From Spinacia oleracea (taxonomy: Eukaryota; Streptophyta; Magnoliopsida; Caryophyllales; Amaranthaceae), in the NCBI RefSeq assembly GCF_020520425.1, contig NC_079491.1, positions 3,038,001-3,102,000 on the forward strand: 64,000 bases of DNA, written 5' to 3'. Positions within the stretch are counted from its first letter, which is position 1. Each line of letters starts with the position of its first letter. The notes below the pieces were generated by a model. It searched no databases. It worked only from the letters and a program-made list of their open reading frames with translations, and was not told where the DNA came from. Below, one piece after another: positions 1-64,000 of the stretch. The position numbers and the translations under genes are program-made.

Positions 1-103
1 TTTTACTTAGTTTTTTAAAGTGTGCTACTGCATATTAATTTGTTGATTACTTAGTAATAAATCAATTCAAGTTAATTAATTGTTGAATAATTATATTTTG
101 CAG

Positions 104-1285
104 TCAGTACCTGTGTTTCTGTCAGAGATGGCACCTTACAAGCATCGTGGTGCGCTAAACATGATGTTCCAACTCACAATCACAATAGGAATCCTCATAG
201 CCAATCTCCTTAACTACGTATTTGCCAAAGTTGACCACATTGGGTGGAGGTTGAGTCTCGGAGGAGCTATGGTTCCTGCTCTCATTATCCTTTTTGGTTC
301 TTTAATCCTTCCCGAAACCCCCAACTCCCTCATTGAAAGAGGCAAACCCGATGAAGCTAAGAAACAACTGTTGAAAATTCGAGGGGTAGAAAATGTTGAT
401 GCCGAATTCGAAGACCTAGTTACAGCTAGTGAAGCCTCCGAGAAGGTGAAAGACCCTTGGAAAAGCCTCTTTAAGGACAGACAATATAGACCCCCTCTTA
501 TATTCGCCTTTGTAATCCCAATGTTTCAACAACTTACTGGGATCAATGTGATCATGTTCTACGCACCTGTTCTATTTAAAACAATCGGATTTGCAGATGA
601 TGCCTCCCTTATGTCAGCAGTTATTACTGGTGGGGTTAACGTTGTTGCTACTTTAGTTTCTATTTATGGTGTTGATAAATGGGGAAGGCGCTCTCTTTTC
701 CTTCAAGGTGGCAGCCAAATGCTCATTTTTCAGGTAATCCATCTTTTTTCAATTGATCTTCTTATTTTACTGAAATCATTAGAATAATTTGGTTGATTAA
801 CGACTTATAATATATCTATGTATTGTCAGATACTGGTGGCATCATTCATCGGATGGAAATTTGGGGTGACAGGAGATGCAGCAAATTTGCCAGAATGGTA
901 TGCAATTGTAGTTGTATTGTTTATATGCATCTACGTAGCTGGATTCGCATGGTCATGGGGACCTCTAGGATGGCTAGTACCAAGTGAAATCTTCCCTCTT
1001 GAAGTTCGATCTGCTGCACAGAGCATCAATGTATCAGTTAACATGATATTCACCTTTATAATTGCCCAAGCTTTCCTCCCAATGTTATGTGCCATGAAGT
1101 TTGGACTCTTTATCTTTTTCGCCTTCTTCGTGGTAGTTATGACAATATTCATCTACTTCTTGTTGCCTGAGACCAAGAATGTGCCTATTGAAGAGATGAA
1201 TCTTGTTTGGAAGAACCACAAGTTCTGGGGTCATTTCATTCCAGATGACGTAGTTACTCCAGAGATGCCCGTGCTTAAGGCTTAA
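104..1285 (+). CDS. STP-type sugar/H+ symporter copy A (partial, exons 3-4)
   Basis: Plasma-membrane monosaccharide/proton symporter of the plant STP family (MFS sugar porters), which imports hexoses from the apoplast. Exon 3 is 104-733 (after TTTTGCAG) and exon 4 is 830-1285, ending in TAA. The window starts inside intron 2, so exons 1-2 lie upstream. Visible family motifs are [12 protein letters not shown] after TM6, [14 protein letters not shown] in TM7, GVDKWGRR between TM8 and TM9, [20 protein letters not shown] in TM10, and [12 protein letters not shown] near the C-terminus. The encoded residues are identical to copies B and C. Intron 2 (1-103) differs from B and C: it lacks a block of about 28 bp and has several changes. 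Closest in feel to STP1/STP12 or 'sugar carrier protein C'; the exact orthologue is not decided. Confidence 0.93.
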
Positions 1286-1811
1286 TTAATTCTCTTTTTT
1301 AGTATTTTATCCTTTTTAAGATTATTAAGTACTCGATCAAGTATTATATATGATATGTTTTAGTAGATAGTCGTGTTTAATTCGTTCATTCATTAACTCT
1401 TATGAAGTTATAATAAACTTGTACGTTGAGAATTTTCATAAGGAGTTATTTATTTATTATTATGCACTAATTTTGTCATGTGTTTATAAATAATTATCAT
1501 ACCATGTATGGTCGTTTCCGGTAGTTGGCAATTTTTGTTTGAATCACTCGTTACTCCGTATTTATTTGTGCAATTGCAATGGTTGAGATATACTTCATGG
1601 ACTACAGTTTTGTGGAAAATGAGTACTTAATCACTAAATAAAATCTACACGATTAAATAATACTAACTTCTAATATCGAGTTTCCAACATTTGATACTGG
1701 AACAAACATTGAAACTGTTAAGCTCATTGTTTAATAATATAAATAAGCGAATTAAATTTAAGTATAAATTTTAAAATAATCAAAGCTGAAATCATATATT
1801 AATTTAATAAA

Positions 1812-2182
1812 TACAAACTTTTAAGAAAGACGGTATAGCAGTTAGACCACTTTTACGCATGCACTTTAACTAATTAGTTAACCGCTAAACCAATTAGTTA
1901 AGTTTGAAATTCAATTAGTTAATCAACGAAACCAATTAGTTATGCAACCGAACTAATTAGGATCAATTAATTAAGATTTTATGAGTTTTAGTTATTAATA
2001 AGGTTGTTCGAAAATAATAATTATTCGACTCATAAATTTAACTATTTGTCTTTATACCTTAACTATTTTGTTATTCAATTAGTTATGATTTTATTACTTA
2101 TATTTATGTTTTACACTAGTTTAGTTAGTACCAAAAAACATGGTCTAACCGTTAGACGGTCTCACGTCACACAAAAGCTTTT
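1812..2182. mobile_element. MULE-like MITE with AATTAGTTA-type internal repeats
   Basis: A 371-bp element flanked by a 10-bp direct repeat ATTTAATAAA (1802-1811 and 2183-2192). The ends are inverted and imperfect, sharing GACGGT...GTTAGACCA. The interior has short repeats of the type CCAATTAGTTAA. The diverged paralogous flank 3' of copy C lacks it, which gives an empty site. TSD length suggests Mutator-like, though the AT-rich TSD is weak evidence. Related sequence occurs at 23.8-24.2 kb and near 27.36 kb. Confidence 0.65.
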
Positions 2183-2648
2183 ATTTAATAAAATAATTTA
2201 TTTGAATCTTTAACATGAAAAGAATATCCTGTACCATAACATATTGTAAGTCTGTACGTTAAAATATTCTAATCAAAATTAAACATGCTCAAACTTGGAT
2301 AGCAAGAAAATAATGAAATACATTTCACAAATGATATAATGAAACAAAAAACTATTACCCCGTACATTACAAAAAAAATTACTAGTTACCAAAACATTGG
2401 GCCACCACTCTATTTAAGCCAAAGGTCCAAAGGCATCGTAGCAGGCCTAGCCCAGTCTTTGCAGGATTCTCCCTCCAACGGCCCACTATAGGCCCAAATA
2501 CTTCTTTGTTTCCAAGGTTCAATTACTCTAGATTGAATACAACTTGACTTTAATCACTGATATACATATAGGATGTTGTTAAGTGTTGTCTTAATTAAAC
2601 AGGCAATGGTATGGTGGAATAAGCTAAGCTTTATGTAACTATATAATA

Positions 2649-2907
2649 CTTGGACACCGTTCTGCAATAGATGTATCGTTTCTCTTTTGGACACTGTTCA
2701 TTAACTAAATTTGACAATTATTCTTTTACATTATGTAAAAACCAACATAGTCAAGTCAGATCTTGTTAAATTCGTATCAATGTGAGGATTCCAAATATCA
2801 ATTATTTATAATTTTTACTATCAGGCAATTAGAGATATTAATGTTCAAATAAGCATGTTGGGATACGTGAAAAAAGAAATGATGTATCTATTGCGAAACG
2901 GAGGAAG
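2649..2907. mobile_element. Stowaway-like MITE (259 bp)
   Basis: Flanked by TA on both sides. The right end reads CGGAGGAAG, the inverted form of CTTCCTCCG; the left end is eroded but matches over GCAATAGAT. The interior resembles the element at 24843-25101, which has the same length. Confidence 0.75.
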
Positions 2908-3365
2908 TAAAAAATACTATACGGAAACAACTTCTTAACTAAAAATGGTGACTTTATGCATGATATAATGGGTGTGCCTTCTTCTTCCTCTTATTTGCTC
3001 ATTTGGAAACCAACGAATTCAATGGGCAAGTAAAGTTCTTGGTTATACATGCAGCATAATAAAAAAATTGCTTAATTATGATGTCATTAGTTGACTAATT
3101 GGTCGGAATATGAACTAAGGTAACAATTGATATCAATTGTTAGAATGGTAGATAGAAATTGAAAACTTTTAACAATATAGTAAGTATTCTAATAGACAAA
3201 CTCCCTATCAACCTCAGTAATATTGACAAATTTTCCGAGTATTGCCTTGAAAACTCCTTAGTAACTTGTAGGAATACAAATAAGCATAATAATGATAATG
3301 AAATATAATGAAAATATCATAACTAATTCCAGTATTTTAATCGATAATATTATCCAGCTTGTACT

Positions 3366-3755
3366 CAGTGGCGGAACTACAGAGGGTCCTGGTGGGTCAC
3401 GTGACCCAGTGAAATTTTGAAAAGGAAAAAGAAAGTAAAAAATGGGATCTAAGAGACCTGGTATATCTGAAAACTGATCTCTTGGGTAATAATAAACCCC
3501 CCAGCCCCCCCCCCCCCCCCCCGACACATAAGAGACCGGAAGGGGCTGCTAAATTCTTAATCAAACCTAATAGAGCAGTCCCAAAACAGTCTGGTCTCTT
3601 AAGTTTTTGAATAATACACCTTCGGCGCATACTTTAAAACTACAAGCCCAGTTATTTAAACCCTTAACAAATAATTATAATAATTTTGTAGGTATTTAAT
3701 TGCAATATGAATATTTATTACTTTTGGGACCCGAAAAATTATGGATACGCTACTA
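3366..3755. mobile_element. hAT-like MITE, 390 bp
   Basis: Starts CAGTGGCGGAAC and ends with the inverted relative GGATACGCTACTA. Flanked by a perfect 8-bp target-site duplication CTTGTACT (3358-3365 and 3756-3763), the length made by hAT transposases. It contains the poly-C run that differs in length between tandem copies. No transposase coding sequence. Confidence 0.85.
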
Positions 3756-3864
3756 CTTGTACTAATAATAAATAATAATTTATATAACCAATACAAAAAA
3801 ATAATTACAGTTTTAAAATCAATTTTCAGTGTTGTACAGTTATCCAAACACATATATAGGTAAC

Positions 3865-4040
3865 CAATGGCGGATCTTTGTTGTGGCTGGGGTGGGCCTG
3901 GCCCCCCGCCGAAAAATTTTGTAGTGTATTTTTAGTTACGGCCCCCACTAAAATTTGTGTATAATTGTATAATTACATAGTATATTGCTCAATTTTTTTC
4001 TACCGACCCCCCTCGTAAAACCGTTCAAGGTCCGCCACTG
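3865..4040. mobile_element. hAT-like MITE, 176 bp
   Basis: Terminal inverted repeats CAATGGCGGATCTT / AAGGTCCGCCACTG with a perfect 8-bp duplication TAGGTAAC (3857-3864 and 4041-4048). Terminal sequence is related to the element at 3366 but the interior differs. Confidence 0.88.
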
Positions 4041-4319
4041 TAGGTAACACAACACAAAATCCAAACACACACCCACACACAAACAAAAAAAAAAAAAACC
4101 CCAATAAGGATAAAGTTAATTATTTTATAAACGTGCAATTAATACATAAGTAGTACAATTGTATATTGACTAAAACTCTTGGTTGTGGTCCTTGTGAATC
4201 CAGTTTTACTTCTTTTTACGATAGAATTAGGAAAGTTAGAGTTATATTCATGTTAAGCTTTTTAATTATTCTATGTTCCCGTTATTAGTTTTAATGTCGA
4301 GTAGGATTAGGAAACTATT

Positions 4320-4331
4320 GTATTATAAATA
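4320..4331 (+). promoter_or_regulatory. TATA box of STP copy B
   Basis: TATTATAAATA lies about 70 bp before the ATG at 4400, in a stretch shared with copy C (10341-10352). A TTGAC core follows closely. Position fits a core promoter with a short leader; no transcription start can be seen directly. Confidence 0.5.
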
Positions 4332-4399
4332 CGTTGACACTTCTAGCTATTTTATTCATCCATATTCTATAGATCAAAGTTAGAGAATTAAACAAAATA

Positions 4400-7312
4400 A
4401 TGGCGGGTGGAATAATTATTGATGGTGGAAAGGTTGGTAAAGAGTATCCAGGAAAACTAACTGGTTACGTGTTTTTGAGTTGCCTTCTTGCGGCTGCTGG
4501 AGGATTGATATTCGGTTATGACATCGGGATTTCAGGTATATATTTTATTAATCGAATTATATTTTATCTCAAGGTTTAATTTAATTCTTATTTCTTGAAT
4601 TGAATTAATTCATCTAGCTAGCTAGTGATTCTCTTGATTACGGAGTAGTAAATCTCATATATACATGCTAATTAATTAAAGAGTATTAATCGTGCGTTTC
4701 TGATTAGCAAGTGATTGGCTTGAATTGATTTAATTGATCTAGCTAGTGATTTTCTTAATTAGTACTTCGTAAATTTCATAAATCATGCTAATTAATTAAG
4801 AGTATTAATCGTACGTTTCTTATTAGATAGTGATTCTCTTAATTAGTAAATCTCATATATACATGCTAATTAATTAAGAGTATTAATTGTACGCTTCTTA
4901 TTAGATACATCAATTTTTTTTAACTTTTTTTGACGGATACATCAATTGATATAATTATAATTAGTAAATCTCATATATACATGCTAATTAATTATGAGTA
5001 TTAATCGTACGCTTCTTATTAGATACATCAATTGATATAAATATAATGATATGTAGGTGGAGTTACATCAATGCCGATGTTTTTGGAGAAATTCTTCCCA
5101 TCAGTGTATAGACAACAGATGGCGGACTCAGGGACGAACCAGTACTGTAAATTCAATAGCGTCAAGTTAACTATGTTCACGTCCTCTTTATACTTGGCTG
5201 CATTAGTAGCTTCTATCGTGGCATCAACTGTCACTCGAAAGTGGGGCCGCAAGCGATCCATGTTTGTTGGAGGCCTCCTCTTCCTGGCTGGTGGTGCTAT
5301 TAATGCAGCTGCTCAAAACGTTGCCATGCTTATCATCGGTCGTATACTTCTTGGTTTTGGCATCGGCTTCGCTAATCAGGTATAACTTCTTTCTATCTGA
5401 CTTACTTTGACTAAACTGAAACTTATCTGAACTTAATTGAACTTTTATCAAGAATAAACTTATTTGTGTGTGAAAATTTCTGAAAAAAAACTTATTTTTT
5501 CTGAACTTATATTAACTATAATATATGTCGAACAAAATAGAGTTACAGTATGAGATGTTTATAAAATCAATCTAGAATACGTTGAAATAATATTATTATC
5601 TATAATCAAAGGGGATCTACGTTGTACAAAGGGTTGTCTACCCTATTTTGTTTTTTTAAGAAACAAAAATCTTCAAAAAAAATTGAAAATTAAATTTGGC
5701 AGTAAATACAAGTATATAAGTAATACAACTACTAATTATTAGAGCAAAAAGTAATTGCAAATGAGACGTGCCTGGTTTCAGTAGATAGCCAATCTCACTC
5801 TTGTTACCCTATGAACACTTGTTAAAGTCGTCCTACAAGCATTTTTGTTAAACTTTTTCTTAACTTGATTTTTGCATAATTACAATTATATACAATAAAT
5901 TTTCTAAACATGTTAGGATTTTACATTAATATTCTAATATTGTATTCTGCATGTTCTTTAATCAACTTTTTGCTACTTTTAAATATAACTTCCTATTTTA
6001 CTTAATTTTTTAAAGTGTGCTACTTGTTCTGGTATTGGAACATAGCGTCTAGCATATTAACTTGTTGATTAATGAGTACTTAGTAATCAACCAATTCAAG
6101 TAATTATTGTTGAATAATTATATTTTGCAGTCAGTACCTGTGTTTCTGTCAGAGATGGCACCTTACAAGCATCGTGGTGCGCTAAACATGATGTTCCAAC
6201 TCACAATCACAATAGGAATCCTCATAGCCAATCTCCTTAACTACGTATTTGCCAAAGTTGACCACATTGGGTGGAGGTTGAGTCTCGGAGGAGCTATGGT
6301 TCCTGCTCTCATTATCCTTTTTGGTTCTTTAATCCTTCCCGAAACCCCCAACTCCCTCATTGAAAGAGGCAAACCCGATGAAGCTAAGAAACAACTGTTG
6401 AAAATTCGAGGGGTAGAAAATGTTGATGCCGAATTCGAAGACCTAGTTACAGCTAGTGAAGCCTCCGAGAAGGTGAAAGACCCTTGGAAAAGCCTCTTTA
6501 AGGACAGACAATATAGACCCCCTCTTATATTCGCCTTTGTAATCCCAATGTTTCAACAACTTACTGGGATCAATGTGATCATGTTCTACGCACCTGTTCT
6601 ATTTAAAACAATCGGATTTGCAGATGATGCCTCCCTTATGTCAGCAGTTATTACTGGTGGGGTTAACGTTGTTGCTACTTTAGTTTCTATTTATGGTGTT
6701 GATAAATGGGGAAGGCGCTCTCTTTTCCTTCAAGGTGGCAGCCAAATGCTCATTTTTCAGGTAATCCATCTTTTTTCAATTGATCTTCTTATTTTACTGA
6801 AATCATTAGAATAATTTGGTTGATTAACGACTTATAATATATCTATGTATTGTCAGATACTGGTAGCATCATTCATCGGATGGAAATTTGGGGTGACAGG
6901 AGATGCAGCAAATTTGCCAGAATGGTATGCAATTGTAGTTGTATTGTTTATATGCATCTACGTAGCTGGATTCGCATGGTCATGGGGACCTCTAGGATGG
7001 CTAGTACCAAGTGAAATCTTCCCTCTTGAAGTTCGATCTGCTGCACAGAGCATCAATGTATCAGTTAACATGATATTCACCTTTATAATTGCCCAAGCTT
7101 TCCTCCCAATGTTATGTGCCATGAAGTTTGGACTCTTTATCTTTTTCGCCTTCTTCGTGGTAGTTATGACAATATTCATCTACTTCTTGTTGCCTGAGAC
7201 CAAGAATGTGCCTATTGAAGAGATGAATCTTGTTTGGAAGAACCACAAGTTCTGGGGTCATTTCATTCCAGATGACGTAGTTACTCCAGAGATGCCCGTG
7301 CTTAAGGCTTAA
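4400..7312 (+). CDS. STP-type sugar/H+ symporter copy B (complete, chimeric)
   Basis: A 514-aa monosaccharide/H+ symporter of the STP family. Exons are 4400-4535, 5057-5379, 6131-6760 and 6857-7312; phases join cleanly (1, 0, 0). The start ATG opens [13 protein letters not shown] and leads into TM1 ([13 protein letters not shown]). Exon 2 carries the TM2-TM3 loop RKWGRKRS and [14 protein letters not shown]. Exon 3 holds the [11 protein letters not shown] and QQLTGIN motifs, and exon 4 the TM10 motif and PETK. Length equals the usual 510-525 aa. Sequence from the promoter to the start of exon 3 matches copy C; from about 6395 onward it matches copy A. The gene therefore appears to be the product of unequal crossing over, with an intact frame. 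Substrate specificity cannot be read from sequence. Confidence 0.95.
4618..5045 (+). repeat. Tandem repeats in intron 1 of STP copy B
   Basis: Four degenerate copies of a unit of about 100-130 bp, each with AATCTCATATATACATGCTA, AATTAATTAAGAGTATTAAT and CGTACGCTTCTTATTAGATA. The same array is in copy C at 10639-11066. No coding potential. Confidence 0.8.
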
Positions 7313-7838
7313 TTAATTCTCTTTTTTAGTATTTTATCCTTTTTAAGATTATTAAGTACTCGATCAAGTATTATATATGATATGTTTTAGTAGATAGTCG
7401 TGTTTAATTCGTTCATTCATTAACTCTTATGAAGTTATAATAAACTTGTACGTTGAGAATTTTCATAAGGAGTTATTTATTTATTATTATGCACTAATTT
7501 TGTCATGTGTTTATAAATAATTATCATACCATGTATGGTCGTTTCCGGTAGTTGGCAATTTTTGTTTGAATCACTCGTTACTCCGTATTTATTTGTGCAA
7601 TTGCAATGGTTGAGATATACTTCATGGACTACAGTTTTGTGGAAAATGAGTACTTAATCACTAAATAAAATCTACACGATTAAATAATACTAACTTCTAA
7701 TATCGAGTTTCCAACATTTGATACTGGAACAAACATTGAAACTGTTAAGCTCATTGTTTAATAATATAAATAAGCGAATTAAATTTAAGTATAAATTTTA
7801 AAATAATCAAAGCTGAAATCATATATTAATTTAATAAA

Positions 7839-8209
7839 TACAAACTTTTAAGAAAGACGGTATAGCAGTTAGACCACTTTTACGCATGCACTTTAACTAA
7901 TTAGTTAACCGCTAAACCAATTAGTTAAGTTTGAAATTCAATTAGTTAATCAACGAAACCAATTAGTTATGCAACCGAACTAATTAGGATCAATTAATTA
8001 AGATTTTATGAGTTTTAGTTATTAATAAGGTTGTTCGAAAATAATAATTATTCGACTCATAAATTTAACTATTTGTCTTTATACCTTAACTATTTTGTTA
8101 TTCAATTAGTTATGATTTTATTACTTATATTTATGTTTTACACTAGTTTAGTTAGTACCAAAAAACATGGTCTAACCGTTAGACGGTCTCACGTCACACA
8201 AAAGCTTTT
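7839..8209. mobile_element. MULE-like MITE (copy of 1812-2182)
   Basis: Same element and flanking 10-bp repeat as at 1812-2182, duplicated with the STP unit rather than by a new transposition. Confidence 0.65.
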
Positions 8210-8675
8210 ATTTAATAAAATAATTTATTTGAATCTTTAACATGAAAAGAATATCCTGTACCATAACATATTGTAAGTCTGTACGTTAAAATATTCTAAT
8301 CAAAATTAAACATGCTCAAACTTGGATAGCAAGAAAATAATGAAATACATTTCACAAATGATATAATGAAACAAAAAACTATTACCCCGTACATTACAAA
8401 AAAAATTACTAGTTACCAAAACATTGGGCCACCACTCTATTTAAGCCAAAGGTCCAAAGGCATCGTAGCAGGCCTAGCCCAGTCTTTGCAGGATTCTCCC
8501 TCCAACGGCCCACTATAGGCCCAAATACTTCTTTGTTTCCAAGGTTCAATTACTCTAGATTGAATACAACTTGACTTTAATCACTGATATACATATAGGA
8601 TGTTGTTAAGTGTTGTCTTAATTAAACAGGCAATGGTATGGTGGAATAAGCTAAGCTTTATGTAACTATATAATA

Positions 8676-8934
8676 CTTGGACACCGTTCTGCAATAGATG
8701 TATCGTTTCTCTTTTGGACACTGTTCATTAACTAAATTTGACAATTATTCTTTTACATTATGTAAAAACCAACATAGTCAAGTCAGATCTTGTTAAATTC
8801 GTATCAATGTGAGGATTCCAAATATCAATTATTTATAATTTTTACTATCAGGCAATTAGAGATATTAATGTTCAAATAAGCATGTTGGGATACGTGAAAA
8901 AAGAAATGATGTATCTATTGCGAAACGGAGGAAG
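8676..8934. mobile_element. Stowaway-like MITE (copy of 2649-2907)
   Basis: Copied with the tandem unit; same TA flanks and ends. Confidence 0.75.
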
Positions 8935-9392
8935 TAAAAAATACTATACGGAAACAACTTCTTAACTAAAAATGGTGACTTTATGCATGATATAATGGGT
9001 GTGCCTTCTTCTTCCTCTTATTTGCTCATTTGGAAACCAACGAATTCAATGGGCAAGTAAAGTTCTTGGTTATACATGCAGCATAATAAAAAAATTGCTT
9101 AATTATGATGTCATTAGTTGACTAATTGGTCGGAATATGAACTAAGGTAACAATTGATATCAATTGTTAGAATGGTAGATAGAAATTGAAAACTTTTAAC
9201 AATATAGTAAGTATTCTAATAGACAAACTCCCTATCAACCTCAGTAATATTGACAAATTTTCCGAGTATTGCCTTGAAAACTCCTTAGTAAATTGTAGGA
9301 ATACAAATAAGCATAATAATGATAATGAAATATAATGAAAATATCATAACTAATTCCAGTATTTTAATCGATAATATTATCCAGCTTGTACT

Positions 9393-9776
9393 CAGTGGCG
9401 GAACTACAGAGGGTCCTGGTGGGTCACGTGACCCAGTGAAATTTTGAAAAGGAAAAAGAAAGTAAAAAATGGGATCTAAGAGACCTGGTATATCTGAAAA
9501 CTGATCTCTTGGGTAATAATAAACCCCCCAGCCCCCCCCCCCCGACACATAAGAGACCGGAAGGGGCTGCTAAATTCTTAATCAAACCTAATAGAGCAGT
9601 CCCAAAACAGTCTGGTCTCTTAAGTTTTTGAATAATACACCTTCGGCGCATACTTTAAAACTACAAGCCCAGTTATTTAAACCCTTAACAAATAATTATA
9701 ATAATTTTGTAGGTATTTAATTGCAATATGAATATTTATTACTTTTGGGACCCGAAAAATTATGGATACGCTACTA
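9393..9776. mobile_element. hAT-like MITE (copy of 3366-3755)
   Basis: Same ends and the same 8-bp CTTGTACT flanks; 384 bp because the internal poly-C run is shorter. Confidence 0.85.
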
Positions 9777-9885
9777 CTTGTACTAATAATAAATAATAAT
9801 TTATATAACCAATACAAAAAAATAATTACAGTTTTAAAATCAATTTTCAGTGTTGTACAGTTATCCAAACACATATATAGGTAAC

Positions 9886-10061
9886 CAATGGCGGATCTTT
9901 GTTGTGGCTGGGGTGGGCCTGGCCCCCCGCCGAAAAATTTTGTAGTGTATTTTTAGTTACGGCCCCCACTAAAATTTGTGTATAATTGTATAATTACATA
10001 GTATATTGCTCAATTTTTTTCTACCGACCCCCCTCGTAAAACCGTTCAAGGTCCGCCACTG
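9886..10061. mobile_element. hAT-like MITE (copy of 3865-4040)
   Basis: Same inverted ends and TAGGTAAC flanks as the first copy. Confidence 0.88.
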
Positions 10062-10340
10062 TAGGTAACACAACACAAAATCCAAACACACACCCACACA
10101 CAAACAAAAAAAAAAAAAACCCCAATAAGGATAAAGTTAATTATTTTATAAACGTGCAATTAATACATAAGTAGTACAATTGTATATTGACTAAAACTCT
10201 TGGTTGTGGTCCTTGTGAATCCAGTTTTACTTCTTTTTACGATAGAATTAGGAAAGTTAGAGTTATATTCATGTTAAGCTTTTTAATTATTCTATGTTCC
10301 CGTTATTAGTTTTAATGTCGAGTAGGATTAGGAAACTATT

Positions 10341-10352
10341 GTATTATAAATA
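10341..10352 (+). promoter_or_regulatory. TATA box of STP copy C
   Basis: TATTATAAATA at the same distance from the ATG (10421) as in copy B; the promoters of B and C are essentially the same sequence. Confidence 0.5.
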
Positions 10353-10420
10353 CGTTGACACTTCTAGCTATTTTATTCATCCATATTCTATAGATCAAAG
10401 TTAGAGAATTAAACAAAATA

Positions 10421-13332
10421 ATGGCGGGTGGAATAATTATTGATGGTGGAAAGGTTGGTAAAGAGTATCCAGGAAAACTAACTGGTTACGTGTTTTTGAG
10501 TTGCCTTCTTGCGGCTGCTGGAGGATTGATATTCGGTTATGACATCGGGATTTCAGGTATATATTTTATTAATCGAATTATATTTTATCTCAAGGTTTAA
10601 TTTAATTCTTATTTCTTGAATTGAATTAATTCATCTAGCTAGCTAGTGATTCTCTTGATTACGGAGTAGTAAATCTCATATATACATGCTAATTAATTAA
10701 AGAGTATTAATCGTGCGTTTCTGATTAGCAAGTGATTGGCTTGAATTGATTTAATTGATCTAGCTAGTGATTTTCTTAATTAGTACTTCGTAAATTTCAT
10801 AAATCATGCTAATTAATTAAGAGTATTAATCGTACGTTTCTTATTAGATAGTGATTCTCTTAATTAGTAAATCTCATATATACATGCTAATTAATTAAGA
10901 GTATTAATTGTACGCTTCTTATTAGATACATCAATTTTTTTTAACTTTTTTTGACGGATACATCAATTGATATAATTATAATTAGTAAATCTCATATATA
11001 CATGCTAATTAATTATGAGTATTAATCGTACGCTTCTTATTAGATACATCAATTGATATAAATATAATGATATGTAGGTGGAGTTACATCAATGCCGATG
11101 TTTTTGGAGAAATTCTTCCCATCAGTGTATAGACAACAGATGGCGGACTCAGGGACGAACCAGTACTGTAAATTCAATAGCGTCAAGTTAACTATGTTCA
11201 CGTCCTCTTTATACTTGGCTGCATTAGTAGCTTCTATCGTGGCATCAACTGTCACTCGAAAGTGGGGCCGCAAGCGATCCATGTTTGTTGGAGGCCTCCT
11301 CTTCCTGGCTGGTGGTGCTATTAATGCAGCTGCTCAAAACGTTGCCATGCTTATCATCGGTCGTATACTTCTTGGTTTTGGCATCGGCTTCGCTAATCAG
11401 GTATAACTTCTTTCTATCTGACTTACTTTGACTAAACTGAAACTTATCTGAACTTAATTGAACTTTTATCAAGAATAAACTTATTTGTGTGTGAAAATTT
11501 CTGAAAAAAAACTTATTTTTTCTGAACTTATATTAACTATAATATATGTCGAACAAAATAGAGTTACAGTATGAGATGTTTATAAAATCAATCTAGAATA
11601 CGTTGAAATAATATTATTATCTATAATCAAAGGGGATCTACGTTGTACAAAGGGTTGTCTACCCTATTTTGTTTTTTTAAGAAACAAAAATCTTCAAAAA
11701 AAATTGAAAATTAAATTTGGCAGTAAATACAAGTATATAAGTAATACAACTACTAATTATTAGAGCAAAAAGTAATTGCAAATGAGACGTGCCTGGTTTC
11801 AGTAGATAGCCAATCTCACTCTTGTTACCCTATGAACACTTGTTAAAGTCGTCCTACAAGCATTTTTGTTAAACTTTTTCTTAACTTGATTTTTGCATAA
11901 TTACAATTATATACAATAAATTTTCTAAACATGTTAGGATTTTACATTAATATTCTAATATTGTATTCTGCATGTTCTTTAATCAACTTTTTGCTACTTT
12001 TAAATATAACTTCCTATTTTACTTAATTTTTTAAAGTGTGCTACTTGTTCTGGTATTGGAACATAGCGTCTAGCATATTAACTTGTTGATTAATGAGTAC
12101 TTAGTAATCAACCAATTCAAGTAATTATTGTTGAATAATTATATTTTGCAGTCAGTACCTGTGTTTCTGTCAGAGATGGCACCTTACAAGCATCGTGGTG
12201 CGCTAAACATGATGTTCCAACTCACAATCACAATAGGAATCCTCATAGCCAATCTCCTTAACTACGTATTTGCCAAAGTTGACCACATTGGGTGGAGGTT
12301 GAGTCTCGGAGGAGCTATGGTTCCTGCTCTCATTATCCTTTTTGGTTCTTTAATCCTTCCCGAAACCCCCAACTCCCTCATTGAAAGAGGCAAACCCGAT
12401 GAAGCTAAGAAACAATTGTTAAAAATCCGAGGGGTAGAAAATGTTGATGCCGAATTCGAAGACCTAGTTACAGCTAGTGAAGCCTCCGAGAAGGTGAAAG
12501 ACCCTTGGAAAAGCCTATTTAAGGACCGACAATATAGACCCCCTCTTATATTCGCCTTTGTAATCCCAATGTTTCAACAACTTACTGGGATCAATGTGAT
12601 CATGTTCTATGCACCTGTTTTATTTAAAACAATCGGATTTGCAGACGATGCCTCCCTTATGTCAGCGGTTATTACTGGTGGGGTTAACGTTGTTGCTACT
12701 TTGGTTTCTATTTATGGTGTTGATAAATGGGGAAGGCGCTCTCTTTTCCTTCAAGGTGGCAGCCAAATGCTCATTTTTCAGGTAATCCATCTTTTTCAAT
12801 TGATCTTCTTATTTTACTGAAATCATTAGAATAATTTGGTTGATTAACGACTTATAATATATCTATGTATTGTCAGATACTGGTGGCATCATTCATCGGA
12901 TGGAAATTTGGGGTGACAGGAGATGCAGCAAATTTGCCAGAATGGTATGCGATTGTAGTTGTATTGTTTATATGCATCTACGTAGCTGGATTCGCTTGGT
13001 CATGGGGACCTCTGGGATGGCTAGTACCAAGTGAAATCTTCCCTCTTGAAGTTCGATCAGCTGCACAGAGCATCAATGTATCAGTCAACATGATCTTCAC
13101 CTTTATTATCGCTCAAGCTTTCCTCCCAATGTTATGTGCCATGAAGTTTGGACTCTTCATCTTTTTCGCCTTCTTCGTGGTAGTTATGACAATATTCATC
13201 TACTTCTTGTTGCCTGAGACCAAGAACGTGCCTATTGAAGAGATGAATCTTGTTTGGAAGAACCACAAATTCTGGGGTCATTTCATTCCAGATGATGTAG
13301 TTACTCCAGAGATGCCCGTGCTTAAGGCGTAA
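10421..13332 (+). CDS. STP-type sugar/H+ symporter copy C (complete)
   Basis: A 514-aa monosaccharide/H+ symporter of the STP family. Exons are 10421-10556, 11078-11400, 12152-12781 and 12877-13332. Exons 1-2, both flanking introns and the promoter match copy B. From position 12416 the nucleotide sequence diverges from A and B, yet every difference I could find in exons 3-4 (about two dozen) is synonymous, so the protein is unchanged. Motifs are as in copy B. Intron 3 is one base shorter than in A and B. The 3' flank is clearly diverged from the A and B flanks, which suggests C represents the older partner of the array. Confidence 0.95.
10639..11066 (+). repeat. Tandem repeats in intron 1 of STP copy C
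   Basis: Copy of the array at 4618-5045; same units in the same order. Confidence 0.8.
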
Positions 13333-16020
13333 TTAGTTTTTTTTTATATATTTTATCTTTTTAAAGATCAATAAGTACTAAAGTATTATATATGCCAGGA
13401 TTTACTAGATAGACGTGTTTAATTCATCCAGTCACTAACTATTATGAAGTTATAATAAATTTGTACGTTGAGAATTTTCACAAGGAGTTATTTATTTGTT
13501 TATTATTATGCACTAATTTTATCATGTGTTTATAAATAAATATCTTAATTTTGACTAATTAATTATAATTGATTCCCATTGATCACAACGTATACCATCC
13601 TAATTAAGATATTTACACAACAATATTCTGATGTACAAATATTTTTTGACTATATATTAACATATTCTATAACCAACTAGGCCTCTCCCGTTATTGTTTG
13701 AATCACTCGTTCTTTATTTGTGCAACTGCAATGGTTGAGGTATACTCCTAGGTACTTCCTATATATTTTTCTCATTACTTAATCACTAAATAAAAACCTA
13801 CAGATGAAATAATACTAACTTCTAATATTGAATTCCCAAAATTTGATGCCGGAACAATATAGAATTATAATTTTAACTCATCTATATTATTAAAGTAGAG
13901 TGGTGACTAATAAAAGGCCTCCAAAACCCCGATTCTGAAACCACGACTACTCCACGTCATCACCCTTAATTCCCTTGAATTTAGCTGAATCAAATAGAAA
14001 ACTATCAAAGCATGACATTAAAATATCAACAAAGGGAAAAAAGTTACGGAGTACTAACAAAAAAAGAAAATATGTACAATTTTAGTTAATTCAAATAATA
14101 ACATGAATAAAGAAGGAAACTAAAATTAATGCTCTTTTTTATTAGCTTCCTTTTTTATAGAAATCTCGTGCATTAGCACGGACATAGACTTGTTGTTCAA
14201 TAATATAAATATAGAATTATAATTTAAGAAACTATAAAATAATCAAACCTCAAACCATGTATTAATTTCTTGTAATAAAATTATTTATTTAAATCTTTAA
14301 CATGAAAAAGATACCTTGAACCAAAACATGTTGCAAGTCTATAGGTTAAAATATTCCAATCAAAATTGAACATGATCAAAGTTGGATAGCAAGAGAATAA
14401 TGAAATACATTTCACAAATGATATAATGAAACCAAAAAACAATACATTATTAAAAAAAAAAAAATTAAAAAAAAAAAGGTCCAATTGGTTGCCAATTTGC
14501 CATGACACCATCAAGCATACTCCACTTTGAGAATGGATCAAAGTTAAAGGTCCAAAGGCCCGTCAAAAAAAAGGTTAAAGGTCCAAAGGCATCGTAGCAG
14601 GCTTGGCCCAATCTTTGCAGGAATCTCCCTCCAACGGCCCATCAAAGGCCCAAACACTTCTTTGTATCCAAGGTTCAATTAATCGAGAGTGTAGACGTCA
14701 ATACTCAATACGGAGTACATCATTTTGTTGTTGATAATCATGTCTCGTTGTCTGTTTATTGTTGAGGACTTGAAGCAAAGTTTCGTGAATTTCAATGTAA
14801 CTTTTCAATAGAGAACATTAGAACACTATGTACAAAAGCAACTTTTTGTACGTTATACTATAAATTATAAGCTTATGCAGGATATAACTTGTTGTGTCTT
14901 TTCTCCCCCTCATTTGCTCATTTGGAAACCAAATAATTCAGTGAGCAAATAAAGTTCTTGGACCTTTTGGTTATTCCGGCTGTACAATAAAATTTGCTTA
15001 ATTATGATGTCATTAGCTCACTAATCAGTTGGAATATGGACTAATGTAGCAATTGACATCAATTGGTTAGAAAGGTAGGTAGAGATTGACAACTTTTAAC
15101 GATGTAGTTAGTAATTAATAAACTCCCTATCAACCTATGTACTATTGACAAATTTCGAGTATTGCATTGAACAATCCATAGTAAATTGTATACATAAGCA
15201 TCCTACATTGATTCCCCTTGACTTTAGTCACTAATATAATATAAATAGGATGTTATTGGATATTGTCTTAATTAAATAGGTCATGGTGTGGTGGAATAAG
15301 CAAAGTTTCGTGAATTTCTATGTAACTCGCTAACTAATAAGACTATGTAGAAAACCACTTCTTGTGCGTTATACTAAAAAGTATGAGCTAATACATGATA
15401 CAACGGTTTGTCCCCCCCCCCCCCCCCTCCCGTTTGCTCATAATGAGCAGAATAAATCTTGATTATACCGATTCTATATTAAAAATTACCAGCATATAGC
15501 TAGTTTTTTTTATTTGTTTTCTTTTAATTTAACGATCAAATAACTTAACACAATGTATCTTTCATTACGATTAAAGGATTAACCCACTATTATAATATTC
15601 AACTTTAAAATTCAATGCATCCAAATAAGTGACGTACAAATACCCTCCAATTTTATGCCCAAACTTCATGATCCATCTCTTTCACACCAACACCACCCAA
15701 AAAGCCTATCAACATATAAATGGTAAAAATATATTCGAAAATTAAAAATCTTTAATGATTCTCCCACCTCCATAAAAAAGAATCAAACCTTCAAAACAAA
15801 TCTCATTTTCTTTAAATTCCCCAAACTACCCTCCAACCTAAACCACCCAATTTCAAAATCCAACCCCTATTTCCGTCATTTCCCAAAAAACTCCTCGTAA
15901 TTTAAAAAGCTTTAAAATTCATTTCCTTTAAAATCCCCAAACTACCCTCCAACCTAAACCACCCAATTTCAAATCCAAGCCCTATTTCCGTCATTTCACC
16001 CAAAAACGCTCTTTCATAAT
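13333..16020. other. Intergenic region: diverged STP 3' flank, then FBL17 upstream
   Basis: No gene. From 13333 to about 15200 it is a diverged paralogue of 1286-3250, with shared segments near 14281-14420 and 14570-14960 and insertions or deletions elsewhere. A further partial copy of the same flank lies at about 15200-15470, ending near a poly-C run at 15413-15427. Confidence 0.7.
13881..14192 (+). mobile_element. Non-autonomous Helitron-like element, 312 bp
   Basis: Begins TCTATATTATTAAAGTAGAG, the typical plant Helitron 5' end. Near the 3' end it has a hairpin CGTGC-ATTA-GCACG, then ends ACTTG, close to the usual CTRR. The insertion is between A and T without a duplication: the paralogous A and B flanks (about 1717 and 7744) read CTCA-TTGTT uninterrupted. 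No RepHel coding sequence. Confidence 0.82.
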
Positions 16021-16036
16021 TTAAAAAGCTTTAAAA
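15803..16036 (+). repeat. Direct repeat of about 116 bp in the FBL17 promoter
   Basis: Two adjacent copies sharing CCCCAAACTACCCTCCAACC, CCTATTTCCGTCATTTC and AATTTAAAAAGCTTTAAAA. The second copy ends just before the E2F-type site. Confidence 0.85.
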
Positions 16037-16042
16037 ATAAGG

Positions 16043-16050
16043 GCGCCAAA
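16043..16050 (-). promoter_or_regulatory. E2F-type site upstream of FBL17
   Basis: GCGCCAAA on the + strand, i.e. TTTGGCGC on the - strand, a full match to the plant E2F consensus TTTSSCGC. It lies about 125 bp before the ATG. Arabidopsis FBL17 is known as an E2F/RBR-regulated S-phase gene, so the site fits. Only position and sequence are seen here. Confidence 0.65.
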
Positions 16051-16173
16051 ACTCTCTCCCTCGCGCGCCTCCTTCCCTTCACTATTAAAACCTCTCTTTC
16101 ATTTTCATTTTCACCTCCCGCCACCTCTAATTCATCAAATCTCAACATCCCACATTTTCTCTCTCCTCCCAAA

Positions 16174-19100
16174 ATGCGCCACCACATCGCCGCCGCTTCA
16201 TCCACCCCAACAACACCCGCTACCCCGTATCTAGATCCTTCTAAACGGGCGAAAAGGCGTGGGAGTTACAACTGTGGCCGATGTGGTCTTCCCAAAAAAG
16301 GCCACGTCTGCGACGGCACCACCACCACCACCACCAACAACTATATCGTCAACTCCGCCACTGATACTCCGTCGACTCCCCGCCTTCCACCGCTTCGGAC
16401 ACAGCGGGCGTTATCCTTTGACGACGTGGACGTCGGGGATTCGTCCGATAACGAGACGGCGGTTGGTTTGGGAGCAATCGATGAGGAGGAAGACGAGAAC
16501 TTCTTCGATGCCGATGAGATTGTTTCCGGTGGGTTGCCTGCCGGTTGTATGTGGGAGGTGATGAAGAGGTTGCCTCCTTCATCGGTGTTGTTGGCTTCTG
16601 GGGTTTGTAAAGGATGGAGAGGTATAGCGGGTCGGGTTTGGAAAGCTACTGAAGAGTTACGGGTTAGGGTTCCGGTGAATGGGTCAGTTGGGTTTGTCGG
16701 GTCGGTTTTGAAGAAGTGTTGTGCATCTCTTGTTAGGATCTCTCTTCGGATGGATAGGTTTGGTTCTGGATTTTTATTTTATTTTGTTAGTTGATTGATT
16801 TTGTTCGGTTGGATTAGATCTAGGGTTTTATGTTTGATCTGGATGAAATGGGGCGGAATTTATAAGATGATGATGATTATGATGTTGAAATTAAAAACGG
16901 TGTGATGACTGGTTAGGTTTACATTAAAGTTGATGAATCAAGAATTATATGGGGTGATAATTGGACCTGCATTTTTCTTTTTGAGATATGATTTGATTTT
17001 GGTGTTCTAATATCTTGGATCTTTTGATTTCTGTTTTGTTTAATCATGTGTTGTTGAGTAGGATCTGGGATTTTGAGGGGTTTGATTTGAATTTAATCAA
17101 GTGAAAGTATAAGATCAGATAGGTATGCGCAAATTGAGTTAATTTGTGTTAAATGAGAGAAATTTAGGGTTTCATTGATGAGGTTGGAATGAAAATGTTC
17201 TTAATGAATAATGAATACCAAGGATTTACCTTACCCTAGTTGAAAAACAACTGACTGAACCTTCATAGTTCCAATTGGATTTTGGTTACTTTTGGATTTC
17301 TATAAAAGATGTGTTATTTGATTATTAGATCTAGGGTTTTGGAGATCTTAAGTGGTTAGCAAAAAGAATAAAGGTATTGATGAAATATACACAAATGACA
17401 CTCCAATGCTTGAGACTATCTTTTGTGATAAGAGAAAGGATATTGATGATTGTTCCTCGATCCAATAAGTGATGAGATGTGTTACTCAACAAAGAACAAA
17501 ACATGGAAACTTGAAATGATCCATAAGTCATAGTATTATGTGATTTATCACCCAACTTAAAAATGGACAAGGTTATTGTTTGTTTCGAATGAATGAATAT
17601 AGGGGTTTTGATCTATGAATGAAATGAAATTGTTTATGGACCTACATTGTTGTGATTTCTTTGGTACAAGACTCCAAGTTTAAATGTGAAGTTCAAGTAA
17701 TATTTCTAGTTCAAGACTTTGCTGTGTTGCTATGTATGAGAGGAATCTTAGTTGACATAACTTCAGCATTGTTGTGGCTGTAAATCTACAATGAAAAGGA
17801 GATAAATGGTTTTACTTTGTGTTACATTTAAAACATAATGTGTTTGTTTTACTGGCATTTCTATTGTTGAATTATATTCATCAACTTTTTTATTTGTTGC
17901 AGTGATGTGGATGCGACACTACTAGCTTGCATTGCGTTCTCTTGCCCGAATCTGGAGTCCATGGAGATCTCTACCTCAGAGTTGTCAGTTAACCGGATAA
18001 CTGGGTATACATATTATGCTCCCTCTTTGTTTTTCTAACATTTTATTGGGAAATTCTCCAATTAAGGTCTTCAGTATCGTCACATACAAAACCATAATGC
18101 TTTGATATTTAAGAACGCGGCTCACTTATGACTTATTTGTGAAATGAGCTCCCCTTTTTCCTGTCATTATCTTTGTGGAAATGGATTATTGGATATGAAC
18201 ATGGTTTTAAACATTTGACACCAAAATTTTGGGGATTGTGTTAAATATGTAAAAGGATAGTTGATTCAAACTCTAGATAAATCCTAGTGTTTGGGGAACT
18301 CGATCATGTAATGCAGGGAACAATTCATGCCACTCTTCATTTCAAATGACTTTGTAAGGCTGGTTATTGTTTGTAATGGTTTCAGCACACCAACTGGTAA
18401 ATTGATTGCTTTGCTCTACTGGAAAAATAACTGGTTATTGATTGTTTTATGGTAGCATCAACATGTCACTTGCCAAATTGTAAACAATGATGTCTGATAA
18501 ACTTTTGGGGAGTGGATTGTTTGTTTTATAGAAGTTCATTAATTTTAGTATGAATCCCATAGTGCAAGTCTTGAATTGTTGAATGTGCTTTTTCTTAGCT
18601 CTGCTAATACTCAAGTAGTCATTGACACTGTTTTACTTGTACTGTAGAGATGAACTTGGTCGTTTTGTTGCTGATAGACGGTGTCTCACTAGCCTTAAGA
18701 TTGAAGGGTGCTCTAATCTAGGATCAATTGTTATTTCTTCAAGTAGTCTTTCTACTCTCTGGCTTTCTGATCTTCATTCTCTATCTAAGACGGTGATTAC
18801 TCTTATCCTTTTCATTGAATTTTTTTTAGGTCTTAACTTATACCTGTTGTATCTTTTTGCCTTCCCTTTTTCTGTTTGTGCTTATTTGGGTCTCATTATC
18901 GCAGATTATCAACTGCCCTAATTTGAAGGAGGTTTCTTTGAACTTTTCTCATCAAGAAAATGATATTACTGATCTCACAACCATGATGGACAACTTGGGA
19001 AGATTCTGCCCAAAATTGCAGAACATTCATGTTGCATCACCTAAATTGTCTCATGCTACTGTTCTTGCTCTCTCATCAGCAAATTTGAGGTCAGTAAGCT

Positions 19101-21609
19101 GTGTTGGTTTTTGTTTCTTATTACAAGAAGAGAAAGCATTATACTCTTTTTTAATCAAGCCTACAATTAGATATGATGATGATGAGGTTTAATAAACTCT
19201 AATGGTTGATGTTTCTTCATATTCAGGGGATTGAGAATGCTCTCATTAGTGTTGGGTTCTGGCATCACAGATGCTTCTGTTGCTGCCATTGCCTACAGCT
19301 TTTCAAAGTTAGAGCTCCTTGACTTGAGTGGGTAATGCCTCAGCTTCAGTTGTTTTTATTGCTTTGTTTCCAGTATACTGTTTTTCTGCATGAATCTTAT
19401 ATTGTTTTTATTGTTGATTCAGGTCTGGCATCACTGATAGTGGCATTGGAATGATATGTAACGTGTTCTCCCGAACTTTGTCAAGATTGTTGCTAGCTCT
19501 TTGCCCTAATATCACTTCAAGTAATTTCCTATTTCCTACCTTTTTTTCAAGTATTTCACCACTATCTCTATTTGGGTTTCATTTGGAAGATCTATATTGA
19601 TTTTAAAGGAACTAACTTCCTTCCTGTTTATGATTAGGTGGGATTCAATTTGCCACAGCACAATTGCCTTGTCTGGAGCTAATGGACTGTGGTATGTCAA
19701 TTTGTGATCCAAACGTGGATGATGTTTCTGTGAAAGAAAGCAATGATAATGAACCACAGAAAAGTAGCAAGTTGCATCATATGTATCAGAAGCTTATCAT
19801 TAAGCATAATCGACTGAAGAAACTTAGCTTGTGGGGTTGTTCTGGCTTAGATGTGAGTCCCTTTGCTATGCACAGATAGGCTTAATAGACTTTTTATATG
19901 TGAACTTGTTTCTGACTTGGGAAGTTAAACAAAATGCAGGCTATTTGCTTAAACTGTCCAGAACTCAGAGACCTGAACCTTACTTCCTGTAAAAATTTGC
20001 AGCCAGGTTTGTATTTTGGAATGTCTAATTTACAATTGATGATTTTGGTAAATACTGTTAGTTAAGGTTTCTAATGAGGTTCTTTGCTTTATTTAGAGAG
20101 GTTGCTACTTCAGTGTTCCAATTTGGAAAGTGTTCATGCTGCTGACTGTGAAAATTCGCTACGTGAGGTTATTGAAACTCAGGTATATATCAATTCCCTC
20201 GTACAAGTTCAATGATAAACATTCCCCTGACCATGCTCATCTCAGTGTTGTTTCATCTTGTTGATTATGAAGTTTAGCATTAAACTTTTATTATAGTGTT
20301 TCAATATAGAATTCCATTGAAACTTTATGCATTAAGAATTCTGCCTGTAAAGTTTAAGCTGAATGATCAATGCCTTAGTAGCCCTTATTAAAGAACTTTA
20401 GTGGATAATTTGGTCTGAAGTTACACAATCATCAAAAGCAAAATCATACTCAAGACTCAAGAGTGAAACTTATGAAAGTGATTTTGGGAGTTCATTAATT
20501 ATGTGGGATATACTTAAATGAAGTTAGTATTGTGTTCAAAAGAACCCTGGAATTGAAAAAATCAACCTGTTTGACATTCATTATGAAATTCTCGCAGATT
20601 GAAAATGCTCCACTAGAAAGCCAATATCTAAGCAAGCGCATGGCTGATGGATCCAAGAGAGTTAGAGTTCCTCACATTCTCAGCCAACAGGTACATATTA
20701 TACTCTTGCAGAACATACTAAATTACTTGGTGATTTTATGTTTAAATTACTGGTGCATTGGTTCCTAAAGTCCTTCTGTTCAATGTTGCCTTAAACTTTG
20801 ATCACTGAACTTTGAGCACAGACCAGAACTAGCACACTGTCTTTTCCCCATTTGTCATAAATCTCAAATTTGATTTCCTATGATTCGTTTTCTAGACTAT
20901 TCGTCTCAGGCTCTGTTTGGTAGGGTGTAAACCCTTTTCATGGAAAAGGATTTTCCCCTTTTCAGTTGTTTGGTTTGGCAAGGGATGAAAAACTATTTCC
21001 TTAACTCCCTCAAAGGTGGAAAAACATTTTCCATTTGAATGGAAGGGAAACCCACTTTTCCACCTTTCCTCCTTACTTCCTTCTCCCTTCTTCCCATGAA
21101 TATTCACCCATATTCTCCCATTTTCCTTTGTCTATTACCAATGAAAAAGGAACCAAAAAAAGGAAAACTAGTCCATGGAAAATCATTTTTCACTGAAAAT
21201 GTCTTAAGCTAAACCAAACGAAGCCTTAGTCCGGTTTGGCTATGTTTGACATAAGAATGCCTTATGTATGATACTTCCAAAATATCTGCTTGTTCTGATA
21301 ATATGATCTCCCTATCCTTGCCCTAGTCTTTTAAGTAAGCTGGTGTTTGTTGCTCTCGAGCTACCAATTCTGCCCATGATATTTCATGCATTAACATGTC
21401 ACAAGAAAGTGAACTAAATGTTTAATTTTGGTTGATGATGCACCCTAAACCCTAAACACTACTACACCAGAGTCAACTTTTGTTACCATATCTTTTTCTT
21501 GGCTGTTAAAATTGAGCTAAATGTTTAATTTTGGTTGATGCAGCCTTCTTCTGATGATTCCAAGCAATACCGAGCTCCCAAACGAAGATGTGTTGTATTT
21601 ATGGGATGA
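16174..21609 (+). CDS. FBL17: F-box/LRR protein FBL17
   Basis: Substrate-recognition subunit of an SCF ubiquitin ligase that removes KRP-type CDK inhibitors, allowing S phase and male germline division (established for Arabidopsis FBL17). Eleven exons: 16174-16757, 17903-18004, 18648-18792, 18905-19089, 19227-19331, 19423-19520, 19638-19852, 19940-20006, 20097-20182, 20598-20690, 21544-21609. Every junction is GT-AG and in frame; product 581 aa. The N-terminus has the family signature RRGSYNCGRCGLPKKGHVC (Cys34, Cys37, His44, Cys46). An acidic linker and the F-box (about 120-160, MWEVMKRLPPSSVLLASGVC) follow, then leucine-rich repeats such as LDLSGSGITDSG and LKKLSLWGCSGLD. The C-terminus is basic (APKRRC). 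An AATAAA signal lies at 21819-21824. Intron 10 carries a MITE. Confidence 0.94.
20909..21225. mobile_element. PIF/Harbinger-type MITE in FBL17 intron 10
   Basis: Ends GGCTCTGTTTGGTAGGGTGT and ACCAAACGAAGCC are imperfect inverted repeats. The interior has mirrored GGAAAA/TTTTCC blocks. Flanks are TCA and TTA, a slightly eroded 3-bp duplication. Same family as 54568-54912 and the outer element at 25.6-26.5 kb. Confidence 0.75.
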
Positions 21610-21960
21610 ACCCTAAAATTGTGATTATATATGTAAATCATTGAAGGTTCCTTGTATTACATACTGGGGTCACAGATCATTGTTTGATCTGGGGAGTAAT
21701 TGGCTCCTTATCCCCTTTGTTGACAAAACACCTTCTGTTGTTCTCTAAGTTAGATTCTAGTGTAGGAGGAAAGCATTGTATGAACAAAGGTGTTGAAGTT
21801 ACTCTGTAATTCTTTACTAATAAAACAGAAATTGTAAGTTAAGTGACAAATTGTTTAATGAAAATTCCATTAGTGTGTTATTCTCCAGTTTCTCAGATCT
21901 GATAACTGGAAATTTGAAGCTGTATCTCTCTGCATAGAATGATTTTTTCATTAGTGCTAT

Positions 21961-22319
21961 GGTCTGTTTGGTAACTGACTTTTTGTTGCCTTTTTCATTG
22001 GTTTTTGGCTTTTGTTATGTGGTCAAGCGGCCAATATACATGTTTGGTAAATGACTTTTCTTGGTTAAAAAACCAGTTTTTCCGCCAAAACTCAAAAGCT
22101 ACAGTAAGAGTAGCTTTTTGGATTGGTTGTTGGCTTTTCATTTAGTAATTACATCTTTATCTCTTTTGTATGAAACAGCTAGTAGCCAACATCCAAATTT
22201 ACCGAACATGTTTTTAGAAAATATACAGTCAAACAGCCAACATAAAAAGCTAACACAAATCGCCGGAAAAACAAGCAAGTGGAACAGCTACTGGCCAACA
22301 GTCAATTGTCAAACAGGCC
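21961..22319. mobile_element. MITE-like element with CTGTTTG ends
   Basis: Imperfect inverted ends GGTCTGTTTGGTAACTGAC and GTCAATTGTCAAACAGGCC. No clear target duplication, so the superfamily is open (PIF/Harbinger is likely from the ends). Confidence 0.5.
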
Positions 22320-22799
22320 CAATGTGTTTGTAGCTCCCCCACTTTGGGCTTATTGGCTCCTTGGGCCCTGCTAGCACAACGGCCCACCACCAGTAGAGAA
22401 TTCGGTTTGCTTAGATAAAGCTCCACAAGGATTATGGATGGGTCAAGCCTATGGCCCAACGGTCAGATTGAGGGCAATTAATGCCACTTTATATACAAAC
22501 CATCCTTCATTATATTAGTCACACTCACCTACAATATTAAAGATTGATTATCTATTCTATATCGACTAACTTAGGCATCAGAGCGGTTTTCCTAGAAAAC
22601 ACCCAGGACAAGTTCACCTCTCTTTTTTACCGCAAGTCCACGTCTGAATCTGAAGCCCAAGTTTGTGATCTTCTGCATAATACCTACATAGGAATAGTTT
22701 ACACCCGAAACACTACAATTGTCGTGCTAAATTACTGTAAAAGGCTCATTAATCCAGGAAATGTGAAGTCTTCAACTTATATAATGAGCCACAAGGGCA

Positions 22800-22895
22800 A
22801 TACAAATTACAAATGGGGCGGGGAATCGAACCTGAAACATATAGTACAAAGACTCTCGGTCTTAACCACTAGGCCAAAACCTCATTGGTACTTCA
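22800..22895 (-). repeat. tRNA-derived sequence (SINE head or tRNA fossil)
   Basis: On the - strand it reads TGGCCTAGTGGTTAAGA (A-box-like) and, about 35 bases on, GGTTCGATTCCCC (B box). The ends do not pair as an acceptor stem, so it is not a working tRNA. More likely a SINE 5' region, its body running toward about 22620. Confidence 0.5.
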
Positions 22896-23805
22896 CTTTT
22901 AAGGGGATCTAACTCTTTACCCGCATCCATATGTTGATATGCTTATCCACAGATGACACAAGTGGATCTATAGATGAATATTATATATTAAAAATTCACA
23001 CTAAAACTGAACATATATGAGTATTACCTCGGATTTTTTCAGTTGCACTTCAACACCAGCTAGTTGCATACTCTAATTTGACTATTTTTATGATTTATAC
23101 TCCGTACTATGGAAAATAATATCGTGTCGGATCTTAATAATTTGTCTCAGTGTATAGTCCATATTAATTCTTTTATTTACGTATAGCAATAAAATCACTT
23201 TAAACAAGGTAAAGTTTAAAAAGAAATTGATGAAATTACATACTCAGTTAATAAGACCGAATTAATCAGATAATTGAAAATCCATCTAATATTTTCTCTA
23301 TTAAAAGCCAATTCTTGAATATTTTAGTATCCACCTAAAATGATTATAATACTACTTAATATTTAAATGGTTAATTACATTTATAAACTTTTTTTTTTTT
23401 TAGGGAACATTTATAAACTATTGGATCATTATAGAATCTCGTAAGATATTATTTATTGAATAACTAGTTACAATATAATAAGACAATACTTATTAATACT
23501 TTGTTGGTAACAAATAACAATTATGTGTAATGTTGTCGTGTTTGAATTGGACACACAATTGAAGGAGTATAGAATTCATTCGATTCCTCACCATCACTTG
23601 AGTTCACACTCCTCCGTACAAAACAAAAATAAATATAAAAACAAAAATAAACATAAAAACAAAAATAAAAATAAAAATAAAAACAAAAATTGAGAGTGTA
23701 CTCTTGTTATATACACGGATCAAACAGGGAAGAATGTCCGTCCACATGATTTCATTCACGGACTCTTGTACTCTTCTTTGTTTTTTAATTTACAAACTTT
23801 TATAT

Positions 23806-24240
23806 AATCCGGTCTTACACAATAAAATCACATTGGTGTCATACAAATTAAGCAGTGAAATCAATTACTTAAACCACTGGAACTAATTAGTTTTTCTTTT
23901 TGTGTGTGTTAGCACCCGGTTCACCCTTAGGGCTAATCAGAATTCGGGGCGAGTTCTGGGTGGATAGATTTCAGTCCCCTCCCAATTGTTGTTGCGGAGG
24001 ATCGAACACGAGTTCTCCCTACCAAGTTCAGGCCCAATCACCAATGAACCAACATGCAATTGGTACTGGGACTAATTAGTTAAACACTGAAACCAATTAG
24101 TTAATCAATGAAACTAATTAGTAAAGCACTAGAACTAATTAGTTAAGCACTGAAACCAATTAGTTAAGCAATGAAACCAATTAGTTAAGCAATAAAAGTG
24201 GTCTTTCCGGTAAGACGGTCTTACACGAAAGTTACCGTTT
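23806..24240. repeat. AATTAGTTAA minisatellite with MITE-like end, split by a SINE
   Basis: Units of about 20 bp (ACTGAAACCAATTAGTTAAG) at 24065-24190, ending in GGTAAGACGGTCTTACAC. The same motif starts the block at about 23809. It resembles the element at 1812-2182 and is interrupted by the SINE below. Confidence 0.6.
23891..24064 (-). mobile_element. tRNA-derived SINE, family 1, copy 1
   Basis: The - strand carries an A-box-like TTGGTTCATTGGTGATTGG and a B-box GTGTTCGATCC. Its 3' end has an A-rich tail (poly-T side at 23891). Flanked by a 15-bp duplication with one mismatch (23876-23890 and 24065-24079). Same family as 32422-32594 and 34612-34775. Confidence 0.85.
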
Positions 24241-24842
24241 TTAATTTGCTTATAAATACGGACTAATCGCAACGATTTTCGTAGAAAATGTTTAAAATTG
24301 TCGATATTTTCAATATACAAGTATTTTTTTTAACATAATTCTCAATCTATCATACACGTCATTAGTTGTCTTAAAAAAATAAAATTTCCCCCAGATTCAA
24401 AATTGAGACGTCAACTGAATAGGCGGTCTATGACAAAACCACCAATTCGGTTGACGGTTTTCCTTGGTTTTCACAAATACTACGCATGGCAAGTAAAGTG
24501 GAAATAATGTTCATCACATAATTTATAAACCATCAATTGAATTGACGGTTAAGTAAACAACCAATTGGATTGGCGAAATATTTAGGAACTTCAACGCTAT
24601 TCTACAGAAATCGATGGACTGATCCTTGTAAAAGTTAAAGATGACATAAAACAAAACCAACAACGGGAGTTTCCCTCGTGATCGAAGAGAGTCTCGTACC
24701 TCTTTTTCTTTTCTCCTTACTCTTTAAATAAAATCAAAACTCTAAAGTACAAACTCATTTATTCACCAGTGATTTGATTTCCTAATTGACATGATTAAAA
24801 TCGAGGGAATGTGTATAATAGGTCACAATAGCTAAGTTTGTA

Positions 24843-25101
24843 CTTCCTCCGTCTTTTAATACTCGCAACGTTTGGAGTTTTGTCACTATTCATATAATCT
24901 ACTTTGACTATTCGTAGTGTTTGCTATATAAGATAAAACATAGTCATATGGGATCTTGTTAGATTCGTCTCAATGTGTATTTTCAAAATATCAACTTTTT
25001 ATAATTTTTGCATAAAGATAATTTAAGATATAAATAATCAAAGTTGTGCATCGACATGCGTGAAAATAACAAACGTTGCGAGTATTAAAAGACGGAGGAA
25101 G
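24843..25101. mobile_element. Stowaway MITE (259 bp)
   Basis: Near-perfect inverted ends CTTCCTCCGTCTTTTAATAC / GTATTAAAAGACGGAGGAAG with TA at both flanks, the Tc1/mariner signature. No coding sequence. Confidence 0.9.
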
Positions 25102-25427
25102 TATTAATTATCTCTTCTCCCCCCGTTTGTAATGTAGACAGTAGACTTGTTATTAAAAACCAGTTACCTACCAAACAAAAGAAAGAAGAAAGGTTAGAAG
25201 AAGAGTGGCATGCATTATTAGGCCGTGATTGATGGCAACATAACCAGTCGTCTACCACTAACTTTAACCTAATTATTTAACCAACTAAAGTGCTAATTTG
25301 GTTCATTAACTTTTTTTAATCTTCGGCATTTTAGGCTTTCAGCAGTCATGCCAAGATGATATTATGCATTTGAGGGCCAAGGTTACTCGCGCGTTAAACC
25401 ATTGTCTTCCTAAATTGTTTTCTAAAT

Positions 25428-25680
25428 AACACGTGTGAGTATCTCACATTGATAAAAGAAAACAGATAGATGTTCGTGTAATTGGCTAAGCAGTTAGGCT
25501 AGTAGGGTGTAAAACGTTTTTATGGAAATTGATTTTTCCTTGTCAAACAAAACAACACGTGTGAGTACTTCACATTGATAAAAGAAGAGAGATCGATGTC
25601 CGCGTAATTGAATAAGTAGTTAGGCTACGTATGATAGGGTGTAAAACGTTTACATAGAAAACGATTTTCCCCTTTTAAAT
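25428..25680 (+). repeat. Tandem duplication of about 126 bp at a Harbinger MITE end
   Basis: The block from ACACGTGTGAGTA through TAGGGTGTAAAACG occurs twice in a row with about 85-90% similarity. The second copy leads into the MITE at 25623. Confidence 0.7.
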
Positions 25681-26530
25681 CTTTTACGTTGTTTGGTTTG
25701 ACAAAGGATGAAAAATAATTTTCTATAACTCTCTCATAAGAGGAATAACATTTTCCATCTGAAAGTAATGGAAACCACTTTGCCATATTTCCTCCTTACA
25801 TCCATCTTTCTTTTTCCCATCAATTTTCACCCATTTTCCTTTTTCTATTACTTTTCTTGTAAGGAACCAAACAAAGGAAAATGATTTTTTGGTATTTACT
25901 ACCTTAAAAATACACCAATTTTGTATTTACTTCCTTATGAAAATTTTATTTTAAATTACTACCTTTAAGTTCCATTTTTTTTGTATTCACTACCATTTTA
26001 CAATTTTTCCATTTTAAAATTGAGATATCTCTTTCGTTTCTTAATCATTTTAAGTGATTCAAAGCCCATTCTTCTCATTTATATGTAAGGATTCCATAGG
26101 GATCTTACCTTTTAACATTTCGTAAAAGTTTAAACAAATTAAATATTATTTTTAAAATTTTAAAATGTTTATGAATTATCAAACGAATTTTTTTGAAATG
26201 ACATTCTCAATGAAATCCCTATAGAAAAAGGAAAATAATGAACTTCGAATTACTTTAAACGATTAAGAAACGAAAGAGATATCTTAATTTTAAAATGAAA
26301 AAACTGTAAAGTGGTAGTAAATAAAAAAAATCTGGAAGTTTAAGGTAGTAATTTAAAATAAAAATTTAATAAGGTAGTAAATACAAAAGTGGTGTATTTT
26401 AAAGGTAGTAAATACCAAAATTTCCAAAGGAAAATTATATATTTTAAAATTGTGTTTTCTTATGAAAAATGTTTTCCATTGGAAAATTATTTTTCATTGA
26501 AAAGTTTTACACCAAACAAAACGGTTTCTT
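25623..26530. mobile_element. PIF/Harbinger-type MITE interrupted by another MITE
   Basis: Starts GGCTACGTATGATAGGGTGT. Its right half resumes after 26435 and ends near AAAAGTTTTACACCAAACAA. Aligns with 20909-21225 and 54568-54912 once the inner element is removed. Outer ends are eroded. Confidence 0.7.
25883..26424. mobile_element. MULE-like foldback MITE nested in the Harbinger MITE
   Basis: A 542-bp near-palindrome: arms of more than 200 bp start GATTTTTTGGTATTTACTAC and (inverted) GAAATTTTGGTATTTACTAC. Flanked by a perfect 11-bp duplication CAAAGGAAAAT (25872-25882 and 26425-26435). TSD length and long inverted arms fit Mutator-like elements. Confidence 0.85.
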
Positions 26531-27833
26531 AATCGCTTACTTTCATTATTGTCATAGACTTCAGTTTTAAGTAAGAGTGAGCACAACAAGTACCCTGTCA
26601 AAATTTCAAGAATCGCAATCAAATAACTATTTATCACATAAAACTTTATATAAAGATACGTTATAACAAGTAATGTGGGACGAGAGAGTAATATAAAAAT
26701 CTACAACCAAGTGATAAGTTATAAAAATCACACCTTATTTCAAGATAAATGAATCAATGATCCTTATCTGATCACAGGCTGGCCAATGGAGTAAATGTAG
26801 TCTCCGCCAATCAATGTAATAAATTGGGTGAGTGTGGACCTTTTAGGGCTGGTAGCCTGGAGCCCAAGATAACTTCCCACCACTCTCTTTTACTTTTTAC
26901 ATTGTGCTTATTTTGTCAACAAATTAACTTTTCTAGGTCCAACCATTTTACACTATCTTCTTAATGTTAGGTTCTAAGTTCTAACCACTTTGAGCTCCGC
27001 CTAGTCAATCTCCATAATTGGCGAGTGAAATATATTAAAAATTATTTTCGTAAATAAATTATCAAAATATACAATTTATATATTTAAATATACAATCTCT
27101 TTCTATTATTAAAATTATTTTCTTTTATTTTTATTTTTATAAAATATCAAATATATTGCACATCGCACTTTTTAGATTGTATATTTTTTTATTATAATTA
27201 CGAGAATGCCACTTAATATGCCAATCAAGGGGATTGTTTTGAAATTTCTTAGTATAATTTTTTCCTAGTTTGGTCTGGTCTGGTCTGATTATTTTTATAA
27301 ATTTTTATATAAGGTGTTCATATATATACAAAAGATTACATTGGTATTTTGTAAATGGAATCAATTAGTTAAGCAATCAAAACGGTCTTTTCGGTAAGGC
27401 GGTCTTACACAAAACTTGTCAGATTGGTTTATGGGAGTATTTTTTGCTTTTTGTTGTTCTACTCTGATCTGATTTTTCTGATCCGATTTAATAAGAATAA
27501 GAATAAGTCGATGAGAATAAATCTTTGTCTCTTTTAAAATCTAAAACAATCCAACATAAGTACACTTAAACATACTCCAATCTCATTAGAATTTAACCCA
27601 TGTGGGTAAGAAAAAGAAATAGTTAAACGGTTTAATAGAGATAAAGGTTTATTTGGACTAGTAAGTAGTAACAAGTGAATCATTTAGATATTTATAGGGT
27701 ATCATGGTAATAAATATTGGACAAATAAGATTTTTTTTCAAAAGGGACTAACAAAAAAGTAACTCTATATGAAAAGAAAAGTACGAGTAACATTTAATAA
27801 TGGACTCTTTTTTTAATCAATTACTACCTCTGT

Positions 27834-28029
27834 TTCATTAAGTTCTTACACTTTGAAAAATGTGTCCAATAATTAAAATTTTGACCGTAAATTCTCACTA
27901 TTATATCTATCAAAAAATTTCATGAGATATCTTGTTAGATTCGTCTCAAAATTTATTTTATAAATATCAAATTTTTATAAAATTTTTATCGTACAGAATT
28001 GGATAGTACTGCTTTTGAAACAAAGATAG
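27834..28029. mobile_element. Stowaway-like MITE (196 bp)
   Basis: Ends CTACCTCTGTTTCA and TGAAACAAAGATAG, imperfectly inverted, with TA flanks. The right flank reads straight into a TACTCCGTA motif (28030-28038). Confidence 0.7.
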
Positions 28030-28952
28030 TACTCCGTACTTCGTACTACTTTTGAGTCCAAAAAAAATAAAAATCAATTACTACTTCAATTTAATCAGTA
28101 AAAAGAGAGGGAATGCCCCATTATGTTTGGCATATAAAGTACTTTGTTGGGAATATCATTTTATGCCTTTTTTAATTGCAAACTACCTTCTTAAGTACGG
28201 AGTAAAAGTTTTACAACAATCAATCTCTTTTTGCTTTCGATTATTTACGTCAAGCTAATGTGATTACCCTTGCATTAATCACGGCTTTCAAAAATATAAC
28301 ATCTAGATTCTCTCGTCTTAAAATATAAATTTAAAGGTTTAATAAGTTTCTATCAGGTCTCGAAAATTCATATAATTGTATACATTTCTGATAAGTCCAA
28401 ATCTCATTTACTAGTGAAGAGAGTACATCATTAATTAGTTCGATTAGTTGGTTCTTTTAAATGCTAGAAAATGACATGTTTCTATATATATTTGACGATT
28501 AACTTTTGCCTAAATCGTTACATAATTTATAGCTTATAGTCCTAAATGAAAATACTTCTTCAATTCCGTCCAAAATTTAAGTAACGTATTTGACTTTCTA
28601 CAGTCAAAACTTGTCAACTTTGATTGTATTTTATAACTACATCAGAAAAGTCATCAAATATATACTGATATACTAATTCGTACTCTTTATTTGTTATAAT
28701 TTGCATATTTTCAAAATAATATACCAAATAACTTACACTAAACCGTGGAAGAATCACATGAAAGTTAGTACCAAATTTATACGAGGTCTTTTAACTTCAA
28801 GCGAGTCTTATAAACTCATATAAGTGCACTTCTGAGTTCTGATAAATCTATATTTAATTGACCAGTGAAAAGAGTACATCATTAATTAGTTCGATTAGTT
28901 GGTTCTTTTAAATGCTAGAAAATGACAGGCTTTCATATATCTCTGCCAATTA

Positions 28953-29326
28953 CTTTTTCCGTTTCTTTTTGTTTGTTACGTATTCTTTTTAGGGTGTTTC
29001 ACAATGTTTGTTATGTGGGAGAATATTTTATTTTATAAACTTATTATACTATCATTTTTTGTGCCAACTTTTAATTTTAATTGGTCCAATTTTTTCAACT
29101 CATTAAATTTCTTTACAATTTCCAAGTATGTTAAGTTAGCAATCTATGTGTTTTTGCATTACTGGTTCATTTTGATAAATAAAACAATCTTATTGGTTGT
29201 TGTAATGATTAGTGGATTGGGGTTTTAGTTGAGTTTATTTTTTAATAAAAAAGTAAAAGAATCTTTATTATACGTTAATAAACGTGCAAAAGTTCAAAAG
29301 TAACCAACAAAAAGAAACTGAGGGAG
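28953..29326. mobile_element. Stowaway MITE (374 bp), copy 1 of a family
   Basis: Ends CTTTTTCCGTTTCTTTTTG and CAAAAAGAAACTGAGGGAG with TA flanks. Very similar along its whole length to 46925-47291. The paralogous empty site in copy 1 of the local duplication (near 28500) confirms insertion at TA. Confidence 0.88.
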
Positions 29327-29491
29327 TAACTTTCACCTAACTCGTTACATAATTTACACTTCTTCAATTAATTTTAAGTACCGCATTTGACTTTATATAG
29401 TCAAACTTGTCAACTTTGATTGTATTTCGTAACTACATCACAAAAGGAGTTATAATTTGTTATGAAAAGTAATCAAATAGATACTAATATA

Positions 29492-29907
29492 CTTCTTCCA
29501 TTTCTATATAGTTGCAATACTTCCCTAAAATGGAAATTTCACAATAGTTGCAACACACCTAAAATGTAAACATTTCTCACCGAAAGTTACAATTTTACAC
29601 CTAAGAAATAAGTTATGTGATTAAAATGATTTTTTTTTTAATAGGTAAGAAGAAGGGACCCTAACTGAACCAGCGCCTAACACAGGTTAACCAGTCCACC
29701 TCCGCATGTCATCGCTTGAGCCACTCCCAAGCATTTTGCAGTTGATGGGGCTCGAACTTGTGACCTCCAAGTCACAAGGTGAGTTCTCCACCAACTCCAC
29801 CAACTTATGTTGGTTATGTGATTAAAATGATTGTGATCTCACTCAAGTACCACTTTTTAAATACCGTATAGATGAGTATGTTGCGGCTATAAAAAAATTA
29901 GAGAGAG
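29492..29907. mobile_element. Stowaway-like MITE containing a SINE
   Basis: Ends CTTCTTCCATTTCTATATAG and an inverted relative ending AGAGAGAG, with TA flanks. Without the SINE and its extra target copy it is about 215 bp. Confidence 0.75.
29632..29812 (-). mobile_element. tRNA-derived SINE, family 2
   Basis: On the - strand: TTGGTGGAGTTGGTGGAGAA near the 5' end, B box AAGTTCGAGCCCC, and a 3' A-run. Flanked by a perfect 20-bp duplication (29612-29631 and 29813-29832), diagnostic of target-primed reverse transcription. Sequence differs from family 1. Confidence 0.9.
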
Positions 29908-30430
29908 TATTTGTTATAATTTGCATATTTTCAAAACAAGATCCCAAATGACTAACACGAAACCATGGGAAAATCACATGAAAGTTAGTACCAAATCTTT
30001 TTAATAAATCATTCAAATTACTAGTAAAGTATTACAACAATAAAAAACTAAATAGCAAAAAAATAACCCTAGATAGTATAATGGACAATTACTACACGAG
30101 TGGTACAGTACTTGTTAAATCAACATTAACAACAAACCCGTCAAAATCCATGCAAGGGAGTGGGACCCACAAACATAACTACGAAAAAAATAAACTTATT
30201 TCAAGTGGGCCCACACTACTTTTACAACACTTACCCAACCACAAGGGAATCTAATTCTTTCAAAATCTAACCCTATATTTGTAATTTCAACACTCCCCAC
30301 TATTACTACTACTAGTACAAAGGATACAATCGTAATTGTACATCTTCATTTTCCTTTTCAAATTATTAAATAAAAATTAATATTATTATTACATTACATT
30401 ACATTTTCTAAATTTTTATAAATAAAGACG

Positions 30431-31963
30431 TTAGCAATTATTCGGCGAAAAAGCAAGTTGAGATCTAGCAAGATCGTAGTGGACACGTATCCCTTGTTGT
30501 TGCACATTCCCTATAATCGACATAGACGACGTCGTTTCAGCGAATGCAAAGCAGTAAGTTCCCGATGAGTCTACCGGGATTAGGTAGTTTTTCGCCGGTA
30601 AATCGAGGGATTGGCCGCCGGCGAAGTGGAACGCCACCGTAGGGACTTTGACACTGCTCATTGATGAGAAATCGTAACACGTGTCGAAGAGGGCGACCCC
30701 TGTGGTTGACTTTAGGTGTGGGGTTAACCGAGTGAAGGCGTTTCGGAGGGAGTTGTAGGCTTGAGTTGGGAGGCGAGTTACGGCGGTTCCTGAGTCGACG
30801 ATTACTCCGCCGGAACCTGACTCGTCCATTTCGAAGAGGGTGGGTGGGATGGAGATTTGTTGGCCGCCGACGCTGAATCCGGCGAGACCGACGTAGTAGA
30901 ACGTGTTGAGCTTGTTGTTTTTTAAGAGGGGAGCGGTGACGTACCCGGCGGCGGGTTGGACTGAGTTGAACTCAAGCGACGACGATTTAGGCGAGTCACG
31001 GTCTACTAAACAGTATGAAAACGAACTCGCTTTTATTTGCGACGGTAACGATAAGGGCCCGCCGCCAAGCCCGAGAAGCCCGGCAGCACCGACGAAAAGC
31101 CCTTCATTATCATGCCCACAACCAATAGCAACTTTCGGAACACTACCGGAGGAACCAAACGACACCGTTTCGGTGACGAACTCCCCCACCGTGTAGGACC
31201 CATCCCCGTAGGAAACCTGGTAAAGACACGCGCTGTTACGGCACGCGCTGACTTCGAGGGTGGAGCATTCACGTGCGCTGCACGTGAGCGGGGAGTAGGT
31301 GGCGGAAGACGACGGAGTGTAGAGCGGGTCAGTCTGCTGGTAACAGTCGGAGCAAGGCTGACATTGGAGCCAGCTGACGTCACTTCCTGTGTCGATAACC
31401 ATGTAGTACTCCTTCGAAGGGGACCCCACACCAACGCGTGAGAAGTACTCGCCGGAGCCTTGGCTGGTCCCGGAAGACACCGGCGCTTCTAAATCCTCCG
31501 CCGTGAGGATGGTGTCGTCGTTTACTTTCGGCATAAGGTCCGCCCGTGAGATTCCTCGGAGTTTTAGCTCCGCCTTGGAAATGAGCGATTTGACTCGGGC
31601 TGAGTCACGAGCAAGGCGGGACTCGGTCATGGCTTTGTAGTTAGTGTAGTGGTGCGCCGCGTGGAGGGAGATACGCGGGTGAACTTCAACAGAGAGTGAA
31701 CCTGAACCAGAGACAGAGACATGGTTGCTGTGTTTGTGGTGGTGGTGGTGGTGCTGGGGTGGGAGTTGGTGGTTGTCGGCGGAGAAGAGGCTGAGAGTTG
31801 ACTGAATAGAGGAGGAGATGTCGAGAGAGTTGTAAGTAAAAGGGGTGGAACTGGAAATGGAAATAGAAAGAGATGGGAAGATGAAGAAGAGAAAGAGAGA
31901 GAGTGTGAAGATAGTGTAGTGAAGAAGATGAAGAATTCTGGAAAATTTGGTATTTTCAGCCAT
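30431..31963 (-). CDS. ASPG1: A1 family aspartic protease, ASPG1-like
   Basis: Secreted or endomembrane pepsin-like protease; in Arabidopsis the closest relative (ASPG1) acts in guard cells and drought/ABA response. Intronless, 510 aa, as usual for this subgroup. A hydrophobic signal/anchor spans about 12-36. A His-rich stretch follows (71-78), then a propeptide region, then the catalytic fold from about 172 (GEYFSRVGVGSP). The two catalytic motifs are intact: DTGSDVSW (Asp191) and DSGTAVTRL (Asp390). Cysteines of the nepenthesin-type insert are present (CQPCSDCYQQ). The C-terminus ends SMSIIGNVQQQGIRVHYD...FSPNNC, typical of the family. The upstream leader is CT-rich on the coding strand. 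The symbol is by similarity; close paralogues exist, so orthology is likely but not proved. Confidence 0.93.
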   Translation of the reverse strand: MAENTKFSRILHLLHYTIFTLSLFLFFIFPSLSISISSSTPFTYNSLDISSSIQSTLSLFSADNHQLPPQHHHHHHKHSNHVSVSGSGSLSVEVHPRISLHAAHHYTNYKAMTESRLARDSARVKSLISKAELKLRGISRADLMPKVNDDTILTAEDLEAPVSSGTSQGSGEYFSRVGVGSPSKEYYMVIDTGSDVSWLQCQPCSDCYQQTDPLYTPSSSATYSPLTCSARECSTLEVSACRNSACLYQVSYGDGSYTVGEFVTETVSFGSSGSVPKVAIGCGHDNEGLFVGAAGLLGLGGGPLSLPSQIKASSFSYCLVDRDSPKSSSLEFNSVQPAAGYVTAPLLKNNKLNTFYYVGLAGFSVGGQQISIPPTLFEMDESGSGGVIVDSGTAVTRLPTQAYNSLRNAFTRLTPHLKSTTGVALFDTCYDFSSMSSVKVPTVAFHFAGGQSLDLPAKNYLIPVDSSGTYCFAFAETTSSMSIIGNVQQQGIRVHYDLARSQLAFSPNNC

Positions 31964-32104
31964 TTTTGTTTCTTTCTTTTTTCTTTTTACAGAAAAGAAA
32001 GAAAAAGAGTGAGGAAGAGAGTAGTGAGTGAGGAAGATTATATTGAAGGAGGAGGGAGAAAGTCACGTCATAATTGTTGGGGAAGAATACAAAAAAGAGG
32101 GGAA

Positions 32105-32175
32105 GGTGGAGATGAATGCAAAGAAAGAAAGAAATGAAAAGAAAGAAAGAAACAATTTATTTATTTATTTATTTT
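32105..32175 (+). repeat. GAAA/TTTA microsatellite
   Basis: Runs of GAAA at 32117-32150 followed by TTTA repeats to about 32175. Confidence 0.8.
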
Positions 32176-32421
32176 GGAAAACTAAAATGCAAAGTAGGTC
32201 CCTTTTCAAAGTCTATCGGTTGGAAGAAATTATTGTAGTTTCTTTTCTTATCAAATCATAATAAATTAGTGTTTTTCTATAGTATTAAGGATTATTATTC
32301 CCGTCAAAAAAAAAAAAAAAGGATTATTATTATTAAAAAAATGGTGTAAATAAATTACACGCAACAATATAAATTATCGTATATAAACCTTCAGTTTTAA
32401 TTAATATAGGTCAAGATGTTA

Positions 32422-32594
32422 CAAATTGCTTGTTGGTTTAGTGGTGATTGAGGATGAACTTGGTAGGGAGGACCTGTGTTCGATACCCCACAAGTCCACA
32501 ACAACAACTGGGAGGGGCCTGGAACACATCCACTCAAAACTCTCCCCGAATCCGGATTAACCCTAAGGGTGAACCGGGTAATACACCAAAAAAA
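32422..32594 (+). mobile_element. tRNA-derived SINE, family 1, copy 2
   Basis: A box TTGGTTTAGTGGTGATTGAG, B box TGTTCGATACCCC, 3' end ACCGGGTAATACACC plus an A run. Flanked by an 18-bp duplication with one mismatch (32404-32421 and 32595-32612). Confidence 0.9.
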
Positions 32595-32640
32595 ATATAG
32601 GCCAAGATGTTATTGGGATTATTATTTTATATGGCGATAG

Positions 32641-34035
32641 AGTAATGAAATGTAGGAGACTTAATTAAAATTAACGTATTTAGAAGATGAAGTATTTGAA
32701 GACTTCAAATGTTAAATTGATTGATTTTTGTGTTATGGTCAATTTATTATACTTTATTTTGAGAAGGAAAATTTTAAATAAATTCGGACAATAAAATTAT
32801 TGTTTTTAGATATTTCAAACGAAATAAGTTCAAAACGATCACTCCTAATTCTAATAAAATAAATATAAGTACTTTTATACAAAAAATGATGTCAATCAAC
32901 ATAAGTTAAATCAAACATAGTGTTAGTTTGGTTTTTTTCTTAGTTTAGTGTTAATAGTGGGGCCTTAGATGGGTAACATGGGTTACTATTTACGAGTACT
33001 AGCTTTCTTTTAATGGTTTGAATTCAATAGTTTTGCTACAATATTTTGATTTGATTTGCAAAAGCAATCCTCATATACCAATTAAAAGATAAAAAAAAAC
33101 TCATTACGTTTCTGTTAGAATATGTCTTGAATTGATTAAGTCCTCTATAAATAACATAGCACGCGATCCCTTTGTAACGAGTGAGATGTTAGCAGATGCT
33201 TTAATTAGTTAAGTCCCTTTTGAAACCTACCGGATACGAAGTACGAAGTATATTATTGTGGGCTTTTATTTTGACCTTTTTATGCCCATTCCACATCTAT
33301 TTAATTAGTTGCTAATTTTTGTGCCCGGGCGATGTTTCAGGTTACTACATTAATAACATTAATTTTTAGTTAGTTTTTTTTTTTACGAAATGTGGGAGAT
33401 TTAATTGAAATTAACGGGTTTAAAAGATGAAGTATTTTGGAGAATTAAAATGCTAATCGGTTGGTTTTTGTGTTATGGTCTATCTATTAGTATAAAGTAT
33501 AATTTGATTTGAGACAAAAGTTTAAATAAGTTCGGACGACAAAATTATTTTTTTAGATATTTTTATACACAAAATGAGTTCAAAACAATTGGTTCTAGTA
33601 AAACAAATATAAGTGCTTTCTTACAAAATAATTTCAATCACAATAAGTTGAATCAAACATTTAGTCTTAGTTTGGTTTTTCTCTTGGTCTAGTGCTAAAA
33701 GTGGGCCCTTGGTTGGGTAACATCTAACATGCTTTCTTTTTAATGGTTTGAATTCAATAGTTTTGACACAATATTTTGAGTTGATATGCAAAAGCAATCT
33801 TCATACACCAATTAAAAGATGGGGAAATTCATCATATTTTTGTTAGAATATGCCTTTAATTGACTATGTCATCTTCGAACAATATAGCACGAGTCCCTTT
33901 CAAAAAAGAGTGAGATGTTAGAAAATGCTTTAGTTAGTTAAGTCTCTTTCAAAACTTACAGATATGAGGTTGTGGTCGTTTATTTGAGCCTATTTTTCAT
34001 GCTTATTTTCACATTATTTAAATGGTAGAAAGGTT
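32641..34035 (+). repeat. Diverged tandem duplication of about 0.65-0.7 kb
   Basis: Copy 1 at about 32645-33340 and copy 2 at about 33385-34030 share TTTTTGTGTTATGGTC, ATGGTTTGAATTCAATAGTT and CACCAATTAAAAGAT-type blocks. Similarity is roughly 80%. No coding frame survives in both; the origin is not recognised. Confidence 0.75.
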
Positions 34036-34115
34036 TTACCCTATTAATGTTGTTTTATGACAATATAACTAATACTTCGTATGAAAGTAGGGTTTATTTC
34101 TTTTAGTTTCCCCGT

Positions 34116-34232
34116 GTTCGGAGGGCAAATAATACATTGACACATCTTGTAGCGAGATGGAATGCTAGTGGCTTTGAATTTCTTTGGTTAGACAACTTCC
34201 CGCAAAGTTCCACAACTTTGGGCGGGTCTTGA
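34116..34232 (+). pseudogene. LINE-type RNase H fragment
   Basis: A 38-codon frame reading VRRANNTLTHLVARW, then FLWLDNFP, resembles the end of the RNase H domain of plant non-LTR retrotransposons (VRRxAN..AH.LARWA ... WxxxxP). Only this scrap is visible, with no reverse transcriptase nearby. Confidence 0.45.
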
Positions 34233-34611
34233 TACTTTAGTCATATTACCGCCCGACGTTTAATAATAACAAAAATATCTCCTGGCCATAACCTAGCAGC
34301 ATTAAATAATATGTCTTCATCTAGACCAATAAAGTTTTCCCCTTCTCTACTTTTAGACCTAGCTAACTCATTATTAGCAAACTACGCCAAATTTCATGTT
34401 CTTTGTATTGTTTATAGATTACTCCGTATTATTTATTGTATCTGTTTTAACATGTTCAGGCTGGGTGTGAGTCACTTTCGGACATGCCATTTTCAGGTGA
34501 GTCTCACCTGATACTTGTTGGATGACTCGGGTCATCCCAACCAAACTCCGTATTAGTATTTACTAATACGAATACTAATACGATATGATCAACTTAAACC
34601 CGACTCCTAAT

Positions 34612-34775
34612 CTATTTTGGTGTAGCCCCCGGTTCACCTTTAAGGCTAATCCGGATTCGGGGCGAGTTTTGGGTGGATATGTTCCAGTCCCATCCCAATT
34701 TTATTACGGGGGATCGAACACGAGTTCTCCCTACCAAGTTCAGCCTCAATCATCACTGAACCAACAAACAATTGG
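34612..34775 (-). mobile_element. tRNA-derived SINE, family 1, copy 3
   Basis: - strand has TTGGTTCAGTGATGATTGAG, B box GTGTTCGATCCCC and the family 3' end AACCGGGGGCTA. Flanked by an 18-bp duplication with one mismatch (34594-34611 and 34776-34793). Confidence 0.9.
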
Positions 34776-35258
34776 TTAAACCCGACTCTTAATTTGAGTC
34801 ATCCAATTGTTAACACGAATCAAATAATTTGAGTCGGACCAGTATTTCCAAGTCCATTATGTTATACCAATGTTATAATGTGGTCAGTTTTTTCCCTTTA
34901 CAAATGCCAAATTTGTTTTGGGCCATTGGCCCATTGGTCTCATACTCTCATCAAATAGTCCAATACTAGTTGGTATTATTCGTATTAACTAGGGTCAATG
35001 GGTCGGGTTATCTTAGAATCGGGTCGAATATTTTGTCGCGGTGAAGAAAATATGTGCAAAGATGTGTAAATTGTAGAACCTTAGGTTTAAGCAGGGTTTT
35101 TGACGGCCAAACGCCGGTCTTCTTCTTCTTCATTCTTTCTCCATCCTTCGATTTTCTCATTTCAATTACAGCATACATTATTAATTTTTCCTCCTTTTAA
35201 TTCTGGGTTTAAATTTTATGCACAACTTCTGTTTGATCTTACGAAAAAAACAAAAAAA

Positions 35259-38200
35259 ATGTGGAGAAAGGCCTCAAAATTGGAGATTTTGAGGAAGATC
35301 AAAAGCTCAGGTGAGCTAAAACCTTACTCAAATGTCACGAGATGGAATGAATCATCACGAGATTGTACCAAAAGCAAGCAATTTTTAGGGCAAAACAGTG
35401 TTAATCCCAGGTTTCAATTGATCGGTATTGGGCGAAAAGGGGATAAATTGTGTAGAAAGAGTGAAACTGGTGGTTCTAATTCCATGTTCTCAGCAAACCC
35501 TTTTGGTATTTCTGGGTTCTACACCCAACCCATGTGTTGTTCTTACGCAACCGCGGCGGCGGAAGAGACCGTGACAGCTTCGTCTGAAGAAGACGACGAA
35601 GTCCGCGAATTGGTGGAAGAAATTAAAAAACCACAGGGAGTGAAGCTGCCGCCGCCGCCGCAGCCGACACCGCAAAAGGCGGCGAGTAATGTGATTGCCG
35701 GAATGAGCGCAGGGAGATACAAGGCACTTAGAAAACGGCAAGTGAAGGGGGAGACTGAAGCTTGGATAGAGGCTGCGAGAGAGTATCAGGAGTTGTTATC
35801 TGATATGTGTGAACAGAAGCTTGCCCCTAATTTGCCATACATGAAGTCTTTGTTTCTGGGTTGGTTTGAGCCTTTTAGGGATGCAATTAAGAAAGAGCAG
35901 GAAATGTCAAAGGTGGGGAAGAACAGGCCGATTTATGGTCCTTGTCTCGATGAATTGCCGGCGGATATGATGGCGGTTATCACTATGCATAAGTTGACTG
36001 CTCTGTTGATGAATGGTACTACTACTGTGATCCAAGCTGCGTCCCAAGTTGGTGAAGCTATTGAACAAGAGGTATACTTTTTAAATCATAATCCTGTTAC
36101 ATTTTTCGACTGCTTCTGAAGAATGCAAGTTTGTTTATTTCATAGCATGAGCATCACATTGTGTTTGGAATTAGTTTAATGTGGAAATCAATTGAAAACT
36201 TAAATGAAGGATAGGAAATTAGTACTTTTCAATTGTTTGGATGAACAATGTGGAAAACCAGTGAACAGGAGGTAATGATCAGCTCACATCTATTGGTGTT
36301 TTTAATGAATCATAATCCTGTTACATTTTTCAAATGATTCTGAAGAATGCAAGTTTGTTTATTTCATAGCATGAGCATCACACTGTGTTTGGGATTAGTT
36401 TAATGTGGAAATCATTTGAAACCTATAACTAAAGAAAGGAGAACAGTGGAGATTAGTACTTTTCAATTGTTTGGATGAACAATGTGGAAAACCATTGAAC
36501 ATGAGGTAATGATCAGCTTACATCTATTGGTGTACTTATTAAATCATAATCCTGTTATATTTTTTCGAATGCTTTTGAAGAATGCAAGTTTATTTATTTC
36601 ATAGCATGAGCATCACACTGTGTTTTTGGGATTAGTTTAATGTGGAAATCAATTGAAACCTTAAATGAAGGATAACTAAAGAAAAGCAATCAGTGGAAAT
36701 TAGTACTTTTCAATTTTTTGGATGAACAATGTGGAAAACCATTGAAACCTTAAAGAAAAGCAATCAGTGGAAATTAGCACCTTTCAATTGTTTGGATGAA
36801 CAATGTGGAAAACTATTGAAGTGTAAGTTATGTGGAAAACATTATCAGATGTGCAATAGTAAGCCTGCTGCCTATTGGTTGTCTTGAAACGCGATGATGG
36901 CAGCCGTGGTATCTGCGAGGTAGAGTGACTTAGCATAAGAGCAATGTTTACTAAAGAGAGAAAAATGTCAAATTGTATTTTGAACATGTGGTTATATTTT
37001 TTGTTGACTAGCATAAGTAGGTTTCTGTAAATTGCCTTATGCAATTTGCTGGTCTAAAGGATGGTTGCAGCCTGATATCACGGTCCCTTTATAGTGTATG
37101 TTGCCACTTCTATAAGTGGTCTATTATTGTGAAGGTTCTTCTATATTATCTGTCAAAACTGAGTTGTCGGGTCTTACAGTTAGCTTATAGGGGTCGTATA
37201 GTGACCTTTTGCATACTTGCACTCTTCCATTTGGTGAATTTTAAGCAAAACTACTCGCAGTTTTTTTCATGTATTATGTATATAAGCCAATCCACATTTT
37301 CTTTCCTTAAGCTAGTAGCTGCAGGTATAGCTCTTATAGATATGTGTTTTCATAAAAGTACTTTTTCAGGTTATATATGTGGTCTCCTTGTGTGAGAGTA
37401 TGTGACATAACTAGATCTGGCTAACTCAAATTTTATGTCTGAGTATCAGGCTAAAATTCGAAGATTCTTGGAAAAATCAAAGAAAAAACCTGCAACTAAG
37501 AACATGGATGAGGATGATGCAGCAAAAGTACAACAGAGGCTTGCGAAGAAGGTGACTTCTTTGATGAAGAAGCAAAAAGTTCAGCAGGTTCGAGAAATAG
37601 TGAGGGGGCAAGATGATGCAAAACCTTGGGGCCAGGACAACCAAGTAAAGGTATGTAGTTCCTCCTACAGACTATTTGATGAGGTTGAAGTGTTGACTTT
37701 AATCATGACTACCTTTTCTATTGATTTTGCCGCATATTTGTGCATTATTGTTTCAGGTTGGCTGCAAATTAATTCAACTACTGATGGAAACTGCATATAT
37801 ACAACCTCCAGTAAATCAATTAGCAGATGGTCCACCGGACATTCGCCCTGCATTTATCCACACTCAACAAACTATTTGTAAAGATGCACAGTAAGATTTA
37901 GTTTTAAAGATTTTCTAACATGTTATGCCCCTCCAATCTCATTCAGTAACAATTTATATTTTGAGTTCTATGTTATTAAAAAACTTAAAACATATTTTTG
38001 TTTTGGTTTCGTATTTTTTCGAAACTAATATCAAAACATTTATTTTTTTGAATGCAAAACAACTTCTTTGCCGATTTAATACTCCGTATTTTTTTAAAAA
38101 AAGTAAAGAGAATGGCAGATTCACTTAATTCAAAAGTTAAAAAAAAGCTTTCACAAACAATTAAAAGCACATAATCTGAAAATAAGGGTATACAAAAGCA

Positions 38201-41200
38201 GAGGGCTCCATTTCCAACATCATTTCCTTCATTATTCTCTTTCATCAAATCAATAACTCCATAGATCCATGTCAAATCTTATTGCAAACCCCCAAAGGCA
38301 CCTCAAATTGTATTCGAAGTATAATCTTTATAATACCATGATCCCAATATTTGGTTTTCACATGAAACTACAACCACATATTAGATCGAAAATGAAAAGG
38401 ATGAAAGAATTATTACAAATATGTTTTTTTTTAGATTATTTGGATTATCTTCATATTAAATAAGGACCAGGTCGGAAGTTCGAAATAAAGAGTTATTTGG
38501 GTATATGACACTCAAACTGAAAATTCGAAATATTTATTTATTTTTAGATAATTTCGAATATCTTCATATAAAAAATGGGAACACTATGAAACTGTAGTAA
38601 TGCCAAATGGAGCCTAAGTTATTGTTTTGGTTTTTTATTGAACAGAAAAGGAATCCGCAGGAGATATGGAGTAATACAATGTGATCCTTTGGTCCGCAAG
38701 GGTTTGGAAAAATCTGTGAGTATATTCTTGTTCCCAAGTGTTGGCTTTGCCACTCTGCCTTGTTGGTATATGACAGGCTGAACTTGTACCTTGTTTATAT
38801 TGTCGTACTTAAAAATAACTGTACTTTTTTACTGTTCAATCAGGCTAGGCACATGGTGATTCCTTATATGCCAATGTTGGTTCCTCCGTTGAACTGGACT
38901 GGGTATGCGTTTTTTAGAATTGTGGTGTACATTATTTGATTAGCAACCCCTTCTTATTTATTTTTCCATTCTCTCAATCCTGTACCTGTTTTGAGCTTTC
39001 CTGCATTCCTTCGCTGATAATGGCATCTGCTAATTAAGCCAGGAGGTCCATTTTTTCATGTGCAAGAATAGGGATTTTTTATTGTAGATAGCTAAATTGT
39101 TTCCTGAGGAAAGGAAATGGATATCATGCAGGATTTTGATTAATTTCAGATTAATGCATCCTTGATTTGTCTTCTTGGAACATACATATTGGTCCGCCTT
39201 TTGAACCTTTGTGCTAATTTAGGTACGACAAAGGAGCATACTTGTTTCTTCCATCTTATATTATGCGAACTCATGGGGTTAAACAGCAAAGAGAAGCGAT
39301 TAAAAGGGTTGCAAAGAACAATTTAAATACCGTTTATGAGGTTTGAATATTTAATATTTGTTGCTTTATTTTTTTCAAGGAATGTTCTTTCTTGTTTATT
39401 CCAACTTTGTTATCTTTTTTGCGTCTATAAAGTAACTATAGTTTATGTGACTGTGGTTCAGGCTCTTGATACACTTGGTAGCACTAAATGGAGGGTAAAT
39501 ACAAAGGTGCTTAGTGTCATAGACAGAATATGGGCAAGCGGTGGGTGCATTGCCGACTTAGTTGACCGCGAAGATGTACGTTTATCCGGCAAAAAGTTTT
39601 CTTTTAAAGTTTTAAGGAAGGTGGTTTGCTTTTATTATTGCTTATGTTTGTCATGTTGCAGATTCCAATACCAGAAGAACCAGATACAGATGATCCAGCG
39701 GAAATTAAGAAATGGAGGTGGACAGTTAGAGGTATCAAGAAAGAAAATGCAGAAAGGCACTCTCAACGGTGTGATACAGAACTCAAGTTAGCTGTGAGGC
39801 ACTTTCTTTGGATATGATTTTGTGACATGCTGAATATTAGCATGGGTAGTTACTTGATTATTCATGCCTTTTTTTTTTTTTTTGTGTGGTGGAAATAGGT
39901 GGCCAGAAAGATGAAGGATGAGAAGTGGTTTTACTATCCACACAATCTGGATTTCCGAGGCCGTGCATACCCCATGCACCCTCATTTGAATCATCTTGGT
40001 AATGATGTATGTCGGGGAATCTTAGAGTTTGCAGAGGGACGCCCACTTCGAGAGTCCGGACTTTGCTGGCTCAAAATTCATCTGGCAAATTTATATGCTG
40101 GTGGTGTTGATAAATTGTCCCATGAGAGTCGCATAGCATTTACGGAGAGTCGTCTAGATGATATTTTCGATTCAGCGGATAGGCCTTTGGAAGGTAGACG
40201 CTGGTGGTTGACTGCCGAAGATCCTTTCCAGTGCCTGGCAGCATGTATAAATCTTACTGAGGCATTAAGAAGCTCATCCCCAGAAGACTATCTGTCACAT
40301 ATTCCCGTCCATCAGGTACTTCATGTTATATAATATCAAGATTTTGCTTTAATCTTTTTAGGTTAAAACATATTGAGAACTTGACATCCTTTTTCCGGTA
40401 TTTTGTTTTTTCTCTTTTGCAAGGATGGTTCATGTAATGGTTTACAACATTATGCTGCCATCGGAAGAGACAAGGTAACGTGCCTCCTGTTACCCTGTCT
40501 TCATATTTTGTTTTATGGATGCTTTCGCACAGAACATAGATGAACTTTATGCTAGGTTATGAGAAAAAAAATCAGGAGATTGTTTATCTTTGTTTAGCTG
40601 GTCAGGTGCACACAAGACCATCTTTCTTGATATAATTAGGGGTGCTAATCGAGTGAGTTGATCACGAGTTAAGGGTTGCTCAACTGGTGCTCGTTAATTT
40701 AAATTGTTGCTCGACTCGTGACTTAAGCCTAAGCTCCTCTCGTGCTCGCTAATTTAAATTGCTGTTCAACTCAAAACTCAACTTAAAGCTCGTTTAAATT
40801 TGGTTTTATTAATTAAAACCCAATGACAGCCCAAAATACGTAAAACTATTGCTCTATTGTAGAGTTCAAGCCCATTTTTAATTTAAACCCCAAAAGAGGG
40901 TGAGTATTTAAACTAACTCAAGCCTTAAATGTGCTTAAGTTATTTATGGATGACAGTCTTGAGTTCTTGACTATGTATGTGTTTTGTTTTATAGCCTCCC
41001 TCCTTTGTATACTCTCTCTCTTTTTGTCCGATATTGGACTTGAAGTTTACACTTCCTCCCACTTCATCCCTGCTCTCTAGCTGTCGGTGAACTATCTCTT
41101 CAACTCCGTCAAAGTTAACTCACGATCGTCTCTCTATCTTGGACAAACTATTGAAGTTACCATACACCTTGTACCACTATAATATGTGGCAAAAGTTTCA

Positions 41201-44200
41201 TTCCCAAGCCATGTCCCAGAAAGCGAAAATCTCCCTCCAAGAACCTTCACTATTTTTTCATACACAATTAATTGAAGAAATTAAAAACCCAATATAAGCT
41301 GAGGGTCTTCTATTGTACCGGCGATTCAATTCTGAGATGCTCCTTATCTTCTTCCTTATTACCCTGATTATAATAGCTAGGGGACGAATAAAGGATTGTT
41401 GAAAATGTGATTTTGAAGGGATAATCTTGTTTTTCTTTGTTCATTAGTAAATCATTATTGGTGAGTTTGTCAAACAATGCAAAATATATCTAGTCATCCA
41501 GTAGATTAGTGAGTAAGAGTAACTTGCTTGTGCTTCTAGAACAAGATTTCTTTTCTTTGATATTTTCTTTTCTTTTCATTGTAGGGTATTCTTTTATTTC
41601 TTGTTAGGATTAATCTACTCTTAAGTATTAAGTTTCAATTTGGTATTTGTAAAGTTTCTAGGACATTGAAAAGAATAATTAATACTTCCTCCGTTCTTTT
41701 TTAAATGACACAATTATTTAGGCAAGTTTGCCAATGCACGATTTCAAACATTAATATCTCTAATTGTGGATCGGAAAAAATTATAAAAGGTTGATATTTA
41801 AATAATATTTACTGATACAAATCTAATAAGACCCCACACGACTATGTTTTTTCTTATGTATAAAGCACAAAAGGAAGTCAAAGATGTTTGTGTAAATAGT
41901 GTCTAAAACTCCATTGTGTCATATAAATAAGAACAAAGGAAGTATTTTTTTGTTGACTTGCTCACAAGCTTGCTCAGCTCGTGCCTGCTAAGCTTTTGAG
42001 TCGAGTATCAGTAGAGCCAACTTGAATCAAGTTTTGACCAAGCGTTGTCCGAGCCGGGCTCGAGTTTCTCTACTCGATTAGCACCCCTTGCTATGATGTG
42101 TTGATGATATGCAATTAGACATTTAATGTTACTTCTCTAATTTTCTTTTGAGTGTTCAAACAGCAAAGTTATAACTGTTTAGTAAAATTACATTTAGGTC
42201 TGAGAGCTCTGAAAAAGTAGCAGGCAGAATCATGGTGGAATAATTCAAGTGTGAATTAATTGTTATGTTTTTATTAGTAAGGTAAGTTAGTAAAAAGAAA
42301 AATAAACTAGGGAAGAACAAAAAGACGACGAATGGGCCTTGTGGCATACACTTTCATCATCTAAATCATATGGGGCCTGTCTCCACTCTTCAGTCGCTAC
42401 CAATTATTGGGTAGTTAACTTAGTGGGGTAGGCAATTATCTTTAAACAATTTGACATCCAGGAACTGCAATGCCTGCGAACCTAGTGTATTTTTCTACTT
42501 AATGATGATCATTATTTGTTCAGATTGGAGCAGAGGCCGTGAATCTTGTTGCAGGGGATAAACCAGCTGATGTTTACTCTGGCATTGCTGCCCGGTAAGC
42601 AAAACTCCTGACAAACGAATGCATTTTTATTTTTAAAAAAAGAAAAATGGAAAGTTTTGTGGACTGGCCTTTCATAAGAGTGAAAAAAAATCTTAGTCAA
42701 ATGAATGTGTGTTACGAGACATCATGAGGTGCTATCCAGAGATGTTGTAAGTGCAACTATGCTGAACTAAAAACTAGTTGCGAGTTGTGACTTCTACCGT
42801 GCTTCAAAATCAATTGTTATTTTCTCTGTTGTGGCTGACAGATCATTTTTTCAAGTTCATTAAACATTTAGTGGACTTTTTACAAGTATTTGGGTTGAGG
42901 GTTTGTGCTTCATATTTGGCATAATGCGTCTTAGGTTCTTGTTCGTTTTTTAGATGTTAAAACTTAAAAGGAAATAATTGATTTATCTGATTTCACTGTA
43001 TTACAAGCTTGATTAATCCTTATAGTCGTGTGAACTTCTGTAAAGATGTCACATCTTTTCTCATCATTGCCACCCAATTGCTTCCATGCAGGGTTTCTGA
43101 AATTATGCGTAGCGATGCTGAGAAAGATCCTTCAACTGAACCTAATGCACTCCACGCAAAGCTTCTGTTGAATCAGGTATCTCGTTCTTCTACTTCTTAC
43201 TCCGGTAAAGGGCTTTTTGAGCAAAGGAGTCAGTTAGACTATTGTGAAACTTTGTTTTTTCCATTAGATATTTAAATCTTTGGTTTGATTATGACAATTA
43301 TAGACAATATATGTTTGATGTTTTATGGTAGATATATTTTTTATAGTTGAGCTGATTATTTGTGTTCTGCTCTTTCTTTTAATTTCATAGCTTCCTGTCA
43401 ATTTTGTTTTCCATAGCTGATAGCCTGGGAATAACACTTGGCTGAAATTGATGCTAAAATCTAGGTGGATAGGAAGCTGGTCAAGCAGACTGTAATGACT
43501 TCGGTGTATGGTGTCACTTACATTGGCGCTCGAGATCAAATTAAGAAGAGACTGAAAGAACGTGAAATCATTATAGATGAAAATGAGATGTTTTCTGCAG
43601 CGTGCTATGCTGCCAAAGTAAGTCTTGGCAGCATGTTTGTTTCATATTTCTTGTGTTTTAAGTTTCGTCAACGGATGGCAACATGTCATCTATAACTAAT
43701 TTGCAGGAACATTGTGTCTTTTGTTCATTACTTTGACCTCTTTATGGGGATGTTATGCCTCTGTGGTACCTAGTGTGTTCATCCAATTATCTAGAAGTAC
43801 CTAGAAGGTTTTCTACGCCTTTATGTCGTTCTTATCTTCCTCTGAACTTAGGAAGGACTTAGGGATGGTTGAGACGTTTTAATTCTTTCAACACTTCAAG
43901 AATTATGTTGCCTGTAAAATTCCTCCATGCTCAAGAATTTGAATTTCGTTCTGGGTCTTGTAGATATTGTTTGAATTCAGCCACTTTTTTTTGTTTTTTT
44001 TTGTTCAACCTTTTGCAAGATAATATAAGTATCAAAAAATGAGGAAGCCAAGTATTGTACGACAGTTATCATAACCGAGGAAGCTGAGATAGAGTATGTC
44101 AAGTCATAAGTGAGTAAATAGTTAAGAGTTGTATAAAACACTGATAGACAATTTTTACACCGGTCTTTACATTTTGTCGAGATTTATTCTAGTATGGTTT

Positions 44201-45951
44201 ACCATCTAAAGTCTGCACATACACTTTGTTCAGTTTATAGTAGTATAACTATGTTTGAATTGTTATTTGCTATTATGTGATACTTTCAGCGAACCACCAA
44301 AATGGTGTTTGTAAGTAATTTTCTTATTCTTTTACACATTTTTTCCATGTTGTTTTGCTTTGGTTATTTTGCATGAGCAGATCACCATGACTGCACTTGA
44401 AGAAATGTTTGAAGCAGCACGTCGCATAATGGGTTGGCTCGGTGACTGCGCAAAGGTTTGTGATCTTTGACCTACCTGTCCGCTACAATTTCATGTATGC
44501 AAGTTAATGTAATTTTGAGCGTCAAGTTTGATTCTGCTGATTTCCTGACTAACAAAAATATTTCCTTTTCAATAGTTAATGTGTAGAATGTGAAGTCACT
44601 GTAATATGTAGTGTTTGGCATGCAGTAGGTAGTTTAAAATTCTTTACTCGCAGTTCGTCTAAATTTGTCTGTAAAACAGATCATAGCATCCGAAAACCAG
44701 CCCGTGCGATGGACAACACCTCTTGGACTCCCTGTTGTTCAACCTTATCGCAATTATGGAAGACGCCTTGTAACATTCTAAGCTCATAGACTTTTGGCTT
44801 GTACTTTTTCTGAAGGTTTTTCTTCTCTTCCCCTAACAAGCAGTTGATATAATTGCAGATCAAGACTTCTCTTCAGGTTTTAACCCTTCGTTGTGATACA
44901 GATAAGGTAAACCTTACCCACTTTATAGAAGCAAACTTAGGCCAAATTCTTTTGAGCTGAACTGAACTGAACTGAATTATAGTAAATGATAAATTGATAA
45001 ATCATAAATCATAAATAATAAACAACATTTCCTCTAAATTTTGTTACAAGGCTGAGATTTTATTTTGTGTATGTGGCAGATCATGGTTAAGCGCCAGAGA
45101 ACAGCATTTCCTCCAAATTTTGTCCACTCTCTTGATGGTTCCCACATGATGATGACTGCCGTTGCCTGCAAACAAGCTGGCATGTACTTTGCAGGTCTGT
45201 TTTGTATGCTCAACTTGGATCATCCTATCTCCAGGGGATTGTTGCTTATCTCATTCTAACTATTTGGTCCGCTCACTTGACTTCTATAGGTGTTCATGAT
45301 TCATATTGGACACATGCATGTGATGTTGACGAAATGAACCGGATATTAAGGGTGAAGTTTGTTGAGCTCTATGAACAACCAATACTTGAGAATGTAAGTA
45401 TTTTTATATGATGAGTACTCTTTTGGTCCATGAAGTTTTGTTTATCCACTAAAACCTTTTGTTTCTTTTTCTCCGTTTATTTTGGGTCTGTTTGAGCTGG
45501 AAAAGTCTCTTTTTTGGAGACTCAACTTTTTCCTTGCCTTAGTACTGTACTAAATATAAACTCTACACAATTAGGGTTCAACACACATGAACCCCTTGAA
45601 ATTGAGCTTAGGCCGAGCTTTAGGCTCTATTTTGCTCACCTTATTTCACTTATTTCAGGAAAAATAAGTTTAGGAAAAATAAGGGTTGACCAAGTACAAT
45701 TTATAACTAAAGTTTTGATAAGTTCAGGAAAAATAAGTGAAAATCAGGTGAATAGAACGCACCTTTGGTTCATTGCAGCTTACTGTAGTTTATTTGCATT
45801 CGTGACATATCTCTAACTTACACGGGATATACATGTGCAGTTGTTGGAAAGCTTTCAAGAATCATTCCCGACATTACAATTTCCTCCTCTCCCTGAACGT
45901 GGAGATTTTGACTTACGAGATGTTCTGCAGTCTACCTATTTCTTCAATTAG
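35259..45951 (+). CDS. RPOT1: Mitochondrial phage-type RNA polymerase RPOT1 (RpoTm)
   Basis: Single-subunit T7-like DNA-directed RNA polymerase that transcribes mitochondrial genes. Nineteen exons: 35259-36071, 37450-37650, 37757-37890, 38646-38715, 38844-38902, 39223-39340, 39462-39575, 39662-39793, 39899-40315, 40424-40474, 42524-42594, 43092-43176, 43465-43617, 44381-44455, 44680-44769, 44859-44906, 45080-45194, 45290-45393, 45841-45951. All are GT-AG and in frame; 986 aa, close to Arabidopsis RPOTm. The start [15 protein letters not shown] resembles RPOTm and a mitochondrial presequence (basic, no acidic residue until Glu9). Core motifs: [31 protein letters not shown], catalytic Asp687 in [12 protein letters not shown], Lys762 and Tyr770 in [25 protein letters not shown], and catalytic Asp919 in [10 protein letters not shown]. 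It ends STYFFN. The start was chosen over an upstream non-ATG frame extension. RpoTmp is the alternative, less like the N-terminus. Confidence 0.95.
36072..36830 (+). repeat. Tandem repeats in RPOT1 intron 1
   Basis: Three to four copies of a unit of about 224-234 bp containing AATCATAATCCTGTTA, TTTCATAGCATGAGCATCAC and TTGGATGAACAATGTGGAAA. The first unit begins at the exon 1 donor; later units repeat a donor-like GAGGTAATGATC. Confidence 0.88.
40637..42089. mobile_element. hAT-like non-autonomous element in RPOT1 intron 10
   Basis: About 1.45 kb with inverted ends TAGGGGTGCTAATCGAGT / CTCGATTAGCACCCCTT, an Ac-like hAT terminus. Flanks GATATAAT and GCTATGAT match at 6 of 8 bases, so the duplication is eroded. 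No transposase frame. It carries a Stowaway MITE. Confidence 0.7.
41695..41942. mobile_element. Stowaway MITE nested in the hAT-like element
   Basis: Ends CTTCCTCCGTTCTTTTT and an inverted relative ending AACAAAGGAAG, with TA flanks. The interior resembles the family at 24843-25101. Confidence 0.85.
45623..45763. mobile_element. PIF/Harbinger-type MITE in RPOT1 intron 18
   Basis: Inverted ends GGCTCTATTTTGCTCACCTT and AGGTGAATAGAACGCACC; flanks TTA and TTT. The interior repeats CAGGAAAAATAAG. Same family as 53941-54126. Confidence 0.75.
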
Positions 45952-46220
45952 TTTGACTGCATTATTAGTATATAGCCTTCACTTAATCATACACAAAAGA
46001 AGAAGATGATCCAATAAGATAATTTCTCGGTATCCATGGTTCATTAGCATGTGAGAAAAGCATTGGATTCCTACCCCTCCCGAAAGTGGAGATGGCAAAC
46101 AGGAAAAATTTCTGTGTGGACCATCTGCCTGCACATTTTATGATGATGCAAATACATAGCCATTTGCCTGCACATTGGATCAGAGTTCCCTCCGTGTTTT
46201 ATTGGTTGGGATACCTGCCT

Positions 46221-46357
46221 TTATGAACTTGAACCCTCGAAGAAGAAGAGAAATAGAGAGAAATTTGTGAACTTGAACCCTCGAAGAAAAAGAAGAGAAA
46301 TAGAGAGAAATTTATGAACTTGAATCCTCGAAGAATTGAAATAGAGAGAGAAGTTTG
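46221..46357 (+). repeat. Minisatellite, three units of about 45 bp
   Basis: Units begin TGAACTTGAACCCTCGAAGA and end AGAAATAGAGAGAAATTT. Confidence 0.85.
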
Positions 46358-46924
46358 TGAAGGAAACAGGATCGAATCCTCTATGGCAGTTGCAGTAAGC
46401 AGATTCTACAGCAGCTGTACATGATGGTGATGCAGAAGCAGCAACAAGATGGTGAGGGGGCATTTTTGTAATTGATTAGTGATTACTTATTTTTCGGACA
46501 GTAAAAACAGAACAAAGTGCGAGCATATCCATTGATATGGAGTGTTATCTGCATAGATTCATATACGCGTTACTGTTATTAATGTATACGTGTGTTCTTT
46601 TCTCTTCTTTGAGCACTTATGAATTGTGTAGAATGAAGTTGTAGGAACACATTTTTTGACACAGAAGTGTCCTGTTATAAGAATGTGAAGTTTGTCTTGT
46701 CTGAACTTTCATTGATTTATAGCAAATCCTGTGTTATTACATTGTATAGTGCAAGGATGAATATGAACATTGTATGAAGTATACTGTAATAAAGAATGTG
46801 AAGGTTGTCTGAACTTTCATTGATTTGTTGCAAATCCTGTGTTATATTACTTTGTTTTGTGTAAGGATGAATTCATTGGACAATGTGCTTTGTACTTTCT
46901 CTGTTTTTCACTTGCAATTTGATA

Positions 46925-47291
46925 CTCCCTCCGTTTCTTTTTGTTTGTTACGTATTCCTTTTAGGGTGTTTCACAATGTTTATTACATGGGAGAATATTT
47001 CATTTTATAAACTTATTATATTGTCATTTTTTGTGCCAACTTTTAATTTTAATTGGTCCAATTTTTTCAATTCATTAAATTTCTTTATAATTTCCCAAGT
47101 ATGTTAAGTTAACAATTTGTGTGCTTTGGTTCATTTTGATAAATAAAACAATCTTATTGGTTGTTGTAATGATTAATGGATTGAGGTTTTGCTTGGGTTT
47201 ATTTTTTTAATAAAAAAGATAAAGAATCTTTATTATACGTTAATAAACGTGCAAAAGTCTAAACGTAACAAACAAAAAGAAACGGAGGGAA
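46925..47291. mobile_element. Stowaway MITE (367 bp), copy 2 of the 28953 family
   Basis: Ends CTCCCTCCGTTTCTTTTTG and CAAAAAGAAACGGAGGGAA with TA flanks. Similar over its full length to 28953-29326. Confidence 0.9.
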
Positions 47292-47872
47292 TACTATTAA
47301 TGGTTAAAGATGTGCATTGACAAACGTAAAACTCCAAATAGTGCAATTATAAAAATGATGATGCATTTTCTTTGTTTCTTTTGCTGATGGATAACATGGA
47401 TTGGTAATCGAACCGCTTAGTTTAATAGAACGACCTGGTTAATCGACCATGGTAACACCCCTAGTCTCATTATTTAATGCTTCACCAATTCTCTTTTAAT
47501 TACGACATTATGACAAAAACAAGTTATGATACTTCGTATTATTTATCTAAATTTATTTTGGTTGAATATTGAAACAATTTCTAGTATGTTACGAGTATTA
47601 TTTTAGTTTACTTTGAGGAAACAAGTTTAAGTTTGTTAAGAAAAAATAAACTCCTGTAAAATAAGTTTCAAAATGATTCCTAATTGTACATTAATACTAC
47701 CGTTATTAACGTATTAGATAATATAAATTCAGATAAAATAAATCAAATAAACAACAGACGCGAGTACATGGTAACACGTGGCATCTTTCTTTTAAGTACT
47801 CCGTAGATTTTCTGATTTGAGAAGACAAACAATTGAACAAACAAAACAAAGGTTGTTTCAGTTAAAACAACA

Positions 47873-50800
47873 ATGGAGGTTTCATGTTTTCCAGCCACAT
47901 CAAAAGGAACTCACTCCCTTTTCCCTTCTTCATCAGGTTCTCTCTTTCTCTCTCCTCCCATCCCGTTGCTTTCTTTCTGTATTAAGTTATTGCCTTTTGC
48001 AATTTCTTTGTGTATTTCAAAGTTTCGATTTTTAACCATTAACTTATCTTTCGTATTGTTCTTCCACATTAATTTTCGGATTGTTTTGTTTCTTTTCATC
48101 GGTTGGTGAATTGCGATCATACTTAATGGGTTTTTAGAGTATGAAAGTTGGAAGCTTTCCTTGAATTCACTTGGAATTAATGGTTTTTAAAGATTAAGGC
48201 TTTGGAAAAATTGATGGGTTTACAATAATTCACTAATTTGATTGTTAGTTTGTGTTCAGCTTTGTGTTTTTCTTAGTATAATGCTAACAGTAGGTTGCTT
48301 TAATTTGTGTAATTCATTAAAGAATGTAAATTTGTGGTAAATATGTGGTTATAATGGCATGGCAATGGTAATCAGATCAAAGGTCTAAAACTAGGTTCTA
48401 GATCATCTATACACCTTGGCCCTGGCCCAGCCCGGCCCGTCCCAGGCGCTTACACTGTTGTTGACGACAGGGATGGGGGCTAGGATGGAATTTGATATAT
48501 TTTTCTGGTTCAATGTTAGTAATAAATCTTATGATCTTGTCTAGCATTTATCAAGAGCAAGAAAATAGTTACTTGCTGATTGTATCAGCATGTATGACCA
48601 GCAAAGTGCAGTTGGCCAATTTGATAAGAGTGATTGATATTTAGTTGTAAATGTTTTATAAAGACACGGATCCCATGATTTTAGTAGATTGTGTTAGAAG
48701 GTTTGATTTGTAGTTGGTATTTTCATTAATTAAGTCCTTTGTAATTTGTAAAAGAATTAACATGAAAAATCTATTAGAGATGGATGGAGTATATGCTAAT
48801 CATAATACATCATAAGTAGTAGATTGAACAATCAATTCGGCCTCATAAGTCATAAGTAATTTGAGTTATTCTATCCACCATCTCTTACGTAGTACTTCCT
48901 CAGTGTTTTTTAATAGTCGCACCATTTCGATTTTATCACTATCTTCACACTCTTATATGGCCATCTAACAATCTTCCTTTGACTTTATATTCATAATTCG
49001 TGCTCATTGTTTGAGCATAGCCGATTTGTGTCTTAAGTCATAACAATTATTTTTGCTAATTTCTTCAGAATTGCTAAAGGGGGTAAGGATATCTCCATGG
49101 CATCAAGCTTATGTATCCGTAGCGTTGACTAGTAAAAGAAAACAGCCGTTGCTTTATGCCGTCACATCTAACTTTCAAAATAAAGGCACTCTAAAGGTAC
49201 AGCTATTGAACTGGTAATGATTTACTTCTCTGGTGTAGTATGCACTATGTAGTAGACTAAATGAGTAATATTTGAGTTTTATTCAAGGTTGCTTCCCACC
49301 TGTTTCAAGTATCATGTAGCCGCAAGAATGAAGCTTCTCTACTGGAAGCCAGGTATGATGAAGTCATATAATATAAGACAACTTAGTGTGTTTAGTAAGG
49401 TATGGTAAGATCGCTGCATGTTAATGAGAAGTGAATCACACAGACTTGAATTTGTTGTTTAGTAGCTTAAGTTACAGTTGTAAAATCTGAAAGTTTTCCT
49501 TTAAATGAGTTGCGTAATGGAAGTGGGGATTTGAAGCTAAAGAAACTTAGAGGGTCAGCTTAGTCATGATTTTGAAGTTTGGACACTTAATATTTTAAGG
49601 AGTCGAGAGCTGAGACGCACCAGGAGAGGAGTCTTGAACTTTTGCAAGTTCGTATAGGTTTTTGGTCATTGGCAGGGTTACCTAATGTGTAGTATGATTT
49701 AGCACAAATACGCTACGAATATTGAATACAAGGGTTAGTCGAATTGTAATATGTTTTGAGGTATTTTGAAATACGAATTTTGATAACATAATATGGAATA
49801 CGGTACTTCATTTAAATTGAAAAAAAAAGAGTACATAATTACGTTTAATCAAAAGTTATATATCATCAAAATACCTTGAAGACTGACTTAAAAAAGAAGA
49901 GAAAATACTATAAAAAAAATACACAATATAGATTAAATACTCCTAGAGTCCTAGAACATCAGTTCCTCCTTTTTTCCTTTCCTTTTCTTGACGCAACACA
50001 TATATCTTCCACCCTTGCCCTCTTTGAGTTTTGTGGAAGATTATCACGCTCAACAACATTCTCACCAATGTTTTGACCTTCAATAGCAGGATCTAGACCA
50101 ACCCATCTTACATCTTCAAGTGCTACGGGTGATTCCTGGAGCTTTCAGTATTAATATCCCACTTTCTCGATGGCCCTTTCTTATAGTTCTTAGCAAACCG
50201 AAATATAAGACGAAGGTTAGAGTGTATATAAAACAACTTAATTGCTCTTGCTCTTGTTAGTTTGTTCCTCTTCAAAGTATGAACTAAGCCATAAGTACTC
50301 CAAGCTTTCTCTGCCGATGAACTACTTATTGGTTGAACCAACACTTACTTAGCCACCTCTGCCAAATCAGGAGTTTGTGACCCATAAACTGACCACCAAT
50401 CTATAACATACATAGTGTCAGAATCAGTCTGAGCTTGTACCATAGAGTAAATCCCCTTATTCAACCAAAAATCAGCAAATTGATCTCGTATTTTTTTTTC
50501 TTCGTCAGCGTCTTCTGCTACTTTTGCAAATGTTTACATACAACCCACACCAACCTCTCTGTCTAGATTTGGAGCTCTTCTAGTAAAATCCCCTGGGAGT
50601 AGGTGCTTCAAGATAATGTTTATCATAGAAACAAGGTGATAACGCAAAGCCTAAACAGTGAAGAGGAATAATCATTTTATCCCACCTAGTTACAAGTATG
50701 GTTTCCATTTGAGGGAATTCGTTTTTATACTTGCTATCATCTATTACATCTTCTATTTCATCAAGCATATTGTCCATTCTTTCATAAATCTCCCCTATCC

Positions 50801-53800
50801 TATGGCCATCGGCCCATCCCAATCATAATACTTCAGCAATTAGTAAATCATATAAGTGACACTAACAATTTCTCCGACTTCATTCCAAAAATTATCATCA
50901 TGAATACTTTTAACCACCAAAGAACTCAGAGAGAGTTTTAGTATATGTATCCTGCTTTGCAATACTATCTTTATAAGCCCTTAAAACGACTTTGGTTTTA
51001 AGTGTTTCTTTACAAGATAGTAGCCTACTCAAGAGGCAATAATGTGAACCAAACCTTGTCTTTGCTACCATTAAAACATTCTAGTTGAGCTAGTTGAGTT
51101 TTCTTTAAACAGTGAAATCACATACAAGTTTGGTAAACAAGTAAGTGTTATCACTGTTTAAAGAAAGCTAGAATGTTGTTAATGATAACAAATTCAAGGT
51201 TTGGTCACATTATTGTCTCTAGAGTAGGTTACTATCCTGTAGTGAGGCACTTGAAACTACAATTGTTTAAAGGGTTTATAAAGATTGGGTTGCAAAGAAA
51301 GATGCAGCTACTAAAACTCTGAGTTTTTTTTTATGGTTGAAAGTATTCATTATGATACTTTTTTGAATTGAAGTCTAGGAAATTGTTAAAGTTACTTATC
51401 CAATTTACGAATTGCCAAAGTATTGTGATGGGGGAGATTTATGAAAGAATGGACAATATGTTCGGTGAAATAAACGATTTAATGGATGATAGTTAAACAC
51501 GAGTTCCCTCGAATGGAAACCTTACTCGTAACAAGGTGGGATAAAATGACTATTCCCCTTCACTGTTTAGGCTTTGTGTTATCACCTCTATGACAAAAAT
51601 TATGTGAAGGTCCTGCTCTTGGTATTTTACTAGAAGAACTCCAAATCAAGTCAAAGAGGTTGTTGTCGGTTGTATGGAAGTATTTGCAAAAGCAGCATAA
51701 GATTCTAATGGAGAAAACAAATTACGAGATCTATTTACTTAATTTCAGTTGAAAAAGGGGATTTACTCTATGGTACAAGCTCAAGCTGATGCTGCCACTA
51801 TGGATTCTATTGATTGGTGGTCAGTTTATGGGTCACAAACTCCTGATTTGGCAGAGGTTGCTAAGTAAGTGTTGACTCAACTCAACCAATAAGTAGTTCA
51901 TCGGCAGAGAGAACTTGGAGTACTGATGGCTTAGTTCGTCCTTTGAAGAGGAATAGACTAACAAACGCAAGAGTCGATAAGTTGTTTTATATACACTCTC
52001 ACTTTCGTCTTATATCTCGGTTTACTAAGAACGATAAGAAAGGGCCATCGAGAAAGTGGGATATCAATCCTAAAAGCTCTTGTTTGGAGGAATCACCCTT
52101 ATCACTTGAAGTATAAGATGGGTTGGTCTAGATCCTGTTGTTGAAGGTCAGAACGCTGGTGAGAATGTTGTTGAGTGTGAGAATCTGTCACGAAGCTCAA
52201 AGAGGGAAATGTTGCAACGAGAAAGGAGGAACTGATGTTCTAGGAGTATTTAATCTATATCATGTATTTTGTTTCTATATTTTCTCTTCTCTTTTAAGTA
52301 TATCTTTAAGGAATTTTGATGACATAGGACTTTGATTAAACGTAATTATGTATTTTTTTTTTCCAATTTAAATGAAGTCTCGTATTATGTTATCAAAAAT
52401 CGTATTTCAAAATAATTCAAAACTTATTACAATTCGACCAACCCTCGTATTCCATATTCGTACTACGTATTAGGTAACCCTGGAGATCTTCATATGATGT
52501 ATTACCCTGGGACACCTAATAAACTGCCAAAAAATTTAGCACATTTCATCTATACGTCTTAGGTGGGTGTTTTTCCTATCAGCCAGTGTTGGATCTAGTG
52601 TAATACATTCTATGAAAGTTGGTCAATTCTAAGAGGCTTCCCTCCTATTCCTATTGATGTTTACTATTACTACTCTATATTAGTTGTTTGGACTGGATTT
52701 CAAACAAGATTCGGAGCCTTTAAACACTTGCTGGGAGCAAATTGGGAGTTTGATGTCATGTATGATCTTTATGTGATATAGGTAGCATTATGTTGTTTGG
52801 GAATCTTTGGTTGCTGTTTGGGAGTCAGGGATTCTTACTTGTGTTACGAAGTAACTCTCAATCTTGGCTTTAAGCTTTCTGAAATATGTTTTGTTAACAT
52901 GTCTAAGCTAAGGCTCAAAACTTTTCTTATCCACCACAATTCTGTTGAATATTACTCGTTTATGTAGTCTCTTGATTTTTGCTGTGAATGCATAATGCTT
53001 AAAACCTTATTTATTTACAGTGTTCATTGTTTTTTCATGATTATTGATACATTTTATTTTAAGATCTATGGATGAGGTGTATGATTCTCTGGCGGACCGT
53101 CTTCTTCCTACTGCAGCCGTGACAGCAAACCCCAACTTTAAGTAAGCTTGGTTCCATTTATCTTTTTTTCTTTTTCTTTTTTCTGCCTTACCATTGCGCA
53201 AGTCTTCTGGTGCAACTGGCAGAGTTTTGGAAGATCTCCTGTTAGTTTATGTTATACCTATAGTTCTTTGGAAAATGTTTGTTCTTAGGAACAATATGTG
53301 CTGCAACCCGTTGTTTATTGACTTTGACTATTGTATTCGTTTACTGTTATAATGAAGTTGCAAAATCATAATGTATAGCAATGGTGTTCTTATGTACTTT
53401 TTAAGACAAATCTAGCAATGGTGTTCTTATGTTTTTGACAATTAACTGTCAAAACCTAAAACTTGGTCAATTTTGACCACCAAATTTTTTATGGAGTCTA
53501 CTCCGTGCTGTTTTTAGAGTAGAGGGAGTGCTGTTATGTGCTGTGTTTGCTTTATATAAAAAAAAGATCTAAACAAACTATATACGCTGATTGTTGAGTA
53601 AAATGCAGGTATATAGTCGGCTTGGCTGGTCCTCCTGGTGCCGGAAAAAGTACGGTGGCCCACGAAGTGGTTCAGCGGATAAACAAGTTATGGCCCCAAA
53701 AATCACCTTCCATGGACGAACAAGTAGGATCACCAGATATTGCTACTGTTCTCCCCATGGATGGATTTCATCTTTATCGTAGTCAACTAGATGCGATGGA

Positions 53801-56800
53801 GGTTTGTCTTTTCTCTGAGATGTTCTATTTCATTGCTTGCACCGCATATGTTGAATTTAATTTGAAAGAATATATCAACTCCACGTTATTTCATGAATAC
53901 TTTATTTGGTATCATGTAATTAGCGTTAGATAAAGTCTTAGGGTGCGTTTTATTCACCTTATTTTCACATGCTTTTTCTGAACTTATTTTATCTGAACTT
54001 AACTGAACTTATCAAAACTTATTTTAGTTGTAAATTGTACTTGGTCAACCCCTATTTTTCTTAAACTTATCTTATCTGAACTTATTTTTCCTGAATAAGT
54101 GGAAATAAGGTGAACAGAACAGAGCCTTATAGGAGAAAATACGAGAAAATTCAGTCATTCACTATAGGAGAAATATAGCTAGCCTGTCCGAAACATGATG
54201 AATACTATGTTGACTTTGTTTTGCTAAGTTTATTATCCAATTACTTAAAAAAATTAATTTATAATCCAATTATCTTTTTCACCATCGTTATTAGGATCCC
54301 AAAGAGGCTCATGCAAGAAGAGGAGGTAAGGCTCTTTACTTTTTTCAGTCCGGTGCCGTTTATTCTGATCTTTGAAATGCTGATAGAGTCTCACCTTTTG
54401 TAACATTAGCTCCGTGGACATTTGATCCGGCAAGGTTACTTAAATGCCTCCAAAGTTTGAGGAGTCAGGTAACTTCTGCTGCTATTGATTTAGAAAGATG
54501 ATAATTATTGTTTTTAGTTCTTAACATGATGCTAGCACATACTATGATGAAAAAAGATGGATACTAAGGCTCCGTTTAGTTGGGTGTAAAACGTTTTCAG
54601 TGTAAAATAATTTTCCATGGAAAACATTTTCCAAGGGAAAACACAATTTCAAACTAGTTTTCCTTTGTTTGATTCCTTAAAAGAAAATGGGAGAAGATGG
54701 TGAACATTGAGGGGAAGAAATGAGAAGTAAGGAGGAAATGTGGAAAAGTGGAAAAGTGGTTTCCCTCCCTTTCAAATGGAAAAGGTTTTTCTAACTTTGA
54801 GTGAGTTATGGAAAATTGTTTTTCATCCCTTGCCAAACCAAACAATGTAAAATGATTGAAAAGGGGGAAATCATTTTCCATGAAAACGTTTTACACCCTA
54901 CCAAATGGAGCCTAAAGGAGGACGGGTCTTAATAGTTGGATAGTATAACTATTTTAGTGTTTTTGCACTATTCTTCTGATACATGATCAATTTACCAGGG
55001 ATCCGTTTGTGCACCATCATTTGATCATGGCGTGGGAGATCCTGTTGAAGATGACATCTTCGTCTCCCTTCAGTAAGTAAATGCTCTTTGCACAAGATTA
55101 TATACGTCCCTTGTAAATTGCTGGTGATACTGATGTTTTCTGGTATTGAACCCTTACCATATGACTCAAGATATTCAAGCTCACTTAACCAATTGTGCTT
55201 ACCAATATAATTCGGCTTTCTTAACGGTTTTATCTCCATTCCAACAATTTTCTGCCTTCAGCGTTTCGACCACCAAATATAGTTAGGGCTACAAGTTCCG
55301 ATGGTCTTTTTGGAATTTCTTATGTATTGTCCTCATTCTACTTAAAAAAACCTTTGAGATTAATTTTAATAAACTCGTGATGGAACTATCTGGATCTGCG
55401 CCTGATAGGCGACTGTTTTCAGGTCAACTTTAAATTTTGTTTTTTATGTAATTCTGTTTGAATTTCTTGTATGCAGGCACAAAGTTGTGATTGTAGAAGG
55501 AAATTACTTGCTCCTAGATGAAGGGGTTTGGAGCGATATTTCTTCTGTCTTTGACGAAAAATGGTAAATCTGCTTGTTTGATTTTTTTTCTTATGATGCT
55601 TCTGTTTAAGCTGTTATCGTGAAGTAAGAATTTCATACAGCATCTTATCACTCAGATGAAGTTCTTATTTGATTGTTGATTAAAAATGAACTAGCATGCC
55701 AAAAAAACAGTTTGTTTAGTTCAATAATACTGAAAGATCACAGTGGCCACGATGTATTATGAAATCGATGAAGCCATAAGATTTATCTGCAATGTGTACT
55801 TAAAAGATAAATAAAAATCTTCTGTCAAACACAGTTCTGTAACTGATCAGGATGTTTTGAAGGGTGATAGTAAAACTCTACCAAAGGTTCCGTAACAACA
55901 AGTAATTAAACTGAGAAATTCACAAATCTGTTCTGTTTAGTCAAGAAAAATCATATTAACATTGGGTTTTAGCAAATTCAAATGGTTATTACATGCTTGC
56001 ATTGTTCTAGTAATCTGCACTCAAAACTATAACAAAGGTTTTGACAGTTTCAAGTGAATTTTCTGTTGTGAATGTGTGAAGGTTCATCGATGTTGACCTT
56101 GATTCATCTATGCAACGGGTTCTGAAGCGGCATATGTCAAAGTGTATGTATTCTTGTTTTACAAAATGGTTCAATGATTAACTGCTTCCATCAGTTCTGA
56201 TTTTTCCTGTTGGTTCATTGTATATTATTACAGCTGGGAGGTCTCTTGATGAAGCGAAATGGCGGGTAAGTCTTATGAACGACATTTCTTTCTTTTCCGT
56301 TCTTTGTTGGACTGTTTCTAGCAAAACCAAATCCTCTATCCCACTTAGACTTGATCAAATACAGCCCGGCCCGCTGGCCCGATCCAAAAAGTGCGGGTTT
56401 GGGTAGCCTAAATTTTTTTACACCAAAACCCGAGCCCGGCCCGAAATCCTGTTTTGGCCCGCACCAAATTTATAAATTTGGACATTGTTTTTTTGTGTTA
56501 AAACCCGACCCGGCCCGAATTTTGATCACCTCTAATCCCACTTTGCCACTCGTTTTCCAGACAAGTGACCGGGGATTAACGGTGACATACATGATACATC
56601 TATGAGGCACTGTTCTTTTTGAGCTAAGCTGAACTGAACTGAACTAAATTTTCATGAAATTCAACCAAAAAGAATAGGGCCTAAGAACATTTAAATTTAA
56701 ACAAAAAAAATAGGAAAAAAAAGATTTGAAATGGTTTTTAGCGCTGATTACTAACTTGCGAACCAATATCTGCGTTCCAGATCGAGTACAACGACCGTCC

Positions 56801-56870
56801 CAACGCCGAGATGATTATGAAGTCGAAGAAAAACGCAGACTTGGTTATAAGGTCAATCGAAACCTCGTAA
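47873..56870 (+). CDS. P-loop kinase, uridine kinase-like family (similar to Arabidopsis At1g03030)
   Basis: Putative small-molecule kinase of the PRK/uridine kinase/pantothenate kinase P-loop group; the plant members have no firmly known substrate. Twelve exons: 47873-47936, 49069-49196, 49288-49352, 53064-53141, 53609-53801, 54295-54325, 54410-54468, 54999-55072, 55477-55563, 56082-56143, 56234-56265, 56781-56870. Frame continuity holds throughout; 320 aa. The N-terminal ~85 residues are Ser/Lys-rich with few acidic residues and could be a plastid or mitochondrial targeting sequence. Walker A is GPPGAGKST (119-127). Then come PMDGFHLYRSQLDAM (substrate-loop Asp), DPKEAHARRGAPWTFD, VVIVEGNYLLLDEGVW (Walker B-like strand), and LKRHMS...LDEAKWR (lid region). 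The end is EYNDRPNAEMIMKSKKNADL. Exon 10's donor is ambiguous (see findings). Intron 3 carries a hAT palindrome. Confidence 0.9.
50580..50822 (-). pseudogene. hAT transposase fragment (left arm)
   Basis: About 80 codons with IYERMDNMLDEIEDVIDDSK, then FPQMETILVTRWDKMIIPLH and CLGFALSPCFYDKHYLEAP, a stretch recognisable from plant hAT transposases just before the C-terminal dimerisation domain. The dimerisation segment follows in another open stretch at 50123-50344. The N-terminal zinc finger and the catalytic first half are absent. Confidence 0.8.
51427..52050 (+). pseudogene. hAT transposase fragment (right arm, decayed)
   Basis: Mirror copy of the left-arm coding region: GEIYERMDNM at about 51430, RWDKMTIPLHCLGF at about 51535, SQTPDLAEV-type sequence at about 51835. 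It carries several stops and frame changes, so it is more decayed than the left arm. Confidence 0.75.
53941..54126. mobile_element. PIF/Harbinger-type MITE in kinase intron 5
   Basis: Ends GGGTGCGTTTTATTCACCTT and AAGGTGAACAGAACAGAGCC with a perfect TTA duplication (53938-53940, 54127-54129). Same family as 45623-45763. Confidence 0.87.
54568..54912. mobile_element. PIF/Harbinger-type MITE in kinase intron 7
   Basis: Long inverted ends GGCTCCGTTTAGTTGGGTGT and ACACCCTACCAAATGGAGCC with a perfect TAA duplication (54565-54567, 54913-54915). 345 bp. Same family as 20909-21225. Confidence 0.9.
56346..56534. mobile_element. hAT MITE with GCCCGGCCC motifs in kinase intron 11
   Basis: 189 bp, starts TAGACTTGATCAAATA and ends TTTGATCACCTCTA, with a perfect 8-bp duplication ATCCCACT (56338-56345, 56535-56542). 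Same family as 62543-62742. Confidence 0.88.
56606..56681. mobile_element. Short Harbinger-like MITE remnant
   Basis: 76 bp with inverted ends GGCACTGTTCTTTTTG and CAAAAAGAATAGGGCC; flanks TGA and TAA. A related GAGCTGAACTGAACTGAACT stretch occurs at about 44955 in RPOT1 intron 16. Confidence 0.6.
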
Positions 56871-59800
56871 GCTCATCATCAATCATGAGCATAATTTTGA
56901 CCTTCACTCGATAAACTCAGGGAAATAAAACGGAGACACGGGAAAAAGTCATATAGGGGTTGAAATAAGTTCTTTGCTCTAGTTTACTTAGAAATGTAGC
57001 CACTATTTTGACTTTGACTTTGCGTTTGACTTTGACTTAGAAGTTGCTCCTCCTAAATCCTTGGATCTCTCTAAGAAAGTTCAAAATGTCAAGTTGTCAT
57101 ATTTGTAGAAAATTGTAACATTTCTAAATATAAATGCTATAAATATGTCATAAAAATGTCACACTTTTGATAGTTTCCATAAAGGGTAAAGTGGGAAATT
57201 GAGCTATGTGTGATCCAAGATATTTTTTGGTCAACAGAACTCTTTCAGTGATTCACTGAACTCAGTTCCCTGAGTGAGTAGATCAACCGTACATGGCAGG
57301 ATCACTTAATTTCTCCTCGTTAATTGTGATTATGTATTGTAATTTAGGGTCTTTTGTCTCTCTTTTATCATCAACTCATAGAAGACATTCACTAAACTTG
57401 GACAGATATTAGTTCATCACTTATTCACTGCTCTATAGTCTTAAAAGCCCGTGTACGCCTTTCGGAAACATTGTTTCTAGTCGGGTGAAATTAGGGCTGA
57501 CAAAAACTGTTCCGACCATACCGACATCCGAGAAACACCGAAGTGACACGAAAAAATGTTCTCACATTCAATTTGCATGTGCACAATGTTCCCGTACAAA
57601 ACATCATCCGATTATATCTGAAAAGATTATACTTGACGTGTAACGGGTGATGACCCGATTTGACAGCCCTTTCACGTATATTCTTAATTATTTAACATGT
57701 TATGATGGATTGGGCTAATTAGGCTTGTTATGAAAAGATTGGTTCACATTAGTTTTCGAGTCAGTTTGTTTTGGACCGGGCTCTCTTTACTTGGAGGCTC
57801 AAAAAGGTCTTGGATACGCCTCGGATTTGGATCATATATATTATCAGGTACGAGTCAATTTTGGCTAGTTTGGTTTTCTTTCGAATTCAAATGAGCGAGG
57901 AATTAAGCGTGACAGTGCCACATGGGCCCACACCTCCAGAATCCTTTTCTTTTTCTAAGATACAAGTATACGAATAAGACTTTGTTCTCTTTAGCTTATT
58001 CTTATTCTTGTTATATATCAGATCAGAAAAAGAAAAAAAATACTCCTGAATAAATATTTAGACCAAATCGCATTAGATCAAAAACTAGAAAATCAGACTG
58101 ACAGAAGTCTTGAATGTCAATCTAGTTAGCCAACGAATCCGCCGCACGTATCTAGCCAGTCTAGCTGGATACTAGAATGGGAGATGTTGATAGTCATAAA
58201 GAGATCTAAACAAACTCTTGCCTAGTTGCCTCTACGTCTGGCAAAATAAATGTACCTTAAAAGCCATTTGAGTGAAAATTAAACTTCCACCCAAAGATGG
58301 ATCTATGAACATGGAACCAATGTCTCGGAAAGTCGGTTTCTTTGGATTTTTTTAAATATATTTTTAAGTTAACTAATTAAGAATTAGATTAATTAATTAA
58401 TTAAGAATTAGAGAGTAATTAAGAGATCTCTAAAATAGTAAAAAAGAAGGTACAAATTGTTTGGCAGAAATTGCCGGTGTTTGAACAAATTGATAGAAAT
58501 GTGCAATTGATTGCATTATTACTTGGTGTCAAAGCCAAACATAATGATGTAAGCTTCCATTATTAATGTTGTATGATAATGACATGTTTATATTACCTTG
58601 ATGCATGCAAATTGTACATGGTTTTGTTACTTTAAGGTACAATTAGTTTGCCACTTTTGTCCAAAATATCTTCTACTACCTCCGTTCCTAAAAGTTCTTT
58701 ACGCTTTCCGTTTTAGTCCGTTCCTAAAAGTTCTTTACACTCCTACTTTATTCCATTTTTACTCTTATTTGGCCCACCATAACTTACCCACTCACAATAC
58801 TTTAATATTAGTTTCCACCCACTCACATTGTTGGACAATTTATAGCCACTCATTTTCCATTTGTTACCCCACCATCACATGTTCACCAAAATTCCTTAAT
58901 TACCGTGCAAATAGTAACCGTAAAAATCATTTAGGAACGGAGGTAGTATGTTAGATAATTGAAAGTTAAAACTGTTTAAAGAAAAACGTGTTTGCAGACG
59001 ACGAGAAATAATTTCGTTGTAAGAGGAGTACGGACATCGTAGTCAAATATATTATTGTGTCTTAAATTTGCCTTACAAAAACAATGGTGAAAGTTGACTT
59101 AATAGAAAAGAGCTAAAACTTTCTTAGCATTATCAATGATGTTGTTGATTTACTAATGAATCTTACATGGTTATTTTTGTTGGAGTTGATGGTACGAAGA
59201 TTGTACAAATCAAGACTTTTTTTTACTACTATATTCATGAATTAAGGCATTTCTTTTTCTTTTGTAGACACTATACTTATCACATTGTAAAAATAAAAAA
59301 ATAAAAATAAAAACGTACGTAAGTATGAGAATTCAATTTAGAAAAACTTATGAGAATTCACTGTCTTTTAAGGTATGTTTTGAAAGACTAGCTATTGTAA
59401 TAGTTGTTACCTGTTGAAATAATTGTTAGTTGTATAGCCTATTAATGGATAGGTGTCAAAATAAGTGTGCCGTGTGCGATGATAAAACTAGCTATTGAAA
59501 TTAATAAATTAAGTATAAGTTGTATAATAAAGTCTTTTTGTATTATCAAACCTATAACCTACTTTTGGTAATCTTCATGATCAAAACATTATCTCAAACA
59601 TTACTAATTCTAGTAGTTCTTTGCAAAAACACAACTCTTTACTACTTATAAAAGAAGAGCGTACGTAACTATTCTTTCTATCTTGTAGTGGTTGTACATT
59701 GTAGGATATAACCGGTTATACGGCAAAATTCTCCAAGAGAGAATGAAGAGGAACACGGTGATTCCACATAATTATAGAGAAGAAAAAGTATGATCACACA

Positions 59801-60744
59801 AAAGCATAATTAACATTATTTTTGTTATGTAGTAATATTAATATATAAGTAAATTTTAAACACTTTGGTGTACTTCTAAAATATGAACAAATGCTTAATA
59901 CTTAAATTGTTTTAAAAAATCATTAAAAGTTAGAACACTGGTTATATATATAGAACCCGATAATGAATATACGTACGCATCGCGTGAACCCGTATTAAAT
60001 AGAAATCAGGAATAATTTCCAATTCCCATGATAATTGAAGAATATAGAGTGGGCTAATTAAACAGATAGGCAAAGAAAATATAAATGCCAACTTTCCCAT
60101 CAACATTTAAACATTCAACATCCACATGATCTTGCTCCCTCATTCAGCCAACTAATGGAACATGCACATTATTTCAGTCCCCACTTTTTCATTTTTTTAT
60201 TCAGACAAACAATTATTTTAAATAAAAACCCCATATAATATGGGGGGATTGTTTGGTTCAAAGAATCCAATGAAAATAATTAATCACAATAATTTTAATT
60301 AATTTATTAATTTAAACAAACAAAAGGAATATTTATATATCAAGCATTATCATGATTTAAATTAAAACTATAATTATTGTTTCTCTTAAATTAAAGCAAA
60401 AATAATTAATTATTATTAATACAAAGTAAAAACATAAACACAATTAAAAACATTTTGGGCCAAACATGGTCTTAGTTACTGTTTTTCTATGTCTAGTCAT
60501 AAATTTCAGCACCATAATTAATACAACTCACATAACTCCCTTTTAAAAGTAGTAATAATAATATCCATAATTCTATATAAAAATCATAATACAAGAAAAT
60601 TCAAAAAATAAAAGAAATAAAAAAAAAAGGGGTGAAAAGAAAACAAGTACACATGAAATTACAAATTCACCCTGCTCAATCCATCTGTTGGTGGTGGCCC
60701 TTGAGATCAAAAGAGCAGGCTGCTGTACCATTCTTTTTTCTAGC
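56871..60744. other. Intergenic region kinase - Aux/IAA
   Basis: 3' flanks of two convergent genes. One Stowaway MITE at 58676. A possible decayed MITE at about 57493-57673 has ends AGGGCTGACAAA / TTTGACAGCCCT. Otherwise AT-rich unique sequence with no gene signal. Confidence 0.7.
58676..58946. mobile_element. Stowaway-type MITE (271 bp)
   Basis: Ends CTACCTCCGTTCCTAAAAG and TTAGGAACGGAGGTAG with TA flanks (58674-58675, 58947-58948). Confidence 0.9.
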
Positions 60745-63209
60745 TTAGCTCCTGTTCTTGCACTTCTCCATAGCTCTTGGAGCTGAAAAAAACATCCACC
60801 ATTAACTTACTTAACTTGTATTCATGTATAAAAAAAATCCTTAACACTTTTAAGAATGATATCATTAATAATCAGTCATACGATATTTATACCGATAAAA
60901 TAGATATATATATATATAAAGTACAGAGAAAAATATACTTCGTATATAGCTTTTACAATCAAAACTGTTATTATTCTGCTTCATGAAACACAGTTCGTAC
61001 TGAATTGAGATTAAACATGATTTATTATACTTTGGTAGTAATATTAAGTTTTACAATATTTCTGATATTTTTGTCACAACCCAAACCTGACCCATTGACC
61101 CGAACAAGATTTTTAAGAAAAATATCATTAATAACCGGTCATACGACATCTATATTGATAAAATAGAGAGCTAAACCACAAATTTAGAGAAAAAAACAAA
61201 TTTTTTACAAATAAAATTGTTATTATTCTGCTTCCCGAATCACAGTTCGTACTGAATTGATATTAAACATGTTTTATTACCATAATATGCAAAATTGCAC
61301 TAGGTGAGTGAATTGGTGCTAGGCCATGGTGTTTAATGTCATAAAATAAATAGGTAAACCACAAATTTAGAGGAAAACAAATATAAATTTTACAATTAGA
61401 ATTGTTACTATTCTGCATCTTAAAGCACAATTCGTACTTAATTGAGATTAAACATGCTTTATTACCATAATAATACAAAATTGCACTATATGATGAATTG
61501 GTGCTAGGGCCATGAGCCCATGATGTTTAATGTCATAAATTTTCAATCGGGCCCTACTCCTATTGTTACAAGCCCAATAAGTGGGTATAGTACTACAGTG
61601 TTTAAAGTAGGATGATATTGATGCATACTTGTTGGTTTCAATATCAACGTCGGTCGATTCAAGAATCTGACCCGACTTAAATTGGATGCATTACTTGAAG
61701 TAAATTTATTCGAACTCATATTAATAATGTAATTTAAACTAGTAATGAGATAATTAAGACAGATACAGATAACATTTTACGACTTGTTTGATTTCATGCT
61801 ATTAGGGTGTTCAATTAATGCTCAAAGTCTTAAACTATAAAACAACTTGATTTATCAATTATGCAAGCAACATATAATTATTATTATAACTTGGATATTA
61901 ATTGATTAGTTAATATTCTTAATAATATAAATTATTTTATGCATTTATGTATGTGAATGATTTGTAATTTGAGCAATCAATTGTTGATAATTGATAAGAG
62001 AATAAAATAATTAATTAGGAGGGAGTAATTACTAACCAAGTCCAGCAGCCTCCTTTCCTTTCATAATGCGAAGTCGTTTGCATGAACCCACAAACATCCT
62101 GGTTAATTAATAATAATTTAAACATAATTAAATTATAATCAATAGTATTACTTAAATTAATTAATCTCAACCCTAGCAATATAATGTTAATTACTCAATT
62201 AAGTAATTAAGGATTAATTATGATAATTAAAGAACTTACTCCCATGGGACATCACCAACGAGCATCCAATCTCCATCCTTGTCTTCATACGTTGGAACGT
62301 AATCAGAATCATTAAGGAGATCCATCAGCTTGCTCTCATTCATGAAATCAATCATACCTTGAGCTCCATAGTTTCCTAAATTAATTAATAAAAACTTTGT
62401 GAATTACTGATAAAGTATAAATTAAACTAATCTTATGACTTTGACCATCAGCTTAAACTTTTGATCGAGTTGGTCCTTTTACATGGTATCAGAGCTAGTA
62501 TGAACGAAAGTCACGGGTTCAATTCTCATCTAGAGCTTTGACTAGACCTGACCAACTATAGCCCGACCCGGCTCGGCCAGAAAAAATACGGGTTTGGGTA
62601 GCCTAAAATATGCATTTTATACCAAAATCCGAGCCCATCCCAAGAAGCCCGTTTCGGCCCGTAAAGCTCGCACCAAATAAATGGGTTTGGGCATGACTTT
62701 TTGTGTTAAAGCCCGACTCGTCCCGAATTTTAATCACCTCTAGCTTTGACCATCAGCTTAAACTTTTGGTGGAAATCTGTCATTTGTCATGGTATCAGAG
62801 CTAACGTGACACGAAAGTCACGGGTTCAATCTCATCTACATACCCCTCCTTTCAAAGTGAAAGCGCGTAAAAGTTTGTGAATTTAATATTACAGTATTAT
62901 ATACTTCCTCTGTTCTTTTTAGTTAAAACAAATGAATATTATGATAAAATTTGGATTAATTTGTTACCTATGGTGAAAGAACTGAACATCTTGCCCAAAG
63001 CATCAGAGAGTTGTTGGTAACTGTTGTACATTTTCAAGTCCACCTTACGTAGGTAAGGTGCACCATCCATGCTAACCTTCACGAGGGCCCCGCCGGTGCC
63101 GCCGTTCATCGGCTTCTCAGTCTCGGAATCTGGTCCGCCGGTGGTCTTTTGGACAGCCAGCATGTTCTTTCTGTATGCTCGCACTGGTGGCCATCCCACA
63201 ACTTGTGTC
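60745..63209 (-). CDS. Aux/IAA auxin-response repressor (partial, exons 2-5)
   Basis: Short-lived nuclear repressor that binds ARF activators and is degraded through TIR1/AFB on auxin. Exons on the - strand: 62968-63209, 62240-62375, 62037-62098, 60745-60782 (stop). Exon 2 holds the degron core [14 protein letters not shown] (domain II) and the start of the PB1 domain, [19 protein letters not shown]. Exon 3 encodes [20 protein letters not shown] then [20 protein letters not shown]. Exon 4 is [20 protein letters not shown], and exon 5 is [12 protein letters not shown] plus stop. The invariant PB1 lysine and the acidic OPCA patch are both intact. Exon 1 (LxLxL repressor motif) is not within the window, so intron 1 exceeds 790 bp. 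The C-terminal half fits the IAA7/14/16/17 clade; the exact member is uncertain. Confidence 0.94.
60840..61560. repeat. Tandem repeats in Aux/IAA intron 4
   Basis: Three diverged units of about 200-230 bp sharing CAGTTCGTACTGAATTGA, TTAAACATG-TTTATTA, ACCACAAATTTAGAG and TTGGTGCTAGG. No coding sequence. Confidence 0.82.
62440..62845. repeat. Pair of tRNA-like repeats flanking a MITE in Aux/IAA intron 2
   Basis: CTTTGACCATCAGCTTAAAC, TGGTATCAGAGCTA and AAAGTCACGGGTTCAA occur at about 62440-62534 and again at 62743-62845. They resemble A- and B-box regions of a tRNA-derived repeat. The hAT MITE at 62543-62742 sits between them. Confidence 0.7.
62543..62742. mobile_element. hAT MITE, second copy of the 56346 family
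   Basis: 200 bp, starts TAGACCTGACCAACTATAG and ends TTTTAATCACCTCTA, with a perfect 8-bp duplication GCTTTGAC (62535-62542, 62743-62750). Confidence 0.88.
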
Positions 63210-64000
63210 CTACATTATTATTATTATTATTAAATTTACGTTACAATACAATATAATCTAGCTAGATTATGTTATGTAATTACTCCGTATTTATTTTCTA
63301 ATGCGAAAAAAATTACAATATTAATTACGTGATTAATTTCAGGATTACAATGAGTAATTAACGAAGCTAGCTAGAGCTAACTTACGCATATGATACTGAT
63401 CACCTTAATTAGTTTTTCTTTAATCCTTAACATAAAAATGGAAAAATGAAAAAGAAATCATATGGAAATAATATTAATTTATTTTCTAGCACCAAACAGC
63501 CCTTTTGGTGGAGGATGATAAGGGAAATTTTGCTTCTTCCCTAGACCTTAATTTGGTGCATATAGTAATTTAATCATTCTTATTTTCTCGGTTCATTAAT
63601 ATCGATTTAATTAATATATACGTGAGTATATGATCAAATATCTCAATAAATCTAAGATCGATGCATGAATTCTACACATAATATCGCAATTCACATATAT
63701 AATTAATTAATATATACAAAGTACTCCGTATCATTTAAGGTCAATCTGTACATTTTTCCCTAATTAATTAATATATATCGACAGTTTGTGTTAAAAAAAA
63801 AAAATATCGCAATTCATATAAGTTTATCTCACTCTATCATTAACTTAAACCGAATACAATCATTTAAGGCATTTTCTCCTTAGAATAACACCACATGGCT
63901 ACCTCCTCGCGTATTTTTTCCAAAAGAGGAAATACTTTTTGTATAATAATTTTATCAATTAGTCGTAACTCGTAACCTATAGATCATCACCACGCCATAT
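63210..64000 (-). other. Aux/IAA intron 1 (partial)
   Basis: AT-rich sequence after the acceptor ATGTAG that precedes exon 2. No frame encoding the LxLxL repressor motif is visible up to the window edge, so exon 1 must lie beyond. Two TACTCCGTA motifs (63281, 63722) occur here. Confidence 0.7.

Follow-up and report, generated by a model that had tools for sequence, protein, structure and literature searches.

It has been proposed that plants can first recognise a transposon through an inverted duplication of it. Among natural cases of a silencing inverted duplication, Mu killer is the best known. The palindrome of hAT sequence in an intron of a spinach (Spinacia oleracea) kinase-family gene raises the question of how such a structure arose and whether it silences anything. 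The preliminary description of the locus proposed that the pre-mRNA would fold into a duplex of about 1.3 kb and that the hairpin would silence the hAT family by the route of Mu killer. The window analysed here is a stretch of 64 kb, and all coordinates are positions within it (Table 1). We consider it likely that the locus is an old palindromic hAT derivative that has since decayed neutrally, that is predicted to form a hairpin and that has no likely present role in trans.

The head-to-head palindrome takes up positions 49673-52482. No other inverted repeat of the window comes near it in length, the second longest being 543 nt. Its left arm is 1460 nt and its right arm 1350 nt long, with a spacer of 1-3 nt and a centre at approximately 51132-51134. 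The arm-to-arm alignment of 1335 columns contained 1144 identities (85.7%), and the differences comprised 107 transitions, 84 transversions and 21 gap openings. The K2P distance between the arms was 0.160 (bootstrap 0.137-0.184). The left arm begins with CAGGGTTACC (49673) and the right arm finishes with GGTAACCCTG (52482). These results agree with the preliminary description, which saw the 3′ part of a single hAT transposon present twice, head to head and with almost no spacer. Its statement that the right arm carries more stops also held: in alignment-dependent counts there were 7 in 353 codons on the right and 3 in 372 on the left, one of them common to both arms.

Table 1. Features of the palindrome and its host gene, as positions within the 64-kb window.
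Feature	Positions	Strand	Basis
Coding part of host gene, 12 exons, 320-aa PRK/uridine-kinase-family protein	47873-56870	+	Hand-built from splice signals
Intron 3 of host gene, containing the palindrome	49353-53063	+	GT...AG, reading frame kept
Left flanking 8 bases, without duplicate at the right end	49665-49672		Flank comparison
Left terminal repeat, hAT 3′ terminus type	49673-49697		88% complementary to 52458-52482
Left arm, 3′ part of hAT element, C-terminal part of transposase on minus strand	49673-51132	-	Alignment, Dimer_Tnp_hAT, codon comparison
Palindrome centre, 35-nt arms 83% complementary, 3 nt between	51097-51169		Inverted-repeat search
Right arm, inverted copy of the 3′ hAT part in the left arm	51133-52482	+	Alignment, Dimer_Tnp_hAT, codon comparison
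Right terminal repeat, hAT 3′ terminus type as at left	52458-52482		25/25 bases identical to 3′ end of L034 element
Right flanking 8 bases, 3/8 equal to left	52483-52490		Flank comparison

Both arms were recognised as hAT sequence. The Dimer_Tnp_hAT domain (PF05699) was detected above the Pfam cut-off at 50123-50344 on the minus strand in the left arm (E = 7.4e-05) and at 51865-52116 on the plus strand in the right arm (E = 2.6e-05). A short terminal inverted repeat, CAGGGTTACC, was found at both palindrome ends; it is of the CAGGG type of the hAT superfamily, and eight relatives in the genome have CAG...CTG ends. The arms correspond approximately to the C-terminal half of the open frame of one relative, L022, together with the 3′ terminal region. 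Another relative, L034, has two distinguishable ends. Its 3′ end matches both outer ends of the palindrome (81.6% over 158 nt at the left end), and its 5′ terminus had no match in the window, near the palindrome or elsewhere. The palindrome carries two 3′ termini of one hAT element, without a 5′ terminus, and does not have the one 5′ and one 3′ terminus of a normal hAT insertion.

No 8-bp target-site duplication was found at the palindrome, the two flanks agreeing in 3 of 8 bases, as the preliminary description had noted. Among eight related elements chosen for recognisable ends on both sides, seven had a perfect 8-bp duplication and the eighth (L034) agreed in 6 of 8 bases. The outer 40 bases on each side had no same-orientation 8-mer in common with at most one mismatch. 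A displaced duplication was looked for in 47001-55000 and rejected, since no match of either flanking 8-mer lay at an expected place. The left 8-mer GTCATTGG had no second copy there and one inverted match with one mismatch (54237). The right 8-mer GAGATCTT had direct one-mismatch matches at 50572, 51726, 51909 and 53817, an exact inverted match at 53231 and inverted one-mismatch matches at 49407, 50920, 51634, 53061 and 53564.

Intron 3, in which the palindrome had been placed before, is 3711 nt long, and the palindrome accounts for 2810 nt of it. The host gene model was based on GT...AG splice signals and homology rather than on RNA; exon 3 ends at 49352, exon 4 starts at 53064 and the frame is intact. 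The protein matched PF00485 (PRK/uridine kinase) with E = 7.7e-15, and its best NCBIfam match was NF006743 (nucleoside/nucleotide kinase family) with E = 1.5e-50, below the curated cut-off. The gene seems to tolerate the insert, because the splice sites and reading frame are intact. Rfam gave nothing at the gathering threshold in the window. The intron flanks adjoining the palindrome had no other genome match in a search that skips very common words. The weak genome matches of the flank query sit in its first 130 bases, within intron 1. The left and right flanks shared only short matches at chance level, so that the flank duplication expected of an origin by chromatid fusion was not seen.

A genome search with most of the left arm (49673-51000) as query returned the right arm as the best other match (80%, E = 0), and the next match was 74%. 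A protein search with a 62-aa peptide of the left arm gave 72% for the right arm and at most 71% for other places, that value over 24 residues; long matches reached at most 69%. A total of 34 related loci (L021-L054) were fetched, of which 12 had enough coding sequence for a tree. In the maximum-likelihood tree of the two arms and these 12 relatives, the arms were sisters (support 100/100), with end branches 0.077 and 0.094 long, followed by L026 and then L027. Over the coding part L026 is the nearest other copy (K2P 0.27-0.29 from the arms); within the terminal 100-200 nt it is surpassed by some short relatives, which reach up to 84%. L026 and L027 are the two other loci found in the palindrome clade, and both are broken. 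Intact hAT relatives, which the preliminary description had suggested looking for, do exist: the frame of L022 is open over 742 aa from stop to stop and encodes DUF659 as well as the dimerisation domain PF05699. The intact-ORF family L021-L025 seems to have moved recently, because L024 and L025 differ in their target-site duplications and are 96.8-99.0% identical in two aligned pieces.

Among the genome matches listed, there was only one inverted pair, and the transposase part was inverted in none of the 14 fetched relatives examined (L021-L034). Inverted repeats elsewhere in or beside an element were seen in L028 (368 nt) and L034 (160 nt). Several palindromic copies, as in a foldback family, were not found among these matches. 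Galileo, of the P superfamily (PMC4168063), is a foldback-type DNA transposon. Such transposons have long inverted arms, as the spinach palindrome does. Unlike Galileo, the spinach palindrome is not a family in the matches compared.

The codon comparison bears on the history of the arms. A stop at transposase codon 614 is common to both arms; it is not among the stops of L026 and is absent from the open frame of L022. The divergence between the arms at the first, second and third codon positions was 0.185/0.139/0.125, with no third-position excess. The arms differed from the L022 frame by 0.27/0.23/0.44, a clear third-position excess, and from L026 by 0.226/0.170/0.257 and 0.245/0.183/0.269, a slight one. 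These patterns suggest that the divergence from the L022 family was largely under codon constraint and that the arm-to-arm divergence was not. The higher first than third position between the arms and the slight excess against L026 suggest that part of the lineage may already have lacked constraint. These sequence data are best explained if a hAT element that was broken beforehand underwent one inverted duplication, because the arms are sisters, share the stop codon and show no third-position excess. After the duplication, both arms would have decayed neutrally.

Plant transposable elements are commonly methylated. A methylation-decay signature was sought and rejected: of the polarised changes, 25 of 70 were C:G to T:A in the left arm and 22 of 81 in its partner, with 41 undecided, which is no clear excess in either. 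The CpG observed/expected ratio was 0.49 in the left arm, 0.65 in the right arm and 0.58 in L026; it was 0.57 in the left flank, 0.24 in the right flank and 0.30 in the L022 element. These ratios speak clearly neither for nor against methylation of the intron.

The predicted fold energy of the palindrome RNA was -1661 kcal/mol, whereas five same-length controls, which were natural stretches of the window and not shuffles of the palindrome, ranged from -592 to -696 kcal/mol. The predicted fold contained 1197 arm-to-arm pairs in 116 helices, the longest uninterrupted one being 47 bp. The capacity of the pre-mRNA to fold, as proposed for this locus, is supported by this prediction. The proposed duplex of approximately 1.3 kb stands as a strong fold and needs correction in its regularity, as the duplex would be imperfect. 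A long imperfect RNA duplex is plausible from the model. In the kinase pre-mRNA the palindrome would form a long hairpin with imperfect pairing, the hairpin intron would probably be spliced out, and Dicer-like enzymes could use the remaining helices of up to 47 bp. Dicer products, if any, would mostly match their own intron best. Selection for pairing was not significant among the arm-to-arm transitions (61 wobble-keeping against 46 mismatch-making, P = 0.18). The counts lean toward pairing selection, and a sense-strand mutation bias could give the same lean.

The palindrome may make small RNAs that act in cis. In such a case siRNAs from the intron would methylate the intron and tune the transcription or the transcript ends of the kinase gene, as heterochromatic introns can. 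The stable predicted fold is consistent with this. According to the available text on rice, long inverted repeats are probable small-RNA precursors, and small-RNA levels at some loci follow the presence or absence of the repeat (PMC7649420). These rice repeats are likewise genomic and able to form hairpin RNA (PMC7649420, available part). A second likeness is offered by the heterochromatic transposon-containing introns of genes that depend on OsIBM2/IBM2. In the part of the report available, these intact genes also have an early intron with a long stretch derived from a transposon (PMC7145194). What sets the spinach intron apart is its palindromic form, and the likeness to these introns is one of sequence only. 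Against a cis effect stand the same intact splice sites and reading frame. We regard regulation of the kinase gene in cis as possible, if doubtful.

The parallel with Mu killer turned out to be closer in anatomy than had been claimed. In the available part of the report, both terminal repeats of Mu killer come from the mudrA-side end, and about 1.3 kb inward an inversion joins two partial copies of mudrA (PMC3440606). The spinach palindrome likewise has termini from one element end and inverted partial transposase copies. Mu killer is a Mutator derivative (part of MuDR), whereas the spinach palindrome is a hAT derivative with arms 14% diverged. Mu killer carries the mudrA-side end, which is the 5′ side of mudrA, whereas the palindrome retains the transposase gene's 3′ end. 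Mu killer sits between two genes, and the palindrome lies inside an intron (PMC3440606, available part). The structure of Mu killer is described there as known primarily from Southern blots, with a centre not spanned by sequence (PMC3440606). Mu killer silences, whereas the spinach palindrome has few exact matches to its relatives. The rice repeats are probable small-RNA precursors, and the spinach palindrome differs from them in being a transposon relic in an intron. No published report of the spinach locus or of a comparable hAT palindrome was found in titles and the beginnings of abstracts, which is weak evidence of absence. We class the palindrome as a hAT derivative seen a single time, analogous in structure to Mu killer and probably an old relic.

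Plant siRNAs tolerate some mismatches. The 21-mers of the palindrome were compared with the 34 related loci, leaving out three weak places (C4:107210713, C4:132569077 and C1:34200911) of the two genome searches, which themselves give lower bounds. Exact matches were found for 45 of 2790 21-mers, in 7 of the 34 loci, and matches with at most two mismatches for 575 of 2790. None of the exact matches fell in the intact-ORF family L021-L025. Searches of the genome that skip very common words found no near-identical active target family, the nearest copy over the coding part being L026 at the distance given above.

These counts bear on whether the palindrome is a hAT counterpart of Mu killer, in which the host promoter drives a hairpin whose siRNAs act, or until recently acted, in trans to silence hAT elements. 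The anatomy shared with Mu killer (one-end termini, inverted transposase arms of about 1.3 kb and a host gene; PMC3440606, available part), the strong predicted fold and the 21-mers that match relatives with at most two mismatches are consistent with such a silencer, as is the state of the clade mates L026 and L027, which are broken while the sister clade keeps the 742-aa open frame. The arms, however, have decayed without sign of constraint, and no exact 21-mer occurs in the family that seems recently mobile. The hairpin route is also doubted for Mu killer itself. In the accessible sections of the report, silencing plants contain short antisense transcripts from inside Mu killer, the read-through transcripts are sense and not involved in silencing, and minor longer transcripts might still act via a hairpin (PMC3440606). 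Given these transcript findings, shape alone is not enough for a functional claim. The proposed Mu killer route therefore stands for its anatomy and not for silencing via the hairpin, and family silencing by this route was not borne out, with unconstrained arms, a distant nearest copy and few exact 21-mers. The palindrome is unlikely to work at present in the silencing of other transposons, and we think it improbable that it acts or recently acted in trans. When it arose, its arms were identical and close relatives would have been alive, so that a silencing role was conceivable then. A hAT Mu killer in a kinase-family intron that helped to silence its own subfamily to extinction, while a sister clade with no exact 21-mer in common in L021-L025 kept its open frame and seems recently mobile, is quite improbable.

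The old, neutrally decayed palindrome remains our preferred reading, and it has value of its own. It shows a one-ended anatomy of the Mu killer type in another superfamily, kept in an intron while the arms drifted by 14%. It would be a datable fossil of the inverted-duplication process and a place to ask about lasting small RNAs. If no small RNAs are made, it would be a useful negative case in which structure alone is not enough for a silencer.

If two hAT elements had inserted independently, facing opposite ways, and a deletion had later removed what lay between, outward 3′ termini without matching flanks would likewise result. Such a history is very unlikely here: the arms are sisters with a stop codon in common and no third-position excess, and the truncation points coincide within approximately 3 nt at the centre. 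Palindromic reads can give assembly fold-over artefacts, a concern of the preliminary description, in which near-identical arms would be expected, but this is extremely improbable at a locus where 14% of the aligned arm sites differ, 21 gaps were opened and the left and right flanks are unlike each other.

Under the single inverted duplication, one event would have copied the 3′ 1.3-1.5 kb of a broken hAT element into a head-to-head pair, which left its 3′ terminus at either outer end and lost the 5′ half. We infer that the event was aberrant and transposase- or repair-mediated, because on either side the palindrome stops exactly at the terminus, next to intron DNA that is unique, and no target-site duplication is present. 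The earlier suggestion of rearrangement or aberrant transposition is supported. Ac/Ds alternative transposition uses the 5′ and 3′ ends of different elements, whereas both ends of the spinach palindrome are 3′ termini. Such aberrant use of hAT ends in maize gives duplications and inversions, according to the available parts of two reports (PMC3744419, PMC8225341). Neither a parental element nor an empty site came to light. At a neutral rate near 7e-9 per site and year, the K2P of 0.16 between the arms would place the duplication at roughly 11 million years ago, and with a faster rate the date would be more recent. Micro-homology that folds back at the breakpoint was rejected as a cause, the nearest relatives L026 and L027 having no perfect short palindrome there. 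L028 carries ACAAATATTTGT at the breakpoint position.

The flanking 8-mer CTTCCAAG (or its complement) was common to all four sister hAT loci L021–L024 (4/4) from the same genome, and their likeness extended far past it. In L022 this sister hAT retains an open frame of 742 aa. At L021, DUF4218 and DUF4216 proteins were encoded beside the hAT, and these surroundings may belong to a CACTA-like element. Therefore, a CACTA-like element may have carried a single hAT insertion along in L021–L024. Unlike these loci, L025 had its own duplication and is an independent hAT insertion.

The repeats located in the window and in one related hAT locus are listed in the table. A second palindrome-like stretch, shorter than the head-to-head hAT palindrome, was flanked on both sides by inverse matches to parts of a repeat in intron 7 of the host kinase gene. 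Because both flanks match in this way, the stretch may be nested inside another copy of the intron 7 repeat. An additional inverse match lay elsewhere in the window.

Intron 5 of this gene holds a small stretch with inverted ends that is probably a MITE, and the window also contains an inverted relative. The inverted repeat in the related hAT L028 is apparently an unrelated nested repeat, and another ACCCTG beyond the palindrome may be due to chance. Self-comparison of the window also showed a unit of ~6 kb in tandem at its start, with a further copy relation.

Positions of the repeats (window coordinates unless stated)
Feature	Position	Detail
Palindrome-like stretch	25887–26420	self-inverted alignment 543 nt, 80%
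Its flanks	25620–25881, 26425–26524	
Intron 7 repeat	54572–54915	
Additional inverse match	20908–21205	
Intron 5 element	53940–54127	inverted ends 29 nt (79%), middle 130 nt
Its inverted relative	45622–45727	
L028 inverted repeat	3676–4037 of L028	near 3′ side; self-inverted alignment 368 nt (73%)
ACCCTG	52504–52509	starts 22 bases past palindrome right end
Tandem ~6-kb unit	30–13547	
Tandem match	30–7528 vs 6052–13547	98.9%
Further tandem match	30–1501 vs 12073–13547	95.2%
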